Below are positions 1-64,000 of a stretch of 64,000 nucleotides of DNA, piece by piece. Origin of the DNA: Aestuariivirga litoralis (GTDB lineage: Bacteria > Pseudomonadota > Alphaproteobacteria > Rhizobiales > Aestuariivirgaceae); the NCBI RefSeq assembly GCF_003234965.1, contig NZ_QKVK01000001.1, forward strand, positions 372,001 to 436,000, in the 5' to 3' direction. Position numbers and translations under genes: made by a program. Position 1 is the stretch's first letter. Each line of letters starts with the position of its first letter. The notes below the pieces were generated by a model. It made no database searches. It saw nothing but the letters and a program-made list of their open reading frames with translations, and was not told where the DNA came from.

Positions 1-1
1 A

Positions 2-505
2 CCGGAGCAGGTGCTGGCAACCCCGGTGACGGGCGCCGCCGTGGTGTTCGACGACGACCACTACTATCTCGCACCCGCCATCGCCGAGCATCTGGCCCGT
101 CAGGGCGCCCAGGTCACCTACGTCACCAGCGCCGGCAAGGTGGCGGCCTGGTCGGAACTCACTGCCGAACAGCACCGCGCCCATGCGCGCCTGCTGGAGC
201 TTGGCGTGACGGTGATCGTCAATGCGCTGGTGAGCGGACTGAGGCCGGGCGTGGCTGTCGTGAGCTGCGCCTATTCCGGCGCCACGCGCGAGATCGCGGC
301 TGATCGCGTCGTGCCCGTCACATCGCGTGATGGCGACGACGCGCTCTGCCATGCGCTGAAGGGCAACGGCCTGGCCTCGCTCGCACTCATCGGCGATGCG
401 CGTGCCCCGGGGCTGATCGTGCACGCCGTCTATGCCGGGCACAGGCTGGCGCGGGAATTCGGCGAGGCCGATGTGACGGTCAGGAGGGAGCGGCCCCTCT
501 GCTGA
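2..505 (+). CDS. NADH:flavin oxidoreductase / trimethylamine dehydrogenase-like, C-terminal fragment
   Basis: The reading frame is open from the first bases of the window, so the gene starts upstream and only about 167 C-terminal residues are seen. They look like the C-terminal nucleotide-binding part of the trimethylamine/dimethylamine dehydrogenase and 2,4-dienoyl-CoA reductase group: a strand ending VVFDDD, then HYYLAPAIAEHLA, then a second strand VTYVTSAG. In that family this end holds a dinucleotide-binding fold behind an FMN TIM barrel. The substrate (methylated amine, N-methylproline, enoate) cannot be told from this piece. Two GTG codons near the edge could be mistaken for starts, but the fold makes no sense as a free-standing protein. 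Confidence 0.8.
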   Translation, partial: PEQVLATPVTGAAVVFDDDHYYLAPAIAEHLARQGAQVTYVTSAGKVAAWSELTAEQHRAHARLLELGVTVIVNALVSGLRPGVAVVSCAYSGATREIAADRVVPVTSRDGDDALCHALKGNGLASLALIGDARAPGLIVHAVYAGHRLAREFGEADVTVRRERPLC

Positions 506-514
506 GGCACCCCC

Positions 515-826
515 TCAATCGATGATGGACGCAATGGTCTTGCCGTCTCCTGCACAGCCCGCCGCCGGGGCGGGCAGTGTTGCCTGCGCACTGGCGAAGG
601 TCTTCCCGGCATTGGTGACATCCGCATAGTTGTAGCGGAAGCGGTTGACCGGCCTGGCATTGGTGCCGACGGTGAGAAGGGCGGGGGCCTGCCCCTTGCC
701 CGCCAGCGTGGCCGGGCAGTTTCCGGCGGCAAGCCTCACAGCCGGCGCGGTGTCGCTCATCGCGGCGACCGCGGAGAGGAGCAGCGTGGCGGAAACGGAT
801 GCAATCACGAGCGTGATGGTCTTCAT
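515..826 (-). CDS. small exported protein of unknown function
   Basis: This 103-residue protein was not recognised. It opens with a basic MK and a hydrophobic stretch ending in SAVAA near residue 22, a typical Sec signal peptide, so the mature product is about 80 residues in the periplasm. The mature part has two cysteines (in GNCPATL and AAGCAGDG) that could form a disulfide. A GGAGAACC ribosome site lies seven or so bases before the ATG. It converges with the flavin enzyme fragment on its left. There is no operon partner. It is likely a real gene because of the signal peptide and ribosome site, but its function is unknown. Confidence 0.6.
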   Translation of the reverse strand: MKTITLVIASVSATLLLSAVAAMSDTAPAVRLAAGNCPATLAGKGQAPALLTVGTNARPVNRFRYNYADVTNAGKTFASAQATLPAPAAGCAGDGKTIASIID

Positions 827-920
827 CGGGGTTCTCCAGTGACAGCGATGGTCAATGGATAGGCGACCCGGCGCCCGCCCGCTGTGGCAATTCCCACGCG
901 GGTGCTGCGGTCGTGTTGCG

Positions 921-1361
921 CTAGAGCTGCTTCACCAGCGCAGCGTCGTCTTGCGGCTGGCCAGGCTCCGCTGCCGCTTCCCGCCAGCCGCGGCGGCGGT
1001 AGAAGGCGAAGGCACGGCTGTCGCGTTCCGTCGAAAGCCGTGCCTCGGCATGGCCCTGCCGCTTCAGCCAGTGCTCGCAGGCCAGGAGCAGCGCGCTGCC
1101 ATGGCCCTTGCCCTCATGCGCAGCATCCATGAACAGCGCGAAGATCGAGCCGTCGCGCCGGTCGGCCATGGAGAAGCCGGCGATGGCATCGCCCTCCATC
1201 GCCACCCAGCAGGCGAGGTGCCCGTCGTTCAGCTCGGCAGCGATCGACTGATGCGTGATGCCGAGTGCGGCCATGCCCTCGACCGAGAGGTGGTTCTCCG
1301 TCACCGCCGTGCGGATGCGGGTGAGCGCGGGCAGATCGGCAACCTGCCCGGCGCGGATCAT
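921..1361 (-). CDS. GNAT family N-acetyltransferase
   Basis: This 146-residue protein has the GNAT fold: an N-terminal RAGQVADLPALTRIR strand-helix, a central beta segment GSIFALFMDAAHEG and the acetyl-CoA pyrophosphate loop GKGHGSALL near residues 84-92, followed by the late motif AFAFYRRRGWRE. It transfers an acetyl group from acetyl-CoA to an amine that cannot be predicted. Its ATG overlaps the stop of the upstream SDR gene by four bases (ATGA), so the two are probably translated together. The frame stays open far upstream, but that extension is out of frame with the strongly coding SDR gene and is not real. Confidence 0.85.
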   Translation of the reverse strand: MIRAGQVADLPALTRIRTAVTENHLSVEGMAALGITHQSIAAELNDGHLACWVAMEGDAIAGFSMADRRDGSIFALFMDAAHEGKGHGSALLLACEHWLKRQGHAEARLSTERDSRAFAFYRRRGWREAAAEPGQPQDDAALVKQL

Positions 1362-2131
1362 GCCTTCACCGGAACCGTGTAGTTCAGCGGCATGCGGCCG
1401 CCATCGACATAGATGGTCTCGCCGGTGACGTAGCTTGCATCCTCCGACACCAGGAAGGCAGCGATGGCGGCAACCTCGGCCGGCGTGCCGGCACGGCCCA
1501 GGGGCGTGCGCGACATGGCGCGGTCCATGGCCGCCTTGTCGGACAGCACGCCGCGCGCCATGTCGGTGTCGATGGTGCCGGGGCCGATGGCGTTGACGCG
1601 GATGCCATGGGGTGCCAGCGCGATGGAGGTGGCCCGCGTCATCTGCGAGACGCCGCCCTTCGACATGCAGTAGGTGACGATGCCGGGAATGGCCAGCGTG
1701 TCGTTGACCGACGACATGTTGACGATGGCCCCGGGCCTGCGGCCCGCGGCGGCCTGCTTCAGCATCTGCCGTGCCGAGGCCTGCAGCATGAGGAAGGACC
1801 CCTTGAGATTGATGCCGATGACGCGGTCGAACTCGGCTTCCGTCACATCGAGAAAGTCGGTGTTCGACGACACGGCGGCATTGTTGACGAGAATGTCGAG
1901 GGCGCCAAACTTCCTTACCGTGAAGGCGACGAGGGCCTTCACGTCGGCCGCCTTCGCCACGTCGCAATGCCTGTAGGCGGCACCCAGCCGCTTCGCGGCC
2001 GCCCTGCCCTCCTTGTCGAGCACGTCGGCCAGCACCACGCTCGCCCCTTCCTTCGCCAGCCTCTCGGCGATGGCAAGGCCGATGCCGCGCGAGGCACCGG
2101 TCACGATGGCGATGCGTTTCTTCAATCTCAA
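1358..2131 (-). CDS. SDR family NAD(P)-dependent oxidoreductase
   Basis: A 257-residue classical short-chain dehydrogenase. The cofactor loop TGASRGIG is at residues 11-18, NNAA near 83-86, the catalytic serine in MSS near 139-141, and the YCMSK catalytic motif places Tyr154 and Lys158. The C-terminal VTGETIYVDGG is the usual substrate-loop end of the family. An aspartate at the end of strand two (VVLADV) suggests NAD rather than NADP. The substrate is unknown. It is followed by a GNAT gene with a four-base overlap and preceded by a second SDR, so the two reductases and the acetyltransferase may share a transcript. Confidence 0.9.
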   Translation of the reverse strand: MRLKKRIAIVTGASRGIGLAIAERLAKEGASVVLADVLDKEGRAAAKRLGAAYRHCDVAKAADVKALVAFTVRKFGALDILVNNAAVSSNTDFLDVTEAEFDRVIGINLKGSFLMLQASARQMLKQAAAGRRPGAIVNMSSVNDTLAIPGIVTYCMSKGGVSQMTRATSIALAPHGIRVNAIGPGTIDTDMARGVLSDKAAMDRAMSRTPLGRAGTPAEVAAIAAFLVSEDASYVTGETIYVDGGRMPLNYTVPVKA

Positions 2132-2153
2132 GATGGCAGCTCCTGTTGGCGTC

Positions 2154-2891
2154 TCAGGCGAGGCCGCCGGTGTCCGGGTCGATGATGATGGAAGCGAGCG
2201 TCACGTGGCGCGGGCGCTCCAGCGCGAAGAGGATGGTCTCGACGATGTCGCGATTGGTGACGGAGGACGCCGCGTCGCGTGGCCTGTCCCAGGCCGGGTC
2301 GAGCGGCGACAGGTCCTCGATATAGGGCGGGAAGACGGCTTGGACGCGCACCGGCCGGCCCTTCAGCTCCTGCCGCAGCCCGTCGCTGATCGCCGCCTGC
2401 GCCTGCTTCGAGGCGGCATAGGCGACGGAAGCCGTCTGCAGCCGCGTGTTAGGAAGGCCCGAGATCGACACGATGGTCATGATGTCACCGGCACCGGATT
2501 TCTCGAGCAGCGGCACCAGCCCGCGCGTCAGCAGCATGGTGCCGGTGACATTGGCCGAGATGGTCTGGCTGATCGCCAGTGCGTCATGGTCCGTCATGCG
2601 GCCGGGCAGCCACTGCGCGGCATTGTTGATGAGGATGTCGACGGGCTTTCCCTCGTCGCGCAGGCCCTTGGCGAAGAGCGTCACCTCGGAGGCATCCGCC
2701 ATGTCGAGGAGGCGCGCCTCGGGCTTGCGGCCGGTGCGGTTCTTGATCGCCTCCGCCACCGCGGTGAGGTTTTCGCGGCTGCGGCCGGTGATGAGAAGAT
2801 CCGCCCCCTGGTCGGCCAGCACCACGGCCAGCGCGGCCCCCAGTCCCCGCCCCGCGCCGGTGATGATCACCCGCTTGCCTTTGAACGCCAT
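2154..2891 (-). CDS. SDR family oxidoreductase
   Basis: A 245-residue short-chain dehydrogenase with TGAGRGLG at 11-18, INNAA near 88-92, Ser142 in the VSIS segment and YAASK giving Tyr158 and Lys162. An arginine after the second strand (ITGRSRE) suggests NADP preference. The ATG at 2891 was chosen because GGGAGG sits just before it. A TTG six codons earlier is also open but would overlap the upstream gene's stop and lacks a ribosome site. It lies between the MFS transporter gene and the first SDR on the same strand. Substrate unknown. Confidence 0.88.
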   Translation of the reverse strand: MAFKGKRVIITGAGRGLGAALAVVLADQGADLLITGRSRENLTAVAEAIKNRTGRKPEARLLDMADASEVTLFAKGLRDEGKPVDILINNAAQWLPGRMTDHDALAISQTISANVTGTMLLTRGLVPLLEKSGAGDIMTIVSISGLPNTRLQTASVAYAASKQAQAAISDGLRQELKGRPVRVQAVFPPYIEDLSPLDPAWDRPRDAASSVTNRDIVETILFALERPRHVTLASIIIDPDTGGLA

Positions 2892-2905
2892 GGCCGTCCC
2901 TCCCC

Positions 2906-4063
2906 TCAATAGGTGTCAGCTGCCTTCACTGCACGTGCAAACACGGCGATGATAAGCGCTGCGACGACGGTGAGGAAGAGGGCGGCGGTCAGGCTCGTCA
3001 CCTGCGCCACGAAGCCGATCAGCGGCGGGCCGGAGAGAAAGCCGGTATAGCCCAGCGTCGTCACCGCGGCGATGCCGCGGCCCGGCGCCGTGGGCTCCAG
3101 CCTGCCGCCGCCGGCAAACAGCACGGGTGCCACGTTGCCGATGCCGACACCGGCGATGAAGAAGGCAATGATGGCGATCATCGGTGTCGGCGCCACCAGG
3201 AACAGCGCGGTGCCCGCGGCGGTCAGGAGCGCGCTGACAGCCACCATGCGCACCGCCCCGGCCTTGAGCCTGATCCAGTCGCCGGAGAGGCGCGACAGCG
3301 CCATGCCACCCTGGTAGACGGCGAAGCCCAGCGCGGCGATGCCGGCCTCCACCGCGAAGGTCTCGCGCATGAAGATCGCCGACCAGTCGATGATCGAGCC
3401 CTCGATCATCAGTGCCAGGTAGCACAGCAGGCCGAGCCCGATGGTGGCCTTCGTCGGCCAGGCGAAATGCGAACCCGAGAGGCCCTTGTCGATGCTGCCC
3501 GGCAGGAAGAAGCGCGTGGCCCCGATGAGCAGCACCAGCGCGATCGCCACCATGGTGACGGTTTGCGCAATCTCGCCGAAGCCCTGCAGCAGCGCGCCGC
3601 CCAGGAAGGCGCCGGCCATGGCGCCCACGCTGTAGACGCCATGCAGCATCGACATGATGGGCTTCTTCATCGCCTTCTCGACCGCGATGCCATGGGCGTT
3701 CATGGCCACGTCCATGCTGCCGATGGCCATGCCCATGAGGGCGCCGCCCAGCGCGAAGGTGGCGAGCGTCGGCGCCAGCACCGGCGCGAAGAAGGCGGCG
3801 CAGAACATGAGGCCGGTGAGCGTGATCATGCGCGCGCTGCCATAGCGGTTGATCAGCACGCCCGCGGTAGGCATGGCGATGACCGCGCCCCCGGCGATCG
3901 ACAGCAGCGCCAGGCCGAAGATGCCGGGCCCCACGCCCAGGCGTTCCTTGGCGAGCGGCACATGCGGCACCCAGGCCCCGATGAGGAGGCCCATGAGCAG
4001 GAATGAGGCGGCGACGGCCCAGCGCGCGTGCGCGGCCTTCAGGGCCGGTGTGGCGGATGTCAT
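2906..4063 (-). CDS. MFS transporter (YbjJ-like)
   Basis: A 385-residue inner-membrane protein of the major facilitator superfamily, with about twelve hydrophobic segments and a short cytoplasmic link in the middle (GSIDKGLSGSHFAWPTKA). The sequence GAWVPHVPLAKERLGVGPG at the start and the conserved MDVAMNAHG in the fourth segment resemble the YbjJ/fucose-permease branch, whose substrates are mostly unknown. The frame is open for more than 500 codons further upstream, but that part is arginine/histidine-rich and lacks the family's character. The start at 4063 gives MTSATPALKAAHARW, a normal N terminus. A gap of 14 bases separates it from the SDR that follows. Confidence 0.88.
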   Translation of the reverse strand: MTSATPALKAAHARWAVAASFLLMGLLIGAWVPHVPLAKERLGVGPGIFGLALLSIAGGAVIAMPTAGVLINRYGSARMITLTGLMFCAAFFAPVLAPTLATFALGGALMGMAIGSMDVAMNAHGIAVEKAMKKPIMSMLHGVYSVGAMAGAFLGGALLQGFGEIAQTVTMVAIALVLLIGATRFFLPGSIDKGLSGSHFAWPTKATIGLGLLCYLALMIEGSIIDWSAIFMRETFAVEAGIAALGFAVYQGGMALSRLSGDWIRLKAGAVRMVAVSALLTAAGTALFLVAPTPMIAIIAFFIAGVGIGNVAPVLFAGGGRLEPTAPGRGIAAVTTLGYTGFLSGPPLIGFVAQVTSLTAALFLTVVAALIIAVFARAVKAADTY

Positions 4064-4165
4064 CGTGTCTTCTGCGTTATGTTGCGCTGCATCCCTAGCG
4101 GATTGCGCCCTGCGCCGCCAAGCGCCATTGTCGCTCCACAACAGGAACGGGAAACCGGAGGGCCC

Positions 4166-4969
4166 ATGACCACCACCAGCGAAGACTCCGTTGCCTTCAC
4201 GCCGCGCCCACCGGCGGTGAAGATCAACACCATCTCCTTCGCCGATGTGAGGGCCGCGCTCGCCGCGGGCTGGCGGGATTTCCGCACGGCGCCGCTGATC
4301 GGACTGTTCTTCGGCGGCATCTATGCCGCGGGCGGCATCGCCATCTTCCTGCTGCTCAAGGTCTATCACGAGCCATGGTGGATCATCCCCATCGCGGTGG
4401 GCTTTCCGCTGATCGGGCCCTTCGTGGCGGTGGGCCTCTATGAAACGAGCCGACGCATCGCCGCGGGGGAACCGCTGAACTTCGGCGAGATCCTCACGGT
4501 GATCCTGGCCCAGCGCAAGCGCCAGGTGGCCTGGATGGCCTTCGTCGTGCTGTTCATCTTCTGGATGTGGCTCTACGAGGTGCGCATGCTGCTGGCGATC
4601 TTCCTCGGCTTCAAGTCCTTCTCGTCGGTCGAGGCCTTCCTCAACATCGTCACAACCACGCCGGAGGGGATCGGCTTCCTCGCGGTGGGCACCGGCGTCG
4701 GCGCGGCGATTTCCTTCGTGCTGTTCTGCACCACGGTGGTCGGTATCCCGCTGCTGCTCGACCGCGAGATCGACCTCATCACCGGCATCATCTACAGCTT
4801 CAAGGCGGTGCTGCAGAACCCGGTGCCGATGATCGGCTTCGGCATCCTCGTGGTGGCCCTCACCTTCCTCGCCTTCGTGCCGATGTTCCTCGGCCTGCTG
4901 GTGGTGCTGCCGGTGCTGGGGCACGCGACGTGGCACCTCTACAAGGCGGTGGTTGCGCCGGAGGGCTGA
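4166..4969 (+). CDS. DUF2189 domain integral membrane protein
   Basis: A 267-residue membrane protein with six or so hydrophobic segments: two near residues 43-90, and four more between about 115 and 255. It matches my recollection of the DUF2189 family, common next to respiratory and housekeeping genes in alphaproteobacteria and without a known role. The N-terminal 40 residues are soluble and carry a short conserved stretch KINTISFADVRAAL. The ATG at 4166 follows GGAGGGCC. It is divergent from the MFS gene, with about 100 bases between them that must hold both promoters. Confidence 0.8.
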   Translation: MTTTSEDSVAFTPRPPAVKINTISFADVRAALAAGWRDFRTAPLIGLFFGGIYAAGGIAIFLLLKVYHEPWWIIPIAVGFPLIGPFVAVGLYETSRRIAAGEPLNFGEILTVILAQRKRQVAWMAFVVLFIFWMWLYEVRMLLAIFLGFKSFSSVEAFLNIVTTTPEGIGFLAVGTGVGAAISFVLFCTTVVGIPLLLDREIDLITGIIYSFKAVLQNPVPMIGFGILVVALTFLAFVPMFLGLLVVLPVLGHATWHLYKAVVAPEG

Positions 4970-5010
4970 GCCCTGGCGCAGCGTGCGCGCGCCGTTCGGG
5001 CCCTGTTGCG

Positions 5011-5994
5011 CTAGCCGTTGACCAGCACGATCTTGCCGATGTGCTCGCTCGATTCCATCAGGGCATGGGCGGCGGCGGCCTCGGCGAGCGGGAAGGTGCG
5101 GAAGATGATCGGCTTCAGCTGTTCCGCCCCGAACAGCGGCCAGACGTTGCGTTCCAGCGCCCGCGCGATCTCCGCCTTCTCGGCCACGCTGCGGGCCCTG
5201 AGCGTGGAGCCGGTGAAGGTCAGCCGCTTCAGCATCAGCGGCATCCAGTCCACGTCGACGCGCGAACCCTTCTGGAAGGCGATCATCACGATGCGCCCGT
5301 GCATGGCAACGGCCTTCAGGTTCCTGGCGATGTAGTCGCCGCCCACCATGTCGAGGATCACGTCGGGCTTGATGCCCTTGTCGGCCAGCACGGCAACGAA
5401 ATCCTGGTCGCGGTAGTTGATGGCGAGGTCGGCGCCAAGCGCGATGCAGGCCTGGCATTTTTCCGCCGAACCCGCGGTCACCACCACGATCGCCCCGAAG
5501 GCCTTGCCCAGCATGATGGCCGTGGTGCCGATGCCGCTCGAGCCGCCATGCACCAGCAGCGTCTCGCCCTCCCTCAGGCGGCCGCGGTCGAACACATTGG
5601 TCCATACCGTGAAGAAGGTTTCGGGGATGGCCGCCGCTTCGGTGAAGCTGAGGCCGGGGGGAACCGGCAGGGCGTTGTCCTCGTGCACCACCGCGAATTC
5701 GGCATAGCCGCCGCCCGGCACCAGCGCGCAGACGCGGTCGCCTGCCTCATAGCGCTTCACGCCGTCACCCAAGGCCACGACCTCGCCGGCGATCTCGAGG
5801 CCTGGCGTGTCGGGGGCACCGGGCGGCGGCGGATAGCCCCCCTGGCGCTGCAGCACGTCCGGCCGGTTGACCCCCGCCGCCTTCACCCTGACCAGGATTT
5901 CCCCGGGCTTCGGCACCGGCACGGGGATCGTCACCGGCACCAGCGCGTCCGGGCCGCCGGGGGTGGTGATGGCGATGGCGGTCATGTCTTTCAT
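5011..5994 (-). CDS. NAD(P)H-quinone oxidoreductase, zinc-free MDR family
   Basis: A 327-residue medium-chain dehydrogenase of the quinone oxidoreductase / PIG3 type. The N-terminal GroES-like part has AAGVNRPDVLQRQG and the PGLEIAGEV segment. The nucleotide-binding part has LVHGGSSGIGTTAIMLGKAFGA, which in this family binds NADPH. No zinc-binding cysteines are present, as expected. It would reduce quinones or enone-type compounds in the cytosol. ATG codons at 5994 and 5985 are both possible; an AGAGGA lies before the first. It converges with the DUF2189 gene and is divergent from the DUF1192 gene. Confidence 0.9.
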   Translation of the reverse strand: MKDMTAIAITTPGGPDALVPVTIPVPVPKPGEILVRVKAAGVNRPDVLQRQGGYPPPPGAPDTPGLEIAGEVVALGDGVKRYEAGDRVCALVPGGGYAEFAVVHEDNALPVPPGLSFTEAAAIPETFFTVWTNVFDRGRLREGETLLVHGGSSGIGTTAIMLGKAFGAIVVVTAGSAEKCQACIALGADLAINYRDQDFVAVLADKGIKPDVILDMVGGDYIARNLKAVAMHGRIVMIAFQKGSRVDVDWMPLMLKRLTFTGSTLRARSVAEKAEIARALERNVWPLFGAEQLKPIIFRTFPLAEAAAAHALMESSEHIGKIVLVNG

Positions 5995-6091
5995 CGGCAA
6001 GGGTCCTCTTGAGGCACGTGTCCTCGCAGTTTGGGTTGAACCCCATGCCCCCGCAATGACAAAATGGCCGCGCCGCAAAGGAGTGCCGCCC

Positions 6092-6277
6092 ATGAGTTTC
6101 GAAGACCTGCCGAAAAAGCCCACTGGCGTCATGCTGGGCGAAGCCCTCGACCTCCTGTCGGTGTCCGAATTGGAACACCGGGTGAGCCAGCTCGAGGCGG
6201 AAATCCAGCGGGTGAAGGCGGCGATCCAGTCCAAGCAGGCGTCGAAAAACGCCGCGGACGCGTTTTTTCGCTCCTGA
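6092..6277 (+). CDS. DUF1192 family small protein
   Basis: A 61-residue protein matching DUF1192, a short alphaproteobacterial family of unknown role. It begins MSFEDLPKK and its second half (SVSELEHRVSQLEAEIQRV) is a heptad-patterned helix likely to form a coiled coil. A strong AAAGGAG eight bases before the ATG at 6092 decides the start over an in-frame ATG at 6057. In many Hyphomicrobiales this gene sits next to the DUF1465/RcdA gene, as it does here, with the putative small RNA between them. Confidence 0.85.
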   Translation: MSFEDLPKKPTGVMLGEALDLLSVSELEHRVSQLEAEIQRVKAAIQSKQASKNAADAFFRS

Positions 6278-6319
6278 GCCTCCCAATTTGGCACAAGCCG
6301 GGCCCTCCGGTTGCGCCTG

Positions 6320-6349
6320 TTAAGGTTTGGGTAAGGAATTAACGATAAT
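6320..6349 (+). promoter_or_regulatory. promoter with imperfect CtrA-like site and GATAAT -10
   Basis: Bases 6320-6334 read TTAAGGTTTGGGTAA, which on the other strand is TTAC-N7-TTAA, one base from the CtrA consensus TTAA-N7-TTAA. GATAAT at 6344-6349 is a near-consensus -10 element placed to start a transcript at about 6356. If bound, CtrA could control the small RNA and the rcdA gene beyond it. The box is imperfect and short, so this is a weak prediction. Confidence 0.4.
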
Positions 6350-6355
6350 CTCTGA

Positions 6356-6460
6356 AACTGTAATCCTTGACCGGATTGCTCCGAGTGGTTCTCCACCACT
6401 CTGTTTGACGCCTCCCTGTTTGAAACTTTCAAGCCGCGCGTCTCTTGCGCGGCTTTTTTT
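6356..6460 (+). ncRNA. putative trans-acting small RNA, AbcR/alpha-r15-like
   Basis: This non-coding stretch folds as three successive hairpins. The first pairs AATCC (6362-6366) with GGATT (6373-6377). The second pairs GAGTGGT (6383-6389) with ACCACTC (6395-6401) around the loop TCTCC. The third, AAGCCGCGC (6431-6439) with GCGCGGCTT (6447-6455), runs into seven T residues and is a clear intrinsic terminator. Between the second and third is unpaired CCTCCC (6411-6416), complementary to ribosome-binding sites. A GATAAT -10 would start it near 6356, giving about 105 nt. Three hairpins with exposed CUCC motifs are the hallmark of the Hfq-dependent AbcR/alpha-r15 RNAs of Rhizobiales, which silence transporter mRNAs. 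The family assignment is from memory of the fold, not an alignment. Confidence 0.55.
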
Positions 6461-6589
6461 GGGTCTGGCACTGCTCTTGCTTTGGGAATTCCGGGGCAGC
6501 GCTCGATCATTGACCTTGGTTACAACCCGGTTCATGATCGCTCGAAGCTCCGTGCCAAGACAAATGCGAGCCCCGAGGAAATTCCCGTC

Positions 6590-7111
6590 ATGCCGTCCGC
6601 CAGAGCCTCCGTCACCGTCGATTTCATGTCGCGCTTCACGGCGTCCGAGCAATTCGACAAGGTGTTCCGGGAGGGCATGGGCCTGGTCGAGGAGACCGCC
6701 AACTACCTTGATGGTCCGGGCCGGCAGGATGCCCGCCTGCTCGACCGCCACGGCGCCGTCGCCTATGCCACCGAAAGCATGCGGCTGACCACGCGCCTGA
6801 TGCAGCTTGCCTCCTGGCTGCTCCTCCAGCGCGCCATCGGTGCGGGCGAAATGAGCCAGGACGACGTGAAGAAGGAGCGCCACCGCATTTCGCTGGCCGA
6901 CATCGGCCGCGGCAAGGCGCTCAACGGGTCGGAACAGCTGCCGCCGGCGCTGAACGACATCATCGAGCGCTCGCTGTCGCTGCACCAGCGCGTCCTCAAG
7001 TTCGACGCCATGCTGAACATGCAGGCCAAGGCCGAGGTGGCCGCCCCCGCCCCCAGCCCGGTGTCGAGCCAGCTGGACCGGCTGGCGGCCGTGTTCGGCG
7101 CCCGCAGCTGA
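6590..7111 (+). CDS. rcdA: DUF1465 family protein, RcdA-like proteolytic adaptor
   Basis: A 173-residue, mostly helical cytosolic protein of the DUF1465 family, whose characterised member is RcdA of Caulobacter, an adaptor that helps ClpXP degrade the cell-cycle regulator CtrA. Typical segments seen here are TVDFMSRFTASEQFDKVF, RLLDRHGAVAYATESMRL and TTRLMQLASWLLLQRA, which form the family's helical bundle. The tail from about residue 145 is proline/alanine-rich and probably disordered. The ATG at 6590 follows GAGGAA by nine bases; an open frame continues upstream through the small-RNA terminator and is not used. Function is inferred from the family. Confidence 0.8.
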   Translation: MPSARASVTVDFMSRFTASEQFDKVFREGMGLVEETANYLDGPGRQDARLLDRHGAVAYATESMRLTTRLMQLASWLLLQRAIGAGEMSQDDVKKERHRISLADIGRGKALNGSEQLPPALNDIIERSLSLHQRVLKFDAMLNMQAKAEVAAPAPSPVSSQLDRLAAVFGARS

Positions 7112-7182
7112 CGTCACTCCGGACGGTTGCCTTGCAGGCGCGTTGACGGCAGAAGCATTCCTGTCAAAGACCGGACCTGCAC

Positions 7183-8052
7183 TTGCGCCAGCGACTGACC
7201 CTTGCAACCCTGCTTTTCCTGCTGCCCGCCGCCACGGTGGCAGCCGCGGCACCGCCGCCGCTGCCCTCGACCGAGGACGAGCGCAAGAGCTTTGCCGAGA
7301 AGGTCTGCACCGCCATCGACAGCCGCGCCGTGGAGCATGGCCTGCCGCAGTCCTTCATCGCCCGGCTGATCTGGAAGGAAAGCCTGTTCGACCCCGGCGC
7401 GGTGAGCCCCAAGGGCGCCCAGGGCATTGCCCAGTTCATGCCCGGTACCGCGAAGCTCCGTGGCCTCGATGACCCGTTCGACACCGACAAGGCCCTGGCC
7501 GCCTCGATTGCCTATCTGGCGGAGCTGCGCAGCAGCTTCGGCAACCTCGGGCTCGCCGCCGCGGCCTACAACGCCGGCGAGGAGCGGGTGCGCAAATGGC
7601 TCTCGGGCAAGGGCGGCCTGCCCTACGAGACGCAGGACTACGTCTATTCCATCACCGGCCACGGCCATGACGAATGGAAGGAGGACAAGGCCAGCTTCGA
7701 CATACCGGCGCTGGGCAAGGAGGGCAGCTTTGCCGACCAGTGCCGCAGCCTGGTGATGCGGGAACTCTCGCCCCAGGCGGTCGAGGTGAAGCAGGCGAAC
7801 TGGAAGCCATGGGGCGTGGTGCTGACCGGCGGCTTCAGCCAGGCCCGCGCACTGCAGGCCTTCCGCGTCATCCGCAACCGTTTCGACATCATCAGGGACG
7901 AGGACCCGCTGGTCATCCGCAAGCTCAACCGCTCCATGGGCCGGCGCAAGATGGTGCGGGTGATGATCGGCCGCGACACCCGTGCCGAGGCCCAGCAGCT
8001 GTGCCGCGAACTCACCGCCCGCGGCGGCGTCTGCCTCGTCGCGCGCAACTGA
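7183..8052 (+). CDS. lytic transglycosylase (SLT domain) with C-terminal SPOR-like domain
   Basis: A 289-residue exported enzyme that cleaves peptidoglycan glycan strands. A signal peptide covers about residues 1-22. The SLT domain has the catalytic glutamate in KESLFDP (Glu66), then GAQGIAQFMPGTA and AAAYNAGEERV, all standard transglycosylase motifs. The last 80 residues (GVVLTGGFSQARALQAF ... CLVARN) have the beta-alpha-beta pattern of a SPOR domain, which binds denuded glycan at the septum. The only sensible start is TTG at 7183, because the signal peptide begins directly after it; the ribosome site is weak. It follows rcdA by about 70 bases. Confidence 0.88.
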   Translation: MRQRLTLATLLFLLPAATVAAAAPPPLPSTEDERKSFAEKVCTAIDSRAVEHGLPQSFIARLIWKESLFDPGAVSPKGAQGIAQFMPGTAKLRGLDDPFDTDKALAASIAYLAELRSSFGNLGLAAAAYNAGEERVRKWLSGKGGLPYETQDYVYSITGHGHDEWKEDKASFDIPALGKEGSFADQCRSLVMRELSPQAVEVKQANWKPWGVVLTGGFSQARALQAFRVIRNRFDIIRDEDPLVIRKLNRSMGRRKMVRVMIGRDTRAEAQQLCRELTARGGVCLVARN

Positions 8053-8128
8053 CCGCCGCAGCGGTTTGCCACCTCGCCGAGCCTGTGGTCTATTGCGCCG
8101 GCATGCTGATTTGACGAAGGGCCCGCCC

Positions 8129-8680
8129 GTGACGTTTCGCACCATTCTCCGCGCCCTGGCCCCCGCCCTGCTGCTGGCCGGACTGTCCGCCGCCGCCCAT
8201 GCCGGCGCGGTCGAGGACTGCCGCAGCACCGCCCAGGTGACCAACGCGTCCCTTCTCGCGGCCTGCACCGCCGTGATCGACGGCAAGCAGGCGAGCGCCA
8301 GCGACACGGCCTATGCCTATTACCGGCGCGCCCTCGTCGGCTCCGCCAATCCCCAGGCCGACCAGGCCCTCATCATGGCGGATGTCTCCAAGGCCATCGA
8401 ACTCGATCCGCGCCTGATGGAGGCCTTTGCCTTCCGGGCGCTCGGCTACAACCGCGCCCTGCAGCATGACAAGGCCATCGCAGACCTGTCCTCGGCCATC
8501 GCCCTGGCGCCCGACCGCTGGGGTCTCTATTCGCTTCGCGCCATGATCGAGGCCCAGAAGAAGGACGACAAGGCCGCGATTGCCGACTTCAAGGCCGCCC
8601 TCGCCCGCAATCCGCCGGCCTCCAGCGCCGACATGATCCGCCAGCGCATCAGCAAGCTGGAGCAGAAGTCCGCGCAGTAG
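8129..8680 (+). CDS. exported tetratricopeptide-repeat protein
   Basis: A 183-residue periplasmic protein. The signal peptide spans about residues 1-25 (hydrophobic core ALAPALLLAGLSAAA, then HAGA). The mature part carries TPR helices, seen as repeated patterns with A-x-x-Y-x-x-R-A: AYAYYRRALVG, AFAFRALGYNRALQHDKAI and GLYSLRAMIEAQKKDDKAA. It is about three repeats long and would act as a protein-binding scaffold. The start is GTG at 8129 behind GAAGG. It has its own terminator that overlaps the stop codon, so it probably ends the transcript that includes the transglycosylase. Confidence 0.8.
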   Translation: MTFRTILRALAPALLLAGLSAAAHAGAVEDCRSTAQVTNASLLAACTAVIDGKQASASDTAYAYYRRALVGSANPQADQALIMADVSKAIELDPRLMEAFAFRALGYNRALQHDKAIADLSSAIALAPDRWGLYSLRAMIEAQKKDDKAAIADFKAALARNPPASSADMIRQRISKLEQKSAQ

Positions 8681-8690
8681 GCGGACTTTT
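8666..8690 (+). terminator. intrinsic terminator overlapping a stop codon
   Basis: AAGTCCGC (8666-8673) pairs with GCGGACTT (8681-8688) around a seven-base loop that contains the TAG stop of the TPR gene. The stem runs into four T residues ending at 8690. Confidence 0.65.
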
Positions 8691-8868
8691 CAACTTGGTG
8701 GAGAAATTTCCACCTTAGGTACTTATACTGCTGTAAATGCTGAGAATATCGTTCAAGCGGATTTACGTTTTCGCTTGCAATTTTAGCCGTCATGTATATT
8801 TGACTATGCAGGATTACGTATAGCAGTTCTGCCAGCGCGCGGCTCTGCATGGTGAAGAGGTAAGGTTG
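8691..8868. other. AT-rich intergenic stretch
   Basis: This 178-base gap is visibly poorer in G and C than everything around it, with runs such as AAATTT, TTTAGC and GTATATT. It holds a perfect six-base-arm palindrome GGTGGA-GAAATT-TCCACC at 8697-8714. I could not place a convincing -35/-10 pair, although it must hold the promoter of the exported-protein gene that follows. No gene is seen in it. Confidence 0.5.
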
Positions 8869-9207
8869 ATGGCAAGGACGTTCAAGGCACTGCGGGCTCT
8901 GTCCCTGCTCACCGTGATGAGCGGTGCATCGGTGCTCATGCTGTCGGCTGGCACCGCCCAGGCCGCCGAAGAGCGCCTCCACAACGAATCGACCTCGACC
9001 TATGGCCTGCTGCCGCCCGGTTCGTCCTCGGCCGCTCAGGACACGTCCGAGGGTGGCGACGGCTCTGCCGCCATGTCGGTTGCCTCGCTCAGCACCCCCA
9101 TCACCAAGGGCGGCCCGGGCAAGGACGACGTTCCCGACCTCGAGGATCCGGAGCTTCCGGGCTATGACGGCGGCGAAGCCCCGTCGGCCGCCAAGGCCAG
9201 CCGCTGA
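8869..9207 (+). CDS. small exported protein, hypothetical
   Basis: This 112-residue protein was not recognised. A signal peptide is clear: basic MARTFKALR, hydrophobic ALSLLTVMSGASVLMLSAG, then AQAA near residue 33. The mature portion is low-complexity, rich in Ser, Gly, Ala, Asp and Pro, with an acidic stretch DDVPDLEDPELPGYDGG, so it is probably disordered in the periplasm. ATG at 8869 is preferred over the TTG one codon before because AGAGG and AAGG lie just upstream. It is flanked by an AT-rich promoter region and a strong terminator, so it is a single-gene unit. Confidence 0.65.
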   Translation: MARTFKALRALSLLTVMSGASVLMLSAGTAQAAEERLHNESTSTYGLLPPGSSSAAQDTSEGGDGSAAMSVASLSTPITKGGPGKDDVPDLEDPELPGYDGGEAPSAAKASR

Positions 9208-9233
9208 CGGCTGACGGCACTCTCCGAATGTTC

Positions 9234-9259
9234 AAGGCGCCCCGCGGGGCGCCTTTTTT
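9234..9259 (+). terminator. intrinsic terminator of the small exported protein gene
   Basis: AAGGCGCCCC (9234-9243) pairs perfectly with GGGGCGCCTT (9246-9255), followed by six T residues (9254-9259). Confidence 0.85.
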
Positions 9260-9282
9260 GTTGCCGCCATTGCCCGGCCAAC

Positions 9283-9309
9283 AAAAAAGCCCGGCCTTGC
9301 GGCCGGGCT
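9283..9309 (-). terminator. intrinsic terminator of rpmE
   Basis: Read on the minus strand, AGCCCGGCC pairs with GGCCGGGCT around a GCAA tetraloop and is followed by TTTTTT. It lies about 25 bases after the L31 stop codon. Confidence 0.85.
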
Positions 9310-9335
9310 CTGCATCTCCGCGCGGCGCGGACGGA

Positions 9336-9557
9336 TTACTTGTTGAGGAACGAGAACTTCTGATTGAACTTGGAGACGCGGCCGCCGCGGTCGAGCAGGG
9401 TCTGCTGGCCGCCGGTCCAGGCCGGGTGCGACTTGGGGTCGATATCGAGGTTCATCGTGTCGCCTTCCTTGCCCCAGGTGGTGCGGGTCTGGAAGGTGGT
9501 GCCGTCGGTCATGACCACGTTGATCATGTGGTAGTCGGGGTGGATGCCTTGCTTCAT
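9336..9557 (-). CDS. rpmE: 50S ribosomal protein L31
   Basis: A 73-residue ribosomal protein L31, part of the large subunit near the central protuberance. The sequence starts [10 protein letters not shown] and has the family's [11 protein letters not shown] and [10 protein letters not shown] segments. It lacks the CxxC zinc-ribbon cysteines, so it is the zinc-independent (C-minus) form; the equally zinc-free L36 in this window fits that pattern. It has its own terminator and stands alone on the minus strand, divergent from the ABC exporter gene. Confidence 0.97.
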
Positions 9558-9748
9558 GGCGAATACTCTCTCGATGGCGGGAAACACCCCGCTGGGGACG
9601 TCCGAATTCCGGGTTCGGCGGGGGCTATACAGGAGTTGCCGGGCACGCGCAAGGCCGCCGCGCCCGGGCTGGGGACAGGCTGCGGCGGCCTGCCCCAGCG
9701 CCCTGGCCCCCGCTTCCATTCTCTGCACCATCCGCTAGAACACGGCCC

Positions 9749-11542
<1,794 letters not shown>

Positions 11543-11565
11543 GACAAGCTCCCCTCTCACACCGT

Positions 11566-11639
11566 CCGTCATCCCGGCGAAAGCCAAGACCCCTCGTGAA
11601 AGGCCCGCAGCGGAGCCCCGGCTTTCGCCGGGGTGACGG
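11566..11639. repeat. REP-like intergenic palindrome
   Basis: Two 20-base arms, 11566-11585 and 11620-11639, are inverted copies differing at one base and separated by 34 bases. The core GGCGAAAGCC / GGCTTTCGCC is the kind of dispersed palindrome frequent between alphaproteobacterial genes. It lies between convergent genes and may serve as a two-way terminator. Confidence 0.7.
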
Positions 11640-11650
11640 CAAGACGAGGA

Positions 11651-12682
11651 TCACCTCTCCGTCAGCTTCAGCTCGATCCGGCGGTTGCGCGACTTCGCCT
11701 CTTCCGTCGATCCCGGGTCGATGGGCTGGAACTCGCCGAAGCCCGCGGCGACGAGGTGCTGCGGCGACACGCCGTTGGCGATGAGGAAGTTGACGACCGC
11801 GATGGCGCGCGCCGCCGAGAGCTCCCAGTTGGACTTGAACTGCGCCGAGGTGATCGGGTCATTGTCGGTATGGCCGTCGACGCGCAGCACCCAGGCGATG
11901 TCCGGCGGGATTTCCTTCTCGAGCTGCTTCAGCGCGTCGGCGAGCTTCAGCATCTCGGCCTGGCCCTCGGGGTTGAGCGTCGCCTGGCCCTTGGGGAACA
12001 GCACCTCGGCCTGGAACACGAAACGGTCGCCCACCACCAGGATGTCGGAACGCTGCGACAGGATCTGCCGCAGCCGGCCGAAGAATTCCGAGCGATAGCG
12101 CGTCAGTTCCTGCACCCGCTGGGCGAGCGCCGAATTGAGCCTCTTGCCGAGATCGGCGATCTGGGCTTCCGATGCCTTGTTCTTGCTCTCGGCGTCGGAC
12201 AGCAGCGCATTCAGCGTCTGCAGCTGCCGGCGCATGGCGGCGATCTGCTGGTTCAGCAACTCGACCTTGGCCAGCGCCTCGGACGAGATGGTCTTCTCCT
12301 TGTCGAGCGAGGTCTGCAGGCCGGAGATCGTCAGGCTCGCCGCATCGCCCTTCGCACCTTCGCCCTCGAGCATGGCGGAGAGCGAGGCATTCTTGTTCTT
12401 CTCCGCCGCGAAGTCGTCCTGCAGGGCGAGCAGCGAGCCTTCCACATCGGCCTTGGCCGCCTTTTCCAGCGCCAGCAGCTGCGTCAGCTCCGCGATCTGC
12501 GCGCGCAGTTGCCCGAGGGCGGAGTCCTGCCCGGTGATCTGCCGCGCCAGCAGGAACTGCGACACGATGAACACCGAGAGCAGGAAGGTGATGACCAGCA
12601 GCAGCTGCGCCATGGCGTCGACGAAGCCCGGCCAGTAGGCCTCCTCGCTGCCGCGCCCGCGCCTGCGGTTGAGCCCTGCCAT
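11651..12682 (-). CDS. OmpA/MotB-like peptidoglycan-binding protein with coiled coil
   Basis: A 343-residue protein built like a MotB stator subunit. One transmembrane helix spans about residues 24-46 and begins with Asp22 in FVDAMAQLLL, the position of the ion-carrying aspartate of MotB. Residues about 55-190 form a long coiled coil (heptads rich in A, L, Q, E, K). The C-terminal 140 residues are an OmpA-like domain with VDGHTDNDPI and the ending SRNRRIELKL, which binds peptidoglycan. It overlaps the MotA-like gene by one base (TGATG). There are no flagellar genes nearby, so it probably serves another envelope motor. Confidence 0.85.
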   Translation of the reverse strand: MAGLNRRRGRGSEEAYWPGFVDAMAQLLLVITFLLSVFIVSQFLLARQITGQDSALGQLRAQIAELTQLLALEKAAKADVEGSLLALQDDFAAEKNKNASLSAMLEGEGAKGDAASLTISGLQTSLDKEKTISSEALAKVELLNQQIAAMRRQLQTLNALLSDAESKNKASEAQIADLGKRLNSALAQRVQELTRYRSEFFGRLRQILSQRSDILVVGDRFVFQAEVLFPKGQATLNPEGQAEMLKLADALKQLEKEIPPDIAWVLRVDGHTDNDPITSAQFKSNWELSAARAIAVVNFLIANGVSPQHLVAAGFGEFQPIDPGSTEEAKSRNRRIELKLTER

Positions 12683-13755
12683 CAGGGCCGCTCATCCTCG
12701 CGCGCCCGCGTGGCGCCGCGCGACAGCGGGCCGGTGGCACGGATCAGCAGGCGCTGGATCTCGTTCTGCTGGGTCTGCTGGCCCTGCGCCCATTGCCGCA
12801 CGATCTTCTGCTCCTCGCGCATCTGGGCGACGAGGCCCGCCACGGCGTCCGCCAGCTGCTCGATCGAGTCGCCGTCGGGCCGCGGTGCGGCGGCGGCGGG
12901 AGAGGCGGTGGCCCGCTGGCCCTCGATCACATAGGTCAGCTTCTCGACCGCGCGCTGCAGGGCGGCCACCTCGGAGCGCAGCAGCTGCGGCGTGATGCTG
13001 GCGGCATTGGCGCCCTGCAAGGCCGCGTCACCGCCGGCGCCCGCCGCCACGTCGGTGATCGAGGACAGCCAGTCCTCGAGGTCGATGTAGAAGCGGTTCT
13101 GCGCCTGCGCCGCCTTGAGGTCGAGGAAGCCGAGGATCAGCGAGCCCGAAAGGCCGAGCAGCGAGGACGAGAAGGACAGGCCCATGCCCTGCAAGGGCGC
13201 CTGCAGCCCGCGCTTCAGCTGGTCGAACAAGGTCGCCGACTGGGTGGAGGAGACGTCCAGCCCCTCGATGGCGCCGCCGATCGACTGCACGGTTTCGAGC
13301 AGGCCCCAGAAGGTGCCGAGCAGGCCGAGGAAGATGAGAAGGCCGACGAGATAGCGCGACAGGTCGCGCGATTCATCGAGGCGCGAGGCGAGCGAGTCGA
13401 GGACCGAGCGCATGGTGACGGGCGACAGCACGGCGTCCTGCCGGTTCTTGAGCAGGAAGGCCATGGGGGCCAGCAGGCCCGGCGGCCGGCCGTTGTCATC
13501 CGGGTCGCCCTCGCGGAAGCGGTTGACCCAGTTCACCTCACGGAACAGCCGCCACACCATGCGGAAGGAATGGATGATGCCGAACAGCAGCGTTGCAACG
13601 ATCACGCCATTGAGCATCGGGTTGGCCATGAAGGCCCTGAGCAGCCCCGGCAGGATGACCACCACGAGGATCGCCACCAGCAGCACGAAGACCGTCATGT
13701 GCACGAGGTAAACCCGTGGCGGATCAAGGGGTTGTGTTGCCGCTGGCTCAGCCAT
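12682..13755 (-). CDS. MotA/TolQ/ExbB-family ion channel protein
   Basis: A 357-residue membrane protein with hydrophobic segments at about 17-38, 48-66, 140-162 and 192-215. The last two carry GLLGTFWGLLETVQSIGGA and GMGLSFSSSLLGLSGSL, the conserved proton-channel motif of MotA, TolQ and ExbB. A large cytoplasmic loop lies between segments two and three, and a C-terminal tail of about 130 residues follows, partly coiled coil and rich in Q. It would form a ring around the MotB-like partner encoded directly downstream. No TonB, TolA or flagellar gene is in the window. Confidence 0.85.
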   Translation of the reverse strand: MAEPAATQPLDPPRVYLVHMTVFVLLVAILVVVILPGLLRAFMANPMLNGVIVATLLFGIIHSFRMVWRLFREVNWVNRFREGDPDDNGRPPGLLAPMAFLLKNRQDAVLSPVTMRSVLDSLASRLDESRDLSRYLVGLLIFLGLLGTFWGLLETVQSIGGAIEGLDVSSTQSATLFDQLKRGLQAPLQGMGLSFSSSLLGLSGSLILGFLDLKAAQAQNRFYIDLEDWLSSITDVAAGAGGDAALQGANAASITPQLLRSEVAALQRAVEKLTYVIEGQRATASPAAAAPRPDGDSIEQLADAVAGLVAQMREEQKIVRQWAQGQQTQQNEIQRLLIRATGPLSRGATRAREDERP

Positions 13756-13830
13756 TTCAAATCCCGTCGCGCTGCGCGATTGCTTGTGGCGGCAAATCTA
13801 GACCATTGCGCGGCGAAGCGGGAAGGATTT

Positions 13831-15363
13831 TCAGGCCGAGGCTGCAGGCCGCCGTGCCGCCAGAAGCGCCAGCATGGCCGCGAGCGTGATGCCGGCCAGC
13901 ATCAGCCACGCCTCGTTCGCGGCCATGGCCAGCGCCGCCTTTTCCACCTTGTCCTGCAGCTCGCCCAGTGCATCGATGTCCATCGATCCCTGGGCCAGTG
14001 CGGCGAAGTCATCGAGCGGAATGCCGACGTAGCCGGCTGCCGCGTCACTGCCGCCCTTCATCTGCTCCACCAGCCGGTCGCCCAGCAGCGGGGCGCGCCC
14101 ATAGAGCACGGTGTCGATGAGCGCGATGCCAATGGCCCCGCCGAGGTTGCGCATCAGGTTGAACAACCCGCTGGCATCGGGCACGCGCGCGTCATCGATG
14201 AGGCCCAGCGCAAGCCTCGTGGGCGGCAGCAGGCAGAACATGATCGCCGCGCCACGCACCACCTGCGGCCAGAACATCTCGTCGTAATCCGTCGCCGGCG
14301 TCTGGAAGCCGCTCAGCGCAAGTCCGCTGGCGAAGGCGAGGAAGCCCAGCGCGGAGAGCAGCCGCGGGTCGAGCCGCTTGTCGAGCTGCACCGCGATGGG
14401 CGCCATCACCAGCTGCGTCGCCCCCGTCACCAGCATGATGCGCCCGATCTCCAGCGCCCCGTGGCCGCGCACGAAGGCCAGGAACACCGGCATCAGGTAG
14501 ACCGACCCGAACAGCCCCACGCCCAGGGCAAAGCTCATGATGCAGCCGACGAGGAAATTCCGTTCGCGGAACAGGCGCAGGTCGGCGATGGGGTGCGCTC
14601 CCGTCAGCGAGCGCGCGGCGAAGCCCGCGGCAGAGGCCGCACTCAGCACCAGAAGCGCCACCACCACGCCGGACAGCCAGCCACGCCCAGGCGCTTCCTT
14701 GAGCCCGATCTCGAGCGCGGCCAGCGCCAGCGCGAGGAGCAGGAGCCCGGCGAAGTCCAGCCGCCGCAGCTCGGCGGGATTGACGGGCGAGCGCGGCAGG
14801 AACAGTCCCGCCGCCAGCGCCGCCACGATGCCGGGCAGGATGTTGATGAGGAACAGCATGTGCCATGACCAGCTCTCGGTCACCCAGCCGCCGACCACCG
14901 GCCCGATGGTCGGCGCCAGCACGGCCAGCACGCCGGCGATGGTGGTGGCCAGGCCCTGCTGCCTCACCGGGAACAGCAGGAAGACGGCGGAGAACACCGC
15001 GGGGATCAGCGAGCCCCCCGAAAAGCCCTGCACCACGCGCCAGAAGATCAGGCTGCCGAAGCCGGTGCTCGCAGCACAGCCGGCCGAGGCGATGGTGAAC
15101 ACCGTGATCGACACGATGAACAGCCAGCGCATGCCGAACAGCCGGGTGAGGACGCCGGTGAGCGGAATGGCGATGATCTCGGCGATGAGATAGGCCGTCT
15201 GGATCCAGCTCATCAGCTCCGGCGCGATGCCCAGCGCCGACTGGATGGTTGGCAGCGAAGTGGCCACCACCTGGATGTCGAGGATGGCCATGAACATGCC
15301 GAGCGCCATCATGGCGAAGCCGATCCAGGTTGCGGCCGACACGCGCTCCGGCGCGTGGTTCAC
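13831..15363 (-). CDS. MFS transporter, DHA2 (EmrB/QacA-type) drug/metabolite efflux
   Basis: A 510-residue exporter with about fourteen transmembrane segments. The first helix carries MFMAILDIQVVATSLPTIQ, motif D1 of the DHA2 family, followed by ELMSWIQTAYLIAE and motif A (GVLTRLFGMRWLF), and GPVVGGWVTESWSWHMLFLIN is the antiporter motif C region. The GTG start at 15363 overlaps the stop of the methyltransferase gene by four bases (GTGA), so it is translated in line with the PKS operon and may export its product. A much longer open frame upstream runs antisense to nothing but overlaps the coding methyltransferase and is rejected. Confidence 0.85.
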   Translation of the reverse strand: MNHAPERVSAATWIGFAMMALGMFMAILDIQVVATSLPTIQSALGIAPELMSWIQTAYLIAEIIAIPLTGVLTRLFGMRWLFIVSITVFTIASAGCAASTGFGSLIFWRVVQGFSGGSLIPAVFSAVFLLFPVRQQGLATTIAGVLAVLAPTIGPVVGGWVTESWSWHMLFLINILPGIVAALAAGLFLPRSPVNPAELRRLDFAGLLLLALALAALEIGLKEAPGRGWLSGVVVALLVLSAASAAGFAARSLTGAHPIADLRLFRERNFLVGCIMSFALGVGLFGSVYLMPVFLAFVRGHGALEIGRIMLVTGATQLVMAPIAVQLDKRLDPRLLSALGFLAFASGLALSGFQTPATDYDEMFWPQVVRGAAIMFCLLPPTRLALGLIDDARVPDASGLFNLMRNLGGAIGIALIDTVLYGRAPLLGDRLVEQMKGGSDAAAGYVGIPLDDFAALAQGSMDIDALGELQDKVEKAALAMAANEAWLMLAGITLAAMLALLAARRPAASA

Positions 15364-15854
15364 GGCGGCGTGCCCGCCAGCGCCGCACTCTCCGCCCTGA
15401 TGCGGATGGTCAGGATCGCCGCATTGGCGAGCGAGAACAGGATGGCGAACCACGTGAGCCCGAAGCACAGCGGCAACACCGCGATCTCGCCGATCACCAC
15501 CAGGTAATTGGGGTGCGACACGAAGCGATAGGGCCCCTTCGCAACGAGCGCTGCGCCGGGCAGCACGATGATGCGCGTGGTCCAGCGCGGCCCCAGCGTC
15601 GCCAGCACCCATATGCGCGCCGCCTGCAGCAGCACGAAGACGGCGAACCAGAAGGGCGAGACGGGCTGGTCCCAGCCGAAGACCCACAGCCCGACGAGCC
15701 AGGCTGCATGCAGCAGCACGATCAGCGGATAATGTCCGGGCGCATGCTCGACGGCCCCCTGCGCCAGCAGGGCCCTGGTGTTGCGCCGCGCCAGCACCAG
15801 TTCGGCGAGGCGCTCCACCGTCACGAAGGCGAGCAGCAGGATGGCGGGCGTCAT
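15360..15854 (-). CDS. isoprenylcysteine carboxyl methyltransferase family protein (SrsB/BpsB-like)
   Basis: A 164-residue integral membrane methyltransferase with four or five hydrophobic segments. The C-terminal half has the ICMT signature: GPYRFVSHPNYL followed by a hydrophobic stretch and the final RIRAE, the SAM-binding region. In bacteria, small ICMT-family enzymes encoded next to type III polyketide synthases (SrsB of Streptomyces, BpsB of Bacillus) O-methylate alkylresorcinols or alkylpyrones. The gene overlaps the PKS gene upstream and the MFS gene downstream by four bases each, which strongly supports that role here. The conserved HPNY motif is intact. Confidence 0.85.
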   Translation of the reverse strand: MTPAILLLAFVTVERLAELVLARRNTRALLAQGAVEHAPGHYPLIVLLHAAWLVGLWVFGWDQPVSPFWFAVFVLLQAARIWVLATLGPRWTTRIIVLPGAALVAKGPYRFVSHPNYLVVIGEIAVLPLCFGLTWFAILFSLANAAILTIRIRAESAALAGTPP

Positions 15855-16897
15855 GCGGCGCGCAACGTGGCGGTGGCCGCCGTGAAGCCGGGGCCCATCG
15901 CCGTCATCAGCGTGCGCCGCGGCAGGCCGGTGGCGAGCGCCCGCTCCAGCACGAAGAACACGGTGGGGGCGGACATGTTGCCATAATCCTCCAGCACGGC
16001 GCGCTCATCGGCCAGCAGGCCCTGCGGCAACTGCAGCGCCCGCTCCAGCGCCGTCACCACCTTGGCCCCACCGGGATGGCACACGAAGCGCTCGATGTCC
16101 GGCAGGTTCAACCCTGCGCGCGCCAGCATCGCGCGCGCCGCCGGCCCGAAATGCTCTTCCGCGAAGGGCGGAATCGAGCGGTCGAAGATCACGCCCAGGC
16201 CCTCGGCGTCGACCGACCAGCCCATGATGTCGAGCGTATCGGGCCACGTATGTTGCGCCGTCGATTCGATTTCCGCGCCATCGCCGTCCTCCGCCCTGAG
16301 CACCAGTGCCGCGGCGCCATCGCCGAACAGCGCGGTTGCCACCACATTGGCCTTGGTGAGCTGGTCGGCGCGGAACGACAGGGTGCAGGCCTCGACCGCG
16401 ACCAGCAGCACATTGGAGCCCGGCCGGGATTGCGCCAGCCGCGCCGCGATGGAGAGGCCGGACACCCCGCCGGCGCAGCCGAGGCCGAACACCGGCACGC
16501 GCTCGACGTCCGGCCGGAAGCCCATTTGGCCCGCGACACGGACCTCGAGGCTCGGCGTGGTGACCCCCGTCGAGGACACGGTCACCACCGTGTCGATGTC
16601 GCAGGCCCTCAGCCTTGCGTTGTCCAGGGCCCGGCCGGCTGCATCAGCGAACATCCTGCAGGCGCCGTCGACATAGGCCTCGCTGCGCTCCGGCCAGCCG
16701 AGCGGCTGCATGTACCATTCGAGCGGCCGCACCGCACGGCGGCGGCGGATGCCCGACGTCATGAACACGCCCGCAACCTGCTCGAAGCCGTCGAAACGCC
16801 CGCCGAAGGCGGCGGTGGCGAAGGATGCGGCATCCGACTGGCTGATCACATGCGGCGGCACGGCGGTGGCCAGCGACACGATTCGGGCCTTCAGCAT
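15851..16897 (-). CDS. type III polyketide synthase (chalcone-synthase-like)
   Basis: A 348-residue homodimeric condensing enzyme that extends an acyl-CoA starter with malonyl-CoA and cyclises it to a resorcinol, pyrone or phloroglucinol. The catalytic triad is complete: Cys141 in GLGCAGG, His274 in VCHPGG and Asn307 in YGNMSAP. The second DGAAALVL and the late GPGFTAATATL glycine loop are also present. Bacterial members with this layout (BpsA, SrsA, ArsB/C) usually take long fatty acyl starters. It is the first gene of a coupled operon with a methyltransferase and an exporter. Starter and ring type cannot be read from motifs alone. Confidence 0.92.
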   Translation of the reverse strand: MLKARIVSLATAVPPHVISQSDAASFATAAFGGRFDGFEQVAGVFMTSGIRRRRAVRPLEWYMQPLGWPERSEAYVDGACRMFADAAGRALDNARLRACDIDTVVTVSSTGVTTPSLEVRVAGQMGFRPDVERVPVFGLGCAGGVSGLSIAARLAQSRPGSNVLLVAVEACTLSFRADQLTKANVVATALFGDGAAALVLRAEDGDGAEIESTAQHTWPDTLDIMGWSVDAEGLGVIFDRSIPPFAEEHFGPAARAMLARAGLNLPDIERFVCHPGGAKVVTALERALQLPQGLLADERAVLEDYGNMSAPTVFFVLERALATGLPRRTLMTAMGPGFTAATATLRAA

Positions 16898-16964
16898 GGG
16901 CGGCTCACCTCGTTCAATTCCCTTCCCAACGAAATGTTACGCCCGGCGGATCACCGCCATTCCC

Positions 16965-17990
<1,026 letters not shown>

Positions 17991-17991
17991 G

Positions 17992-19173
17992 TCAGATCAC
18001 TCCCAGTTCCTGGCCCGCCGCCGTGAAGGCGGCAATCGCCGTGTCGATGTCCTGTGATGAATGCGCCGCCGACATCTGGGTGCGGATGCGCGCCTGGCCC
18101 TTTGGCACCACGGGGAAGAAGAAGCCCGTGACGTAGATGCCTTTGTCGTAGAGCGTCGCCGCCATCTCCTGCGCCAGCTTCGCCTCGCCCAGCATGACGG
18201 GGATGATCGGGTGCTCGCCCGGCAGCAGGGTGAAGCCCGCTTTCGCCATGCCGGCGCGGAAGCGCCTGGCGTTGTCGAAGAGACGCGCGCGCAGGCCATC
18301 GCCCTGCTCCGCCATGTCGATGGCCTTCAGCCCCGCGGCGACGATGGGCGGCGGCAGCGCGTTGGAGAACAGATAGGGCCGCGCGCGCTGGCGCATCAGG
18401 TCCACGATCGGCTTCGATGCTGCGATGTAACCACCCGCCGAGCCGCCCAGCGCCTTGCCCAGCGTGCCGGTGAGGATATCGACCTTCACGCCCGCGCGGT
18501 GCGGCGTGCCGCGCCCTTCGGGCCCGATGAAGCCCGTGGCGTGGCAGTCATCGACCATCACCAGCGCGTCGTAACGGTCGGCCAGCGCCCGCACCTCGGC
18601 CAGCTTGGCGAAATAACCGTCCATCGAGAACACGCCGTCGGTGACCACGATGATGCGCCGGGCACCTGCCTCGCGCGCCGCCTTCAGCTGTGCCTCGAGG
18701 TCGTTCATGTCGCCATTGGCATAGCGCAGGCGCTTCGCCTTGGAGAGGCGGATGCCGTCGATGATCGAGGCGTGGTTGAGGGCGTCCGAGATGATCGCGT
18801 CCTGCTCGCCGAACAGCGGCTCGAACACCGCGCCATTGGCATCGAAGCAGGCGGCGAACAGGATCGAGTCGTCCATCTGCAGGTAGTCGGCGAGGCGCCG
18901 CTCGAGTTCGAGGTGCAGGTCGCTGGTGCCGCAGATGAAGCGGACCGAAGCCATGCCCAGGCCGTGGCTGTCCAGCGCCTGCTGCGCGGCCTTGACGAGC
19001 TCCGGATGGTCGGCCAGGCCCAGATAGTTGTTGGCGCAGAAGTTCAGCACCTCGCCGCTCTTCACCCGGATATGGGCGGACTGGTGGCCGAGGATGGGGC
19101 GCTCCACCTTCCACAGCGACTGGGCGCGGATGGCTTCGAGTTCAGCGGTGATGTCGGCGAGGGTTGTGCTCAT
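17992..19173 (-). CDS. kbl: glycine C-acetyltransferase (2-amino-3-ketobutyrate CoA ligase)
   Basis: A 393-residue PLP enzyme of the alpha-oxoamine synthase family. It splits 2-amino-3-ketobutyrate with CoA into glycine and acetyl-CoA. The PLP lysine is Lys240 in [11 protein letters not shown]; other family marks are [26 protein letters not shown] and [12 protein letters not shown]. The length equals that of E. coli Kbl. It lies directly upstream of tdh with one base between the genes, so the unstable intermediate can pass between the two enzymes. Confidence 0.96.
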
Positions 19174-19221
19174 GGCGCGATGCTAGCCCGGCTTGGCGCG
19201 TCGCAGAAGGGTCGAAAGCGC

Positions 19222-19833
19222 TCACCTCACGAAGACGCGCGTGCCGTTGGGCACCGAACCGAACAGCTCGAACACGTCCTCGTTCAGCATGCGGATGCAA
19301 CCCGAGGAGGCTGCCTTGCCGATCGACCACGGCTCGTTGGTGCCATGGATGCGGTAGAGCGTGTCGCGTCCGTTCTGGTAGAGGTAGAGGGCGCGCGCGC
19401 CCAGCGGGTTCTCGGGCCCGCCCGGCATGGTGGCGGGAAGCTTCGGGTTGCGCCGGCGCATGTTGGCGGTGGGCGTCCAGCTCGGCCAGCGTGCCCGCCG
19501 GCCCACCACCGCCTCGCCCGACCATTGCGCCCCCTCGCGCCCCACCGCCACGCCATAGCGCACCGCCCGGCCCGGGCCGGTGACGTGGAACAGGAAGCGC
19601 CCGCGCTTGTCGATGACGAGGCTGCCCACCGGCTCGCGCCCCGCGTAGCGCACGTCCTGGCGGCGGAACTCCGGCGGGATCTTGCGGATGTTGACGATCT
19701 CGATGTTGAAGGGCGTGTCCGGAATGATGCCGACGAACCAGTCGGATTCCAGGGTGTCCCGCGCGGCCAGCGCCGGCGTTGCAAGGCCTAGGAGCGGAAG
19801 GGCGAGGAGAATCTGGCGGCGGGTGATCTGCAT
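19222..19833 (-). CDS. L,D-transpeptidase (YkuD domain), possible Tat substrate
   Basis: A 203-residue exported enzyme that forms or edits 3-3 cross-links or links proteins to peptidoglycan. The YkuD catalytic motif is intact: His163 in IHGTNEP and Cys179 in SSGCIRML. The N terminus MQITRRQILLALPLLGLA has a twin arginine before a hydrophobic core and ALAA after it, which fits a Tat or Sec signal. The body has PSWTPTANM and NPLGARALYL, typical of ErfK-like enzymes. It is divergent from trmFO. A second, larger L,D-transpeptidase lies at 30.7 kb. Confidence 0.92.
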   Translation of the reverse strand: MQITRRQILLALPLLGLATPALAARDTLESDWFVGIIPDTPFNIEIVNIRKIPPEFRRQDVRYAGREPVGSLVIDKRGRFLFHVTGPGRAVRYGVAVGREGAQWSGEAVVGRRARWPSWTPTANMRRRNPKLPATMPGGPENPLGARALYLYQNGRDTLYRIHGTNEPWSIGKAASSGCIRMLNEDVFELFGSVPNGTRVFVR

Positions 19834-19899
19834 GGCGCAGCCATAGGCTGAGTGGCGGGTGATTTGAAGGCCCTCGCGCATCGTGCTACCAGCGGCGCC

Positions 19900-21318
19900 A
19901 TGACCCCAGCAAAGACCCAGCCCATCCACATCATCGGCGCCGGCATGGCGGGCTCCGAAGCCGCCTGGCAGGCGGTGAGCCTCGGCGTGCCCGTGATCCT
20001 GCACGAGATGCGCCCGCACGTCGGCACCGATGCCCACCGCACCGGCGGCTTCGCCGAACTCGTCTGCTCCAATTCCTTCCGCTCGGATGATGCCGAGCAG
20101 AATGCCGTGGGCCTTCTGCACTGGGAAATGCGGCGCTCGGGCTCGCTCATCATGGCGATGGCGGACCGCCACCAGGTGCCCGCCGGCGGCGCCCTCGCGG
20201 TCGACCGCGATGCCTTCTCGGCCGAGGTGACCGAAACGCTGAAGCGCCACCCCCTCGTCACCGTGGCCGAGGGTGAAGTCGCCGGCCTGCCGCCGGAGGA
20301 CTGGCAGAGCGTCATCATCGCCACCGGCCCCCTGACCTCACCGGCGCTGGCGCAGGCGATCCGCACGCTGACGGGTGAGGAGTCGCTCGCATTCTTCGAC
20401 GCCATCGCCCCCATCGTCCACCGCGAGACGATCGACATGGACGTGGCGTGGTTCCAGTCGCGCTATGACAAGGTCGGCCCCGGTGGCACCGGCAAGGACT
20501 ACATCAACTGCCCGATGAACAGGGAGCAGTACGAGGCATTCGTCCGTGCCCTGATGGATGGCGAGAAGACCGACTTCAAGGAGTGGGAGAAGTCGACGCC
20601 CTATTTCGACGGCTGCCTGCCCATCGAGGTGATGGCGGAGCGCGGCCCCGAGACGCTGCGCCATGGCCCCATGAAGCCGAGGGGCCTCACCAATGCGCAC
20701 AAGCCGGACGAAAAGCCCTATGCGGTCGTCCAGCTGCGCCAGGACAACAAGCTCGGCACGCTCTACAACATGGTCGGTTTCCAGACGAAGCTCAAATATG
20801 CCGAGCAGGTGAAGGTGTTCCGCACCATTCCAGGGCTGGAGAAGGCCGACTTCGCCAGGCTCGGCGGGCTTCACCGCAACACCTTCCTCAACAGCCCGCG
20901 CGTGCTCGACGAAGCCCTTCGCCTGAAGGCGCGCCCCGCGCTGCGCTTCGCAGGCCAGGTGACGGGCGTGGAAGGCTATGTCGAAAGCGCCGCCATGGGG
21001 CTGATGGCAGGCCGCATGGCCGCGGCGGAAGCGCTGGGCCTCGCCTTCACGCCGCCGCCGCCGACGACGGCGCATGGCGCGCTCATCAACCACATCACCG
21101 GCGGCCACATCGAAACCACCGACGGGCAGAAATCATCCTTCCAGCCGATGAACGTCAATTTCGGCCTCTTCCCGCCGGTCGAGAAGGTCAAGATGCGCGA
21201 CGGCAAGCGCATCAAGCACGCAGACCAGGCGGTGGAGAGAAAGCGGGCCTATACCGCCCGCGCCATGGCGGATTTCGACGGCTGGCTGGGTGCCGCGGGG
21301 CTCAAGGCGGCGGAATGA
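19900..21318 (+). CDS. trmFO: methylenetetrahydrofolate-tRNA-(uracil-5-)-methyltransferase TrmFO
   Basis: A 472-residue flavoprotein that makes 5-methyluridine at position 54 of tRNA, taking the methyl group from methylenetetrahydrofolate. The N-terminal FAD loop is [14 protein letters not shown], followed by [12 protein letters not shown], whose cysteine is the family's conserved one, and [12 protein letters not shown] with a second conserved cysteine region. The C-terminal [14 protein letters not shown] is also diagnostic. The ATG at 19900 is chosen because an N-terminal extension to 19852 is not found in the family. It is followed, after about 100 bases, by pepF. Confidence 0.96.
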
Positions 21319-21415
21319 GGGCGGCGGGCTCATGACGGCAATTTAATCGGCCACGGGTTGCCGAAGCCGCATTGCTGGGCCATATCAGCCGCTCACGCAT
21401 TGCCAGGGACCTGAC

Positions 21416-23194
21416 ATGACCGCCACCGCCAAGACACTTGGACCGCTGCCCGAATGGAACCTCGCCGACCTCTATGCGGCGCCCGATGACCCCGCCTTCG
21501 CCGCCGACATGAAGCGCGGAGAGGAACTGGCCAGGGCCTTTGCGGAAACCTATCGCGGCAAGCTCGCCTCGCTTCCGGGCGAAGGGCTGGCGGCGGCGCT
21601 GAAGGATTACGAGGCGCTGTCGGATCTCCTCGGCCGCACCGGGTCCTATGCCCAGCTCTACTACGTGGGCGATACGACGGATTCGCAGCGCGGCAAGTTC
21701 TACGGCGACGTCTCGGCAAGGCTCACCGAGATTTCCACCCTGCTCCTCTTCTTCGAGCTCGAGCTGAACCGCATCGACGACGCGCAGCTGGCGGAGGCGA
21801 TGAAGGTCCCCGCCCTTGCACACTACAAGCCGTGGATCGACAACCTGCGCATGGAAAAGCCCTACCAGCTCGACGACAAGCTGGAGGAACTTTTCCTCGA
21901 GAAGTCGCAGACCTCGTCCTCTGCCTTCAACCGCCTGTTCGACGAGACCATGGCGGGACTGCGCTTCGAGGTCGATGGCGAGAAGCTGACCCTCGAGCCC
22001 ACGCTCAACATGATGCAGAGCCCGGACGAGGCGGTGCGCAGGAAGGGTGCCGAGGCGCTGGCGAAAACCTTTGGCGAGAACGTCAAGCTGTTCACGCTGA
22101 TCACCAACACGCTGGCCAAGGACAAGGAGATTTCCGACCGCTGGCGTGGCTTCAAGGATATTTCCGACGCGCGCCATCTCTCGAACCGCGTCGAACCCGA
22201 GGTGGTGGCGGCGCTGGTTGAATCCGTCCGGCGCAACTACGAGAGGATCTCGCACCGCTATTATCGCATGAAGGCGAAGTGGCTGGGCAAGGAGAAGCTC
22301 ATGCACTGGGACCGCAACGCGCCGCTTCCCGCGGAAGACACGCGCGAGGTGCCTTGGGCGGAGGCACAGGAGATGGTTCTGTCCGCCTACGGACAATTCG
22401 CGCCCGAGATGGCATCGATCGCCCGGAGCTTCTTCGACAGGCGCTGGATCGACGCGCCCTCGCGCCCCGGCAAGGCGCCCGGTGCCTTCGCGCATCCGAC
22501 CGTTCCGTCGGCCCACCCCTATGTGCTGCTCAACTATCTGGGCAAGACCAGGGACGTGATGACGCTGGCGCACGAGCTGGGCCATGGCGTGCACCAGGTG
22601 CTGGCGGCGAAGCAGGGCGCGCTGATGGCCTCGACCCCGCTCACCCTGGCCGAGACGGCGAGCGTCTTCGGCGAGATGCTGACCTTCCAGGCGATGCTGG
22701 CGAAGACCACGGACCCGAAGAAGCGCAAGGCGCTCCTGGCCTCCAAGGTCGAGGACATGATCAACACGGTCGTCCGCCAGATCGCCTTCTACACCTTCGA
22801 GCGCAAGGTGCACGAGGCGCGCAAGGAGGGCGAGCTGACGCCCGACCAGATCAACGCCATCTGGATGTCGGTTCAGCACGAAAGCCTCGGTGACGCGATC
22901 GAGTTCGGGCCGGGCTACGAGACCTTCTGGACCTATATCCCGCACTTCATCCACTCGCCCTTCTATGTCTATGCCTATGCCTTCGGCGACTGCCTGGTGA
23001 ACTCGCTTTATGCCCGCTACCGCGAGAGCGCCGAGGGCTTCCAGCAGAAATATTTCGAGATGCTGAAGGCCGGCGGCACCAAGCACCATTCCGACCTCCT
23101 CCGCCCCTTCGGCCTCGACGCGGCGGACCCCAAGTTCTGGGACAAGGGCCTGTCGGTGATCTCCGGCATGATCGACGAACTGGAGAAGATGTAG
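21416..23194 (+). CDS. pepF: M3 family oligoendopeptidase F
   Basis: A 592-residue zinc peptidase that degrades short peptides in the cytosol. The zinc motif HELGH is at residues 386-390 within LAHELGHGVHQVL, and the third zinc ligand is the glutamate in LAETASVFGEM, about 27 residues on, as in the M3 family. N-terminal helical regions and the late GPGYETFWTYIPHFIHSPFY segment match PepF-type enzymes, whose usual length is about 600. No signal peptide is present. It is followed by a GNAT gene after a short C/G-rich hairpin. Confidence 0.94.
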   Translation: MTATAKTLGPLPEWNLADLYAAPDDPAFAADMKRGEELARAFAETYRGKLASLPGEGLAAALKDYEALSDLLGRTGSYAQLYYVGDTTDSQRGKFYGDVSARLTEISTLLLFFELELNRIDDAQLAEAMKVPALAHYKPWIDNLRMEKPYQLDDKLEELFLEKSQTSSSAFNRLFDETMAGLRFEVDGEKLTLEPTLNMMQSPDEAVRRKGAEALAKTFGENVKLFTLITNTLAKDKEISDRWRGFKDISDARHLSNRVEPEVVAALVESVRRNYERISHRYYRMKAKWLGKEKLMHWDRNAPLPAEDTREVPWAEAQEMVLSAYGQFAPEMASIARSFFDRRWIDAPSRPGKAPGAFAHPTVPSAHPYVLLNYLGKTRDVMTLAHELGHGVHQVLAAKQGALMASTPLTLAETASVFGEMLTFQAMLAKTTDPKKRKALLASKVEDMINTVVRQIAFYTFERKVHEARKEGELTPDQINAIWMSVQHESLGDAIEFGPGYETFWTYIPHFIHSPFYVYAYAFGDCLVNSLYARYRESAEGFQQKYFEMLKAGGTKHHSDLLRPFGLDAADPKFWDKGLSVISGMIDELEKM

Positions 23195-23203
23195 CGCAAT
23201 CTC

Positions 23204-23223
23204 CCCTCCCCCTTGAGGGGAGG
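23204..23223. repeat. short C/G hairpin between genes
   Basis: CCCTCCCC pairs with GGGGAGGG around CTTG in the 56-base gap after pepF. Similar short palindromes are common between Hyphomicrobiales genes. There is no T-run, so it is a weak terminator at best. Confidence 0.4.
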
Positions 23224-23250
23224 GAAACTTGATGGGACAGGGCGGAGGTC

Positions 23251-23784
23251 ATGACGGACGTCACCTTTCGTATCCCGACCGTCGCCGATGCCGGGGCCAT
23301 CGCCCATCTGCACGTCGCCTGCTGGCGCGAGGCCTATGCGGGGATCGTGCCGGTCTCGATTCTCGATCAGGTGGACATGGCCGACCGCACGGCCCGCTGG
23401 GAGGGCCACCTCCGGAACCCTGCCGCGCAGGCTTTCCTGGCCGAGGTTGCGGGTGAGCCGGCGGGCTTCATCCATCGTGGCGTGCTGGACCAGCCCCTGG
23501 CCGAGGGGGCCGATGGCCATGTCTTCGCCCTCTACCTCCTGCAGCGCTTCCACCGCCGCGGCATCGGACGGCACCTCGTGGGGCTTGCGGCTGCGGATTG
23601 GCTCGCCCGGGGCGGCCGGGCGCTGTCACTGGGCGTTCTCAGCGCCAATCAGCCGGCCGTCGCCTTCTACGAGGCCCTTGGCGCCCGCTTCGTGCGGCCG
23701 GACAGCTACCTCTGGCATGGCCATTCCCTGCCGGAATCGATCTATGTTTTCGAGGACTTGGCAGGCCTTTCCCGGTTCGCGTGA
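23251..23784 (+). CDS. GNAT family N-acetyltransferase
   Basis: A 177-residue acetyltransferase. The first motif AIAHLHVACWREAYAGIVP is typical of the large YobR/RimI-like branch. The acetyl-CoA loop RFHRRGIGRHLVGLAA lies near residues 101-116, and GVLSANQPAVAFYEALGARFV is the late helix-strand motif. The substrate is unknown. A GGGCGGAGGT ribosome site precedes the ATG. It lies alone between pepF and the oxidase subunit gene on the same strand. Confidence 0.9.
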   Translation: MTDVTFRIPTVADAGAIAHLHVACWREAYAGIVPVSILDQVDMADRTARWEGHLRNPAAQAFLAEVAGEPAGFIHRGVLDQPLAEGADGHVFALYLLQRFHRRGIGRHLVGLAAADWLARGGRALSLGVLSANQPAVAFYEALGARFVRPDSYLWHGHSLPESIYVFEDLAGLSRFA

Positions 23785-23877
23785 CGGATCGCCGCGCGGG
23801 CTGGCTGGCCGCTTGCGGGGGCGGCTGCGAGTGGCTAGAAAAGCGTCAGGAACGAATTTCAGGCTTTTGGGGGAATC

Positions 23878-24168
23878 ATGGCCGAACACGGGACCCACAC
23901 GTCCAGCGCGATGGATTACGAGGCGGCGAATGCCACCTATGCGGGCTTCATCAAGGGTGCCGTGGCGCTCACCATCATGTGCCTCTACGTGCTGGTGGCG
24001 CTCTCCGCCTTCGCCTTCATCGAGAAGGGCAATGTGCTGATCGGCTTCGCGGGACTGATCATCGGCGCCATCGCGCTGATCGTCGACATGCGGGCCAGCA
24101 ACAATTGGTATGTGTCTCTCGGCTGGCTCGTGATCTTCGGGCTGCTCACCGCCGTAATGGTCAGCTGA
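23878..24168 (+). CDS. aa3-type cytochrome c oxidase subunit IV family protein
   Basis: A 96-residue membrane protein whose first half matches the small bacterial aa3 oxidase subunit IV: DYEAANATYAGFIKGAV, then one hydrophobic helix. Classical members stop at about 50 residues after one helix; here two further hydrophobic segments follow (about 50-68 and 75-95). It is placed 17 bases before pntAA, an arrangement I recall from many Rhizobiales. It may therefore be co-transcribed with the transhydrogenase rather than an oxidase. The exact role is uncertain. Confidence 0.75.
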   Translation: MAEHGTHTSSAMDYEAANATYAGFIKGAVALTIMCLYVLVALSAFAFIEKGNVLIGFAGLIIGAIALIVDMRASNNWYVSLGWLVIFGLLTAVMVS

Positions 24169-24185
24169 CCAAAAGGGCGGGCAGC

Positions 24186-25298
24186 ATGAAAATCGCGATC
24201 CCCACGGAAACAATGGTTGGGGAGAGTCGCGTAGCGGCCAGCCCCGACACGGTAAAGGCGTTCATCAAGAAGGGTGCGGAGGTCACCGTCCAGGCAGGCG
24301 CCGGCAGGGGTGCCTCGATTCCGGACGATGCCTTTGCCGCCGCCGGAGCGAAGATCGAACCCTCGGTGGGGCGCGACGCGGACATCGTGCTCACGGTCCG
24401 CCGCCCTTCGGGCGAACTCCTGTCAACATTGAAGCGCGGGGCCATCCTCATGGGTGGCCTCGAACCTTATGGGGACAAGGCCGGGCTCGAGGCCATCGCC
24501 GCCTCGGGCGCCACAGCCTTCGCCATGGAGCTGATGCCGCGCATCACACGCGCGCAGTCGATGGACATCCTGTCCAGCCAGGCCAACCTCGCGGGCTACA
24601 AGGCGGTGATCGACGCCGCCTTTCATTTCACCCGCGCCTTCCCGATGATGATGACCGCCGCCGGCACGGTTCCTGCGGCCAAGGTCTTCATCATGGGCGT
24701 GGGCGTCGCAGGGCTCCAGGCCATCGCCACGGCGCGGCGCCTCGGCGCCATCGTGTCGGCCACCGACGTGCGCAAGGCGACGGAAGAGCAGGTGAAGAGC
24801 CTGGGCGCCAAGTTCGTCTATGCCGACATCGCCGATGCGGCGACCTCCGGCGGCTACGCCAAGGAACTCTCGGCGGAAGACAAGGCCAAGCAGGCGGCCC
24901 TCGTCGCCAACCACGTGAAGACGCAGGACGTGATCATCACGACCGCGCTGATCCCCGGCCGCCCGGCACCCGTGCTCATCACCGAGGAGATGGTGGAGAG
25001 CATGAAGCCCGGCTCGATCATCGTCGACCTGGCGGTGGAGCGCGGCGGCAACTGCCCGCTGTCGAAGCCCGACCAGATCGTCGAGCACAAGGGGGTGAAG
25101 ATCGTCGGCACGGTGAACCTCGCGGGCAAGCTCGCCGGCAATGCCTCGCCGCTGTTTGCCAAGAACCTCGCCAACTTCCTCGACCTGATGATCACCAAGG
25201 AAGGTGCCCTCAAGATCGACGACGCCGATGAATGCATCAAGGGAACCATGATCGCCCGGGACGGCGCGCTGGTGCACCCCATGTTTACTTCCAAGTGA
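24186..25298 (+). CDS. pntAA: NAD(P) transhydrogenase subunit alpha 1 (NAD-binding domain)
   Basis: The 370-residue soluble dI part of proton-translocating transhydrogenase, which exchanges hydride between NADH and NADP driven by proton flow. It begins MKIAIPTETMVGESRVAASP and has the NAD loop IMGVGVAGLQAIATARRLGA followed by SATDVRKAT. As in Rhodospirillum rubrum, the alpha subunit is split in two genes, this one and pntAB. It faces the cytosol and binds NAD(H). The ATG at 24186 is used because the family starts exactly with this segment. Confidence 0.96.
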   Translation: MKIAIPTETMVGESRVAASPDTVKAFIKKGAEVTVQAGAGRGASIPDDAFAAAGAKIEPSVGRDADIVLTVRRPSGELLSTLKRGAILMGGLEPYGDKAGLEAIAASGATAFAMELMPRITRAQSMDILSSQANLAGYKAVIDAAFHFTRAFPMMMTAAGTVPAAKVFIMGVGVAGLQAIATARRLGAIVSATDVRKATEEQVKSLGAKFVYADIADAATSGGYAKELSAEDKAKQAALVANHVKTQDVIITTALIPGRPAPVLITEEMVESMKPGSIIVDLAVERGGNCPLSKPDQIVEHKGVKIVGTVNLAGKLAGNASPLFAKNLANFLDLMITKEGALKIDDADECIKGTMIARDGALVHPMFTSK

Positions 25299-25315
25299 AG
25301 TTCGGAGCCTGAGTG

Positions 25316-25621
25316 ATGGAAGCGATCGATCCCTTTGTCTCGCTGTTCGGCATCTTCGTGCTGGCGGTATTCGTGGGCTATTACGTGGTGTGGAACGTGA
25401 CGCCCGCCCTGCACACGCCGCTGATGAGCGTCACCAACGCCATCTCGTCGGTGATCGTGGTCGGCGCCATCCTCGCGGTGGGTGTCGGTGCCCTGGCCTC
25501 CGGCTCGGTGGTCGCGATGATCTTCGGCTTCCTCGCGCTGATCCTCGCCTCGATCAACATCTTCGGTGGCTTCATGGTCACCAGCCGCATGCTCGCCATG
25601 TACAAGAAGAAGGACAAGTAG
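25316..25621 (+). CDS. pntAB: NAD(P) transhydrogenase subunit alpha 2 (membrane part)
   Basis: A 101-residue membrane protein with three to four helices, the dII part belonging to the alpha subunit. Conserved text includes [26 protein letters not shown] and the final [17 protein letters not shown] at 25316, eight bases after GGAG, is preferred over the GTG one codon earlier. It sits between pntAA and pntB with gaps of 17 and 4 bases. Confidence 0.95.
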
Positions 25622-25625
25622 GCGC

Positions 25626-27020
25626 ATGTCGGCCAATCTCGCAGCCCTTCTCTATCTCGTCTCCGGCGCGCTGTTCATCATGGCGCTGCGGGGCTTGTCA
25701 TCCCCCGCCACATCGCGGCAGGGCAACATGTACGGCATGGTGGGCATGGCGATCGCCATCGCCACCACGCTTGCCACCATGCAGCTCTCGCCGCTAGTCA
25801 TCGGCCTCGTCGTGCTCGGCCTCGGCATCGGTGCCGTGATCGGCGGCACGGCGGCGAAAAAGATTGCCATGACGGCCATGCCGCAGCTGGTCGCGGCCTT
25901 CCACTCGCTCGTCGGCCTCGCCGCGGTCTTCGTGGCACTCGCCGCCTTCTATGCGCCCGAAGCCTTCCACATCGTGGTCGACGGGCTGATCCAGCCGATC
26001 TCGCGCATCGAGATGTCGCTGGGTGCCGCCATCGGCGCCATCACCTTCACGGGCTCGATCATCGCCTTCCTGAAGCTCGATGGCCGCATGTCGGGTGCCC
26101 CCATCATGCTGCCCGCGCGCCATGCGATCAACATCGCGCTGGGCCTGGCACTCGTCGCCTGCATCGTGCTGTTCTACCTCAGCCCGGTGTGGCTGTGGTT
26201 CTGGCTGATCATCGTCATTTCGCTGGCGCTGGGCTTCCTGCTGATCATCCCGATCGGCGGCGCCGACATGCCGGTCGTCGTCTCGATGCTCAACTCCTAT
26301 TCCGGCTGGGCGGCGGCGGGCATCGGCTTCACGCTGCACAACACGGCCCTCATCATCACCGGCGCGCTGGTCGGCTCCTCGGGTGCGATCCTGTCCTACA
26401 TCATGTGCAAGGGCATGAACCGCTCCTTCATCTCGGTGATCCTCGGCGGCTTCGGCGGCGAGAGTGCGGGCCCCGCGGCCAAGGGCGAAGCGAAGCCCGT
26501 GAAGCAGGGCTCGGCGGAGGACGCGGCCTTCATCATGAAGAACGCGGGCTCGGTCATCATCGTGCCGGGCTATGGCATGGCGGTGGCCCAGGCCCAGCAC
26601 GCGCTGCGCGAAATGGGCGACCACCTGAAGGAGCAGGGCGTCACCGTCAAATACGCCATCCATCCGGTGGCAGGCCGCATGCCCGGCCACATGAACGTGC
26701 TGCTGGCGGAAGCCAATGTGCCTTACGACGAGGTGTTCGAACTCGAGGACATCAACTCCGACTTCGGCCAGGCAGACGTCGCCTTCGTCATCGGCGCCAA
26801 TGACGTCACCAACCCCTCCGCCAAGGACGACCCGCAGTCGCCGATCTATGGCATGCCGGTGCTGGAAGTGTGGAAGGCCAAGACGGTGATGTTCATCAAG
26901 CGCGGCATGTCGTCGGGTTATGCCGGCGTCGACAATCCGCTGTTCTGGCGCGACAACACCATGATGCTGTTCGGCGACGCCAAGAAGATGACGGAAGAGA
27001 TCAACAAGTCGATGGGCTGA
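25626..27020 (+). CDS. pntB: NAD(P) transhydrogenase subunit beta
   Basis: A 464-residue subunit with an N-terminal membrane part of about nine helices (residues 1-260) that carries half the proton path, and a C-terminal dIII domain that binds NADP. The NADP site shows VPGYGMAVAQAQHALREM, then HPVAGRMPGHMNVLLAEANVPYD and VIGANDVTNPSA, all family signatures. The gene starts four bases after pntAB and ends only four bases before the stop of the convergent metal ATPase gene, leaving no room for a separate terminator. Confidence 0.97.
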   Translation: MSANLAALLYLVSGALFIMALRGLSSPATSRQGNMYGMVGMAIAIATTLATMQLSPLVIGLVVLGLGIGAVIGGTAAKKIAMTAMPQLVAAFHSLVGLAAVFVALAAFYAPEAFHIVVDGLIQPISRIEMSLGAAIGAITFTGSIIAFLKLDGRMSGAPIMLPARHAINIALGLALVACIVLFYLSPVWLWFWLIIVISLALGFLLIIPIGGADMPVVVSMLNSYSGWAAAGIGFTLHNTALIITGALVGSSGAILSYIMCKGMNRSFISVILGGFGGESAGPAAKGEAKPVKQGSAEDAAFIMKNAGSVIIVPGYGMAVAQAQHALREMGDHLKEQGVTVKYAIHPVAGRMPGHMNVLLAEANVPYDEVFELEDINSDFGQADVAFVIGANDVTNPSAKDDPQSPIYGMPVLEVWKAKTVMFIKRGMSSGYAGVDNPLFWRDNTMMLFGDAKKMTEEINKSMG

Positions 27021-27024
27021 GGGT

Positions 27025-28836
27025 CTAGCGCAGCGCCCGCAAGGCGTTGAGGATCACCGCGACGTCGATCGCCTCCTGCAGCAGCGCGCCCTCGACCACC
27101 GTGATGTAGCCGAAGGCCGCCGCGACCATCGCCGCGAAGGACAGGCCGAGCCCGGCGAGAACGCTCTGCACCGCTATGGCGCGGGCCCGGCGGGCGGCGG
27201 ACAATCCCTCGGCGAGCCGCGTCAGGTCATCGACCAGCAGCACCGCGTCGGCCGATTCGGTGGCCGCGGCCGAACCGGTCGCCCCCATCGAGATGCCGAC
27301 ATCGGCCATGGCGAGGGCGGGGGCATCATTCACCCCGTCGCCCACCATCAGGGTGATTCCGGATCGCCGCTCCTGCGCGACGATGGCCACTTTCTCCTCC
27401 GGCTTCAGCCCGCCGCGCAGAACGTCGAGGCCCAGCCCCTCGCCCACCCGGTCGACCACCGCCTGCGCATCGCCCGAGGCCAGCACGATGCGGCGGATGC
27501 CCGCCTGCCGCAGCCGCTCCAGCGCCAGCGGCGTTTCCGGCCGAATGCCATCAGCGAGCAGCAGGTGCCCGGCAAGCCGGCCGGAAATGGCCAGCGCCGC
27601 CAGCGCCGTGCCCGGCTCGCGCTCCGGCCGCGGCAGCGCCGAAAGGCCCAGCTTGCGCGCCACGAAATCATGCCCGCCGACGATGAGGCGATGGCCCTCG
27701 ACCATGCCCTCCAGCCCCTCGCCCGCCGTCTCGCGCACCTCCTGCGGGTAGGACAGCGCCAGCCTCCTGCCCTGCGCCGCGGCCACGATCGAGCCCGCCG
27801 TCACATGCGCCGAGGCCTGCTCCAGCGAGGCGGCAAGCCGCAGCATCTCTTGCGGCTCCCAATGCGCCGCAGGAACGATGCCGGCCAGCTCGGCACGGCC
27901 CCTGGTCAGCGTCCCGGTCTTGTCGATCACGAGGTTGGCGGCGCGCGCCATGGTCTCGAGCACCGGCCCGCCCTTCATCAGCACGCCGCGGCGCGCCGCC
28001 TTGCCCATGCCGGCGATGATCGCCACCGGCACCGCGAGGATCAGCGGACACGGCGTTGCCGACACCAGCACGGCAAGCATGCGGATGTGGCTGCCGGTGA
28101 AATACCATGTCGCCCCCGCCAGCCCCACGGTGACGGCCAGGAACACCAGCGCATAGCGGTCGGCGAGCCGCACCATCGGCGCCTTCGCTGCCTGTGCCGC
28201 CTGCACCAGGCGCACGATGCCGGCATAGGTGCTCTCGGAGGCCGGCCGCGTCGCCATCATGTCGAAGGCGGTGTCGAGCGAGCGTGCCCCGGACTGGACG
28301 TCCTGGCCCTCCATCGCCTTCACCGGCACCGATTCGCCGGTCAGCGCCGCCATGTCGAGGAGAGCGCGGCCGTTGCTCACCCGGCCATCCACCGGCACGA
28401 TGTCACCCTGGCGGATCAGCAGCCGGTCGCCCGCATGGATGGCATCGATGGCCACCTCCTGCAGGTGGCCGTCGTCATAGCGCAGCGCCGTTTTCGGCAC
28501 CCGCGCCAGCAGGGCCTTCATGTCGGCCCGCGCCCGGTTGGCGGCATAATCCTCCAGCAGCTGGCCCCCGGCATACATCAGCGCCACGACGCCCGCGGCC
28601 AGCGTTTCGCCAAAGGCCAGCGCCGCCGAAATCGACAGTCCCGCCACGATGTCGAGCCCCACCTCGCCCTCGAACAGCGAGGTGACGATGTCGTAGAGCA
28701 GCACCGCCAGCACGGCGCCCGCAGCCACCCCCCAGATCCAGCTCTGCGCCTCCGCCAGCCCGACGAAGGGCGCCAGCAATCCGCCGGCGAGGCCGGCGAC
28801 GGCAATGACGAACAGGCTCACGCGGATTGGGTTCAA
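27025..28836 (-). CDS. heavy-metal P-type ATPase with TPC motif (P1B-5-like, no hemerythrin domain)
   Basis: A 603-residue P1B-type metal pump. TGES is at 166-169, the phosphorylated Asp305 is in DKTGT and GDGVNDAPALA lies near 515. The ion-binding helix carries TPCPL at 261-265, not CPC or SPC; TPC(P)L marks the P1B-5 group (e.g. Nia of Sinorhizobium), linked to nickel and iron export. Known P1B-5 pumps end in a hemerythrin-like domain; this one stops after the last helix (QEAIDVAVILNALRALR) and also lacks an N-terminal metal-binding domain. The usual HP of the nucleotide domain reads SAHVTA here. The start is TTG at 28836, behind GGGAGGAG. Confidence 0.9.
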   Translation of the reverse strand: MNPIRVSLFVIAVAGLAGGLLAPFVGLAEAQSWIWGVAAGAVLAVLLYDIVTSLFEGEVGLDIVAGLSISAALAFGETLAAGVVALMYAGGQLLEDYAANRARADMKALLARVPKTALRYDDGHLQEVAIDAIHAGDRLLIRQGDIVPVDGRVSNGRALLDMAALTGESVPVKAMEGQDVQSGARSLDTAFDMMATRPASESTYAGIVRLVQAAQAAKAPMVRLADRYALVFLAVTVGLAGATWYFTGSHIRMLAVLVSATPCPLILAVPVAIIAGMGKAARRGVLMKGGPVLETMARAANLVIDKTGTLTRGRAELAGIVPAAHWEPQEMLRLAASLEQASAHVTAGSIVAAAQGRRLALSYPQEVRETAGEGLEGMVEGHRLIVGGHDFVARKLGLSALPRPEREPGTALAALAISGRLAGHLLLADGIRPETPLALERLRQAGIRRIVLASGDAQAVVDRVGEGLGLDVLRGGLKPEEKVAIVAQERRSGITLMVGDGVNDAPALAMADVGISMGATGSAAATESADAVLLVDDLTRLAEGLSAARRARAIAVQSVLAGLGLSFAAMVAAAFGYITVVEGALLQEAIDVAVILNALRALR

Positions 28837-29076
28837 GACATCTCCTCCCGGTTGCGCAGTTTGCCGATATCTTCGCGCAAGTCTATGACAGGGATCAAAA
28901 CCGCCTTTTTCCAATCGATTGCGAGTGTCTCCAAACGTGGCTCTGCATTAACGGCGCCTTTACCCTCACCTGTCACCCTAGGGGAAAGGACGAGGCGAGT
29001 CGCTGTCGATCCCGGATGCCGGTCCGGGCCGCCTTGTCCGGGTTAAGAAACACACAAAGAAGAAGACCACAGGCGC

Positions 29077-30582
29077 ATGGCTGTCCGCGTACTCATCGTC
29101 GAAGACGATCCGGCTCAACGCAGAATTCTCGAGGAAATGGTGCGCCGCTTCGGCTGCGACCCGATGCCGGTCGACGGCGGCCTGAAGGCGCTCGAGGTGC
29201 TGAAGAGCCAGTCCGGCGGCACCATCGAACTGGTCATCCTCGATCTCAACATGCCGGAGATGACCGGCCTCGAATTCCTCGAACGCATGCAGGCGATCCG
29301 TGGCGACCTGCCGGTCATCGTCCAGACCGCCCAGGGATCGATCGAGACGGTGATCAAGGCGATGCGCGCCGGGGCCGATGATTTCGTGGTCAAGCCGGTG
29401 AGCCCGGAGCGCCTCAAGGCCTCGGTGCAGAACCTGCTCAAGGTCAATGCGCTGACCGAGGAAGTGAAACGCCTCAACAAAAAGGTCGGCGGGGCCCTCA
29501 GCTTCAGCGACCTCATTGCCTCGGCCCCCGCCATGGCCAATGTGCTGCGCCTCGGGCGCCGCGGCGCGCAGTCCACCATCCCGATCCTGATCGAGGGCGA
29601 ATCGGGTGTCGGCAAGGAAATGATCGCCCGCGCCATCCAGGGCGAGAGCGACCGCGCCGGCCGCCCCTTCGTCGCCGTCAACTGCGGCGCCATTCCTGAA
29701 AACCTCGTGGAATCGATCCTCTTCGGCCACGAGAAGGGCGCCTTCACGGGCGCCACGCAGAGGCACATGGGCAAGTTCCAGGAGGCCGACGGCGGCACGC
29801 TGTTCCTCGACGAGGTGGCCGAATTGCCGCTGGACATGCAGGTCAAGCTCCTGCGCGCCATCCAGGAGGGCGAGGTCGACCCCGTCGGCGCGCGCCGCCC
29901 GGTCAAGGTCAACATCCGCCTGATCTCGGCCACCAACCGCAACATGATCGAGATGGTGAAGGCCGGGCAGTTCCGCGAGGATCTTTATTACCGGCTCAAC
30001 GTTTTCCCCATCATGGTACCGCCGCTCCGTGACCGCAAGGAAGACATTCCCGCCCTCGTCGACCACTTCGTCACGCGCTTCGCCGCCGAGGAAGGCCGCA
30101 AGGTGCGCGGCATCACGCCGGAAGCACTCGGCCTGCTCAGGGCCTATTCCTGGCCCGGCAACGTCCGCCAGCTCGAGAACACCGTGTTCCGCGCCATGGT
30201 GCTGTGCGAGGGCGGCAGGCTGGACATCGAGGACTTCCCGCAGATCGCCTCGCTGGTCGAGGGTTACGAGATCAGGATCCCGCCCGCCCCGCAGCTGGCG
30301 CCCAAGCCGGCACTGCCGCAGGGGGCGGCCGCCATCGCCGGCGGCTCCCCGCTGCCCAAGGGCTCGACCGCGGTGGCCGATGGCGTCGCCTTCGGCATTC
30401 CCGTCGTCACCGAGGGCGGCCATATCCGCAAGCTCGAGGAGGTGGAGGCCGACATGATCCGCCTGGCGCTGGCCCGCTACCAGGGCCAGATGTCGGAGGT
30501 TGCCCGCAAGCTGGGCATCGGCCGCTCCACCCTCTACCGGCGCATGAAGGACCTCGGTCTCGAGGAGGCCGCCAGCGGTTGA
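29077..30582 (+). CDS. sigma-54-dependent response regulator (NtrC/TacA-like)
   Basis: A 501-residue transcription activator. The receiver domain (1-120) has the acidic pair in VEDDP, the phospho-acceptor Asp56 in VILDLNMPE and the lysine in VVKPVSP. The AAA+ domain has Walker A GESGVGKE near 176, the sigma-54 contact loop GAFTGA at 221-226 and RLISATNRN. A linker rich in A and P follows, then a Fis-type helix-turn-helix at the end (EVARKLGIGRSTLYRRMKDLGL). It resembles TacA of Caulobacter. No histidine kinase gene is next to it, so its phosphate donor is encoded elsewhere. Confidence 0.92.
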   Translation: MAVRVLIVEDDPAQRRILEEMVRRFGCDPMPVDGGLKALEVLKSQSGGTIELVILDLNMPEMTGLEFLERMQAIRGDLPVIVQTAQGSIETVIKAMRAGADDFVVKPVSPERLKASVQNLLKVNALTEEVKRLNKKVGGALSFSDLIASAPAMANVLRLGRRGAQSTIPILIEGESGVGKEMIARAIQGESDRAGRPFVAVNCGAIPENLVESILFGHEKGAFTGATQRHMGKFQEADGGTLFLDEVAELPLDMQVKLLRAIQEGEVDPVGARRPVKVNIRLISATNRNMIEMVKAGQFREDLYYRLNVFPIMVPPLRDRKEDIPALVDHFVTRFAAEEGRKVRGITPEALGLLRAYSWPGNVRQLENTVFRAMVLCEGGRLDIEDFPQIASLVEGYEIRIPPAPQLAPKPALPQGAAAIAGGSPLPKGSTAVADGVAFGIPVVTEGGHIRKLEEVEADMIRLALARYQGQMSEVARKLGIGRSTLYRRMKDLGLEEAASG

Positions 30583-30602
30583 TACTCACGCCCGGTTGCA
30601 GC

Positions 30603-30632
30603 AAATCACTTGCAATTGAGTGTGATTTGACA
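30603..30632 (+). promoter_or_regulatory. inverted repeat overlapping a TTGACA -35 element
   Basis: AAATCAC (30603-30609) and GTGATTT (30622-30628) are perfect inverted seven-base arms separated by 12 bases. The right arm overlaps TTGACA at 30627-30632, a consensus -35 box; a weak -10 (TCTAAC, 30652-30657) lies 19 bases on. It would drive the L,D-transpeptidase gene starting at 30702 and looks like a repressor operator. The regulator is unknown. Confidence 0.4.
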
Positions 30633-30701
30633 TTCTGTCCCGCCGGCGCAGTCTAACGAGGCTGGGCATTCGGGATGGCGGGACGCCGTGCAGGTGGGGT
30701 T

Positions 30702-32597
30702 ATGAAGACGTTTGTGAGATCGAGTGTCATTGCCGCCATGGCCGCGGTGCTGCTGGGTGGCACCGCCCCGGCCGAGGCCGCCTCCAGCAGGCAGAAACCC
30801 TCCTTCATCGAAAAGCTCTTCAGCAAGTCCGGCAACCACGCCGCCGGCAAGAAGCGCCGCAGCGTCTTCGGAAGCTTCAAGGACGACCCGGTCTACATCG
30901 AGGACCCGACCCCCAATTATGCGCCCAAGCGCAAGAAGGTGACGATCGTCGATGCCGATCCCGGTGGCGACCAGGGCTATGGCATGGGCAATCTCACCTA
31001 TGTGCCGCCCAAGCTGGTGCCGCTGAGCGGCGTGAGCCTCGCCACCGCGGCCCCTGCCGATGCAGCGGCGGCGGCGATCTACAGCCAGCTCGCCGCCGAT
31101 GGCCCCTCGCTGCGCGTGCTGCCCGCGGCGCGTGAGGCGCTGCTCGCCGAATATGCCGCCCGGTCCTACCGCCCGATCTGGCTCGCCGACGGCAAGCTCA
31201 GCGCGCGTGGCAAGGATGTGCTGGCGCTGCTCGCCAGCGCCGGCGAGGAGGGGCTGCAGCCGCAGGCCTATCTTCCCACCGGCCTCACCGCCTTCGATGC
31301 GCCCCTGCCTGAATATGATGCGGCCGCCATGGCGCGGCTCGACATCGATCTTTCCGCCGCGGCGCTGCGCTACGCGCGTGATGCCTCGGGCGGCCAGTTC
31401 AGCCCCGCGCTCCTGTCGCGCTATCACGACGTGTCGCCGCCCTGGGTGGCGCCGGACCGGGCGCTCCGCGTCCTCGCCAATTCGCCCTTCGCGGCGGATT
31501 ACCTGAAGGGCCTGAACCCCACCCATCCCGCCTATGCGGCCATGAAGAAGGCGCTGGCCGAACTGCGCGCTGCCGAGGCCGAACCGAAGGATGACAAGAT
31601 CGCCGATGGCGAGATCGTCAAGAAGGGCGGCAGCGATCCGCGCATTCCCGCGGTGCGCAGCCGCCTCGCCGAACTGGGCTTCACCGCCGAACCGCTGGAC
31701 GGCATGGACCCCGACCTGCTCGATGCCGAGCTCTCGGTGCAGCTCCGCCTGTTCCAGAAGCAGGCCGGCGTCAAGGTCACCGGAGCCCTCGGCCCGCAAA
31801 CGGTCGCAGCTCTCAACAACGCCGGCACCAGCGGCAGCGTCGACAAGCTGCTCGACAACATGGAGCGCCTGCGCTGGCTGCCGCGCGATCTCGGCAACCG
31901 CTACATCTTCGTCAACCAGGCCGCCTTCGAGGCAAGGGTGATGAAGGATGGCAAGCCCGAGTGGATCACCCGCGTCATCGTCGGCAAGCCCAATACCCAG
32001 ACCTCGGTCTTCAGTGACGAGATGGAAATGGTGGTGTTCAACCCCTCATGGGGCGTGCCGCAGTCGATCATCGTCAACGAATATCTGCCGAAGCTGCGCA
32101 ACGATCCGGGCTACCTCGACAAGATGGGCTTCAAGGTGGTGACGCAGCAGGGCAAGGTCATTTCCTCGCGCGCCGTCAGCTGGGACAGCTATGGCGCCAA
32201 GGTGCCCTTCGGCGTGCAGCAGCCGCCCGGTGCGGACAATGCCCTGGGCGAGCTGAAATTCCTCTTCCCCAACGCGCATGACATCTACATGCACGACACC
32301 CCCTCGCGGAACCTGTTCGAGCAGCAGGTGCGGGCCTTCAGCCATGGCTGCGTGCGCGTTCAGGATCCGCGCCACTTCGCCTCCGTGGTCCTCGGCTGGA
32401 CGCCGGAGGAGGTCGCCGCCAAGATCGAGAGCAAGAGCAGCGAAACGGTGCGCCTGAAGCAGAAGATTCCCGTTCACATCACCTATTTCACCGCCTGGCC
32501 GGACGATCAGGGCAACATGGTCTACTACAACGACATCTATGGCCGCGACCGCACCCTGGAGAACGCCCGCTCGGCGACTCTGGTGGCCCAGCGCTGA
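30702..32597 (+). CDS. L,D-transpeptidase with peptidoglycan-binding domain (YcbB-like)
   Basis: A 631-residue exported cell-wall enzyme of the YcbB/LdtD type. A signal peptide covers about residues 1-27. A basic, probably unfolded region follows, then a scaffold domain, a peptidoglycan-binding domain near 310-385 (AELGFTAEPLDG ... GALGPQTVAALNNA) and the YkuD catalytic domain, in which HGCVRVQDP gives the catalytic Cys550. It makes 3-3 cross-links between stem peptides. The ATG at 30702 follows AGGTGGGG. The upstream promoter region has an inverted repeat. The next gene also acts on the cell wall. Confidence 0.92.
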   Translation: MKTFVRSSVIAAMAAVLLGGTAPAEAASSRQKPSFIEKLFSKSGNHAAGKKRRSVFGSFKDDPVYIEDPTPNYAPKRKKVTIVDADPGGDQGYGMGNLTYVPPKLVPLSGVSLATAAPADAAAAAIYSQLAADGPSLRVLPAAREALLAEYAARSYRPIWLADGKLSARGKDVLALLASAGEEGLQPQAYLPTGLTAFDAPLPEYDAAAMARLDIDLSAAALRYARDASGGQFSPALLSRYHDVSPPWVAPDRALRVLANSPFAADYLKGLNPTHPAYAAMKKALAELRAAEAEPKDDKIADGEIVKKGGSDPRIPAVRSRLAELGFTAEPLDGMDPDLLDAELSVQLRLFQKQAGVKVTGALGPQTVAALNNAGTSGSVDKLLDNMERLRWLPRDLGNRYIFVNQAAFEARVMKDGKPEWITRVIVGKPNTQTSVFSDEMEMVVFNPSWGVPQSIIVNEYLPKLRNDPGYLDKMGFKVVTQQGKVISSRAVSWDSYGAKVPFGVQQPPGADNALGELKFLFPNAHDIYMHDTPSRNLFEQQVRAFSHGCVRVQDPRHFASVVLGWTPEEVAAKIESKSSETVRLKQKIPVHITYFTAWPDDQGNMVYYNDIYGRDRTLENARSATLVAQR

Positions 32598-32663
32598 CGG
32601 CGTTGCGCGGCAAAGGGGAGAAGATTACAATCGGAGGTTAAACAGTGCTCCTGTGCTGCGCCG

Positions 32664-32678
32664 TTAAGCTGCTGTTAA
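32664..32678 (+). promoter_or_regulatory. perfect CtrA-like box TTAA-N7-TTAA
   Basis: TTAAGCTGCTGTTAA matches the full CtrA consensus (TTAA, seven bases, TTAA). A further half-site, TTACCATTAACGG, starts at 32689. The box is about 150 bases before the DUF882 gene. CtrA is the master cell-cycle regulator of alphaproteobacteria, so this wall gene may be expressed at a set cell-cycle stage. Binding is inferred from the motif only. Confidence 0.55.
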
Positions 32679-32825
32679 ACATACCGATTTACCATTAACG
32701 GAAAGCCGCCTCATGGTGGCCTCAATCTTGTTTGAAACGCGGTTACAGTGTAAGCCAAGCCCGGGATGGGGTTAGGCAGCTGGACAAAGCACCAGAGGAA
32801 CCGGAAAACCGGTTGTAAGTGGGGT

Positions 32826-34373
32826 ATGGGTTTGGACTGCAGGGAAACCGGACTTCGCACGTTTTTTGCCCGCTGGAAGAAGCTCGCCGCGTCGACTGCC
32901 GTGGCGGCGATGTTCGGCGCTGGCGTCCTTCTGAGCCTCAATGGCACTGCCCACTCCGGCGGCGAGACGCGCACCCTCTCGCTCTATCACGTCCATACCA
33001 AGGAACGCCTCACCATCACCTACATGAAGGACGGCAAGTACATCCCGTCCGCCATGAAGAAGATCAACTACCTGATGCGTGACTGGCGCCGCAACGAGGT
33101 GATCACCATCTCGCCGCGCACCATCGACCTGATGTGGGAACTGCACGCCGACCTGGGCTCCAAGTCGCCGATCCACATCGTCTGCGGCTACCGCAGCCCC
33201 AAGACCAACGCCTTCCTCAAGAAGGTCGGCCGCAACGTGGCGCGCAAGAGCCAGCACATGGTGGGCCACGCCATCGACCTCTATTTCCCCGACGTGCCGA
33301 CGATCAAGATCCGCAACTCGGCGCTGGTGCGCCAGGTGGGTGGCGTCGGCTATTACTCCTCCGGCGCCGGTCCCACCGGCTTCCTGCACATCGATTCCGG
33401 CAATGTCCGCCACTGGGGCCCGGCCATCAGCTCCGCCCAGATGGCCAAGATCATGCGCGACTACCGCAAGACGGTCGGCGCCCGCCTCAACAAGAAGGGC
33501 ATGAAGGCCGTTCCGGAAGTCATGGTGGCCGAGGCTGATCCGTCGGCCGCCCGACTCCCCTCCCAGATGGAGGGTGACGACGAGGGTGATGCCGAGAATG
33601 TGAAGCTCGCGGCCAAGAAGAAGATCCCGCTCGAAACCGCCTACAGCAGCGGCGACGACGAGGAACTGGCCAGCATGAGCGAGGACGTGGCCGCCGCTCC
33701 CGCCAAGCCGCGCATCAAGCCCGCCGATGCCGGCGACGACCAGGCCGACGATTCGGACACCGAGGCGGTCGCCGATGCCAATGGCGTCGACCAGGGCTAT
33801 CCCGCCCCCAAGCCGCGGCCCAAGCCCATCGAGGTGCTGATGATGGCCGCCGTCAACATGAAGATCGAGCCGGCCTCGGCACCGCCGCCCGATCTCACCG
33901 CCCGCACCTCGCCCGTTGCCGGCAACTCGCAGGGCTATGTCATCGCCCCGGAAACCATGGTCGAGACCGCGTCGCTTGAATCCAACGCCGCCGCCAAGAC
34001 CAGCCTCACCGAGGAAATCGAGAGCGGCGACGCGCAGAACGTTCCCACCATCCGCACCATCACCGCCTCGGCCTCGGGTGACGACCTGTTCTGGTGGCCG
34101 ACGCAGCTGGTCTTCGACTCCAACAAGGCGGTTCGCCGCGACGGCGCGCCGCAGCAGTTCTCCGCGGGTTCCACTGCCGTGGCCGCCATCCTGCCGGGCG
34201 TCAGCGACGCCCAGGCAGAAGAGCCGCCGCAGCCGGCCCAGCGCCTGGCCATTGCCGAGATGACGCAGTCCCCCGCCAGCGAAGGCAAGGGCGACATGCT
34301 GGTCGTCAACCGCGAGGGCAAGGGCAGCCTGCTCACCGCCCCGGTGAAGCTCGGCCAGGCCACCAGCCAGTAA
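32826..34373 (+). CDS. DUF882 (YcbK-like, M15-type) cell-wall protein with long tail
   Basis: A 515-residue protein. After a signal-anchor at about residues 10-40, residues 50-215 form a DUF882 domain related to M15 D,D-/L,D-carboxypeptidases: ITISPRTIDLMWELH, CGYRSPKTN, SQHMVGHAIDLYFP and GFLHIDSGNVRHWG contain the His/Asp/His zinc-ligand pattern. The remaining 300 residues are rich in A, P, D and E and look unstructured; they have no known fold. ATG codons at 32766 and 32826 are both open; the later one gives a cleaner signal sequence. It lies behind a CtrA-like box and has its own terminator. Confidence 0.8.
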   Translation: MGLDCRETGLRTFFARWKKLAASTAVAAMFGAGVLLSLNGTAHSGGETRTLSLYHVHTKERLTITYMKDGKYIPSAMKKINYLMRDWRRNEVITISPRTIDLMWELHADLGSKSPIHIVCGYRSPKTNAFLKKVGRNVARKSQHMVGHAIDLYFPDVPTIKIRNSALVRQVGGVGYYSSGAGPTGFLHIDSGNVRHWGPAISSAQMAKIMRDYRKTVGARLNKKGMKAVPEVMVAEADPSAARLPSQMEGDDEGDAENVKLAAKKKIPLETAYSSGDDEELASMSEDVAAAPAKPRIKPADAGDDQADDSDTEAVADANGVDQGYPAPKPRPKPIEVLMMAAVNMKIEPASAPPPDLTARTSPVAGNSQGYVIAPETMVETASLESNAAAKTSLTEEIESGDAQNVPTIRTITASASGDDLFWWPTQLVFDSNKAVRRDGAPQQFSAGSTAVAAILPGVSDAQAEEPPQPAQRLAIAEMTQSPASEGKGDMLVVNREGKGSLLTAPVKLGQATSQ

Positions 34374-34401
34374 GCCCTCCCGGCGCTCCCCATCAAATCG
34401 C

Positions 34402-34434
34402 AAGGGCCGCCCCACGGGGCGGCCCTTGTCCTTT
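34402..34434 (+). terminator. intrinsic terminator after the DUF882 gene
   Basis: AAGGGCCGCCCC (34402-34413) pairs perfectly with GGGGCGGCCCTT (34416-34427), followed by GTCCTTTT. It lies between convergent genes and could stop transcription from both sides. Confidence 0.75.
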
Positions 34435-34446
34435 TCCGGACTGCCG

Positions 34447-35448
34447 TCAGGCGCCCGGTTCCGGCGGGGTACCGCCACCGGGGCGGGATGCGATGTTGAT
34501 CCGCTCGCGTTCGATGACGATGGGGCCGCGGCGCACCTGGGCGTGGATTGCGGTGATGTATTCACCCAGCATGCCGGTGAAGAACAGCTGCACACCGGCG
34601 AAGAAGAACATCGCCACGATGATGGTGTGGGTTCCCGCCGGCGCGCTGCCGGGCGACACCAGCGCCAGGATGAAGCTCACCACCGCATAGAGAAGCGCCA
34701 GTGCCGCCACCGCCACGCCGATGAAGCTGCCGATGCGCAGCGGCAGCGAGGTGAAGGAGAACACGCCGTTCAGCCCCTGGTCGATGAGACTGAAGATGTT
34801 GTTCTTCGAGATCCCGCGTTTGCGCGCCTTCCACGCATAGGGCAGGATCAGGCGCTTGAAGCCGGTCGAGGCGATGATCCCGCGGATATAGGGATACTGG
34901 TCGCGGTGGCTCACCACCGCCTCCCACACCTTGCGGTCGATCAGCTGGAACTCGCCCACGTTCTGCGGGATCTCGAACTCCGACAGCGCGTTGACCGCGC
35001 GATAGAAGATCGACCGGCAGCTGCGCAGCAGGAAGGTCTCCTCGCGCTCGGCGCGCGCGCCGGCAACGATCTCGATGCCGCTTTCCCAGTAGCGCACCAT
35101 CTCGGGGATCAGCTCCGGCGGGTCCTGCAGGTCGACCGGCAGGAACACCACGACGGCGTCGCCCGTGGCATAGCGCAGCGCATTGAACATCGAGCGGAAC
35201 GGTCCGAAATTCCGCGAGTTGACGATCACCTTGACGCGCGGATCGGCGGCCGCGAGCCGCCGGAGGACATCGACCGTGCCGTCGGCCGAGGCATTGTCGG
35301 AAAAGATGTGCTCATGCTCGTGGCGGGCCAGCGGCCCGCCCTCGTCGAACAGCTCGCGCACCGCAGCATAGCATCTCTCCACATTGTCTTCCTCGTTGAA
35401 GCAGGGCGAGATGATCGAGATGCGGGCCAAGGGGCTCTCCGTCGTCAC
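34447..35448 (-). CDS. GtrB/DPM1-like glycosyltransferase family 2
   Basis: A 333-residue membrane-attached glycosyltransferase that moves a sugar from a nucleotide donor to undecaprenyl phosphate. The GT2 domain starts ISIISPCFNEEDNVE and has the metal/donor motifs SDNASADGT and LPVDLQDPPE. Two C-terminal transmembrane helices (about 238-262 and 272-297) match GtrB and ArnC. It is the last gene of the leftward operon. With the GtrA-like flippase at 45.7 kb and the large membrane proteins here, it fits a lipid-linked sugar modification system. Confidence 0.9.
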   Translation of the reverse strand: MTTESPLARISIISPCFNEEDNVERCYAAVRELFDEGGPLARHEHEHIFSDNASADGTVDVLRRLAAADPRVKVIVNSRNFGPFRSMFNALRYATGDAVVVFLPVDLQDPPELIPEMVRYWESGIEIVAGARAEREETFLLRSCRSIFYRAVNALSEFEIPQNVGEFQLIDRKVWEAVVSHRDQYPYIRGIIASTGFKRLILPYAWKARKRGISKNNIFSLIDQGLNGVFSFTSLPLRIGSFIGVAVAALALLYAVVSFILALVSPGSAPAGTHTIIVAMFFFAGVQLFFTGMLGEYITAIHAQVRRGPIVIERERINIASRPGGGTPPEPGA

Positions 35449-35512
35449 GTGGATGGTGGCCGGCGCTCTGCGTCAGCGCCGGTACAGCGGTGTGATACAC
35501 CGGCAGCCTGCA

Positions 35513-36430
35513 TCATCCCGCATGCCGCCTGTACCAGTCCACAGTTTCCGCTAGGCCCCGGGGCAGCTCCACCTGCGGACGCCAGCCGGTATCGGCGCAG
35601 AGCCGCGCGATGTCGGCCTGCATGAACATGATCTGGCCCGGGCCGAACGGCCGCTCGCCGAACACCAGCTCGAGCCCGGGTGCGGCGAGGTCGCGGATCA
35701 TCGTCGCCACATCGCGTACCCTGACGGCCTGTCCTGATCCAAGGTTGTAAATCCCCGCAGCGCGGGTGGACAGCACCGCCGCCAGCACACCCTCGGCGGC
35801 ATCATCGACGTGGAGCCAGTCCCAGCTCTGTGTACCCGCCGTCATCTCCGGCCGCCTTCCGGCCAGCATCTCGCGGATCAACATGGGAATCAGCCAGCAG
35901 TCGTTGTCGCCCGGGCCATAGGCCGAGAACAGCCGCAGCCAGACGTGGCGCATGGCGTTCTGCCGGGCGATCTCGCGGGTGAGGAAATAGGCCGCCACCT
36001 TGCTGGCGCCATAGAGCGTCACCGGTTGCGGCAGGCTGTCCTCGTGGCGCGGCCCCTCGGGGCCGTATTCGCCCTGGCTGCCGATGCCGGCGAAGCAGCC
36101 GACACCCGCCGCCGCCGCTGCCCGCGCCACGGCGCAGCTCATCGCCAGATTGCCGTCGAGCTGCGCGCGCGCGCCGTGCTCGGTGTTGCGCACCCCCTCC
36201 CACGCCAAATGAATGACGGCATCCGGCTGGTGCTCGACGAGCGCCGCCGCCAGCGCCGCCTCGTCGCGGAGGTCGAGGTCGAGCCGCTGCAGCGGGCCTG
36301 CCAGCCCGTCGAGGCGCGGGGTCGGCCGCCCGGCGCGGCAATGCGCCACAACGGCATGGTTCCGGCGCAGCGCGGCACGCACCGTGGCAGCGCCGACAAA
36401 GCCGGAGGCTCCGGTGATGAACAGCTTCAT
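35513..36430 (-). CDS. NAD-dependent epimerase/dehydratase (extended SDR)
   Basis: A 305-residue nucleotide-sugar enzyme. The NAD loop FITGASGFVGAA is at residues 4-15, the catalytic YGASK near 140-144, and the ends SWDWLHVDDAAEGVLAAV and GIYNLGSGQAVRV are standard for the family. It would epimerise, dehydrate or reduce a nucleotide-linked hexose; it could supply the reductase step for the CDP-sugar made by the divergent operon. Its ATG overlaps the stop of the membrane-protein gene by four bases. The exact substrate is not shown. Confidence 0.85.
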   Translation of the reverse strand: MKLFITGASGFVGAATVRAALRRNHAVVAHCRAGRPTPRLDGLAGPLQRLDLDLRDEAALAAALVEHQPDAVIHLAWEGVRNTEHGARAQLDGNLAMSCAVARAAAAAGVGCFAGIGSQGEYGPEGPRHEDSLPQPVTLYGASKVAAYFLTREIARQNAMRHVWLRLFSAYGPGDNDCWLIPMLIREMLAGRRPEMTAGTQSWDWLHVDDAAEGVLAAVLSTRAAGIYNLGSGQAVRVRDVATMIRDLAAPGLELVFGERPFGPGQIMFMQADIARLCADTGWRPQVELPRGLAETVDWYRRHAG

Positions 36431-37779
36431 GGCCGCGACCCGTCTGCCGGGCGCCGCCGTGGCGGCACCGCCGACACCACCAGAACCACCAGCAGGGCAG
36501 AGGTGGTGAAGAAGGGCAGCCGCGCATCGGCGGCATTGCCCATGGCGACGAGGCTGGCGAAGTAGCTGGCCCCCGCGGCATAGAGCACGACCACCTCGCC
36601 GGATGACCGGCGGCGCCACATGGCGAGGGCCAGGGCGGCGGTGGCCACGGCATAGATGAACCACGGCCGGTAGACGAGCCAGCTCGAGGCGCTGAACACA
36701 TGCGCCACCACCCTGTCGCGCAGCGGCGAGGCGGCCAGCTGATAGCCATATTCGTTCTTGTCGATGGAGGGCGCGGTGATGAGGAACTGTCCGCCGCGGT
36801 TGGCCCCGGTGAGATAGGCCGCCAGCTGCAGCTTGTTGGCCAGCGCGCACACCGGGTGGTGCAGCAGCATGTCGCGCCACGGCGCATCGACGCGCGCATC
36901 GGAGCCGGTCCGCGCCAGCAGCCCCGGCGACAGGTTGATGTGCCGCCCGTCATAGAGCTTCGCCACGTCGGTGATCGACAGCGACGGGTCGAGCGGCTTC
37001 AGCAGGTTGCGCTTCAGACACAGGCTGGCGCCGGCAAGGTCGAGAACGCGCACCGAGCGGATGAAGAAGGCGGTACTGTCCGGCAGCGGTGTCAGGCTGG
37101 GGAGGGAATAGCGGTCGAGCGCCGTCTTCGCGCCGAAGCTCACCGCGATCATCACCGCGGCGAGTCCGGCGGCCGCCATCATGCGCCACCTTCTGGAACC
37201 GGTGATGCGCTCCGCCACCGCGAAGCCCAGCAGAATGAAGAGCGGCACCGCGCCGGCCACGGCATTGTGGCGCGTCGCCACCCCGATGGCGATCAGCAGC
37301 AGCGCCAGCAGGCCGAGGAATCCGGCGCCAGCGGCGCTGGTCGACCGGCGCATCAGCAGCGTCGCGGCATAGCCGGCAAAGAAGAAGGCGGCCATCAGCA
37401 CATCCTTCCAGATCACCGCCACCGTTCCGAGGATCACGGGAACGCTGAGATAGGCCGGCAGGAACAGGGCCGCCTGCACGAGCCGCCCGCTCAGCACCGC
37501 GACGATGGTGAACAGCGCCGCGAACAGCAGGAAGAGCTGGGCCACATGCATGGCCGAGGGGTTGGTCGAGACCTGGTCCACCGCCCGCCAGATGTAGCTC
37601 ACCATGGGTGGCCACATCGAGTCGGTCACGCCGCTGCGGGCGCTGCGCAGGGCATGCAGCGTGTCATAGGACATGAATCCCGGATAGAACAGCCATGCCA
37701 CCGCCGCGGTGACCAGCCCCGCCACCAGCAGCGTCAGCGCCGCGCGCGCCAAGGCGCCCTCGCCGCCAGCCCCCCTCAT
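36427..37779 (-). CDS. polytopic membrane protein, probable GT-C-type glycosyltransferase
   Basis: A 450-residue inner-membrane protein with about ten hydrophobic segments. It was not assigned to a known family, but YPGFMSYDTLHALRSAR in the first external loop, followed by AVIWKDVLMAAFFFAG and TRHNAVAGAVPLF, resembles bacterial GT-C-fold membrane proteins that use polyprenyl-linked sugars, in which an acidic residue of the first loop is catalytic. A soluble stretch of about 110 residues (225-335) is probably periplasmic. The operon context (epimerase, GtrB-like enzyme) supports glycan transfer. It overlaps the next gene by four bases. Confidence 0.7.
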   Translation of the reverse strand: MRGAGGEGALARAALTLLVAGLVTAAVAWLFYPGFMSYDTLHALRSARSGVTDSMWPPMVSYIWRAVDQVSTNPSAMHVAQLFLLFAALFTIVAVLSGRLVQAALFLPAYLSVPVILGTVAVIWKDVLMAAFFFAGYAATLLMRRSTSAAGAGFLGLLALLLIAIGVATRHNAVAGAVPLFILLGFAVAERITGSRRWRMMAAAGLAAVMIAVSFGAKTALDRYSLPSLTPLPDSTAFFIRSVRVLDLAGASLCLKRNLLKPLDPSLSITDVAKLYDGRHINLSPGLLARTGSDARVDAPWRDMLLHHPVCALANKLQLAAYLTGANRGGQFLITAPSIDKNEYGYQLAASPLRDRVVAHVFSASSWLVYRPWFIYAVATAALALAMWRRRSSGEVVVLYAAGASYFASLVAMGNAADARLPFFTTSALLVVLVVSAVPPRRRPADGSRP

Positions 37780-37806
37780 GCACCGCGTCTCCGGTACGGC
37801 ACTGCG

Positions 37807-40377
37807 TCAGTCATGGTTAGCTCCCTGCTGTCCGGGGTGCGGCACCAGGGCCGCGAATTCGATCAGGCCGGCGAAGGGCCGTCCCCGCTTCATGAAGTCG
37901 CCGAAGCTGAGGGGAACGTCCGGCGGGCCCTTCACCTGCGCATTCGCCACAGTCATTTCGCTCACTGTCCTGCCATCCAGCGTCACCGTGAAGTGGTCGC
38001 CCTCGGCATGCACCACCAGCCGTGACAGGCGCCCCGGCGGGATGATGAAGGGCTTGCTGGCGTGCCAGCGCTCTCCATCGCCCACCGCCAGCGAATAGTA
38101 GCCGTTGCTGCGCGGCAGGTGATGAAGCGTGAAGCCCCGGAAGTCGTAACTGTGGTTGGACACGATGGTGGCATAGGGCCCCTGCTCTGGCTCCGGGGCA
38201 ACGGTCATGATGATGTCGAAGCCACCGGCCGGAACCGGCTCGTGCAGGTCGAGGGGCAGCTGAACCGGCCGCTGCCAGCGCTGCCACAGGCGGCCGCCCT
38301 GTTCGGCGAAGACGATGGTCTGCGGCGGCGGGCAGCTGGGCCCGGCGCAGCTCAGGTGGCGCTCGAACAGGTCAGGCGCCGGCGAGGGCTCGCGGACGAG
38401 ATGCATCATCTCGCCGTCCGGGCTCCAGTTCTTCAGGCTGTAGATCGCCCGCAGCCGTGGCAGGGCATCACGGATCCATGATGCGGTGTTGAGCCAGTAG
38501 GGCTGGTTTTCGACCAGCCGGTAATCGATGAACAGGTGCGGCGGCCGGGTGTCGAGCAGGTAGTCGATATAGGCCGCGGCATCCTTGCGCAGCAGCGTCT
38601 CGGCGATGCCTGGCCCACCATAGCCCGCGCGGTGCCTCGCCTCTGCGGCGAGCACCGGCTGGTCGATGCCGATCACCTCATATGCCTCCCCGTCGCTCTC
38701 CTGCGCGATGAAGCCCGGCAGGCCGGGCTCCGCCGGGGCGGCGGCCTGCAGGATCGGCTGCCATCGCGTCGCGGCCGTCTCGGCCAGTAACGGCGCGCCC
38801 GGGACGCCGATGACGGCGGCGAGGCCGATCCACAGCAGGGCGGTGGCGCGGCCGATGAAGGCCAGGCTTCGACTCGCATCCTTGCCGGTTGCGCCGGTCA
38901 GCCGGTCGAGCAGTCGCGCCGCCACCACCACGGCCGGCCACATGCAGAGCAGCAGCGTGTTGGGATGCGAGCGCCCAACGTGGTAGCTCACCAGCCCGGC
39001 GCCGAGGATCGCGGCATAGAGCGTCAGCATCGCCTCGCGGTTCCAGCCCTTGCTCAGGTCAAGCGCGGCGAGCAGCACGCCGAGCAGCAGCACCGCCGCG
39101 ACCGCGACCCAGAGTGCCGGCAGCCCCTGCAGCGGCAGCATCATGAAACCCTCCGCCGCGAAGATGCGCGGATAGGCCATGAGCTGCAGCAGCTGCGGCG
39201 GGCTGCCGCCCTTCCACGCCAGCAGCAGGATGAAGGCGGCGCCGGCGGCGAAGGCGCCAGCGAAAAAGGCAGCGGCAAAGCCTGCGGCGCGCAGCGCCGG
39301 CATCCCGCCGCGCAGCGCCAGCGGTGTTGCTGCCACCAGCAGGGCGAGCGCCAGCAGCACCACGCTGCCGCTGTCCGGATTGAACATCACGGCAAGGCTG
39401 CCGAAGGCGCCGAGCCATGCTGCGCGGGCAGCGCCGGCCCGCGCGGTGAACCACATTGCCAGCGCCAGGCTCAGCGCCGGGAACAGCAACCGCAGCGGCC
39501 CGTACTGGAAATAGGGGTCGGTCACCCCGACCAGCACCCAGTTCTGCAGCAGGATCAGCCACAGCCCCGCCGCCAGCAGCACCAGCGGACTGCGCACGAG
39601 GCGGCCTGCGAACACCAGGATGCTGACCAGCGCCGCCGACTGGAGCAGCGCCGTCAGCAGCGTGGCATTGAGTACATTGAGCCCCGCCAGCTTCAGCAGC
39701 GGCGCATAGAACTCGCCATAGCAGCCATATTGCGGCACGACCCCGATGGTGCAGCTCGCGCCCAGCGAGATCTGCACGATCGAATAAAAGAATGCACTGA
39801 AATGCGGCATGAACGGCACGCTGTCGATCGACCTGACGTCGAACACCCGCGTCGCAAAGCACAGCAGCACCGACGTGATGCACAGGCCCGCAAGCACCAG
39901 GCGATGCAGCATCGCCGCACTCCGCATGGAAGGAACGAGGCCCGCAGCGCCCCCCGCCGCGGCCGCCAGCGCCAGCACGCCGGTCGCCGTGAGCACCCGC
40001 CAATCGACATTGAACAGGGTGGCGATGTCATCCCGCGCCACCGCCCATGCGGCAAGCCCGAGGCCCGCCAGCAGCAGCAGCACGTCGCCGGGCCGCGGAC
40101 GGGCTTCCGCTGCCATGGCGCGCGTCAGCCACAGGCCCAGCGCCACGGCAAGCGGCGTTACGAGCAGCAGGGCAAGATAGGCGCTCCACTCGCGCGGCTC
40201 GGGGCGGAACTGGTCGGGGCTGGCGGCGACGATCTGGCTGGCGAAGGCGCCCCCATCCGGCAACACCGCATCAGGCGTGATCCACCACGCACCAAGCACG
40301 CCCGCCACCGCTGCGGCCGCGGCGATGAGGAAGGCAAGGCCGGGGCGTGAGATCGGAGAACGACGGACGGACAGCAT
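37807..40377 (-). CDS. large membrane protein with C-terminal beta-sandwich-like domain
   Basis: An 856-residue protein and the first gene of the leftward operon. About 14 hydrophobic segments lie in residues 1-570, with a loop holding PFMPHFSAFFYSIVQ and the cysteine-bearing ASCTIGVVPQYGCYGEFYAPL. After this comes an extracytoplasmic region (AEARHRAGYGGPGIAETLLRK), and the last 120 residues (TIVSNHSYDFRGFTLHHL, HFTVTLDGRTVSEMTV) look like a LamG/concanavalin-A-type beta sandwich that could bind sugar. The layout suggests a GT-C glycosyltransferase with a glycan-binding end. The ATG at 40377 begins a normal membrane protein; the open frame further upstream is low-complexity. Confidence 0.65.
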   Translation of the reverse strand: MLSVRRSPISRPGLAFLIAAAAAVAGVLGAWWITPDAVLPDGGAFASQIVAASPDQFRPEPREWSAYLALLLVTPLAVALGLWLTRAMAAEARPRPGDVLLLLAGLGLAAWAVARDDIATLFNVDWRVLTATGVLALAAAAGGAAGLVPSMRSAAMLHRLVLAGLCITSVLLCFATRVFDVRSIDSVPFMPHFSAFFYSIVQISLGASCTIGVVPQYGCYGEFYAPLLKLAGLNVLNATLLTALLQSAALVSILVFAGRLVRSPLVLLAAGLWLILLQNWVLVGVTDPYFQYGPLRLLFPALSLALAMWFTARAGAARAAWLGAFGSLAVMFNPDSGSVVLLALALLVAATPLALRGGMPALRAAGFAAAFFAGAFAAGAAFILLLAWKGGSPPQLLQLMAYPRIFAAEGFMMLPLQGLPALWVAVAAVLLLGVLLAALDLSKGWNREAMLTLYAAILGAGLVSYHVGRSHPNTLLLCMWPAVVVAARLLDRLTGATGKDASRSLAFIGRATALLWIGLAAVIGVPGAPLLAETAATRWQPILQAAAPAEPGLPGFIAQESDGEAYEVIGIDQPVLAAEARHRAGYGGPGIAETLLRKDAAAYIDYLLDTRPPHLFIDYRLVENQPYWLNTASWIRDALPRLRAIYSLKNWSPDGEMMHLVREPSPAPDLFERHLSCAGPSCPPPQTIVFAEQGGRLWQRWQRPVQLPLDLHEPVPAGGFDIIMTVAPEPEQGPYATIVSNHSYDFRGFTLHHLPRSNGYYSLAVGDGERWHASKPFIIPPGRLSRLVVHAEGDHFTVTLDGRTVSEMTVANAQVKGPPDVPLSFGDFMKRGRPFAGLIEFAALVPHPGQQGANHD

Positions 40378-40696
40378 GAAGCGCAGGATACCTTGGCGAT
40401 CGGTTTGCGTCCGTGCTCCTGCGCGCGCATGCCTCTGGCCAAAGCTCCACGCTGGGTCGCAGCGGGTGTGCCGTTCGTCATCGCGCGCCGCGGCAGGACA
40501 AGGACGGCGTTCGCGGTAGCCATAGTCGCTCTCCCCGCCGCCGTCATCCGCCGCATGCGGCCGCAACCGCGTCATCCACCATCTGCTGCAGACCGGCGGC
40601 AAACGGGCGTATCTGCAAACTTAAGTTGGTAGCCGCGTCGGGGCATGTACCACATAAAGCGCTTTTTGCTATTCAGCATGGGGCATCGGCAGCAAG
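40378..40696. other. divergent intergenic region of the polysaccharide locus
   Basis: These 319 bases separate the first genes of the two divergent glycan operons. No convincing gene is seen; the short open frames here are arginine/alanine-rich and lack ribosome sites. Bases 40600-40690 are less GC-rich (AAACTTAAGTTGG, CATAAAGCGC, TTTTTGCTATTC) and probably hold the rfbF promoter, but no clear -35/-10 pair could be fixed. The leftward promoter must lie near 40390-40500. Confidence 0.45.
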
Positions 40697-41467
40697 GTGG
40701 TTCAAGTCGTCATTCTGGCAGGTGGCCTCGGCACCCGCATCAGCGAGGAAACGCTGGTCAAGCCAAAGCCGCTGGTGGAAGTGGGCGGCCGTCCCATCCT
40801 CTGGCACATCATGAAGTCCTATGCGGCGCACGGCATGAACGAGTTCATCATCTGTGCCGGCTACAAGGGCCACCTGCTCAAGGAATTCTTCGCCAACTAC
40901 GCGCTCCACATGTCGGACGTGACCTTCGACCTCGCCAGGTCCGAAATGGCGATCCACCGCAACGACGCGGAGGACTGGCGGGTGACCATCGTCGACACCG
41001 GCGAGCGCACCATGACCGGGGGCCGCCTCGCCCGCGTGCTCGACCGGATCGAGGGCGACCGCTTCTGCCTGACCTATGGCGACGGCGTGAGCGACCTCGA
41101 CATCGCCGCGACGCTGCGCTTCCATGACGCCCATGGCGGGCTCGCCACCGTCACCGCCGTCTATCCGCCGCGCCGCTTCGGTGTCCTTGACCTCGACGGC
41201 GACCGGGTACGCGAGTTCCGCGAGAAGCCGCATGGCGAGGGCGGCTTCATCAATGGCGGGTTCTTCGTGCTGTCGCCGAAGGTCGGCGCCTATCTCGACG
41301 GCGACGACACGGTGTGGGAACAAGCGCCGCTGCAGCGCCTCGCGGCGGATGCCGAGCTCTTCGCCTACCGCCACGAGGGCTTCTTCCATCCCATCGACAC
41401 GCTGCGCGACAAGATTTACCTCGAGCAGCTGTGGGACAGCGGGCGCGCCCCGTGGAAATCATGGTGA
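40697..41467 (+). CDS. rfbF: glucose-1-phosphate cytidylyltransferase
   Basis: A 256-residue nucleotidyltransferase making CDP-glucose from CTP and glucose-1-phosphate, the first step to CDP-3,6-dideoxyhexoses. It begins with the nucleotide-binding VVILAGGLGTRISEET and has KPKPLVEVGGRPILWHIM, LTYGDGVSDLD and FINGGFFVLSP, all typical of RfbF/DdhA. The start is GTG at 40697 behind AAGG. It overlaps rfbG by seven bases and is the first gene of the rightward operon. Confidence 0.95.
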   Translation: MVQVVILAGGLGTRISEETLVKPKPLVEVGGRPILWHIMKSYAAHGMNEFIICAGYKGHLLKEFFANYALHMSDVTFDLARSEMAIHRNDAEDWRVTIVDTGERTMTGGRLARVLDRIEGDRFCLTYGDGVSDLDIAATLRFHDAHGGLATVTAVYPPRRFGVLDLDGDRVREFREKPHGEGGFINGGFFVLSPKVGAYLDGDDTVWEQAPLQRLAADAELFAYRHEGFFHPIDTLRDKIYLEQLWDSGRAPWKSW

Positions 41468-42543
41468 CCCCGCGCTTCTGGCAGGGGCGCCGCGTGTTCA
41501 TCACCGGCCACACCGGCTTCAAGGGGGCGTGGCTGGCCTTCCTGCTCAGCGAGATGGGGGCCGAGGTGTCGGGCCTCGCCCTCCCGCCCGAAGCGGGGCC
41601 GAACCTGCATGACATGCTGGGCATCGCGCAGCGCGGCCACTTCGTCCATGCCGATATCAACGACCGCGCCGCGCTGAACGCCGCCCTGGCGCGCAACCAG
41701 CCGGAGGTGGTCCTGCACCTCGCGGCCCAGGCGCTGGTGCGCGCCTCCTACGCCCGGCCCGCGGAGACCTTCGCCGTCAACGCCCTGGGTTCGGTGAACC
41801 TGCTGGACGCCGTGCGCGGCTGTGATGGGGTGCGGGCGGTGGTGATGGTCACCACCGACAAGGTCTACGAGAACCGCGAATGGCCCTGGGCCTACCGCGA
41901 GACCGACGAGCTTGGCGGGCATGATCCCTACAGCGCCAGCAAGGCCTGCGCCGAGATCGCCGTGAACTCGATGCGCCGCAGCTTCTTCGGACCGGGGCGC
42001 CACCCGGCGCGCATCGCCAGCGCGCGGGCCGGCAATGTCATCGGCGGTGGCGACTGGGCGGCCGACCGGCTCATCCCCGACATCATCCGCGGCTGTGCCG
42101 GTCCCTCCGGCACCGTCACCCTGCGCAATCCCCACGCGGTGCGGCCGTGGCAGCACGTGCTCGAGCCGCTCTGCGCCTATCTCGTGCTGGCGGAGCATCT
42201 GTGCGAAGGCCGTGAGGGCTGCGAGGGTGCCTGGAACATCGGTCCCTCGGCGCAGGACGCGCGCCCGGTGATCGAGGTGGCGCGCCGCATGGTCAGCGCC
42301 CTCGGGCGCGGCCGCATCGACGTGGCGAGCGATCCCGCGGCCCCGCACGAGGCGGGCCTGCTCACCCTCGACTGCGCCAGGGCGCGCAGCCGGCTGGGGC
42401 TTGGAACGCTGTTCAGCCTCGACGAGGCGATCGGCCTCACCGCCGACTGGTATGGAGCATGGATGAGACGCGAGGACATGGTGGCCGTGACGCGGGCCCA
42501 GATCGGCCGGATCTCCGGCCTGCAGCCGGCGGCGCTGGCATGA
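41461..42543 (+). CDS. rfbG: CDP-glucose 4,6-dehydratase
   Basis: A 360-residue extended SDR that converts CDP-glucose to CDP-4-keto-6-deoxyglucose. The NAD loop [16 protein letters not shown] has the GFKG variant seen in this enzyme. [13 protein letters not shown] holds the dehydratase's Thr-Asp-Lys triplet and YSASKACAE the catalytic Tyr-x3-Lys. [20 protein letters not shown] and [13 protein letters not shown] are diagnostic for the CDP-glucose enzyme. It is translationally coupled on both sides (overlaps of seven and four bases). Confidence 0.96.
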
Positions 42544-43880
42544 GCGATCATCACCTTGCCGAGATCGCCGCCCTGCGCCGCCAGATCCTCGCGCTGTCGG
42601 AGCGCTATGCCATGCTGGCCCACGGCCCGAAGCCCTTCGTGCCCGGTGCAAGCCCGGTGCCGCCGGCGGGAAAGGTGCTGGGCGCCGCCGAGATGCGCAA
42701 CCTCGTCGACTCGGCGCTCGACTTCTGGCTCACCACCGGGCGCTTCAACGCACAGTTCGAAAGCCAGCTGGCGCGCCAGGCGGGCGTGCGCCGCGCGCTG
42801 GCGGTGAACTCCGGCTCGTCTGCCAACCTGCTGGCGGTCTCGGCGCTGCTGTCGCATGAACTGGGCAAGCGCGCCCTGCGGCCGGGCGACGAGGTCATCA
42901 CCTGCGCCACCGGCTTCCCGACGACGGTGAACCCCATTCTCCAGAACGGCCTCGTGCCGGTCTTTCTCGATGTCGAGCTCGGCACCTACAACATGGACGT
43001 GAGCCGCCTCGAGGAGGCGCTGAGCCCGCGCACCCGCGCGGTGGTGCTGGCCCATGCGCTGGGCAATCCCTTCGACCTCGCGGCCGTCACCGCCTTCTGC
43101 CGCAAGCATGGCCTGTTCCTGGTCGAGGACTGCTGCGATGCACTGGGCGCGAGCTATGGCGGGCGCCAGGTCGGCACCTTCGGCGAGCTGGCCACGCTGT
43201 CCTTCTATCCCGCCCATCACATCACCATGGGCGAGGGGGGTGCAGTGCTGTGCAGCACCACGCGCTTCAAGAAGATCGTCGAGTCGCTGCGCGACTGGGG
43301 CCGCGACTGCTATTGCGAACCGGGCAAGGACAACACCTGCAACAAGCGCTTCGCCTGGCAGCTGGGCGAGCTGCCCCCGGGCTACGACCACAAATACACC
43401 TACTCCCACCTCGGCTATAACCTGAAGATCACCGACATGCAGGCGGCCATCGGCGTGGCGCAGCTGGCACGGCTCGACGGTTTCGTGGCCGCCCGCCGCG
43501 CCAACTGGCAATACCTGCGCGACGGGCTCGCCGATCTCGAGGACGTGCTGATCCTGCCGCGCGCCACGGACGGCAGCGAGCCCTCGTGGTTCGGCTTCTG
43601 CATGACGCTGCGCCCCGGCGTTCCGATCGACCGCGAGGACCTGCTGCGCTGGCTGAACGACGAGCGCAAGGTCGGAACCCGCCTGCTGTTCGGCGGCAAC
43701 CTGCTGCGCCAGCCCTACATGAAGGACCGCCCGCACCGCGTCGCCGGGCCGCTCGAGGGCAGCGACGTGGTGATGAACCGCAGCTTCTGGACCGGCGTCT
43801 ACCCCGGCCTCGGCACCGACCAGCTCGACTACATGATGGACAGCCTCCGCCACTACATCCGCGCCCGGGTCTCGCCATGA
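42540..43880 (+). CDS. rfbH: CDP-6-deoxy-4-hexulose 3-dehydrase (E1)
   Basis: A 446-residue PMP-dependent iron-sulfur enzyme that removes the C3 hydroxyl of CDP-4-keto-6-deoxyglucose. It has the aminotransferase DegT fold, but the usual PLP lysine is replaced by His227 in [14 protein letters not shown], the hallmark of E1. Cysteines of the [2Fe-2S] site lie in [17 protein letters not shown]1 works with a reductase, E3 (RfbI/DdhD), which is not in this window. It overlaps rfbG and the thiamine enzyme gene by four bases each. Confidence 0.95.
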
Positions 43881-45643
43881 CGGGCGCCGAATACATCGCC
43901 GCCTTCCTGGCGCGTGCCGGCTGCCGCCATGTCCACGCCATGACCGGCGGTGCCTGCGCCTTCATGCTCGATGCGGTGGGCCGCCACCCGGCGCTGGAGC
44001 TCGTCTGCTTCCAGCACGAGCAGGCGGCCGCCATGGCGGCGGATGCCGTGTGGCGCGTCAGCCGCCGGGTCGGCGTCACCATGGCCACCTCCGGGCCCGG
44101 CGCCACCAACCTCATCACCGGCATCGCCTGTTCCTTTTTCGATTCCATTCCGAGCCTTCACATCACCGGCCAGGTCAACCAGCGCGAAAGCAGCGCGGTG
44201 CACGGCGCAAAGGTCCGCCAGTCGGGCTTCCAGGAAACCCGCATCGTCGACATGGTGCGCCCGGTGGTGAAATACGCCGTGCTGGTGCGTAACGTGGAGG
44301 AGTTGCGCCGCGAACTGGCGAAGGGCCTCGCCATCGCGCTGTCAGGCCGCATGGGCCCGGTGCTGATCGACGTGCCGATGGACGTGCAGCAGGCCGAGAT
44401 GCCCGACGACATGCCGGAGGCCGCGCCCGTGACGAGACCCGATCCGGCCCCTGCGGCGGCGGCGGCAGAGGCGCTCGGCGCCACGCTGGCGGCGGCGCGC
44501 CGGCCACTGGTGCTGTGGGGCGGCGGGGTCAACATGGCCGGTGCGGCACCAGCCCTGGCGCGCTGGCTGGCGCAGTCCGGCCTGCCCTTCGTCGCCAGCT
44601 GGGCGGGGCTCGACGGCTTCGACCACGCCATGCCGGGCTTCCTCGGCCAGATCGGCGTCTATGGCAACCGCGGCGCCAATTTCGCGCTGCAGAACGCCGA
44701 TACGGTGATCGTGCTCGGCAGCCGCCTCGACAACCGCCAGCGCTCCGGCAACCCCGCCAATTTCGCCACCGGCGCCACCGTCCACGTCTTCGACGTCGAC
44801 CCGGCGGAACTGCAGAAATACGGCGGCGCCTACCGTACCACGGAGATCGACCTCCAGCTCCTCCCCGAAATCCTCGCAGCGGTCCAGGCCCCGCCCGTCG
44901 CGGCCGACTGGCAGGACTACCTCCGCACCATGAAGGCCCGCTACCATGGCCGCGAGACCAGCAGCTCGGCGCTTCGCCTCAACAGCCTCAGCCCCTATGA
45001 CGTGGTGCGCCGCATACGCCACCTGATCGCGCCGGATGCCATCGTCGCGGCCGACACGGGCGCCGCCCTGTGCTGGCTCTACCAGGCCTTCGAGGTGTCG
45101 CGGCACCGGCTGTTCACGGCGGGCGGCAATTCGCCGATGGGCTATGCGCTGTGCGCCGCCATCGGCGCCAAGCTCGAGGCGCCGGAGCGCCAGGTCGTGT
45201 CCTACAACGGCGACGGCGGCTTCCAGGTGAACCTGCAGGAACTTGAAACCGTGCGCCGCCTCGGCCTCGACATCGCCATCGTGGTCATGAACAACGGCTC
45301 CTATGGCATCATCAAGCAGTTCCAGGACAGCTATCTCGGCGGCCGCTACACCGGCTCGCAGCTGGGCTACAGCGCCCCGGACTTCGGCCGCATCGCTGAG
45401 GCCTATGGCATCCGCCATGCCCGCGTCGAAAGGCTGGAGGACATGACGCCGGACCTCTTCCGCAACGGCCCGACCCTGATCGACGTCATCCTCAGCGACC
45501 AGACGCTGATCGAGCCCAAGCTCGAGATGGGCCGGCCGATCAACGACCAGTATCCCTATCTCGCGGATGAAGACTACGCGGAGGGCAACCGCTTCGTCGC
45601 CTATCCGCGGCCGCCGGGCTTTGCCGGGGGGCGCCGCAGCTGA
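43877..45643 (+). CDS. thiamine-diphosphate enzyme, acetolactate-synthase-like (YerE-type candidate)
   Basis: A 588-residue ThDP enzyme with three domains. The N-terminal Pyr domain carries the activating glutamate in [14 protein letters not shown] and [13 protein letters not shown]. The middle domain (about 190-340) has [12 protein letters not shown] and [10 protein letters not shown] and could hold FAD, as in acetolactate synthase. The C-terminal PP domain has the ThDP/Mg motif [13 protein letters not shown] ... NNGSYG. Its place after rfbFGH strongly recalls YerE of Yersinia, a flavin/ThDP enzyme that attaches a two-carbon unit from pyruvate to CDP-4-keto-3,6-dideoxyglucose. A plain acetolactate synthase is unlikely in this context, but the substrate is inferred. 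Confidence 0.85.
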
Positions 45644-45683
45644 TGCAGCGCCACGCCATCCGCGCCAGCACCGGCTGCCGGCC

Positions 45684-46112
45684 ATGACCGCGCCGCGCGA
45701 GTGGGCCTCGCCGGAGGCCTGGCGCATCCTGCGTTTCCTGCTGGTGGGTGGCCTCAACACGGTCTTCGGCTTCGCCGTCTACGGCCTCGGCCTGGCGCTG
45801 GGGCTGGCGCCCGAAATCGCCCTTGCGGTGGCCTTCGTGGTTGGCGTCGCCTTCAACTTCCTCACCACCGGGCGCATCGTCTTCCGCCAGTCGCGCCTCG
45901 GCCTGCTGCCGCGCTTCATCGCCGTCTATTGTGCCGTCTATGTCATGAACGCGCTGGCCTTGCGCGGGCTCATCGAGGCCGGGTTGTCGCCCCTCGTGGC
46001 GCAGCTCATCCTGCAGCCGCTCAGCGCGGCGCTGACCTATCTCCTGTTCCGCCACTTCGTCTTCACGCCGGACGCATCACCTGCCGGCGGCCCGCCGCGC
46101 AGGCGCCCATGA
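45684..46112 (+). CDS. GtrA family membrane protein
   Basis: A 142-residue protein with four hydrophobic helices (about 14-32, 38-57, 74-95 and 102-120). The pattern RFLLVGGLNTVFGFAVYG, then FNFLTTGRIVFR and LFRHFVFTP, is the GtrA signature. GtrA proteins are thought to flip undecaprenyl-phosphate-linked sugars across the inner membrane in O-antigen and arabinogalactan modification. A GtrB-like glycosyltransferase is encoded at 34.4 kb in the same locus. It begins 40 bases after the thiamine enzyme gene and overlaps the next gene by four bases. Confidence 0.9.
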   Translation: MTAPREWASPEAWRILRFLLVGGLNTVFGFAVYGLGLALGLAPEIALAVAFVVGVAFNFLTTGRIVFRQSRLGLLPRFIAVYCAVYVMNALALRGLIEAGLSPLVAQLILQPLSAALTYLLFRHFVFTPDASPAGGPPRRRP

Positions 46113-49100
46113 GCGAGCAGAGCACGGCGGCGCGCGCCATCGACACCCGCTACGGCCAAATCTTCATCCCCGCGGGCGCCGACCTCATCAGCGATTCGCT
46201 CCGTCTCTACGGCGAGTGGGCGCAGAACGAGATCGACGACCTCTTGGCATTCATCCGCCCCGGCGACACGGTGCTCGATGTCGGGGCCTGTTTCGGCACC
46301 CACAGCCTGGCATTCGCCACGCAGGTCCGGCCTGGCGGCCGCGTCATCGCCATCGAGGCCGCGCCCGAAACCTTTGCCCTGCTCGCGCAGACGGTGCAGG
46401 CCTCGCCAGACGCCGGCAACATCACCCTGCTCAATGCCGCGGCCACCGACTCGGCCGGGGCGCGTTTCACCATCCGCCGGGCGGACGGCAATGCCGGTGG
46501 CAACCAGCTCGAGCCCGCAGCCGACGGCGGCGTGCCGGCCATCACCCTCGATGCGCTTGATCTCGCCGCGGCGAGCTTCATCAAGCTCGACGTGGAAGGC
46601 ATGGAGGCGGCCGCCCTGCGCGGCGCGGCGGGGCTCCTGCGGCGCGCCCGCCCCGTCGTCTATTGCGAACTCAACGCCCTGGCGCCGGGGCTCGACGTCA
46701 TGGCCGAACTCCTCCGCCATGACTATCGCTGCTTCGGCCACATTGCGCCGGCCTTCAACCCTGCCAATCGCAATGCCCACGCCACCAACATTTTCGGTGA
46801 TGCCGCGGAGTGCGGCGTGCTGGCCATCGCGGCGGAGCGGGTGGAGAGCCTTGCCGGAACCATGGCGAAGCGCCGCCGGCTGATGGCGCTCGGCGACGCC
46901 GACGACCTCGCAGCCCTGCTCCTGCAGAAGGAGCAGTACCGCCGCCAGCTGATGGAGGCCTTTGCCACCGCCACTGCCCCGGTGGCGCAACAGGTGCCTG
47001 CCGATCCCCGGGAGGCAGCCGTGGCGCGCGAGGTGGAGGCCATCCGCCCGTTCTTCGATGCCGCCTTCTACCGCGCCCGCAATCCGGATGTGGCCGAGAG
47101 CGGCATGCCGCCGGAAGAGCATTTCTGCCGCAGCGGGTGGAAGGAGCAGCGCGACCCCGCGCCCTGGTTCTCGGTCCGCCACTATCTCGGGACCAACCCC
47201 GATGTCGCCGCCGCCGGCATCAACCCGTTCCACCACTACCTGGTCTCCGGCCGGCAGCGCGGGCTCCTGCCCCGGCCACCCGACGACGACGCCCGGATCG
47301 CAGCGGAGGCTGCGGCGATCCGCGAGTCCTTCGATGCCGCCTATTACCTCGCCTGCAACCCCGACGTCGCCGCCAGCAGCCAGCCGCCCGAGGAGCACTT
47401 CTGCCGCACCGGCTGGCGTGAGCGGCGCGACCCCGCGCCATGGTTCTCCGTCGGCTTCTACCTCGACACCTACCCGGACATTGCCGCGGCCATGGTCAAC
47501 CCGTTCCAGCACTATCTGGCATCGGGCCGGCATCGCGGCCGCCTGCCCCGCGCGCTTGACGAACCGGCGCGGATCGCGCGCGAAGTGAAGGTCATCGCAG
47601 CAGAGTTCGATGCCGCCTTCTACCTCGCCCGCAACCCCGGCGTCGCGGCCTCGGGCCTCTCTCCGGAGGCGCATTTCTGCGCCATCGGCTGGCGCCAGCG
47701 CCGCGATCCCGCCCCATGGTTCTCGGTGTCGCTCTATCTCGATACCTACCAGGACATCGCCAGGGCCGGCGTCAACCCGTTCTACCACTACCTGCTGTCG
47801 GGGCGGGACGAAGGCCGCGTCGGGCAGCGCCCCGTCACGCCACCCGCCGCCCTGCTGCGCAAGCTCGTGCCGCTGGAGCAGACGGTTAGCCGCTGGCGGC
47901 GCGACGGGCCAGCGGACCTCCTCACCGCCGGGCAGCTGGCCGGCCTGCTTCAGGAGCGCCGCGCCGCAGGCGCCGGCCGGCTGATGATCTCGGTGAGCCA
48001 CGACGACTACACCAGCATCACGGGCGGCGTGCAGCATTGCATCCAGCTCGAACAGAAGGCCGCCGCGGAAGACGGCTGGCTCTACCTGAACCTCCATCCC
48101 TGGCAGCCGCTGCCCCGTCTCGCGCATGCCACCGATGACCCCGACCCAGCCGTTTCGCTGGTGCTGGCGGGAGAACCTCTCGGTGCCGCACCGTCCTCCG
48201 CCGTCGTCGCGGCGGTGCGCGCCGTCGCGGCGGATTTCACGGCGCTCGCCACGGTCATTCACCAGTTGCTCGGGCACAGCGCGGAGGCCATCGCCGGGCT
48301 TGCCATGGCGGGCGGCGAAACCTGGCTCTGGCTGCATGACTTCGTCACGCTCTGCCCCAGCGCCCATCTCCAGCGCAACGGCATCGCCTTCTGCGGCGGC
48401 CCCGCACCGGGTTCCAACGCCTGTTCCCTCTGCCTCTATGGCGCGGAGCGGGCCCGCCACCTGCCGCGCATGACGCGGCTCTTCGAGACCGCGGCGCTCA
48501 ACGTCGTGGCCCCCTCCGGCTATGTCGCGGAGCTGTGGTCCCGCCGGGGCGGGTTTGCCGCCGCCAGTCTCCGGGTGCACCCGCACATGAGGCTGCAATG
48601 GCAGGGCAGTGCGCCGGCCGATGCGCCTGCGCCGGAAGCGGTGCGGCCCCTCGTCATCGCCTTCGCCGGCGTGCCCTCGGTGCACAAGGGCTGGCTCGAA
48701 TTCTGCGAGCTGGCCGCCGCCGCACGGGCCGAGGCGCTGCCCGCCACCTTCCTCTATCTCGGCTCATCCGCCATCGACGCCGCCGGGGTAAACGCGATCA
48801 GTGTCCAGGTCAGTGGTGACGACCATGATGCGATGATCCGCGCCATGCGCGAGCAGCAGGTCGACGTGCTGCTGCACTGGCCTGCGGTTCCGGAAACCTT
48901 CTCCTTCACCACCCACGAGGCGCTTGCCGGCGGTGCGCTGGTCATCACCAATCCCGACAGCGGCAATGTGGCCGCCACCGTGCGCCACACCGGGCGGGGC
49001 CTCGTCCTCGACACGCCGCGCGACCTGCTCGACGCCTTGCGTGACGGGCGCCTGCTCAGCTTCGTGAGTGGCTTCCGGCGTGAACGTCCGTACGAAACGG

Positions 49101-49159
49101 TGCTGGTGGAGCGCAGCCGCATGACGCTGGACCTCGTCGGCGCGGGAGCAGGCCAATGA
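46109..49159 (+). CDS. FkbM methyltransferase - three tandem repeats - glycosyltransferase fusion
   Basis: A 1016-residue multidomain cytosolic protein. Residues about 1-240 are a FkbM-type SAM methyltransferase (VLDVGACFGTHSLAFA at 55-70, FIKLDVEGMEAAALRG near 166). Residues about 316-572 contain three repeats of exactly 92 residues, each with NPDVA, HFC, GW, RDPAPWFS and NPF.HYL.SGR. Residues about 600-1016 form a GT4-like glycosyltransferase (ISVSHDDYTSITGGVQH, FAGVPSVHKGWLEF, PETFSFTTHEALAGG, the last being the donor-binding E-x7-E region). Such repeats are known to me from rhizobial surface-glycan genes but have no named function. It probably adds and O-methylates sugars on the same glycan. 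Confidence 0.85.
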   Translation: MSEQSTAARAIDTRYGQIFIPAGADLISDSLRLYGEWAQNEIDDLLAFIRPGDTVLDVGACFGTHSLAFATQVRPGGRVIAIEAAPETFALLAQTVQASPDAGNITLLNAAATDSAGARFTIRRADGNAGGNQLEPAADGGVPAITLDALDLAAASFIKLDVEGMEAAALRGAAGLLRRARPVVYCELNALAPGLDVMAELLRHDYRCFGHIAPAFNPANRNAHATNIFGDAAECGVLAIAAERVESLAGTMAKRRRLMALGDADDLAALLLQKEQYRRQLMEAFATATAPVAQQVPADPREAAVAREVEAIRPFFDAAFYRARNPDVAESGMPPEEHFCRSGWKEQRDPAPWFSVRHYLGTNPDVAAAGINPFHHYLVSGRQRGLLPRPPDDDARIAAEAAAIRESFDAAYYLACNPDVAASSQPPEEHFCRTGWRERRDPAPWFSVGFYLDTYPDIAAAMVNPFQHYLASGRHRGRLPRALDEPARIAREVKVIAAEFDAAFYLARNPGVAASGLSPEAHFCAIGWRQRRDPAPWFSVSLYLDTYQDIARAGVNPFYHYLLSGRDEGRVGQRPVTPPAALLRKLVPLEQTVSRWRRDGPADLLTAGQLAGLLQERRAAGAGRLMISVSHDDYTSITGGVQHCIQLEQKAAAEDGWLYLNLHPWQPLPRLAHATDDPDPAVSLVLAGEPLGAAPSSAVVAAVRAVAADFTALATVIHQLLGHSAEAIAGLAMAGGETWLWLHDFVTLCPSAHLQRNGIAFCGGPAPGSNACSLCLYGAERARHLPRMTRLFETAALNVVAPSGYVAELWSRRGGFAAASLRVHPHMRLQWQGSAPADAPAPEAVRPLVIAFAGVPSVHKGWLEFCELAAAARAEALPATFLYLGSSAIDAAGVNAISVQVSGDDHDAMIRAMREQQVDVLLHWPAVPETFSFTTHEALAGGALVITNPDSGNVAATVRHTGRGLVLDTPRDLLDALRDGRLLSFVSGFRRERPYETVLVERSRMTLDLVGAGAGQ
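47054..47824 (+). repeat. three in-frame 276-base tandem repeats
   Basis: Units start at 47054, 47330 and 47606, each exactly 276 bases apart and in frame, encoding the repeated FDAAFY ... HYL.SGR.RG segments of the fusion protein. Each unit has two half-repeats (Y-x4-NPDVA and YL-x3-P/NPDIA), so the array is a repeat of repeats. Units differ at many bases, so the duplication is old. Confidence 0.9.
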
Positions 49160-50223
49160 CCGTCTACGCCTTTTCCAGCTTCACCTTCAGCCAGCTCGGC
49201 CGCGCCCGCGTGCTGGCACGCACGCTGAAGGCGCTGCACCCGGACTGGAAGCTGTGGGCCGTCATCACCGACCGGCCGCCCGAGGGTTTCGTCTTCGATC
49301 CCCCGGCCGAACAGTTCGACGGGCTGCTGACGGCGGAGGAACTGATCGGCGAGGAAGCCGGCCAGTGGCTCTTCGGCCATGACATCGTCGAGGCCTGCGC
49401 CGCGGTGAAGGGCCCCGCCATGGCCAGGCTCATGGATTTTCCGGATTGCGAGAAGCTGTTCTTCTTCGATCCGGACATCGCCCTGTTCAACACCATGGAC
49501 GAGGTGGTCGGGCTGCTCGATCAGCACGCCGTGGTGCTGACGCCGCACCAGGTCGACCCGGAACCGCGCGCCGCGCGCATCGCCATCAGGGACAACGAGA
49601 TCGCCTCGCTGGCCCATGGCGTGTTCGATCTCGGTTTCATCGCCGTCGCCAACGATGCGGAGGGACGCCGCTTCGCCCATTGGTGGCGTGACCGCCTGCT
49701 CGACTGGTGCCACGACAACCACGCGGACGGCCTGTTCGTCAACCAGAAATGGTGCAACCTGGTGCCCTGCCTGTTCGACCGGGTGAAGGTGCTGCGAGAT
49801 CCCGGCTACAACGTTGCGAGCCGGAACCTCAGCCAGCGCCGCATGAGCTTCGACCCCGCGGGGCAGGCTCTGGTCAACGGCCATCCGCTGCGCTTCTTCC
49901 ATTTCACCGGGCAAGGCCCCGCCGCCGAGGTCAAGACGCAGGGCCATGCCGGCGCCAGCATCGAGATTCATGAGCTCTGGTGGTGGTACGGCCGCCAGAT
50001 CGCCGAAGCCGCCGCGCCGGAGATTCCGGCAGGCTGGTGGCATTACGGGCACTTCGACAATGGTGTGCCCATCCCGCGCGAGGCCCGCCACCTCTATCGC
50101 CGCCGCGCCAGCCTGCGCATGGCCTTCCCGCGCCCCTTCGCCACCGCGGGTGAGTCCTACTTCCTCTGGCTGCAGTCGCAGGCCGGCGATGGCGCGCAGC
50201 CTGCGGCGCCCGCCGGTGGCTGA
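49156..50223 (+). CDS. glycosyltransferase with DxD motif (GT8-like)
   Basis: A 355-residue soluble glycosyltransferase. It starts with a Rossmann-like strand (VYAFSSFTFSQLGRARVLARTLKALHPDW) and has FFFDPDIALF with Asp105 and Asp107 forming the DxD metal site. HGVFDLGFIAVAND and FVNQKWCNLVPCLFD follow, as in GT8 and related glycogenin-like enzymes. A histidine in FFHFTGQG is a typical late ligand. The donor and acceptor are unknown. It overlaps the preceding fusion gene by four bases and is followed by the acyltransferase. Confidence 0.85.
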   Translation: MTVYAFSSFTFSQLGRARVLARTLKALHPDWKLWAVITDRPPEGFVFDPPAEQFDGLLTAEELIGEEAGQWLFGHDIVEACAAVKGPAMARLMDFPDCEKLFFFDPDIALFNTMDEVVGLLDQHAVVLTPHQVDPEPRAARIAIRDNEIASLAHGVFDLGFIAVANDAEGRRFAHWWRDRLLDWCHDNHADGLFVNQKWCNLVPCLFDRVKVLRDPGYNVASRNLSQRRMSFDPAGQALVNGHPLRFFHFTGQGPAAEVKTQGHAGASIEIHELWWWYGRQIAEAAAPEIPAGWWHYGHFDNGVPIPREARHLYRRRASLRMAFPRPFATAGESYFLWLQSQAGDGAQPAAPAGG

Positions 50224-50277
50224 GCGTGCATGCAGCGCGCTGGACAAGGCCATCGCCAGCGCATATCAGCCCTTGCC

Positions 50278-51387
50278 ATGCTGCGAACCGTAGAGAGCCG
50301 CTTCTATCCAGAGCTCGAGGGCCTGCGGGGAATAGCCAGCCTCAGCGTGCTCATCGGCCACTGCTACCTGCACGCCTTTCCCACCGCCAATTACCTGGGG
50401 CCGGACCTGGCCTGGCTGCACACGCTGATCGGCGGCGTGTTCAACCCGCAGCCGGCCGTGCTGCTGTTCTTCGTGCTCAGCGGCTTCGTGCTCGGCTGCC
50501 AGCTGGAGCGCACGCCGGTCCGCGGGCCGCAGGACTATGCGGGCTATCTGCTGCGCCGCCTGTTCCGCCTGCTTCCGGCCACCTGGGTGTCGCTCGTCAT
50601 CGCCCTCGCCTTCGCCTATGGCATCGGCTACGGCGACTTCCGGCAGTTCCTCAAGGCGGCCGTGCTGTGGGACTTCACGCTGAACATCGTCATCTGGACC
50701 ATGTACATCGAGGTCACCGGCAGCATCCTCATGCCCTTCATGGCGCAGGCGGCGAGCCGCGGCGGCGCACTGCTCAGCGCCGTGGTGTTCGGCCTGCTGC
50801 TGCTGGCCTGCATCCTGCTGCAGCAGCCGCTCGCCCTGCCCTTCATGGTGTTCTTCTATGCCGGGCTCATGGTTTCCTATGTGCCCCGCAGCTTCATCGC
50901 GCTGATGCAGGGTCCGGCCGGCCTCGCCGCGGGCGCCGTCGCCGTGGTGCTCTATGTCTGGTCGCCCGAGATCGCTGCGGGTGAGGCGCGCGACTGGCTC
51001 TACTGGCGCTGGAACAACTGGATGTGGCTGGAGATCCCGGCCTGCTTCCTGCTCGTCTACCTGGTGGCGCAGCGCCGCTTTGCCGGCGTCTCGAAACTCC
51101 TCGACACCAACGTCGTGCGCTTTCTCGGCCGCATCTCCTTCAGCCTCTACCTGCTGCACTATCCGCTGCTGCAGTTCCTCACCATCAAGCTGGCCCAGTG
51201 GGGCTACAGCCCCGAGACCGTGACGAGCCTTGGCGGGCGCACGCTGATGTTCGGCTTCAAGGCCGGCATCGTGCTCGCCCTGTCGGTGCCGCTCGCCTGG
51301 CTGTCCTACACCTTTGTCGAAAGGCCGGGGATCGAGATGGGGCGCCGGCTTGCCGGGGCGCTGGCGGCCAGGCCGCGCGCGGCCTGA
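50278..51387 (+). CDS. acyltransferase family 3 (OafA/YrhL-like)
   Basis: A 369-residue inner-membrane O-acyltransferase with about ten helices, transferring acetyl or acyl groups to surface sugars. The catalytic-site pattern R-x10-H is in LRGIASLSVLIGHCYLH. GFVLGCQLER and LLRRLFRLLPATWVSL are further family marks, and SFSLYLLHYPLLQFL is the conserved late helix with its histidine. ATG at 50278 gives the typical start SRFYPELEGLRG; an ATG at 50230 is also open, and neither has a clear ribosome site. It ends the rightward polysaccharide operon and converges with gapR. Confidence 0.88.
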   Translation: MLRTVESRFYPELEGLRGIASLSVLIGHCYLHAFPTANYLGPDLAWLHTLIGGVFNPQPAVLLFFVLSGFVLGCQLERTPVRGPQDYAGYLLRRLFRLLPATWVSLVIALAFAYGIGYGDFRQFLKAAVLWDFTLNIVIWTMYIEVTGSILMPFMAQAASRGGALLSAVVFGLLLLACILLQQPLALPFMVFFYAGLMVSYVPRSFIALMQGPAGLAAGAVAVVLYVWSPEIAAGEARDWLYWRWNNWMWLEIPACFLLVYLVAQRRFAGVSKLLDTNVVRFLGRISFSLYLLHYPLLQFLTIKLAQWGYSPETVTSLGGRTLMFGFKAGIVLALSVPLAWLSYTFVERPGIEMGRRLAGALAARPRAA

Positions 51388-51400
51388 TCCGAAAGGCCCG

Positions 51401-51667
51401 TCAGGCGGCTTCCTCGCCTGCGCCCGGGATCATGCCGAGGGCGGCGAGATAGACGTCGAGCATCGATTCCTCTTCCTCGCGCTCGGCGGCGTCCTTCTTG
51501 CGCAGGCTGATGACCTTGCGCAGGATCTTGGTGTCGAAGCCATTGGCCTTGGCCTCGGCATAGACTTCCTTGATGTCGCCGGCGATCACCTTCTTCTCCT
51601 CCTCCAGGCGCTCGATGCGCTCGACGATGGATTTCAGCTGGCCATGGGCGAATGTCGTCTTGTTCAT
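51401..51667 (-). CDS. gapR: DUF2312 family chromosome-binding protein GapR
   Basis: An 88-residue protein of the DUF2312 family, almost identical in length to Caulobacter GapR (89), which clamps overtwisted, AT-rich DNA ahead of forks and RNA polymerase and stimulates topoisomerases. The helical sequence [20 protein letters not shown], the central [20 protein letters not shown] with its basic residues and the [15 protein letters not shown] end are family-typical. It is the last gene of an operon with DUF1244 and a formylglutamate amidohydrolase. Confidence 0.93.
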
Positions 51668-51684
51668 GTCGGGCTCCGCGGAAT

Positions 51685-51984
51685 TCAGTGCTTGTGGGAC
51701 TGGGCGAACTTCGCCTTCTGCTCGTCGCTGGCGGCGGACTGGTGCCTGGCCTTCCACTCGTCATAGGGCATGCCATAGACCATGGTGCGGGCCTCATCGC
51801 GCGTCACCGCCACGCCCTTCGCCTTGGCGGCGTCCTCGAACCAGTTGGACAGGCAGTTGCGGCAGAAGCCCGCCAGATTCATCATGTCGATGTTCTGCAC
51901 GTCGGTGCGGCCGCGCAGGTGCTCGAGCAGGCGGCGGAAGGCGGCGGCCTCCAGTTCGGTCTTGGTCTTGTCGTCGATGGTCAT
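51685..51984 (-). CDS. DUF1244 family protein
   Basis: A 99-residue cytosolic protein of the DUF1244 family, common in alpha- and gammaproteobacteria with no known role. The conserved core is [24 protein letters not shown], with two cysteines three residues apart that may bind metal, then [17 protein letters not shown]. It overlaps the amidohydrolase gene by four bases and is 17 bases before gapR, so the three are co-transcribed. Confidence 0.9.
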
Positions 51985-52766
51985 GGTCGTGAGCGCCTCT
52001 GCAGGTCCGGGTCTCGCCGGAGGTCATTCATAATCGGTTCGATCACCCGGGCCACCCGCCCGACCCACTCGTCCACACCTGTTTTGGCGGCGATCAGGTC
52101 CTGCCGGACCTCGATCAGGGCATGCGGCCGGCCGGGAACCGTGCCGTGGGTGTTGAGCGTATCGCCTTCGAGCGCCCCGTGATAGGGCTCATTGTCGCCC
52201 ACCACAAGGTCGCCCTGCGCCGCAAAGCCGCGGATCATGGCGGTGGCGATCGTCTCGTCGCGGTCCCACAGGATGCCCACGTGCCAGGGCCTGGGCCAGC
52301 CGCGCCAGCTGGGCGTGAAGGAGTGGATCGACACGACGAGCGGCACCACGCCCAGCACCTCCACGGCCCGGATCGCCTCCGCCACCGCCCGGTGATAGGG
52401 GGCGTGGAAGCGGGCGATCCGCCGCTGCCGCTCGGCCTCGTCCACCTGCGCATTGCCCGGCACCGCCGCCCCGTCGGAAATCCGCATGATCAGGGTGGGG
52501 TCGTCCAGCCCGCGGTTGGGGTCAATCAAAAGTCGCGAAAAGCACGAGAGCACGGCGGGCGCCCCCAGCCTGTCCGCCAGCCCCAGCGTCAGCTCGCGCG
52601 CCCCGATGTCATAGGCGATGTGGCGGTCGAACTGGGCGGCGGGCAATCCCAGGTCGCCATACTCCGGCGGAACCGCGTTCGAGGCATGGTCGCAGAGCAG
52701 AATCAGGCCCGCCGGGCCCCTGCCCGCCACAATTTCGTACGCATCCGTGGGGGAAATCTTTGTCAT
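51981..52766 (-). CDS. N-formylglutamate amidohydrolase family protein
   Basis: A 261-residue hydrolase of the N-formylglutamate deformylase family (HutG-like fold, also related to predicted N-formyl-amide hydrolases). Metal-ligand candidates are in LLCDHASNAVPPEYG near residues 23-37 and HIAYDIGA, with VVSIHSFTPSW and RPHALIEVRQDLI later. It releases formate from formylated amides; histidine-degradation genes are not nearby, so a housekeeping role is more likely than Hut. It is the first gene of the operon with DUF1244 and gapR. Confidence 0.88.
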   Translation of the reverse strand: MTKISPTDAYEIVAGRGPAGLILLCDHASNAVPPEYGDLGLPAAQFDRHIAYDIGARELTLGLADRLGAPAVLSCFSRLLIDPNRGLDDPTLIMRISDGAAVPGNAQVDEAERQRRIARFHAPYHRAVAEAIRAVEVLGVVPLVVSIHSFTPSWRGWPRPWHVGILWDRDETIATAMIRGFAAQGDLVVGDNEPYHGALEGDTLNTHGTVPGRPHALIEVRQDLIAAKTGVDEWVGRVARVIEPIMNDLRRDPDLQRRSRP

Positions 52767-52910
52767 GGACTGGCCATATAGATGAGGCTAATCCCTCAGT
52801 CATCCGGTTACGCCGCGCAAATCGGCAGGTCTTTGCCTGCCGGGTTGACGCGGCTTAAGTCAGATTGGAAAGCTATGACAGATTCGCGGAACTTTTCCGG
52901 AGGCGGCAGG

Positions 52911-53339
52911 ATGCTTCGAAACACGGCGCTCGCGGCGGGTGCACTGGTCATGTTGGGCTTCGCGGCCGCTCCGGCCCATGCCGATCTCAAGCTCTGCAAC
53001 AATACGGAAAGCCGCGTCGGCGTGGCCTTGGGCTACAAGGACAAGGAAGGCTGGGCCACCGAGGGCTGGTGGACCATCGCGCCGCAGAAATGCATGCCGC
53101 TGCTCAAGGGCGACCTGATCGCCCGTTATTATTATGTCTTCGCCGTGGACTACGACAAGGGCGGTTCATGGGGCGGAAAGTCGATCATGTGCACGCGTGA
53201 CAAGGTCTTCACCATCCGCGGCATCGAGGATTGCGAGGGCCGCGGCTACACCAAGACCGGCTTCTTCGAGGTCGACACGGGCGAGGAGAAGGACTGGACC
53301 GTCTCGCTCTCCGGCGAAAAGACCACGCAAGGAAAGTAA
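52911..53339 (+). CDS. DUF1036 exported protein
   Basis: A 142-residue exported protein matching DUF1036, a family usually found next to pyruvate kinase in Hyphomicrobiales, as here. A signal peptide spans about residues 1-24. The mature part has LCNNTESRVGVALGYKDKEGW, TEGWWTIAPQKC and YYVFAVDYDKGG; four cysteines (in LCNN, KCMP, MCTR and DCEG) may form disulfides. GGAGG lies just upstream of the ATG at 52911. Its stop overlaps the pyk start by one base (TAATG). No function is known. Confidence 0.88.
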   Translation: MLRNTALAAGALVMLGFAAAPAHADLKLCNNTESRVGVALGYKDKEGWATEGWWTIAPQKCMPLLKGDLIARYYYVFAVDYDKGGSWGGKSIMCTRDKVFTIRGIEDCEGRGYTKTGFFEVDTGEEKDWTVSLSGEKTTQGK

Positions 53340-54754
53340 TGCGCCGTAACCGCAACGTGAAGATCGTGGCGACGCTGGGACCCGCGTCGTCATCCCCCGA
53401 GATGCTGGAGAAACTGTTCCGCGCCGGCGTGGACGTGTTCCGCATCAACATGAGCCACACCCAGCATGACCTGCTGCGCCAGCTCCACCATGACATCCGC
53501 GCCGTCGAGGCGCGGCTGAAGCGCCCCATCGGCATCCTCGCCGACCTGCAGGGCCCCAAGATCCGCATCGGCACCTTCGCCGCCAAGGAAGCGAAGATCA
53601 ACCCGGACGACATCTTCGTCTTCGACACCGACAAGACGCCGGGCGACGCGACGCGCGTCTACCTGCCGCACCCCGAGATCTTCGCCTCCGCCCAGGTGGG
53701 TGACAACCTGCTCCTCAACGACGGCCGGCTGCGCGTCGAGATCATCAAGGCGGAACCCGCGAAGCTCACCACCAAGGTGATCTTCGGCGGCGTGATCTCC
53801 GACCGCAAGGGCGTCAACCTGCCCGACACGGTGATCCCCATCCCCGCCTTGACCGAGAAGGACCGCGCCGACCTCGAGGCCGCGGCCTCCGTCGGCGTCG
53901 ACTGGATCGCACTGTCCTTCGTGCAGCGCGCCGATGACGTGGCCGAGGCGCGCAAGCTCATCGCCGGCCGCGCCGGCGTCATGGCCAAGATCGAGAAGCC
54001 CGCAGCACTCACGGTGCTGGACGAGATCCTCGAGATCGCCGACGGCCTGATGGTGGCGCGCGGTGACTTAGGCGTCGAACTGCCGCTCGAGACGGTGCCC
54101 GCCAAGCAGAAGCAGATAACCCGTGCGGCGCGCCGCGTCGGCAAGCCGGTGATCGTCGCCACCCAGATGCTCGAGTCGATGATCGTCGAGCCGGTGCCGA
54201 CGCGTGCCGAAGTCTCCGACGTCGCCACCGCCGTCTATGAAGGCGCGGATGCCATCATGCTCTCGGCCGAAAGCGCCACCGGCGCCTGGCCCGACAAGGC
54301 GGTGGCCACCATGGACCGCATCGCCCAGGCGGTGGAGCGTGACCAGCTCTATCGCGGCATCATCACCGCCCAGCGCACCGAGCCGCAGGCGACGAGTGCC
54401 GACGCCATCTCGAGTGCCGCGCGCTCGATCTCGGAAACCCTCAAGCTCGCCGCCATCGTCTGCTACACGGGCTCCGGCTCCACCGGCCTGCGCATGTCGC
54501 GTGAGCGCCCGGACACGCCGATCATCGCGCTCACGCCGATTGCCACCACGGCGCGCCGCCTTGCACTCGCCTGGGGCCTGCACTGCGTCCTCACCGAGGA
54601 CGCGCATGACCTCGACGACATGGTGACCCGCGCCACCGGCATCGCCCAGCGCGAAGGCTTCGCCGATGCCGGCCAGCGCATCATCATCACCGCCGGCCTG
54701 CCGCTGGGCACCCCCGGCGCCACCAACATGCTGCGCATCGCCTACGTGTCCTGA
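53339..54754 (+). CDS. pyk: pyruvate kinase
   Basis: A 471-residue glycolytic enzyme turning phosphoenolpyruvate and ADP into pyruvate and ATP. It begins RRNRNVKIVATLGPASSS and has GVDVFRINMSHTQHD, the B-domain, the catalytic lysine in MAKIEKPAAL, the metal ligands in VARGDLGVELPLE, and MLSAESATGAWP. The C-terminal domain (about 345-471) is complete. The length matches type-II bacterial pyruvate kinase. It is translationally coupled to the DUF1036 gene. Confidence 0.97.
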   Translation: MRRNRNVKIVATLGPASSSPEMLEKLFRAGVDVFRINMSHTQHDLLRQLHHDIRAVEARLKRPIGILADLQGPKIRIGTFAAKEAKINPDDIFVFDTDKTPGDATRVYLPHPEIFASAQVGDNLLLNDGRLRVEIIKAEPAKLTTKVIFGGVISDRKGVNLPDTVIPIPALTEKDRADLEAAASVGVDWIALSFVQRADDVAEARKLIAGRAGVMAKIEKPAALTVLDEILEIADGLMVARGDLGVELPLETVPAKQKQITRAARRVGKPVIVATQMLESMIVEPVPTRAEVSDVATAVYEGADAIMLSAESATGAWPDKAVATMDRIAQAVERDQLYRGIITAQRTEPQATSADAISSAARSISETLKLAAIVCYTGSGSTGLRMSRERPDTPIIALTPIATTARRLALAWGLHCVLTEDAHDLDDMVTRATGIAQREGFADAGQRIIITAGLPLGTPGATNMLRIAYVS

Positions 54755-54790
54755 GCGTGGCGCGCAGCTGCACCTCCCGACCCTCCCCCC

Positions 54791-54830
54791 CCCAGCGAAA
54801 GCCGGGCGCCAGCTCGCGCTGGCATGACGA
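54791..54830. repeat. REP-like palindrome fragment
   Basis: CCAGCGAAAGCCGGGCGCCAGC and the following CGCGCTGGCATGACGA share the GCGAAAGCC core and TGACGA end with the palindrome at 11.6 kb, with a GCCAGC / GCTGGC hairpin in the middle. It looks like a partly decayed copy of the same dispersed element. Confidence 0.45.
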
Positions 54831-54909
54831 ACCTCGGCGCTCTGCAAATTCTTTCATTTTGACGCTGCGTCGAGAATCGCTGTCTCATCGCCTCACCGGA
54901 GGCCGCACC

Positions 54910-55338
54910 ATGCACATAGAGATCAGCACAGATCCATCCTGCATCACCGAGCAGCAGCTCGCCTACATCTACGCCTCCGTGGGCTTCGGTGCGGAGTCGG
55001 ACTATATCGGCCGGCCTGACCTGATGGCGCAGCTGTTCGGCCCCGGCGTCTTCGGCTGTTTCGCGCTGCATGCGGGTGAGCCGGTGGGTCTGCTCCGCGC
55101 CTTCAGCGACGGCTGCATGGTGGCATGGATCGCCGAGATCTGTGTCATCCCCTCGCACCAGCGCATGGGCATCGGGCGGCTGCTGATGGAGGCGGCGGAC
55201 GAGCATTTCGGCGGCCTCGCCCTCTATGCCGATGCCTTCACCCACAATGAGGGCTTCTTCAACGCCTGCGGCCTGCGCAGCCGCGCCATCCTCACCGCCT
55301 GCGCGCGGGCCCCGCTCCGCCACCAGGCAGCGGCATAA
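54910..55338 (+). CDS. GNAT family N-acetyltransferase
   Basis: A 142-residue acetyltransferase. AEICVIPSHQRMGIGRLLMEAADEHF carries the acetyl-CoA pyrophosphate loop (QRMGIGRLL), and GLALYADAFTHNEGFFNACGLR is the late helix. The N-terminal YIYASVGFGAESDYI resembles the small acetyltransferases that act on amines or amino acids. CCGGAGG lies eight bases before the ATG at 54910. It lies between pyk and the glycine-rich gene and has no obvious partner. Confidence 0.88.
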   Translation: MHIEISTDPSCITEQQLAYIYASVGFGAESDYIGRPDLMAQLFGPGVFGCFALHAGEPVGLLRAFSDGCMVAWIAEICVIPSHQRMGIGRLLMEAADEHFGGLALYADAFTHNEGFFNACGLRSRAILTACARAPLRHQAAA

Positions 55339-55360
55339 GGCTCGAGCACGCCCGCAGGGG

Positions 55361-56158
55361 TCAATCTTCCAGCGCGATTTCGATGAAGCCCGGGCCGCCT
55401 TTGCTGCCCTTGGTCAGCGGACCGAGCCTGTCGGCATAGCCGTGCCCGCCGCCACCGCCGCCGCCCTGAAGCCCCGGTGTGGCAGGCCGGGGTTGCGGGA
55501 GGGCCGAGGCGCCGTCTCCCCCTGCGCCGTGGCCGCCGCCACCGCCGCCGCCGCCGCCACCCTTGCGGTCATCGTTCGGCTGGTCGGCGCCGCCACCGCC
55601 TTCGCCGCCGCCACCGCCTGCGCCCAGGCGTTCCTCGGAAGGCTGCCCACCTTCGCCATGGCCACCAACGGCGTGCGACCAGCCGAAGCCGCCCGCGCCA
55701 CCATCCCCGCCGTCATGCGTGCCGCTGCCGCCCGCGCCGCCCGGCACCGAGCCGGGTTGGCCATTCCATTCGATCCCCCCCTTGCCGCCCCTGCCGCCCT
55801 CGAAGCGGACGACGTCCTGCCACTCGCGCCCCGGTTTTCGCACCTGCAGGGCCGAGCCGCCGCCATCATCGCCATCCTGCTTGTTGTCGTGTCCCTCGCC
55901 GCCCGTGCCGGCGATGAGGCGATATTCGATGGCCGAGCTTGGCTCCGTCACCTGCAGCCAGTCCGTCAGCACCAGCTCGCCCTGGCAGCCGCCGCCGCCG
56001 CCCCCGCCGCTGCCGCCCTGGCCGCCACCCCCGCCACCGCCGCCGCCGCCGCCATAGCCGTGCACCCACAGCCGCACGGAACGCCTGGACGGTGTGATGT
56101 CGGTGAGCTTGAAGACGAGCGATGCTCCGTCACTGACGGAACGGATGAAGTGCGGCAT
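55361..56158 (-). CDS. glycine-rich domain protein, phage-adhesin-like
   Basis: A 265-residue protein with long runs of glycine (11 and 10 in a row) between short polar segments. The N-terminal 35 residues (HFIRSVSDGASLVFKLTD, VRLWVHGYGGG) are like the beta-strand entry of the Gly_rich_2 family. Similar runs in phage tail-tip adhesins such as S16 gp38 fold into stacked polyglycine helices. Both ends are polar, ending GPGFIEIALED. GGAGGT lies six bases before the ATG. No phage structural genes are nearby, so it may be a relic or a surface protein. It has no obvious signal peptide. Confidence 0.7.
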   Translation of the reverse strand: MPHFIRSVSDGASLVFKLTDITPSRRSVRLWVHGYGGGGGGGGGGGQGGSGGGGGGGCQGELVLTDWLQVTEPSSAIEYRLIAGTGGEGHDNKQDGDDGGGSALQVRKPGREWQDVVRFEGGRGGKGGIEWNGQPGSVPGGAGGSGTHDGGDGGAGGFGWSHAVGGHGEGGQPSEERLGAGGGGGEGGGGADQPNDDRKGGGGGGGGGGHGAGGDGASALPQPRPATPGLQGGGGGGGHGYADRLGPLTKGSKGGPGFIEIALED

Positions 56159-56256
56159 GCGGCGACCTCCATTCGGCCTCCTGCGGGATCGCGGTGGCGC
56201 GACCAAAGGTTGTCACGTCGGCTGTTTCTCATCAACGCATTTCCGCGGCGGACGCG

Positions 56257-56886
56257 CTAGATTCCCTGCTCCACCCGGTCCAGTTCCTTCAGCGCCGCCT
56301 TCACCTGTTCGAGCGTCGGGTTCACGGCGAGCGCCTCCTCATAGGCCTCGCGGGCGGCGGAATACTTCTTCTGGCGCTCGAAGATCATGCCCCTGCCGGC
56401 CAGCGCCCCGAAATGCCGTGGCTCCAGCTCCAGCACATGGTTGATGTCGGCCAGCGCCGCATCGTCCCGCTTCATCATGAAATAGAGGGTGGCACGCTTG
56501 TTCCAGGCCTCGGCGAAGTCCGGGTTGGCGCCGATCAGGCGGTTGAGGATGGACAGCGCCTCGGCCGGCGCACCATCCTCGATGGCCTGCTTGGCCTGGC
56601 CGAGCAGCACTTCCGCCGTGGGCGAGTCGGAGGCGCTCCACAGCGCCCAGATCTTCTCCTCCACCTCGCCGCCCTGCACGCCGGGCCGCCGCAATTCGGC
56701 GAACAGCACGTCCAGCTGGTCGGCCCGCTGCTCGGCGGGCTTCAGGGGCTTCACCGCCACGCTGGCCTCGGGCGCCGCAATGGCGGGCGCCTCCCCCGGC
56801 ACCGGCGCCTCCTCGGCCAGGGCGGCGGGGGCAAGAACGGCGGCGGTCAGAGCAAGGGCGGCAAGGCTGGCGAAACGGGCGCGCAT
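56257..56886 (-). CDS. exported TPR protein
   Basis: A 209-residue protein with an N-terminal signal peptide (ALTAAVLAPAALAEE, about residues 8-25) and an A/P-rich linker, then TPR units from about residue 55 to the end: AEVLLGQAKQAIEDGAPAEALSI, DFAEAWNKRATLYFMMKRDDAALADI and HFGALAGRGMIFERQKKYSAAREAYEEA. It would be a periplasmic adaptor. ATG at 56886 is preferred over GTG nine bases earlier. It resembles the other exported TPR protein at 8.1 kb in design but not in sequence. Confidence 0.82.
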   Translation of the reverse strand: MRARFASLAALALTAAVLAPAALAEEAPVPGEAPAIAAPEASVAVKPLKPAEQRADQLDVLFAELRRPGVQGGEVEEKIWALWSASDSPTAEVLLGQAKQAIEDGAPAEALSILNRLIGANPDFAEAWNKRATLYFMMKRDDAALADINHVLELEPRHFGALAGRGMIFERQKKYSAAREAYEEALAVNPTLEQVKAALKELDRVEQGI

Positions 56887-56918
56887 GGCGGTCACTCTAC
56901 ACCGCCTTTCATGGCAAC

Positions 56919-56957
56919 AAAAAGAGCGCCGTGGGCGGCATCCCGTCCACGGCGTTC
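56919..56957 (-). terminator. intrinsic terminator of rpmJ
   Basis: On the minus strand GAACGCCGTGG (from 56957) pairs with CCACGGCGCTC (to 56924), with one G-U pair, and is followed by TTTTT. It lies 24 bases after the rpmJ stop. Confidence 0.85.
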
Positions 56958-56980
56958 ACAAAACTGGCAACAGGGAATGC

Positions 56981-57106
56981 TTAGCCCTGGCGCGCCTTGA
57001 AGCGCGGGTTGGTCTTGTTGATGATGTAGATGCGGCCCTTGCGGCGCACCATGCGGTTATCGCGGTGGCGCTTCAGCAGGGACTTGAGCGAGTTACGGAC
57101 TTTCAT
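56981..57106 (-). CDS. rpmJ: 50S ribosomal protein L36, zinc-free form
   Basis: This 41-residue frame reads [20 protein letters not shown] and ends [12 protein letters not shown]; it is ribosomal protein L36 of the short C-minus (YkgO-like) type, with no zinc-binding cysteines, usual in alphaproteobacteria. It is strongly basic, as expected for an rRNA-binding protein. It has its own terminator and stands alone on the minus strand, divergent from the small membrane protein gene. Both L31 and L36 here are zinc-independent. Confidence 0.96.
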
Positions 57107-57217
57107 GGACTTCACCTGATAATTCAGGCAGAAGGAGCCCGGCTCCGGTCCGCCTGTTGAACACTGGCGGGGTCTTTAGCGGGGTCACCCTGACCTGTCA
57201 ACCAATCCGCCTCTCCG

Positions 57218-57451
57218 ATGACCGAGCTCTTCAACAACTCCGAATTCCTGATCACGCTTGCCCTGTTCCTCGCCTGTGCCGCCATCGTCGTTGGCCTCGG
57301 CTGGCTGGAGCGCCGCCCCCGCAAGGACCTCACCCCGCGCCTCATCCCCACCACGCCCGTCCTGCTGGTGTTTGGATTCGTTGGACTTTTGGCCCTGGTG
57401 CATTTGCTCAACATGTATGGCATCCACACCGGAAACCGCCCGAGGATCTGA
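57218..57451 (+). CDS. small membrane protein, hypothetical
   Basis: A 77-residue protein with two hydrophobic helices, about residues 10-28 and 45-65, joined by a basic loop (ERRPRKDLTPRLIPTT). The N terminus is polar (MTELFNNSE), so both ends should lie on the same side of the membrane. It was not assigned to a family. It is six bases before the MaoC gene and probably shares its transcript. Confidence 0.75.
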   Translation: MTELFNNSEFLITLALFLACAAIVVGLGWLERRPRKDLTPRLIPTTPVLLVFGFVGLLALVHLLNMYGIHTGNRPRI

Positions 57452-57457
57452 CGCCAC

Positions 57458-57898
57458 ATGCTGCCGCCCAGCCAGACGCTGTATTTCGAAGACCTCGCCC
57501 TCGGCATGACCGAGACCTACGTCAAGGAAGTGAAATCCTCCGACGTCGTGGGCTTCGCCGAAATCTCGGGCGACCGCAACCCCATCCACCTCTCCGAGCA
57601 TTTCGCCGCCCGCACCCCCTTCGGCGGTCGGATCGCGCATGGCCTCTACACCGCGAGCCTCATCTCGGCGGTGATCGGAACGAGGCTCCCTGGCCCCGGT
57701 GCGGTCTACCTGTCCCAGACGCTGAACTTCAAGGCGCCGGTCCGCATCGGCGACATGGTGGAAGCCTCCGTCGAGGTGGTCGAACTGGTCGAGAAGGGCC
57801 GCCGCGTCAAGCTCGCCTGCCGCTGCAAGGTCGGCGACACGCTGGTGCTCGAGGGCGAGGCGCTGGTCAAGGTGCCGGGCAAGCCCGAGGGCTACTGA
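57458..57898 (+). CDS. MaoC family dehydratase, (R)-enoyl-CoA hydratase-like
   Basis: A 146-residue hot-dog fold hydratase. The catalytic pair is in SGDRNPIHL: Asp39 and His44, spaced as in the PhaJ hydratase, followed by RTPFGGRIAHGLYTASLISAV. It adds water to trans-2-enoyl-CoA to give (R)-3-hydroxyacyl-CoA, which feeds polyhydroxyalkanoate or fatty-acid pathways; no phaC gene is in the window. RBS context is weak. It may be translated with the small membrane protein before it. Confidence 0.9.
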   Translation: MLPPSQTLYFEDLALGMTETYVKEVKSSDVVGFAEISGDRNPIHLSEHFAARTPFGGRIAHGLYTASLISAVIGTRLPGPGAVYLSQTLNFKAPVRIGDMVEASVEVVELVEKGRRVKLACRCKVGDTLVLEGEALVKVPGKPEGY

Positions 57899-57960
57899 GC
57901 CTGCTTGACTCCTGAGGTAGCCCCTCTAGCCTTCCGGAAAAATTCCGGGAGGACTCCTCA

Positions 57961-58413
57961 ATGCTGCGCAACTTCGACAACCGCCTCAACGCGGACGTGA
58001 TCCGCTGTCTCCGCGCCATGGGCCATGGCGATGACCTGATCATTTCCGACACCAACTTCCCCGCCGACTCGGTGGCGCGCCACACGGTCACGGGCGAACT
58101 CCTGCGCATGGACAACCTCACGGCGGCGGAAGCCATCGATGCCATCCTCTCGGTCATGCCGCTCGATTCATTCGTCGAGAAACCCGCCGAGCGCATGGAA
58201 ATCGTCGGCAAGCCCGATGACATCCCGCCGGTGCAGCAGGAAGTCCAGAAGGTCATCGACAAGTGGGAAGGCAAGTCCCTGCCGATGGGCTCGGTCGAGC
58301 GCTTCGCCTTCTACGAGAAGGCACGCAACGCCTATGCCGTCATCGTCACCGGCGAGACGCGCTTCTATGGCTGCTTCATCCTCAAGAAGGGCGTGATCCC
58401 GCCGAAGGCTTGA
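57961..58413 (+). CDS. RbsD/FucU-type sugar mutarotase
   Basis: A 150-residue protein of the RbsD/FucU family, which interconvert anomers of ribose, fucose or related sugars. GHGDDLIISDTNFPADSVARH is the family's first core, with the conserved His/Asp residues, and ERFAFYEKARNAYAVIVTGETRFYGCFILKKGVI is the second core. GGGAGGA lies just upstream of the ATG. It is six bases before a ribokinase gene, so the two form a sugar-entry pair, although no sugar ABC transporter is in the window. Confidence 0.9.
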   Translation: MLRNFDNRLNADVIRCLRAMGHGDDLIISDTNFPADSVARHTVTGELLRMDNLTAAEAIDAILSVMPLDSFVEKPAERMEIVGKPDDIPPVQQEVQKVIDKWEGKSLPMGSVERFAFYEKARNAYAVIVTGETRFYGCFILKKGVIPPKA

Positions 58414-58418
58414 GTGCA

Positions 58419-59336
58419 ATGACCAGGGGCATCGCCATCCTCGGCATCTTCGTCGCCGATCTCGCCTTCCGTGCCAACCGCCAGCCGGTGATGGGTGAAA
58501 CCCTCATGGGCTCGGGCTTCAAGATGGGCCCCGGCGGCAAGGGCTCCAACCAGGCCGTCGCCGCCGCACGCGCGGGAGGGTCGGTCAGCTTCATCTCGCG
58601 ACTCGGCAAGGACGCCTTCGGCGACATCGCGATTGCGACGTGGAAGGCCGAAGGCATAGCACCCCACGTGGCGATCGCGCCCGACGAGCCGACGGGGGCG
58701 GCCTATATCTTCGTCAGCGACGAGACGGGCGAGAATGCGATCATCGTGGTGCCGGGCGCCGCGGGCGGCCTCTCCGCGACAGACGTCGACGCCGCGAGGG
58801 GCGCCATCGAGGCTGCGAAGGTCTTCGTCACCCAGCTCGAACAACCCATCGCCGCTGCCCGCCGGGGCCTCGAGATCGCGCGCGCCGCAGGTGTCGTCAC
58901 GGTCTTCAACCCGGCCCCCGCCGCCCCCGTGCCGGATGATCTCTACGCGCTCTGCGACTGGGTGATCCCCAACCAGACGGAAGCCGCTGCCCTCACGGGC
59001 CTTCCCGTCGACACCGAGGACCAGGCCCGCAAGGCCGGTGACGCGCTTCTGGCCAAGGGCGCGCGCAACGCCCTCATCACGCTCGGCGCGCGCGGCGCGC
59101 TGCTTCACAACGCACAAGGCTCGGTGCTCATCCCATCCTTCAGCGCGGGCAAGGTGGTGGAGACAGCGGGCGCCGGCGACGCCTTCGTCGGCGCCTTCGC
59201 CACGGCGCTGGCCGAAGGCATGGACCCCGCCGCCGCCGCCCGCTTCGGCTGCGCCGCCGCCGGCATTTCCGTCACCCGCCCCGGCACCGCCCCCGCGATG
59301 CCGACTCGGCAGGAGATCGAGACGCTGCTCGGGTAA
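58419..59336 (+). CDS. ribokinase / PfkB family carbohydrate kinase
   Basis: A 305-residue PfkB-family sugar kinase. The substrate-binding start has GPGGKGSNQAVAAARAGG, and the anion hole and catalytic base are in ETAGAGDAFVGAF, where the aspartate removes the sugar proton. WVIPNQTEAAALTG is the typical middle motif. It phosphorylates a sugar such as ribose at the terminal hydroxyl. It follows the RbsD-like gene closely, which makes ribose or a similar pentose the likely substrate. Confidence 0.9.
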   Translation: MTRGIAILGIFVADLAFRANRQPVMGETLMGSGFKMGPGGKGSNQAVAAARAGGSVSFISRLGKDAFGDIAIATWKAEGIAPHVAIAPDEPTGAAYIFVSDETGENAIIVVPGAAGGLSATDVDAARGAIEAAKVFVTQLEQPIAAARRGLEIARAAGVVTVFNPAPAAPVPDDLYALCDWVIPNQTEAAALTGLPVDTEDQARKAGDALLAKGARNALITLGARGALLHNAQGSVLIPSFSAGKVVETAGAGDAFVGAFATALAEGMDPAAAARFGCAAAGISVTRPGTAPAMPTRQEIETLLG

Positions 59337-59377
59337 CGCAACCCACCTCGCGCTTCGCATCTCCTCTCTTCATCTTT

Positions 59378-59440
59378 GCCGGGCCTGACCCGGCGACCCT
59401 TTTTGTCAGCCGCAAGAAGATGCCCCGGTCAAGCCGGGGC
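59378..59440. repeat. pair of REP-like palindromes between convergent genes
   Basis: GCCGGGCCTGACCCGGC (59378-59394) and GCCCCGG-TCAAG-CCGGGGC (59422-59440) are two short palindromes of the kind dispersed through Hyphomicrobiales genomes. The first is followed by CCCTTTTTG and may terminate the ribokinase transcript. Confidence 0.6.
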
Positions 59441-59472
59441 AAGGTGAATGGCGAGGGTGGATCTTTCCTCCC

Positions 59473-60792
59473 TCACTCCCGCACGAAATGCAGCTTCCTG
59501 AACTCCCGGCGGAACGCCGCCACCTCGGGGGCAACCGACTGCGCGGCGCGGCGCTGCAGCAGCACGTCGGCGATGAAACGCGCCACCTGCCCCATGTGCT
59601 GCGGCCCCATGCCCCAGCGCACGATCTCGGGCGTGCCCAGGCGCAGCCCGTTGAGATCGCCCGCCACCTCGGCAATGGGCAGCCCGATGCCGCAGGCCAG
59701 CACGTTGGCCTCGCGCAACAGCTTCGAGGCCGCCTGCCCGCCGCCGAACGCCGCCGCCTCCACCGCCACCTGGTGCGAGGTGGTGAAGCCCTTGTCCGCG
59801 CCATGCACCGGCACGCCCTCGTCCGCCAGCGCGGTGGCCAGCGCATGCGCCGTCTCGGCCATGATGTGCGCATAGTCGTGGCCATGCACCTTCCAGTCCA
59901 GCAGCGTCATGGCGAGGGCGGCTGATTTCGCCGCATCGAAATTGGCCGTGAGGCCGGGGAAGGCAATGGCATCGATGCGTTCGGCAATTGTGGCATCATT
60001 GGTCAGGATCAGCCCCGCCGGGGGCCCGCCAAGGCTCTTGTAGGTGCTCATGCTCATCACGTGGGCACCTTCTTCCAGCGGCTGCTGCCACGCCTTGCCG
60101 GCGATCATGCCCGACATGTGCGCGGCGTCATACATCACGAGCGCCCCCACCTCGTCGGCAATGGCGCGGATCTCGCGCAGCGGGTGGCGGAACAGGTTGA
60201 GACTGCCGCCGATGGTGATGAGCCTTGGCCGCAGCCGATGCGCATCGGCGCGCAGCTGCACCACGTCCACCGTGAAGTTCGCCGCATCGACGGGGGCGGG
60301 ATGCGTGGTGAGGCCATAGAGCCCCGCCGCCCCCGCGCCATGATGCGTCACGTGCCCGCCGATTGAGGCAGGTGGCGCGATGATCGTGTCGCCCGGCTTC
60401 GCCGCCGCCATGAACACATAGAGATTGGCCAGTGCGCCGGAGGCGATGCGGATCTCGGCGAAGCGCGCGTTGAACACCTCCGCCGCCAGTTCCGCCGCCA
60501 TGATCTCGATCTTCTCGATGCCCTCGAGCCCCATCTCGTACTTGTCGCCGGGATAGCCGAGCGAGGGCCTCGACCCGATGCCGGAGGCGAGCAGCCGCTC
60601 GGCCTTCGGGTTCAGCATGTTGGTGGCGGGGTTGAGGTTGATGCATTCACGCTCGTGGATCCTCGCATTCTCGGCCACGAAGCCCAGCAGCGCCTGTTCG
60701 TTCTCGTCCGCACTCGCCTGCGCCACATGCGATGCGACCAGCTGGACGTAGCTCTCGGGGCCCGCTGGAACCCATTGACGCCGCTGCAACAT
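59473..60792 (-). CDS. serine hydroxymethyltransferase-family PLP enzyme, divergent
   Basis: A 439-residue fold-type I PLP enzyme. RPSLGYPGDKYEMGLEGIEKIE aligns with the SHMT region EGYPGKRYYGG, and YDAAHMSGMIAG with the SHMT cofactor-site segment. The PLP lysine is in MSTYKSLGGPPAG; normal SHMT has a THKTLxGPRGG motif there, so the threonines, histidine and arginine around the lysine differ. Canonical SHMT starts near the same place. It may use a different amino acid (for example an alpha-methylated or beta-hydroxylated one). A normal glyA is presumably elsewhere. The neighbour downstream on the transcript is unclear; the upstream one is a hypothetical. Confidence 0.8.
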   Translation of the reverse strand: MLQRRQWVPAGPESYVQLVASHVAQASADENEQALLGFVAENARIHERECINLNPATNMLNPKAERLLASGIGSRPSLGYPGDKYEMGLEGIEKIEIMAAELAAEVFNARFAEIRIASGALANLYVFMAAAKPGDTIIAPPASIGGHVTHHGAGAAGLYGLTTHPAPVDAANFTVDVVQLRADAHRLRPRLITIGGSLNLFRHPLREIRAIADEVGALVMYDAAHMSGMIAGKAWQQPLEEGAHVMSMSTYKSLGGPPAGLILTNDATIAERIDAIAFPGLTANFDAAKSAALAMTLLDWKVHGHDYAHIMAETAHALATALADEGVPVHGADKGFTTSHQVAVEAAAFGGGQAASKLLREANVLACGIGLPIAEVAGDLNGLRLGTPEIVRWGMGPQHMGQVARFIADVLLQRRAAQSVAPEVAAFRREFRKLHFVRE

Positions 60793-60818
60793 GCCTGACC
60801 GCCCCCCGTTCTTTCGGG

Positions 60819-61364
60819 TCAGTCTAGGCTGGCCAGCGCCCGTTCCACAATCGCGCGTTCGCCGGGGTCGAGGCGCAGCACCGCGGTGGGATGGTGCGTC
60901 TGCAGGCGGTCCGCCGCATGGTCGCACAGCGTCAGGTAACGCGCCGCACCGCGGCGCGTGTCCAAGAGCCTTCGCGTGCCGCACAGCGATTCGAGCTGCC
61001 CCACCAGGTAACCCGCATCGGCAACGGGGTCCGCCGCGGCGAGCGCGCTGCGCGACGTGGCCGTTCCGCGGGTGGTGAGCCGCAGCGCCTGCAGCGCCGG
61101 CAGCAGCTCCGCCGGGGCCTGCGCCCGCATCGCGGCGATGAGGCCAGCACCCCCGTCGGCCTCGGCGTCGATGCCGTGCTTCAGCGCCTGGTGGCGCGCG
61201 AAGCCCGCGGCATAGCCGGCAGCGAAGCGCGCGTCGCCGGCCTCCTGCTCGCGCAGCGCGGCCAATGCAGCCGCCACCGCCTTGCGCAGCACCGCAGCAG
61301 CGCGGTCCTCGCCCGCCGCCATGGGCACCACCGCCACGTCGAGGCGCGGCTTGCGGCGGTTCAT
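60819..61364 (-). CDS. hypothetical helical protein
   Basis: A 181-residue protein not assigned to a family. It is almost entirely helical and rich in alanine, arginine and leucine, with short polar stretches (RRKPRLDVAVVPMAAGEDRA, RGAARYLTLCDHAADRLQTHH). No signal or membrane helix is present. ATG at 61364 follows GGAGAGAG; a longer open frame upstream has no ribosome site and includes a terminator-like hairpin. It ends 26 bases before the SHMT-like gene starts, so the two are probably co-transcribed. Confidence 0.6.
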   Translation of the reverse strand: MNRRKPRLDVAVVPMAAGEDRAAAVLRKAVAAALAALREQEAGDARFAAGYAAGFARHQALKHGIDAEADGGAGLIAAMRAQAPAELLPALQALRLTTRGTATSRSALAAADPVADAGYLVGQLESLCGTRRLLDTRRGAARYLTLCDHAADRLQTHHPTAVLRLDPGERAIVERALASLD

Positions 61365-61408
61365 GTTGATCTCTCTCCAGCCCATGGCCGGTGTTCTAGG
61401 AAATGCCA

Positions 61409-61432
61409 GGGGCCGCGGCAAGCCGCGGCCCC
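61409..61432 (-). terminator. terminator-like GC hairpin
   Basis: GGGGCCGCGGC (61409-61419) pairs perfectly with GCCGCGGCCCC (61422-61432). It lies 19 bases after the stop of the binding-protein gene. The T-tract is weak (CATTTCC), so it may be a leaky terminator. Confidence 0.5.
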
Positions 61433-61451
61433 GTCGCAGTCTGCGGTCTGT

Positions 61452-62258
61452 TCACTGGGCCTTGGGCAGCGTCATCTTGCCCACGAGCTGCGGGTACTTG
61501 CTGGTGATCTCGTCGAACTTGCCGGCCTTGGCCATGGCGGTGATGGCGGCGTTGAGCTTGTCCTTCAGCGCCGTGTCTTCCTTGCGCAGGCCGATGCCCA
61601 CGCCCTCGCCATAGATGCCGGGGTCGTCCTTCGGCTTGTCGACGATGCCCTTCAGCTCGCAGCAGGCCTTGCCCTGGTCGGTGTCGAGGAAGTCATAGAG
61701 GGCGGAGCTGTTGGCCAGCACATAGTCGAGGCGGCCGGCGGCGAGGTCGTTGTTGGCCTCGTCCTGCGTCGAATAGGTCTTGAGCTCGACGCCCGACGGC
61801 ACCAGGTACTTGGTGGCATAGCGCTCATGCCCGGTCGACACCTGCACGCCCAGCATCTTGCCCTTCATGTGGTCGGGCGTGGTGTCCTTGTCGCCGTCCT
61901 TGGGGCCGATGATGGCGGGCGGCGTGTCATAGTAGAACTGGGTGAAGTCGATCACTTCCTTGCGCTTCTCGGTGACCAGCATGGAGGCGACGATCATGTC
62001 GATCTGCTTCGCCGTGAGGGCGGGGATGATGCCGTCCCAGGCGGTGGCGACGACCTCGCACTTCTCCTTCACCTCGGCGCAGATCGCCTCGGCGAAATCG
62101 ATCTCCCACCCGACCCACTTGCCGGTCGCGTCCTGCGAGGCGAAGGGCGGATAGGGCTCGGCGGCGATGCCGACCTTCAGGTCGGCCATGGCAGGAGCTG
62201 AGGTTGCAAGGAGGGCCGCGACTGCGGCTCCAATGGCAAGGCGGCTGGTCCACATCAT
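61452..62258 (-). CDS. amino-acid ABC transporter substrate-binding protein
   Basis: A 268-residue periplasmic binding protein of the polar amino acid family (SBP_bac_3). A signal peptide ends at about residue 25 (AMADLKVG). The typical first strand GIAAEPYPPFASQDATGKWVG and the middle region AWDGIIPALTAKQIDMIVASM match the family, as does the late EGVGIGLRKEDTALKDKLN. It would deliver an amino acid to a permease, but no permease or ATPase gene is next to it. GGGAGAACG lies before the first ATG at 62258. Confidence 0.92.
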   Translation of the reverse strand: MMWTSRLAIGAAVAALLATSAPAMADLKVGIAAEPYPPFASQDATGKWVGWEIDFAEAICAEVKEKCEVVATAWDGIIPALTAKQIDMIVASMLVTEKRKEVIDFTQFYYDTPPAIIGPKDGDKDTTPDHMKGKMLGVQVSTGHERYATKYLVPSGVELKTYSTQDEANNDLAAGRLDYVLANSSALYDFLDTDQGKACCELKGIVDKPKDDPGIYGEGVGIGLRKEDTALKDKLNAAITAMAKAGKFDEITSKYPQLVGKMTLPKAQ

Positions 62259-62519
62259 GGTCGTTCTCCCGGTGCTGCTGCTGATGTTCCCGTCACGTCG
62301 GAAGAAAGCTCCTGAGGGGAAACTTTCTTTCATGAGGGAAACTGCATGAAACCAAGTCTCTCGGCAAGATGGTAAGTTGCTTTCAAGCCAGTCATTCATG
62401 CCGTCACGGCAATCGCCGCGCGCAGCGGCGCTTGACCCTGCCACCGCAGCGGCAATAGGTTGGCCTGCGGCAGCGGCGTCGATGGTCTTCGCCCGCGCCC
62501 ACAGGCGGCCAGACCCGAC

Positions 62520-62894
62520 GTGACGGACTTCGCCCTTCTGCTTCTTCTCGCCGGCTTCCAGGTGAAGCACGTGCTGGGCGACTATGTGTTCCAGAACGCC
62601 TATATCCTCGAGCATCGCCGCATCTGGGGCCATCCCGGCGGCCTGCTGCACGTGGCCATCCACGCCGCGCTGACGCTGCCCCTGCTGGTCGCGGCGGGGG
62701 TGCAGGGCGCGCTGTTCCTCGCCATCCTGCTCGGCGAGGCGGTGTTCCACTATCACGTCGACTGGGTGAAGGACGGCTGGATCTACCGCGAGGGCTGGAC
62801 CACGCAGGACAAGCAATACTGGTGGCTCACCGGGGCAGACCAGATGCTGCACCAGCTGTCCTATCTCGTCATCGCTGGCGTGATCGCGGCCTAG
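62520..62894 (+). CDS. DUF3307 membrane protein
   Basis: A 124-residue integral membrane protein of the DUF3307 family. Three to four hydrophobic helices are seen; conserved text includes KHVLGDYVFQNAYIL, AIHAALTLPLLV and YHVDWVKDGWIYREGWTTQDKQYWWLTGADQMLHQL. The WVKDGW and HQL motifs are family marks. Start GTG at 62520. Function unknown. The stop overlaps the convergent permease gene by four bases. Confidence 0.82.
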   Translation: MTDFALLLLLAGFQVKHVLGDYVFQNAYILEHRRIWGHPGGLLHVAIHAALTLPLLVAAGVQGALFLAILLGEAVFHYHVDWVKDGWIYREGWTTQDKQYWWLTGADQMLHQLSYLVIAGVIAA

Positions 62895-64000
62895 GCGCTG
62901 CTGTCGACGCGGAACTGCAGGTAGTCGCCCTGGGTATACTGCAGGTGCTTCAGCTCCTTCGTCACCCCCGCCAGCAGGCGGATCGCCAGGTTCCCGCCAT
63001 CCTCCGCCGGCGGAGCAACTGACGCGGCGGCAACCAGCTCCTCGAGGTTGCGCTCGGAAGGCCCCGTCACCATCTCGACCTCGGCCTCGCCCTTCGTCTC
63101 CTTCAGCCGCACGATCAGCCTGCCCTTGCCCCTGGCGCCCGTCGCCTCGCGCTCCTCGCACAGGAAGATCACCGCCTCCTCGATCGCCAGCATCAGCCGG
63201 TTCTCGGCCGGCCCGTCCCAGCCCACGCGGCGGGCGAAGCGCGCCACGGTCTCGTTGAGGGCGATCACGGCGCGCGGGCTCAGGGGGACGCTCACCCGGT
63301 CCTGCGGCCCCCTGCGCCAGGTGATGATCAGCATCATGATCATGGCGGTGACGCCGCCCACCGTGGTGCCGTTGGAGAAGATGGTCTGCAGCCAGGACGG
63401 CATGATCTCGTTCATCAGCCCGCCCGACTGCGCCGAAAGCCCGATCCAGAAGCTGAGGCACACCGCGAGTCCCACCTCGAAGCCCAGCCCCTCCTCGTTC
63501 ACCAGCCTGATGCCATGGCCGAAGATGATGACGATGAGGATCAGGATATAGGCCCCCACCACCTGGCTCGGGATCGCTGCGACGCCCGCCCCGATCTTGG
63601 GCGAGAAGGCCAGCAGGATGAGGAACAGCCCGCCCCACAGCCCCACCCGGCGCGAGGCGACGCCGGTGATCTCCGACACGGCGAGCGAGGTCGAGAACAC
63701 GGTGTTGGGCACCGTGCCGAGGAGCGCGGCGAAGATCGAGCCCGTGCCATCGGCGTTGATCGCCCCCTGCACCGAGCGGAAGTCGATCGGCCGCTCCTTG
63801 CGGTGCGACATGCGCTGCGCCGAGATGCCGTCGGCATAGGTCTCCATGCAGCCGACGAGGCTCAGCAGCGCGAAGGCCGGAACGAGGCTCCAGAAGCGTG
63901 CATCGAAGCTGAGGTCGAGGCCGGGCCAGCCCTCGCCGGGAATGCCCAGCCACGGTGCCGCCACGACCTTGGAGACATCGAGATGCCCGAACCACGTGGC
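62891..64000 (-). CDS. NCS2 xanthine/uracil permease with ATPase-like tail, 5' end beyond the window
   Basis: The frame runs off the right edge, so the N terminus is missing; about 369 residues are seen. Residues from the right edge to about 250 are six or so transmembrane segments of the SLC23/NCS2 permease family (ETYADGISAQRMSHRK, GLLGTVPNTVFSTSLAV-like GTVPNTVFS, SQVVGAYILILIVIIFG). The last 130 residues are soluble: ALNETVARFARRVGW, LMLAIEEAVIFLCEE and DGGNLAIRLLAGVTKELKHLQYTQGDYLQF resemble an RsbW-type HATPase domain, but the N-box asparagine is not present. It may import a purine or pyrimidine under nucleotide control. Confidence 0.85.
   Translation of the reverse strand, partial: ATWFGHLDVSKVVAAPWLGIPGEGWPGLDLSFDARFWSLVPAFALLSLVGCMETYADGISAQRMSHRKERPIDFRSVQGAINADGTGSIFAALLGTVPNTVFSTSLAVSEITGVASRRVGLWGGLFLILLAFSPKIGAGVAAIPSQVVGAYILILIVIIFGHGIRLVNEEGLGFEVGLAVCLSFWIGLSAQSGGLMNEIMPSWLQTIFSNGTTVGGVTAMIMMLIITWRRGPQDRVSVPLSPRAVIALNETVARFARRVGWDGPAENRLMLAIEEAVIFLCEEREATGARGKGRLIVRLKETKGEAEVEMVTGPSERNLEELVAAASVAPPAEDGGNLAIRLLAGVTKELKHLQYTQGDYLQFRVDSSA

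Follow-up and report, generated by a model that had tools for sequence, protein, structure and literature searches.

A single polypeptide of Aestuariivirga litoralis joins a putative FkbM O-methyltransferase to a glycosyltransferase with a predicted GT-B/GT4 fold through three pairs of a 38-residue, predicted helical unit, a module that also occurs in other proteins of diverse bacteria. The overall explanation that accounts best for the data, which we advance tentatively and with somewhat less than even confidence, is that two genes of one glycan pathway have been fused and that the array of repeats serves for recognition or docking. The window, i.e. the whole stretch of 64,000 nt that was analysed, corresponds to positions 372,001-436,000 of the forward strand of contig NZ_QKVK01000001.1 (assembly GCF_003234965.1); its relevant features are listed in Table 1.

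Table 1. Genes, domains and repeat units in and around the fusion gene (positions in the window)
Feature	Positions	Strand	Basis or details
Glucose-1-phosphate cytidylyltransferase	40697..41467	+	TIGR02623, 409 bits vs 300
CDP-glucose 4,6-dehydratase	41470..42543	+	TIGR02622, 452 bits vs 278
RfbH-type 3-dehydrase	42459..43880	+	NF011936, 708 bits vs 423
ThDP-dependent enzyme, acetolactate-synthase type	43868..45643	+	Homology to broad acetolactate-synthase group
GtrA-type membrane protein	45684..46112	+	PF04138
Fusion gene, 1016 aa	46109..49159	+	FkbM methyltransferase, helical segment, 3 repeat pairs, GT4-like glycosyltransferase
FkbM (Methyltransf_21) domain, residues 57-208	46277..46732	+	Pfam and NCBIfam matches, motifs
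Predicted helical segment, residues 237-289	46817..46975	+	Low-confidence model
Repeat pair 1	47054..47278	+	Units 1A 47054-47167, 1B 47168-47278
Linker 1, 17 residues, predicted helix	47279..47329	+	
Repeat pair 2	47330..47554	+	Units 2A 47330-47443, 2B 47444-47554
Linker 2, 17 residues, predicted helix	47555..47605	+	Full-length model
Repeat pair 3	47606..47830	+	Units 3A 47606-47719, 3B 47720-47830
GT-B/GT4-like glycosyltransferase, residues 621-1016	47969..49156	+	Model fold, E-x7-E
355-aa protein	49156..50223	+	No Pfam or NCBIfam match
Acyltransferase 3	50230..51387	+	PF01757

The fusion of FkbM domain, triple repeat and glycosyltransferase reported in the initial annotation was confirmed as one open reading frame, which runs from an ATG codon to its stop codon with no internal stops. 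Its N-terminal part exceeds the curated cut-offs of both TIGR01444 (80.1 bits, cut-off 37.7) and PF05050 (63.8 bits, cut-off 22.7), has an intact SAM motif (DVGACFG, residues 57-63) and the motif KLDVEG at residue 159, and is, as judged from sequence, a putative FkbM O-methyltransferase. It differs from the FkbM family at large by the fused repeat array and glycosyltransferase, most other FkbM matches found being ORFs of about 290-450 residues. For the C-terminal part a GT-B/GT4 fold is predicted by the structural model of residues 621-1016, which matches PglA (8dvz) with a Z-score of 21.3 and an rmsd of 3.7 over 308 residues, and resembles GT4/GT-B enzymes more generally (PglA, WaaG, WbnH and PimA; Z of about 20-21, 10-17% identity). 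The E-x7-E motif that is typical of GT4 enzymes is another feature shared with this group, and lies at residues 929-937 (48893-48919). The window protein differs from these enzymes in that its Pfam scores remain below the gathering cut-offs (18.7 vs 27 for PF13692; 15.6 vs 26.4 for PF00534); 7 of the 31 members of alignment A3 match PF13692 at E 0.001. Of the structure predictions suggested in the initial annotation, that of one repeat pair was successful (pLDDT 92.9, pTM 0.82), while that of the full fusion, based on 31 rows, gave an unusable FkbM part (pLDDT mostly below 50), probably because the FkbM domain is present in just five of those rows. The full-length model places two helices, at low confidence, at residues 237-260 and 264-289, where relatives have a coiled-coil-like stretch as judged by eye.

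The repeat copies were first noticed as three in-frame segments of exactly 276-base spacing, which proved correct: 272-nt copies start at 47030, 47306 and 47582, and the second and third show 76% and 66% identity with the copy at 47030. Other in-frame offsets in the same gene give an identity of 0.33 +/- 0.03 with a maximum of 0.41 (912 offsets), and none of 500 codon-shuffled genes reached an in-frame identity above 0.456. At the protein level, pairs 1 and 3 share 63% identity over 76 residues (E 1e-36). The two half-units per repeat that had been proposed are also present, with cores NPDVA/NPDVA, NPDVA/YPDIA and NPGVA/YQDIA. The proposed 92-residue repeat is real as a spacing, which in this protein is composed of 38 + 37 residues and a 17-residue linker, but the evolutionary unit is one of 38 residues, with the consensus F-D-x3-Y-L-x2-N-P-D-V-A-x8-H-Y-x3-G-x2-E-G-R-x-P. 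Units start exactly 38 residues apart in 289 of the 426 spacings from 217 runs, in which the window gene and L002 are each counted twice (as L001/L003 and L002/L004).

A repeat pair is predicted to be all-helical, with about three short helices per unit. An alignment of 129 pair segments (A2; the three of the window and 126 of 176 candidates) shows 89-100% conservation at the Y, D, H, G, E and R positions in each of the two units, and these polar residues are retained across loci from several phyla, though their invariance could be purely structural. The initial annotation could name no function for the repeat, and the profile search that it proposed gave no hit to a named family in the libraries used: none of the 129 segments matched any Pfam or NCBIfam model at E 0.01. 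Foldseek gave no PDB matches for the predicted pair at E 10, which does not prove a new fold, and the repeat profile found no solved relative among PDB sequences (best E 0.51). In the searchable part of the open PMC literature no description of the 38-residue repeat was found by motif or term. PF22552 (TY-Chap3) was considered and rejected as its identity, as the match covers only 43 residues of pair 2 with 26.3 bits against a cut-off of 27, was obtained for none of the 129 segments at E 0.01, and is judged to be due to chance. The single weak repeat match, in L022, among six proteins compared with PHROGs is also judged to be due to chance.

Repeats were counted in homologues, as the initial annotation had suggested, in a set of 45 distinct ORFs with this type of glycosyltransferase and at least two units, including that of the window and about six with weak glycosyltransferase scores. 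The number of units, 2 to 10, is even (2, 4, 6, 8 or 10) in 42 of these, and in 38 of the 39 that score above 300 bits. The array is N-terminal in 36 of the 45, with the first unit at most 150 residues past the upstream stop (32 of 39 in the high-scoring subset); ORFs were taken from stop to stop, so that these upstream lengths are upper bounds, and in L016, L082 and L094 the upstream stretch resembles a non-coding frame. This leaves little room for another enzyme, and therefore the spacing of two active sites, one of the roles considered in the initial annotation, cannot be the general role of the array, which 44 further proteins carry at their C-terminus; such a role may hold in particular fusions. 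Moreover, relatives of this glycosyltransferase without any repeat exist (L262, L263 and L269, 384-425 bits), and the module is therefore dispensable for this enzyme type.

Where the repeats are N-terminal, internal or cut off by a sequence end (set A5, 44 of 45 proteins, one short L023 ORF being set aside), the families recognised by Pfam are GT2 (15), GT4 (11) and WbsX (9). The 44 proteins with repeats within 60 residues of the C-terminus, counted from ORFs with at least two units and with L001, L003 and L004 set aside, include RTX proteins (18), M10, S8, phytase and others. Pairing of units is not universal, since 13 of these 44 have an odd number of units. Proteins that are RTX-type by motif count carry the repeat at either end, with N-terminal copies in, for example, L170, L174, L175, L209, L210, L211 and L228; a role as type I secretion signal was rejected on account of these N-terminal copies and of the occurrence of the repeat in glycosyltransferases. 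The RTX motif survey covered all positive genomes except G190 (24 of 25), with at least 84 ORFs. Repeat proteins are mostly RTX-type in G206, G287 and G088, and mostly free of RTX motifs in G212, G342 and the window genome. The taxa represented are Alpha-, Beta- and Gammaproteobacteria, Desulfovibrio, Acidobacteriaceae and Bacteroidales MAGs.

The genes encoding a glucose-1-phosphate cytidylyltransferase, a CDP-glucose dehydratase, an RfbH-type protein (with a true start probably later than 42459) and a ThDP-dependent enzyme form one cluster directly upstream of the fusion. The same enzyme families constitute the yersiniose-type CDP-3,6-dideoxyhexose pathway, where the ThDP-dependent enzyme is YerE. 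All of the best 25 NCBIfam matches listed for the ThDP-dependent enzyme are below their cut-offs, and the enzyme is putatively YerE-like by its context, together with its homology to acetolactate synthases, in which respect the window differs from pathways with YerE itself. YerE is responsible for the branch in the yersiniose A of LPS (available part of PMC12247030). Because the upstream genes point to CDP-glucose synthesis, 4,6-dehydration, an RfbH step and a YerE-like enzyme, the chain made in the window organism probably bears a branched 3,6-dideoxy sugar. Downstream, the 355-residue protein has an ORF that overlaps with the fusion's stop codon.

Fusion with an FkbM domain is rare, as it is seen in 2 of the 45 repeat-glycosyltransferase ORFs. 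The second case, L261, is from another family of the same order and has the arrangement FkbM, three pairs, a GT2-like part (assigned by eye) and a weak GT4-like part. In other relatives the two functions are encoded by neighbouring genes, either as abutting ORFs on the same strand (L037, L093, L264) or as divergent neighbours (L058, L073). Other methyltransferases are fused in the same manner, namely Methyltransf_24 (L014, L080) and Methyltransf_11 (L059, L091), and this recurrence with three methyltransferase families is what might be expected if the array were a ruler, i.e. a rigid connection from a chain-capping methyltransferase to a chain-extending glycosyltransferase, like the coiled coil of WbdD in the control of O-antigen chain length. 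We consider such a ruler unlikely, although further observations favour it. Wzt_C, the domain by which an ABC exporter recognises the cap, is encoded in three of the four genomes or records with non-FkbM fusions, and in these (L014, L091 and L059) the fusion adjoins the Wzt_C ATPase ORF or is located one ORF after it. Within one glycosyltransferase lineage, a domain that we take to be sulfotransferase-like, a name given to the N-terminus of L262 from its motif, is joined to the same glycosyltransferase either by one pair (L039) or by a coiled-coil-like stretch (L262, L263; by eye); the L262 N-terminus had no match in the PDB, and in the L262 genome Wzt_C is encoded about 6 kb from this locus, within one contig. 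WbdD-type terminators (E. coli O9a; K. pneumoniae O7 ORF6), which belong to ABC-transporter-dependent O antigens, also share with the window protein a methyltransferase end, an elongated middle, predicted to be helical in the window protein, and one or more glycosyltransferase modules at the other end, in a single chain or complex (available parts of PMC11231755 and PMC3482155), the layout of O7 ORF6 being methyltransferase, coiled coil and two glycosyltransferase modules in a single chain (PMC11231755, same part).

A spacer, however, requires both of its ends to be occupied, which is at odds with the mostly terminal position of the array. The window protein also differs from WbdD-type terminators in its FkbM-type methyltransferase, its repeat pairs and, as far as the low-confidence model goes, the lack of a long coiled coil. 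It has no kinase family match in Pfam at E 1; a kinase domain is present in WbdD of O3/O9a, and O5 chains end in methyl only (available part of PMC11231755). In favour of a recognition role for the repeats, the same part describes a Klebsiella terminator whose methyltransferase and coiled coil are separated by a domain that is predicted to bind carbohydrate and has no assigned purpose. Since the window genome has no match to PF14524 (Wzt_C), a WbdD-like chain-terminator role is not supported for the window protein; this genome does have matches to ABC2_membrane (1) and Wzy_C (3). Wzt_C was likewise not detected in five more FkbM-linked genomes (G585, G644 and those of L037, L093 and L058), of which that of L093 is a MAG and three have no stated completeness, the L073 genome being outside the search. 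Short helical repeats are common protein-binders, and the array could instead recruit the enzymes to a protein or membrane partner in glycan assembly, and the secreted proteins to a surface protein, which we find rather improbable. It would agree with the coiled-coil-like stretches seen by eye beside the repeat or within the adjoining FkbM gene (L014, L037, L264, L261), a feature also of the polymerase-recruiting WbdD (available part of PMC11231755), but the partners would have to be common to cytoplasmic glycosyltransferases and RTX or other extracellular proteins, whereas a glycan that is synthesised in the cell and exposed on its surface would be one ligand for both places. That the array is a lineage-specific expansion of a structural domain, with a copy number of no functional weight, appears very unlikely. 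Pairs within a protein are more alike than pairs of different proteins in several cases, among them the window protein (0.68 vs 0.38) and L014 (0.75 vs 0.39; ungapped identities), which indicates that copies have been duplicated or homogenised, but in L265, L266, L267 and L268 pairs are equally distant within and between proteins (0.22-0.28, ungapped, so that small shifts may lower the values), suggesting that multi-pair arrays have also been long retained, and the conservation of polar residues in loci from several phyla also argues against a mere expansion.

A recognition module, perhaps for a glycan, thus fits better than a spacer, and possible binding of the growing glycan, the other role put forward in the initial annotation, is still the best reading of the repeat; it has gained indirect support, because in other proteins the recognisable domains next to the repeat mostly belong to glycan-building enzymes, RTX proteins and other extracellular proteins. 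We propose that the fusion joins an FkbM O-methyltransferase and a repeat-GT4 glycosyltransferase of one surface-glycan pathway, and that in these enzymes the units of this distinct, unnamed helical module would function in twos, as pairs. The acceptor glycan is the most probable ligand of the array, which would keep either this glycan or the site of assembly close to the glycosyltransferase, and the fused FkbM domain would then methylate the same sugar chain. A wider proposal, which we regard as unlikely, is that the repeat is an address module for surface glycans, shared by cytoplasmic enzymes that build or modify the glycan and by secreted RTX proteins and hydrolases that dock onto the finished glycan, and that certain systems with ABC export use it in place of, or as an extension to, the WbdD ruler. 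A point against the recognition reading is that in each sampled genome the repeat proteins are mainly of one type, RTX or non-RTX, so that a ligand common to both types within one cell is unsupported.

Glycan builders and extracellular proteins thus have a conserved module in common for which no Pfam or NCBIfam model or solved relative was found. If it binds glycan, this would explain how secreted proteins remain on the cell and would offer a handle on the acceptor choice of glycosyltransferases, while the number of pairs would be a countable 'dose' for chain length or modification. A library of viral structures gave 19 weak matches to the repeat, with E values no better than 9.5e-3 and TMq of 0.19-0.41. 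What we take to be giant viruses account for 16 of the 19, and six are named glycosyltransferase; the matches are kept only as a lead.

The fusion gene of the window encodes a protein of 1016 residues with zero internal stops. Its FkbM methyltransferase domain (residues 57–208) exceeds both curated cut-offs of the family and contains the motifs DVGACFG (at residue 57) and KLDVEG (at residue 159). All Pfam glycosyltransferase (GT) models score under their cut-offs with this protein; the AlphaFold2 model of residues 621–1016 has a GT-B fold that aligns best with GT4 enzymes, PglA being one example (Z 21.3, rmsd 3.7 over 308 residues, 13% identity) among top matches tied at Z 20–21. An E-x7-E motif, which we take to be typical of retaining GT4 enzymes, is found at residues 929–937. 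Both enzyme parts are of already known kinds; what is new is the unnamed repeat between them, and its use.

The repeat consists of three 272-nt copies spaced by exactly 276 nt, with copy identities of 0.76 and 0.66, compared to at most 0.41 at other in-frame offsets within this gene and at most 0.456 in 500 codon-shuffled genes. This bears out the in-frame triple repeat described in the initial annotation, as well as its two half-units: each 92-residue copy is built from a 38-residue unit, a 37-residue unit and a 17-residue linker. The 92-residue copy is not the basic unit, however, because some proteins carry unbroken, linker-free arrays of 38-residue units (eight in locus L014 and six in L012; L-numbers denote loci with relatives of the repeat). 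Among relatives, 289 of the 426 start-to-start distances between successive units are exactly 38 residues, and two-unit runs account for 108 of the 217 runs seen. An even number of units was found in 42 of 45 distinct ORFs with this GT type (window included, at least two units each), i.e. 2 units in 19, 4 in 17, 6 in 4, 8 in 1 and 10 in 1, with odd numbers in 3; these counts are descriptive, since the relatives, many of them from Phenylobacterium, are not independent lineages. Pairing is looser in proteins with a C-terminal repeat (odd number in 13 of 44). The longest paired arrays have the same design as the window protein, with a pair spacing of about 89–98 residues (one wider gap excepted): nine pairs (18 units) in a 1997-residue protein of L271, where the array precedes domains judged GT2-like by eye, five in L267, and four found in each of L265 and L266.

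Modelling of the pair with linkers from 129 aligned rows (pLDDT 92.9, pTM 0.82) predicts an all-helical structure in which each unit has about three short helices. Columns Y17, D23, H34, G39, E42 and R44 of the first unit are 89–100% conserved, as are their counterparts Y55, D61, H72, G77, E80 and R82 in the second. A Foldseek search of the model against PDB chains gave zero matches at E 10, the repeat profile found nothing credible among PDB sequences, and Pfam and NCBIfam matched 0 of the 129 repeat segments at E 0.01; short repeats are often missed in such searches, and these results do not prove a new fold. Weak matches of the model in BFVD, six of which carry the name glycosyltransferase, are presumably mostly from giant viruses (Fadolivirus, Hyperionvirus, Harvfovirus, Indivirus).

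The repeat is present in 117 of 72,556 plasmid records (tblastn) and, using the profile of the 129 aligned segments, in 25 of the 289 genomes sampled from the class, including that of A. litoralis. A scan of genome contigs yielded 79 loci kept out of 353 confirmed stretches, mostly in Alphaproteobacteria, but also in Halomonas, Thiocapsa, Methylobacter, Burkholderiales, Desulfovibrio, an Acidobacteriaceae MAG and a Bacteroidales MAG. Two types of host protein are prominent. Pfam domains in 44 proteins with an N-terminal, internal or locus-end-truncated repeat included GT2 (15), GT4 (11), WbsX (9) and RTX (7), while in 44 proteins with a C-terminal repeat Pfam recognised RTX (18) and, in a few proteins each, M10 peptidase, subtilase, phytase, lipase and other domains. 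Some members of the latter group, L011 and L033 among them, resemble, by eye, glycan-locus coiled-coil proteins more than secreted ones. In 24 sampled genomes, 35 of 84 repeat ORFs among the matches listed have at least three RTX motifs, with the repeat at either end; the remaining 49 include GT4 (8), GT2 (8), RTX (6), RgpF (4), FkbM (1, the window protein) and Methyltransf_24 (1). In the A. litoralis genome just one further repeat protein was found (L002; C20, near 249498), with WsaF-type GT domains after about two units, of which one clearly exceeds the threshold. Repeat relatives are also encoded on 25 IMG/VR contig loci (L142–L166), and ten unannotated places in a 14.4-kb faecal phage record (MT836085.1) resemble the repeat. 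On an IncY mobilizable plasmid of Enterobacter hormaechei (L011), two neighbouring proteins carry repeat pairs; their genes lie downstream of ABC transporter and 'sugar transporter' genes.

Coordinates of the fusion protein, its repeat units and related features
Feature	Locus	Position	Strand
FkbM–repeat–GT fusion gene	window	46109-49159	+
Units of first pair (residues)	window	316-353, 354-390	
Units of second pair (residues)	window	408-445, 446-482	
Units of third pair (residues)	window	500-537, 538-574	
CDP-3,6-dideoxyhexose enzyme set and YerE-like ThDP enzyme	window	40697-45643	
Two long ORFs beside GT2 gene	window	36427-40602	-
Wzt_C-bearing ATPase near MTase–repeat–GT gene	L014	3246-7899	
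Wzt_C-bearing ATPase near MTase–repeat–GT gene	L091	2352-8633	
Wzt_C-bearing ATPase near MTase–repeat–GT gene	L059	100-8147	
Nine-pair protein	L271	3479-9469	
Second repeat protein of A. litoralis	L002	217-1893	
Plasmid repeat proteins	L011	2756-7580	

We tentatively propose that the GT carries the array as a recognition module, probably for glycan, and that a methyltransferase of the same pathway became fused onto this array–GT. The analysis shows the architecture, the unit and its pairing, the predicted fold, the distribution and the FkbM–GT gene pairs, from which the ligand, a joint action of the two enzymes and the sugar are inferred. A general role in setting the distance between two active sites, as the initial annotation had also considered, conflicts with the position of the array: the first repeat lies at most 150 residues from the upstream stop in 36 of the 45 ORFs with this GT type (32 of 39 in the subset with strong GT scores), leaving little room for a second enzyme. 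An array acting as a ruler and, about equally, a module for docking to a protein or membrane are less probable alternatives to recognition. Although the array is mostly N-terminal, FkbM is linked to this GT type. The two are fused in the window protein and in the 1455-residue protein of L261 (FkbM, coil-like stretch, three pairs, GT2-like part and weak GT4-like part). In L093 (Devosia MAG) the repeat–GT gene directly follows an FkbM ORF of the same strand, as it does in L037 (Gluconacetobacter) and L264 (same order), where the FkbM ORF has a coiled-coil-like tail; in L058 and L073 (Gluconobacter) the adjoining FkbM gene is divergent.

The repeat is absent from three GT relatives (L262, L263, L269). 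In L262, L263 and the one-pair protein of L039, an N-terminal motif that we take to be sulfotransferase-like is joined to the same GT type via a coiled-coil-like stretch or one pair; a PDB search with the L262 N-terminus gave zero matches. An S-x-W-R/K-like motif, perhaps membrane-facing, recurs by eye after the coiled-coil-like stretch in L037, L262, L263 and L264.

Other MTase–repeat–GT proteins contain Methyltransf_24 (L014, whose GT2 part scores just under its cut-off, and L080) or Methyltransf_11 (L059, L091). Three of the four (L014, L059, L091) come from genomes or records with Wzt_C, in each case on an ORF adjoining the fusion gene or one ORF before it; among 16 other repeat-bearing genomes or records, Wzt_C passed its cut-off in 3. 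The fusions of L014, L059 and L091 are candidate WbdD-like terminators with repeat arrays, in agreement with the WbdD principle of a coiled-coil ruler holding the capping methyltransferase away from the polymerase (PMC11231755; PMC3482155). Wzt_C was found in none of the six genomes searched in which FkbM is fused to the repeat–GT or lies next to it (one a MAG, three lacking a completeness value). With modest confidence, we therefore regard the window protein as a pair of decorating activities rather than a chain terminator.

Within the window, two long ORFs (450 and 931 residues) beside a GT2 gene have no Pfam or NCBIfam match. Genes just upstream of the fusion gene encode glucose-1-phosphate cytidylyltransferase, CDP-glucose 4,6-dehydratase, RfbH and a ThDP enzyme of acetolactate-synthase type, followed by a GtrA-type protein. 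Such an enzyme set makes C-branched 3,6-dideoxy sugars, and this region is a candidate branched-sugar (yersiniose-type) cluster; YerE itself is described in PMC12247030. Downstream of the fusion gene are a 355-residue protein without family assignment and an acyltransferase.
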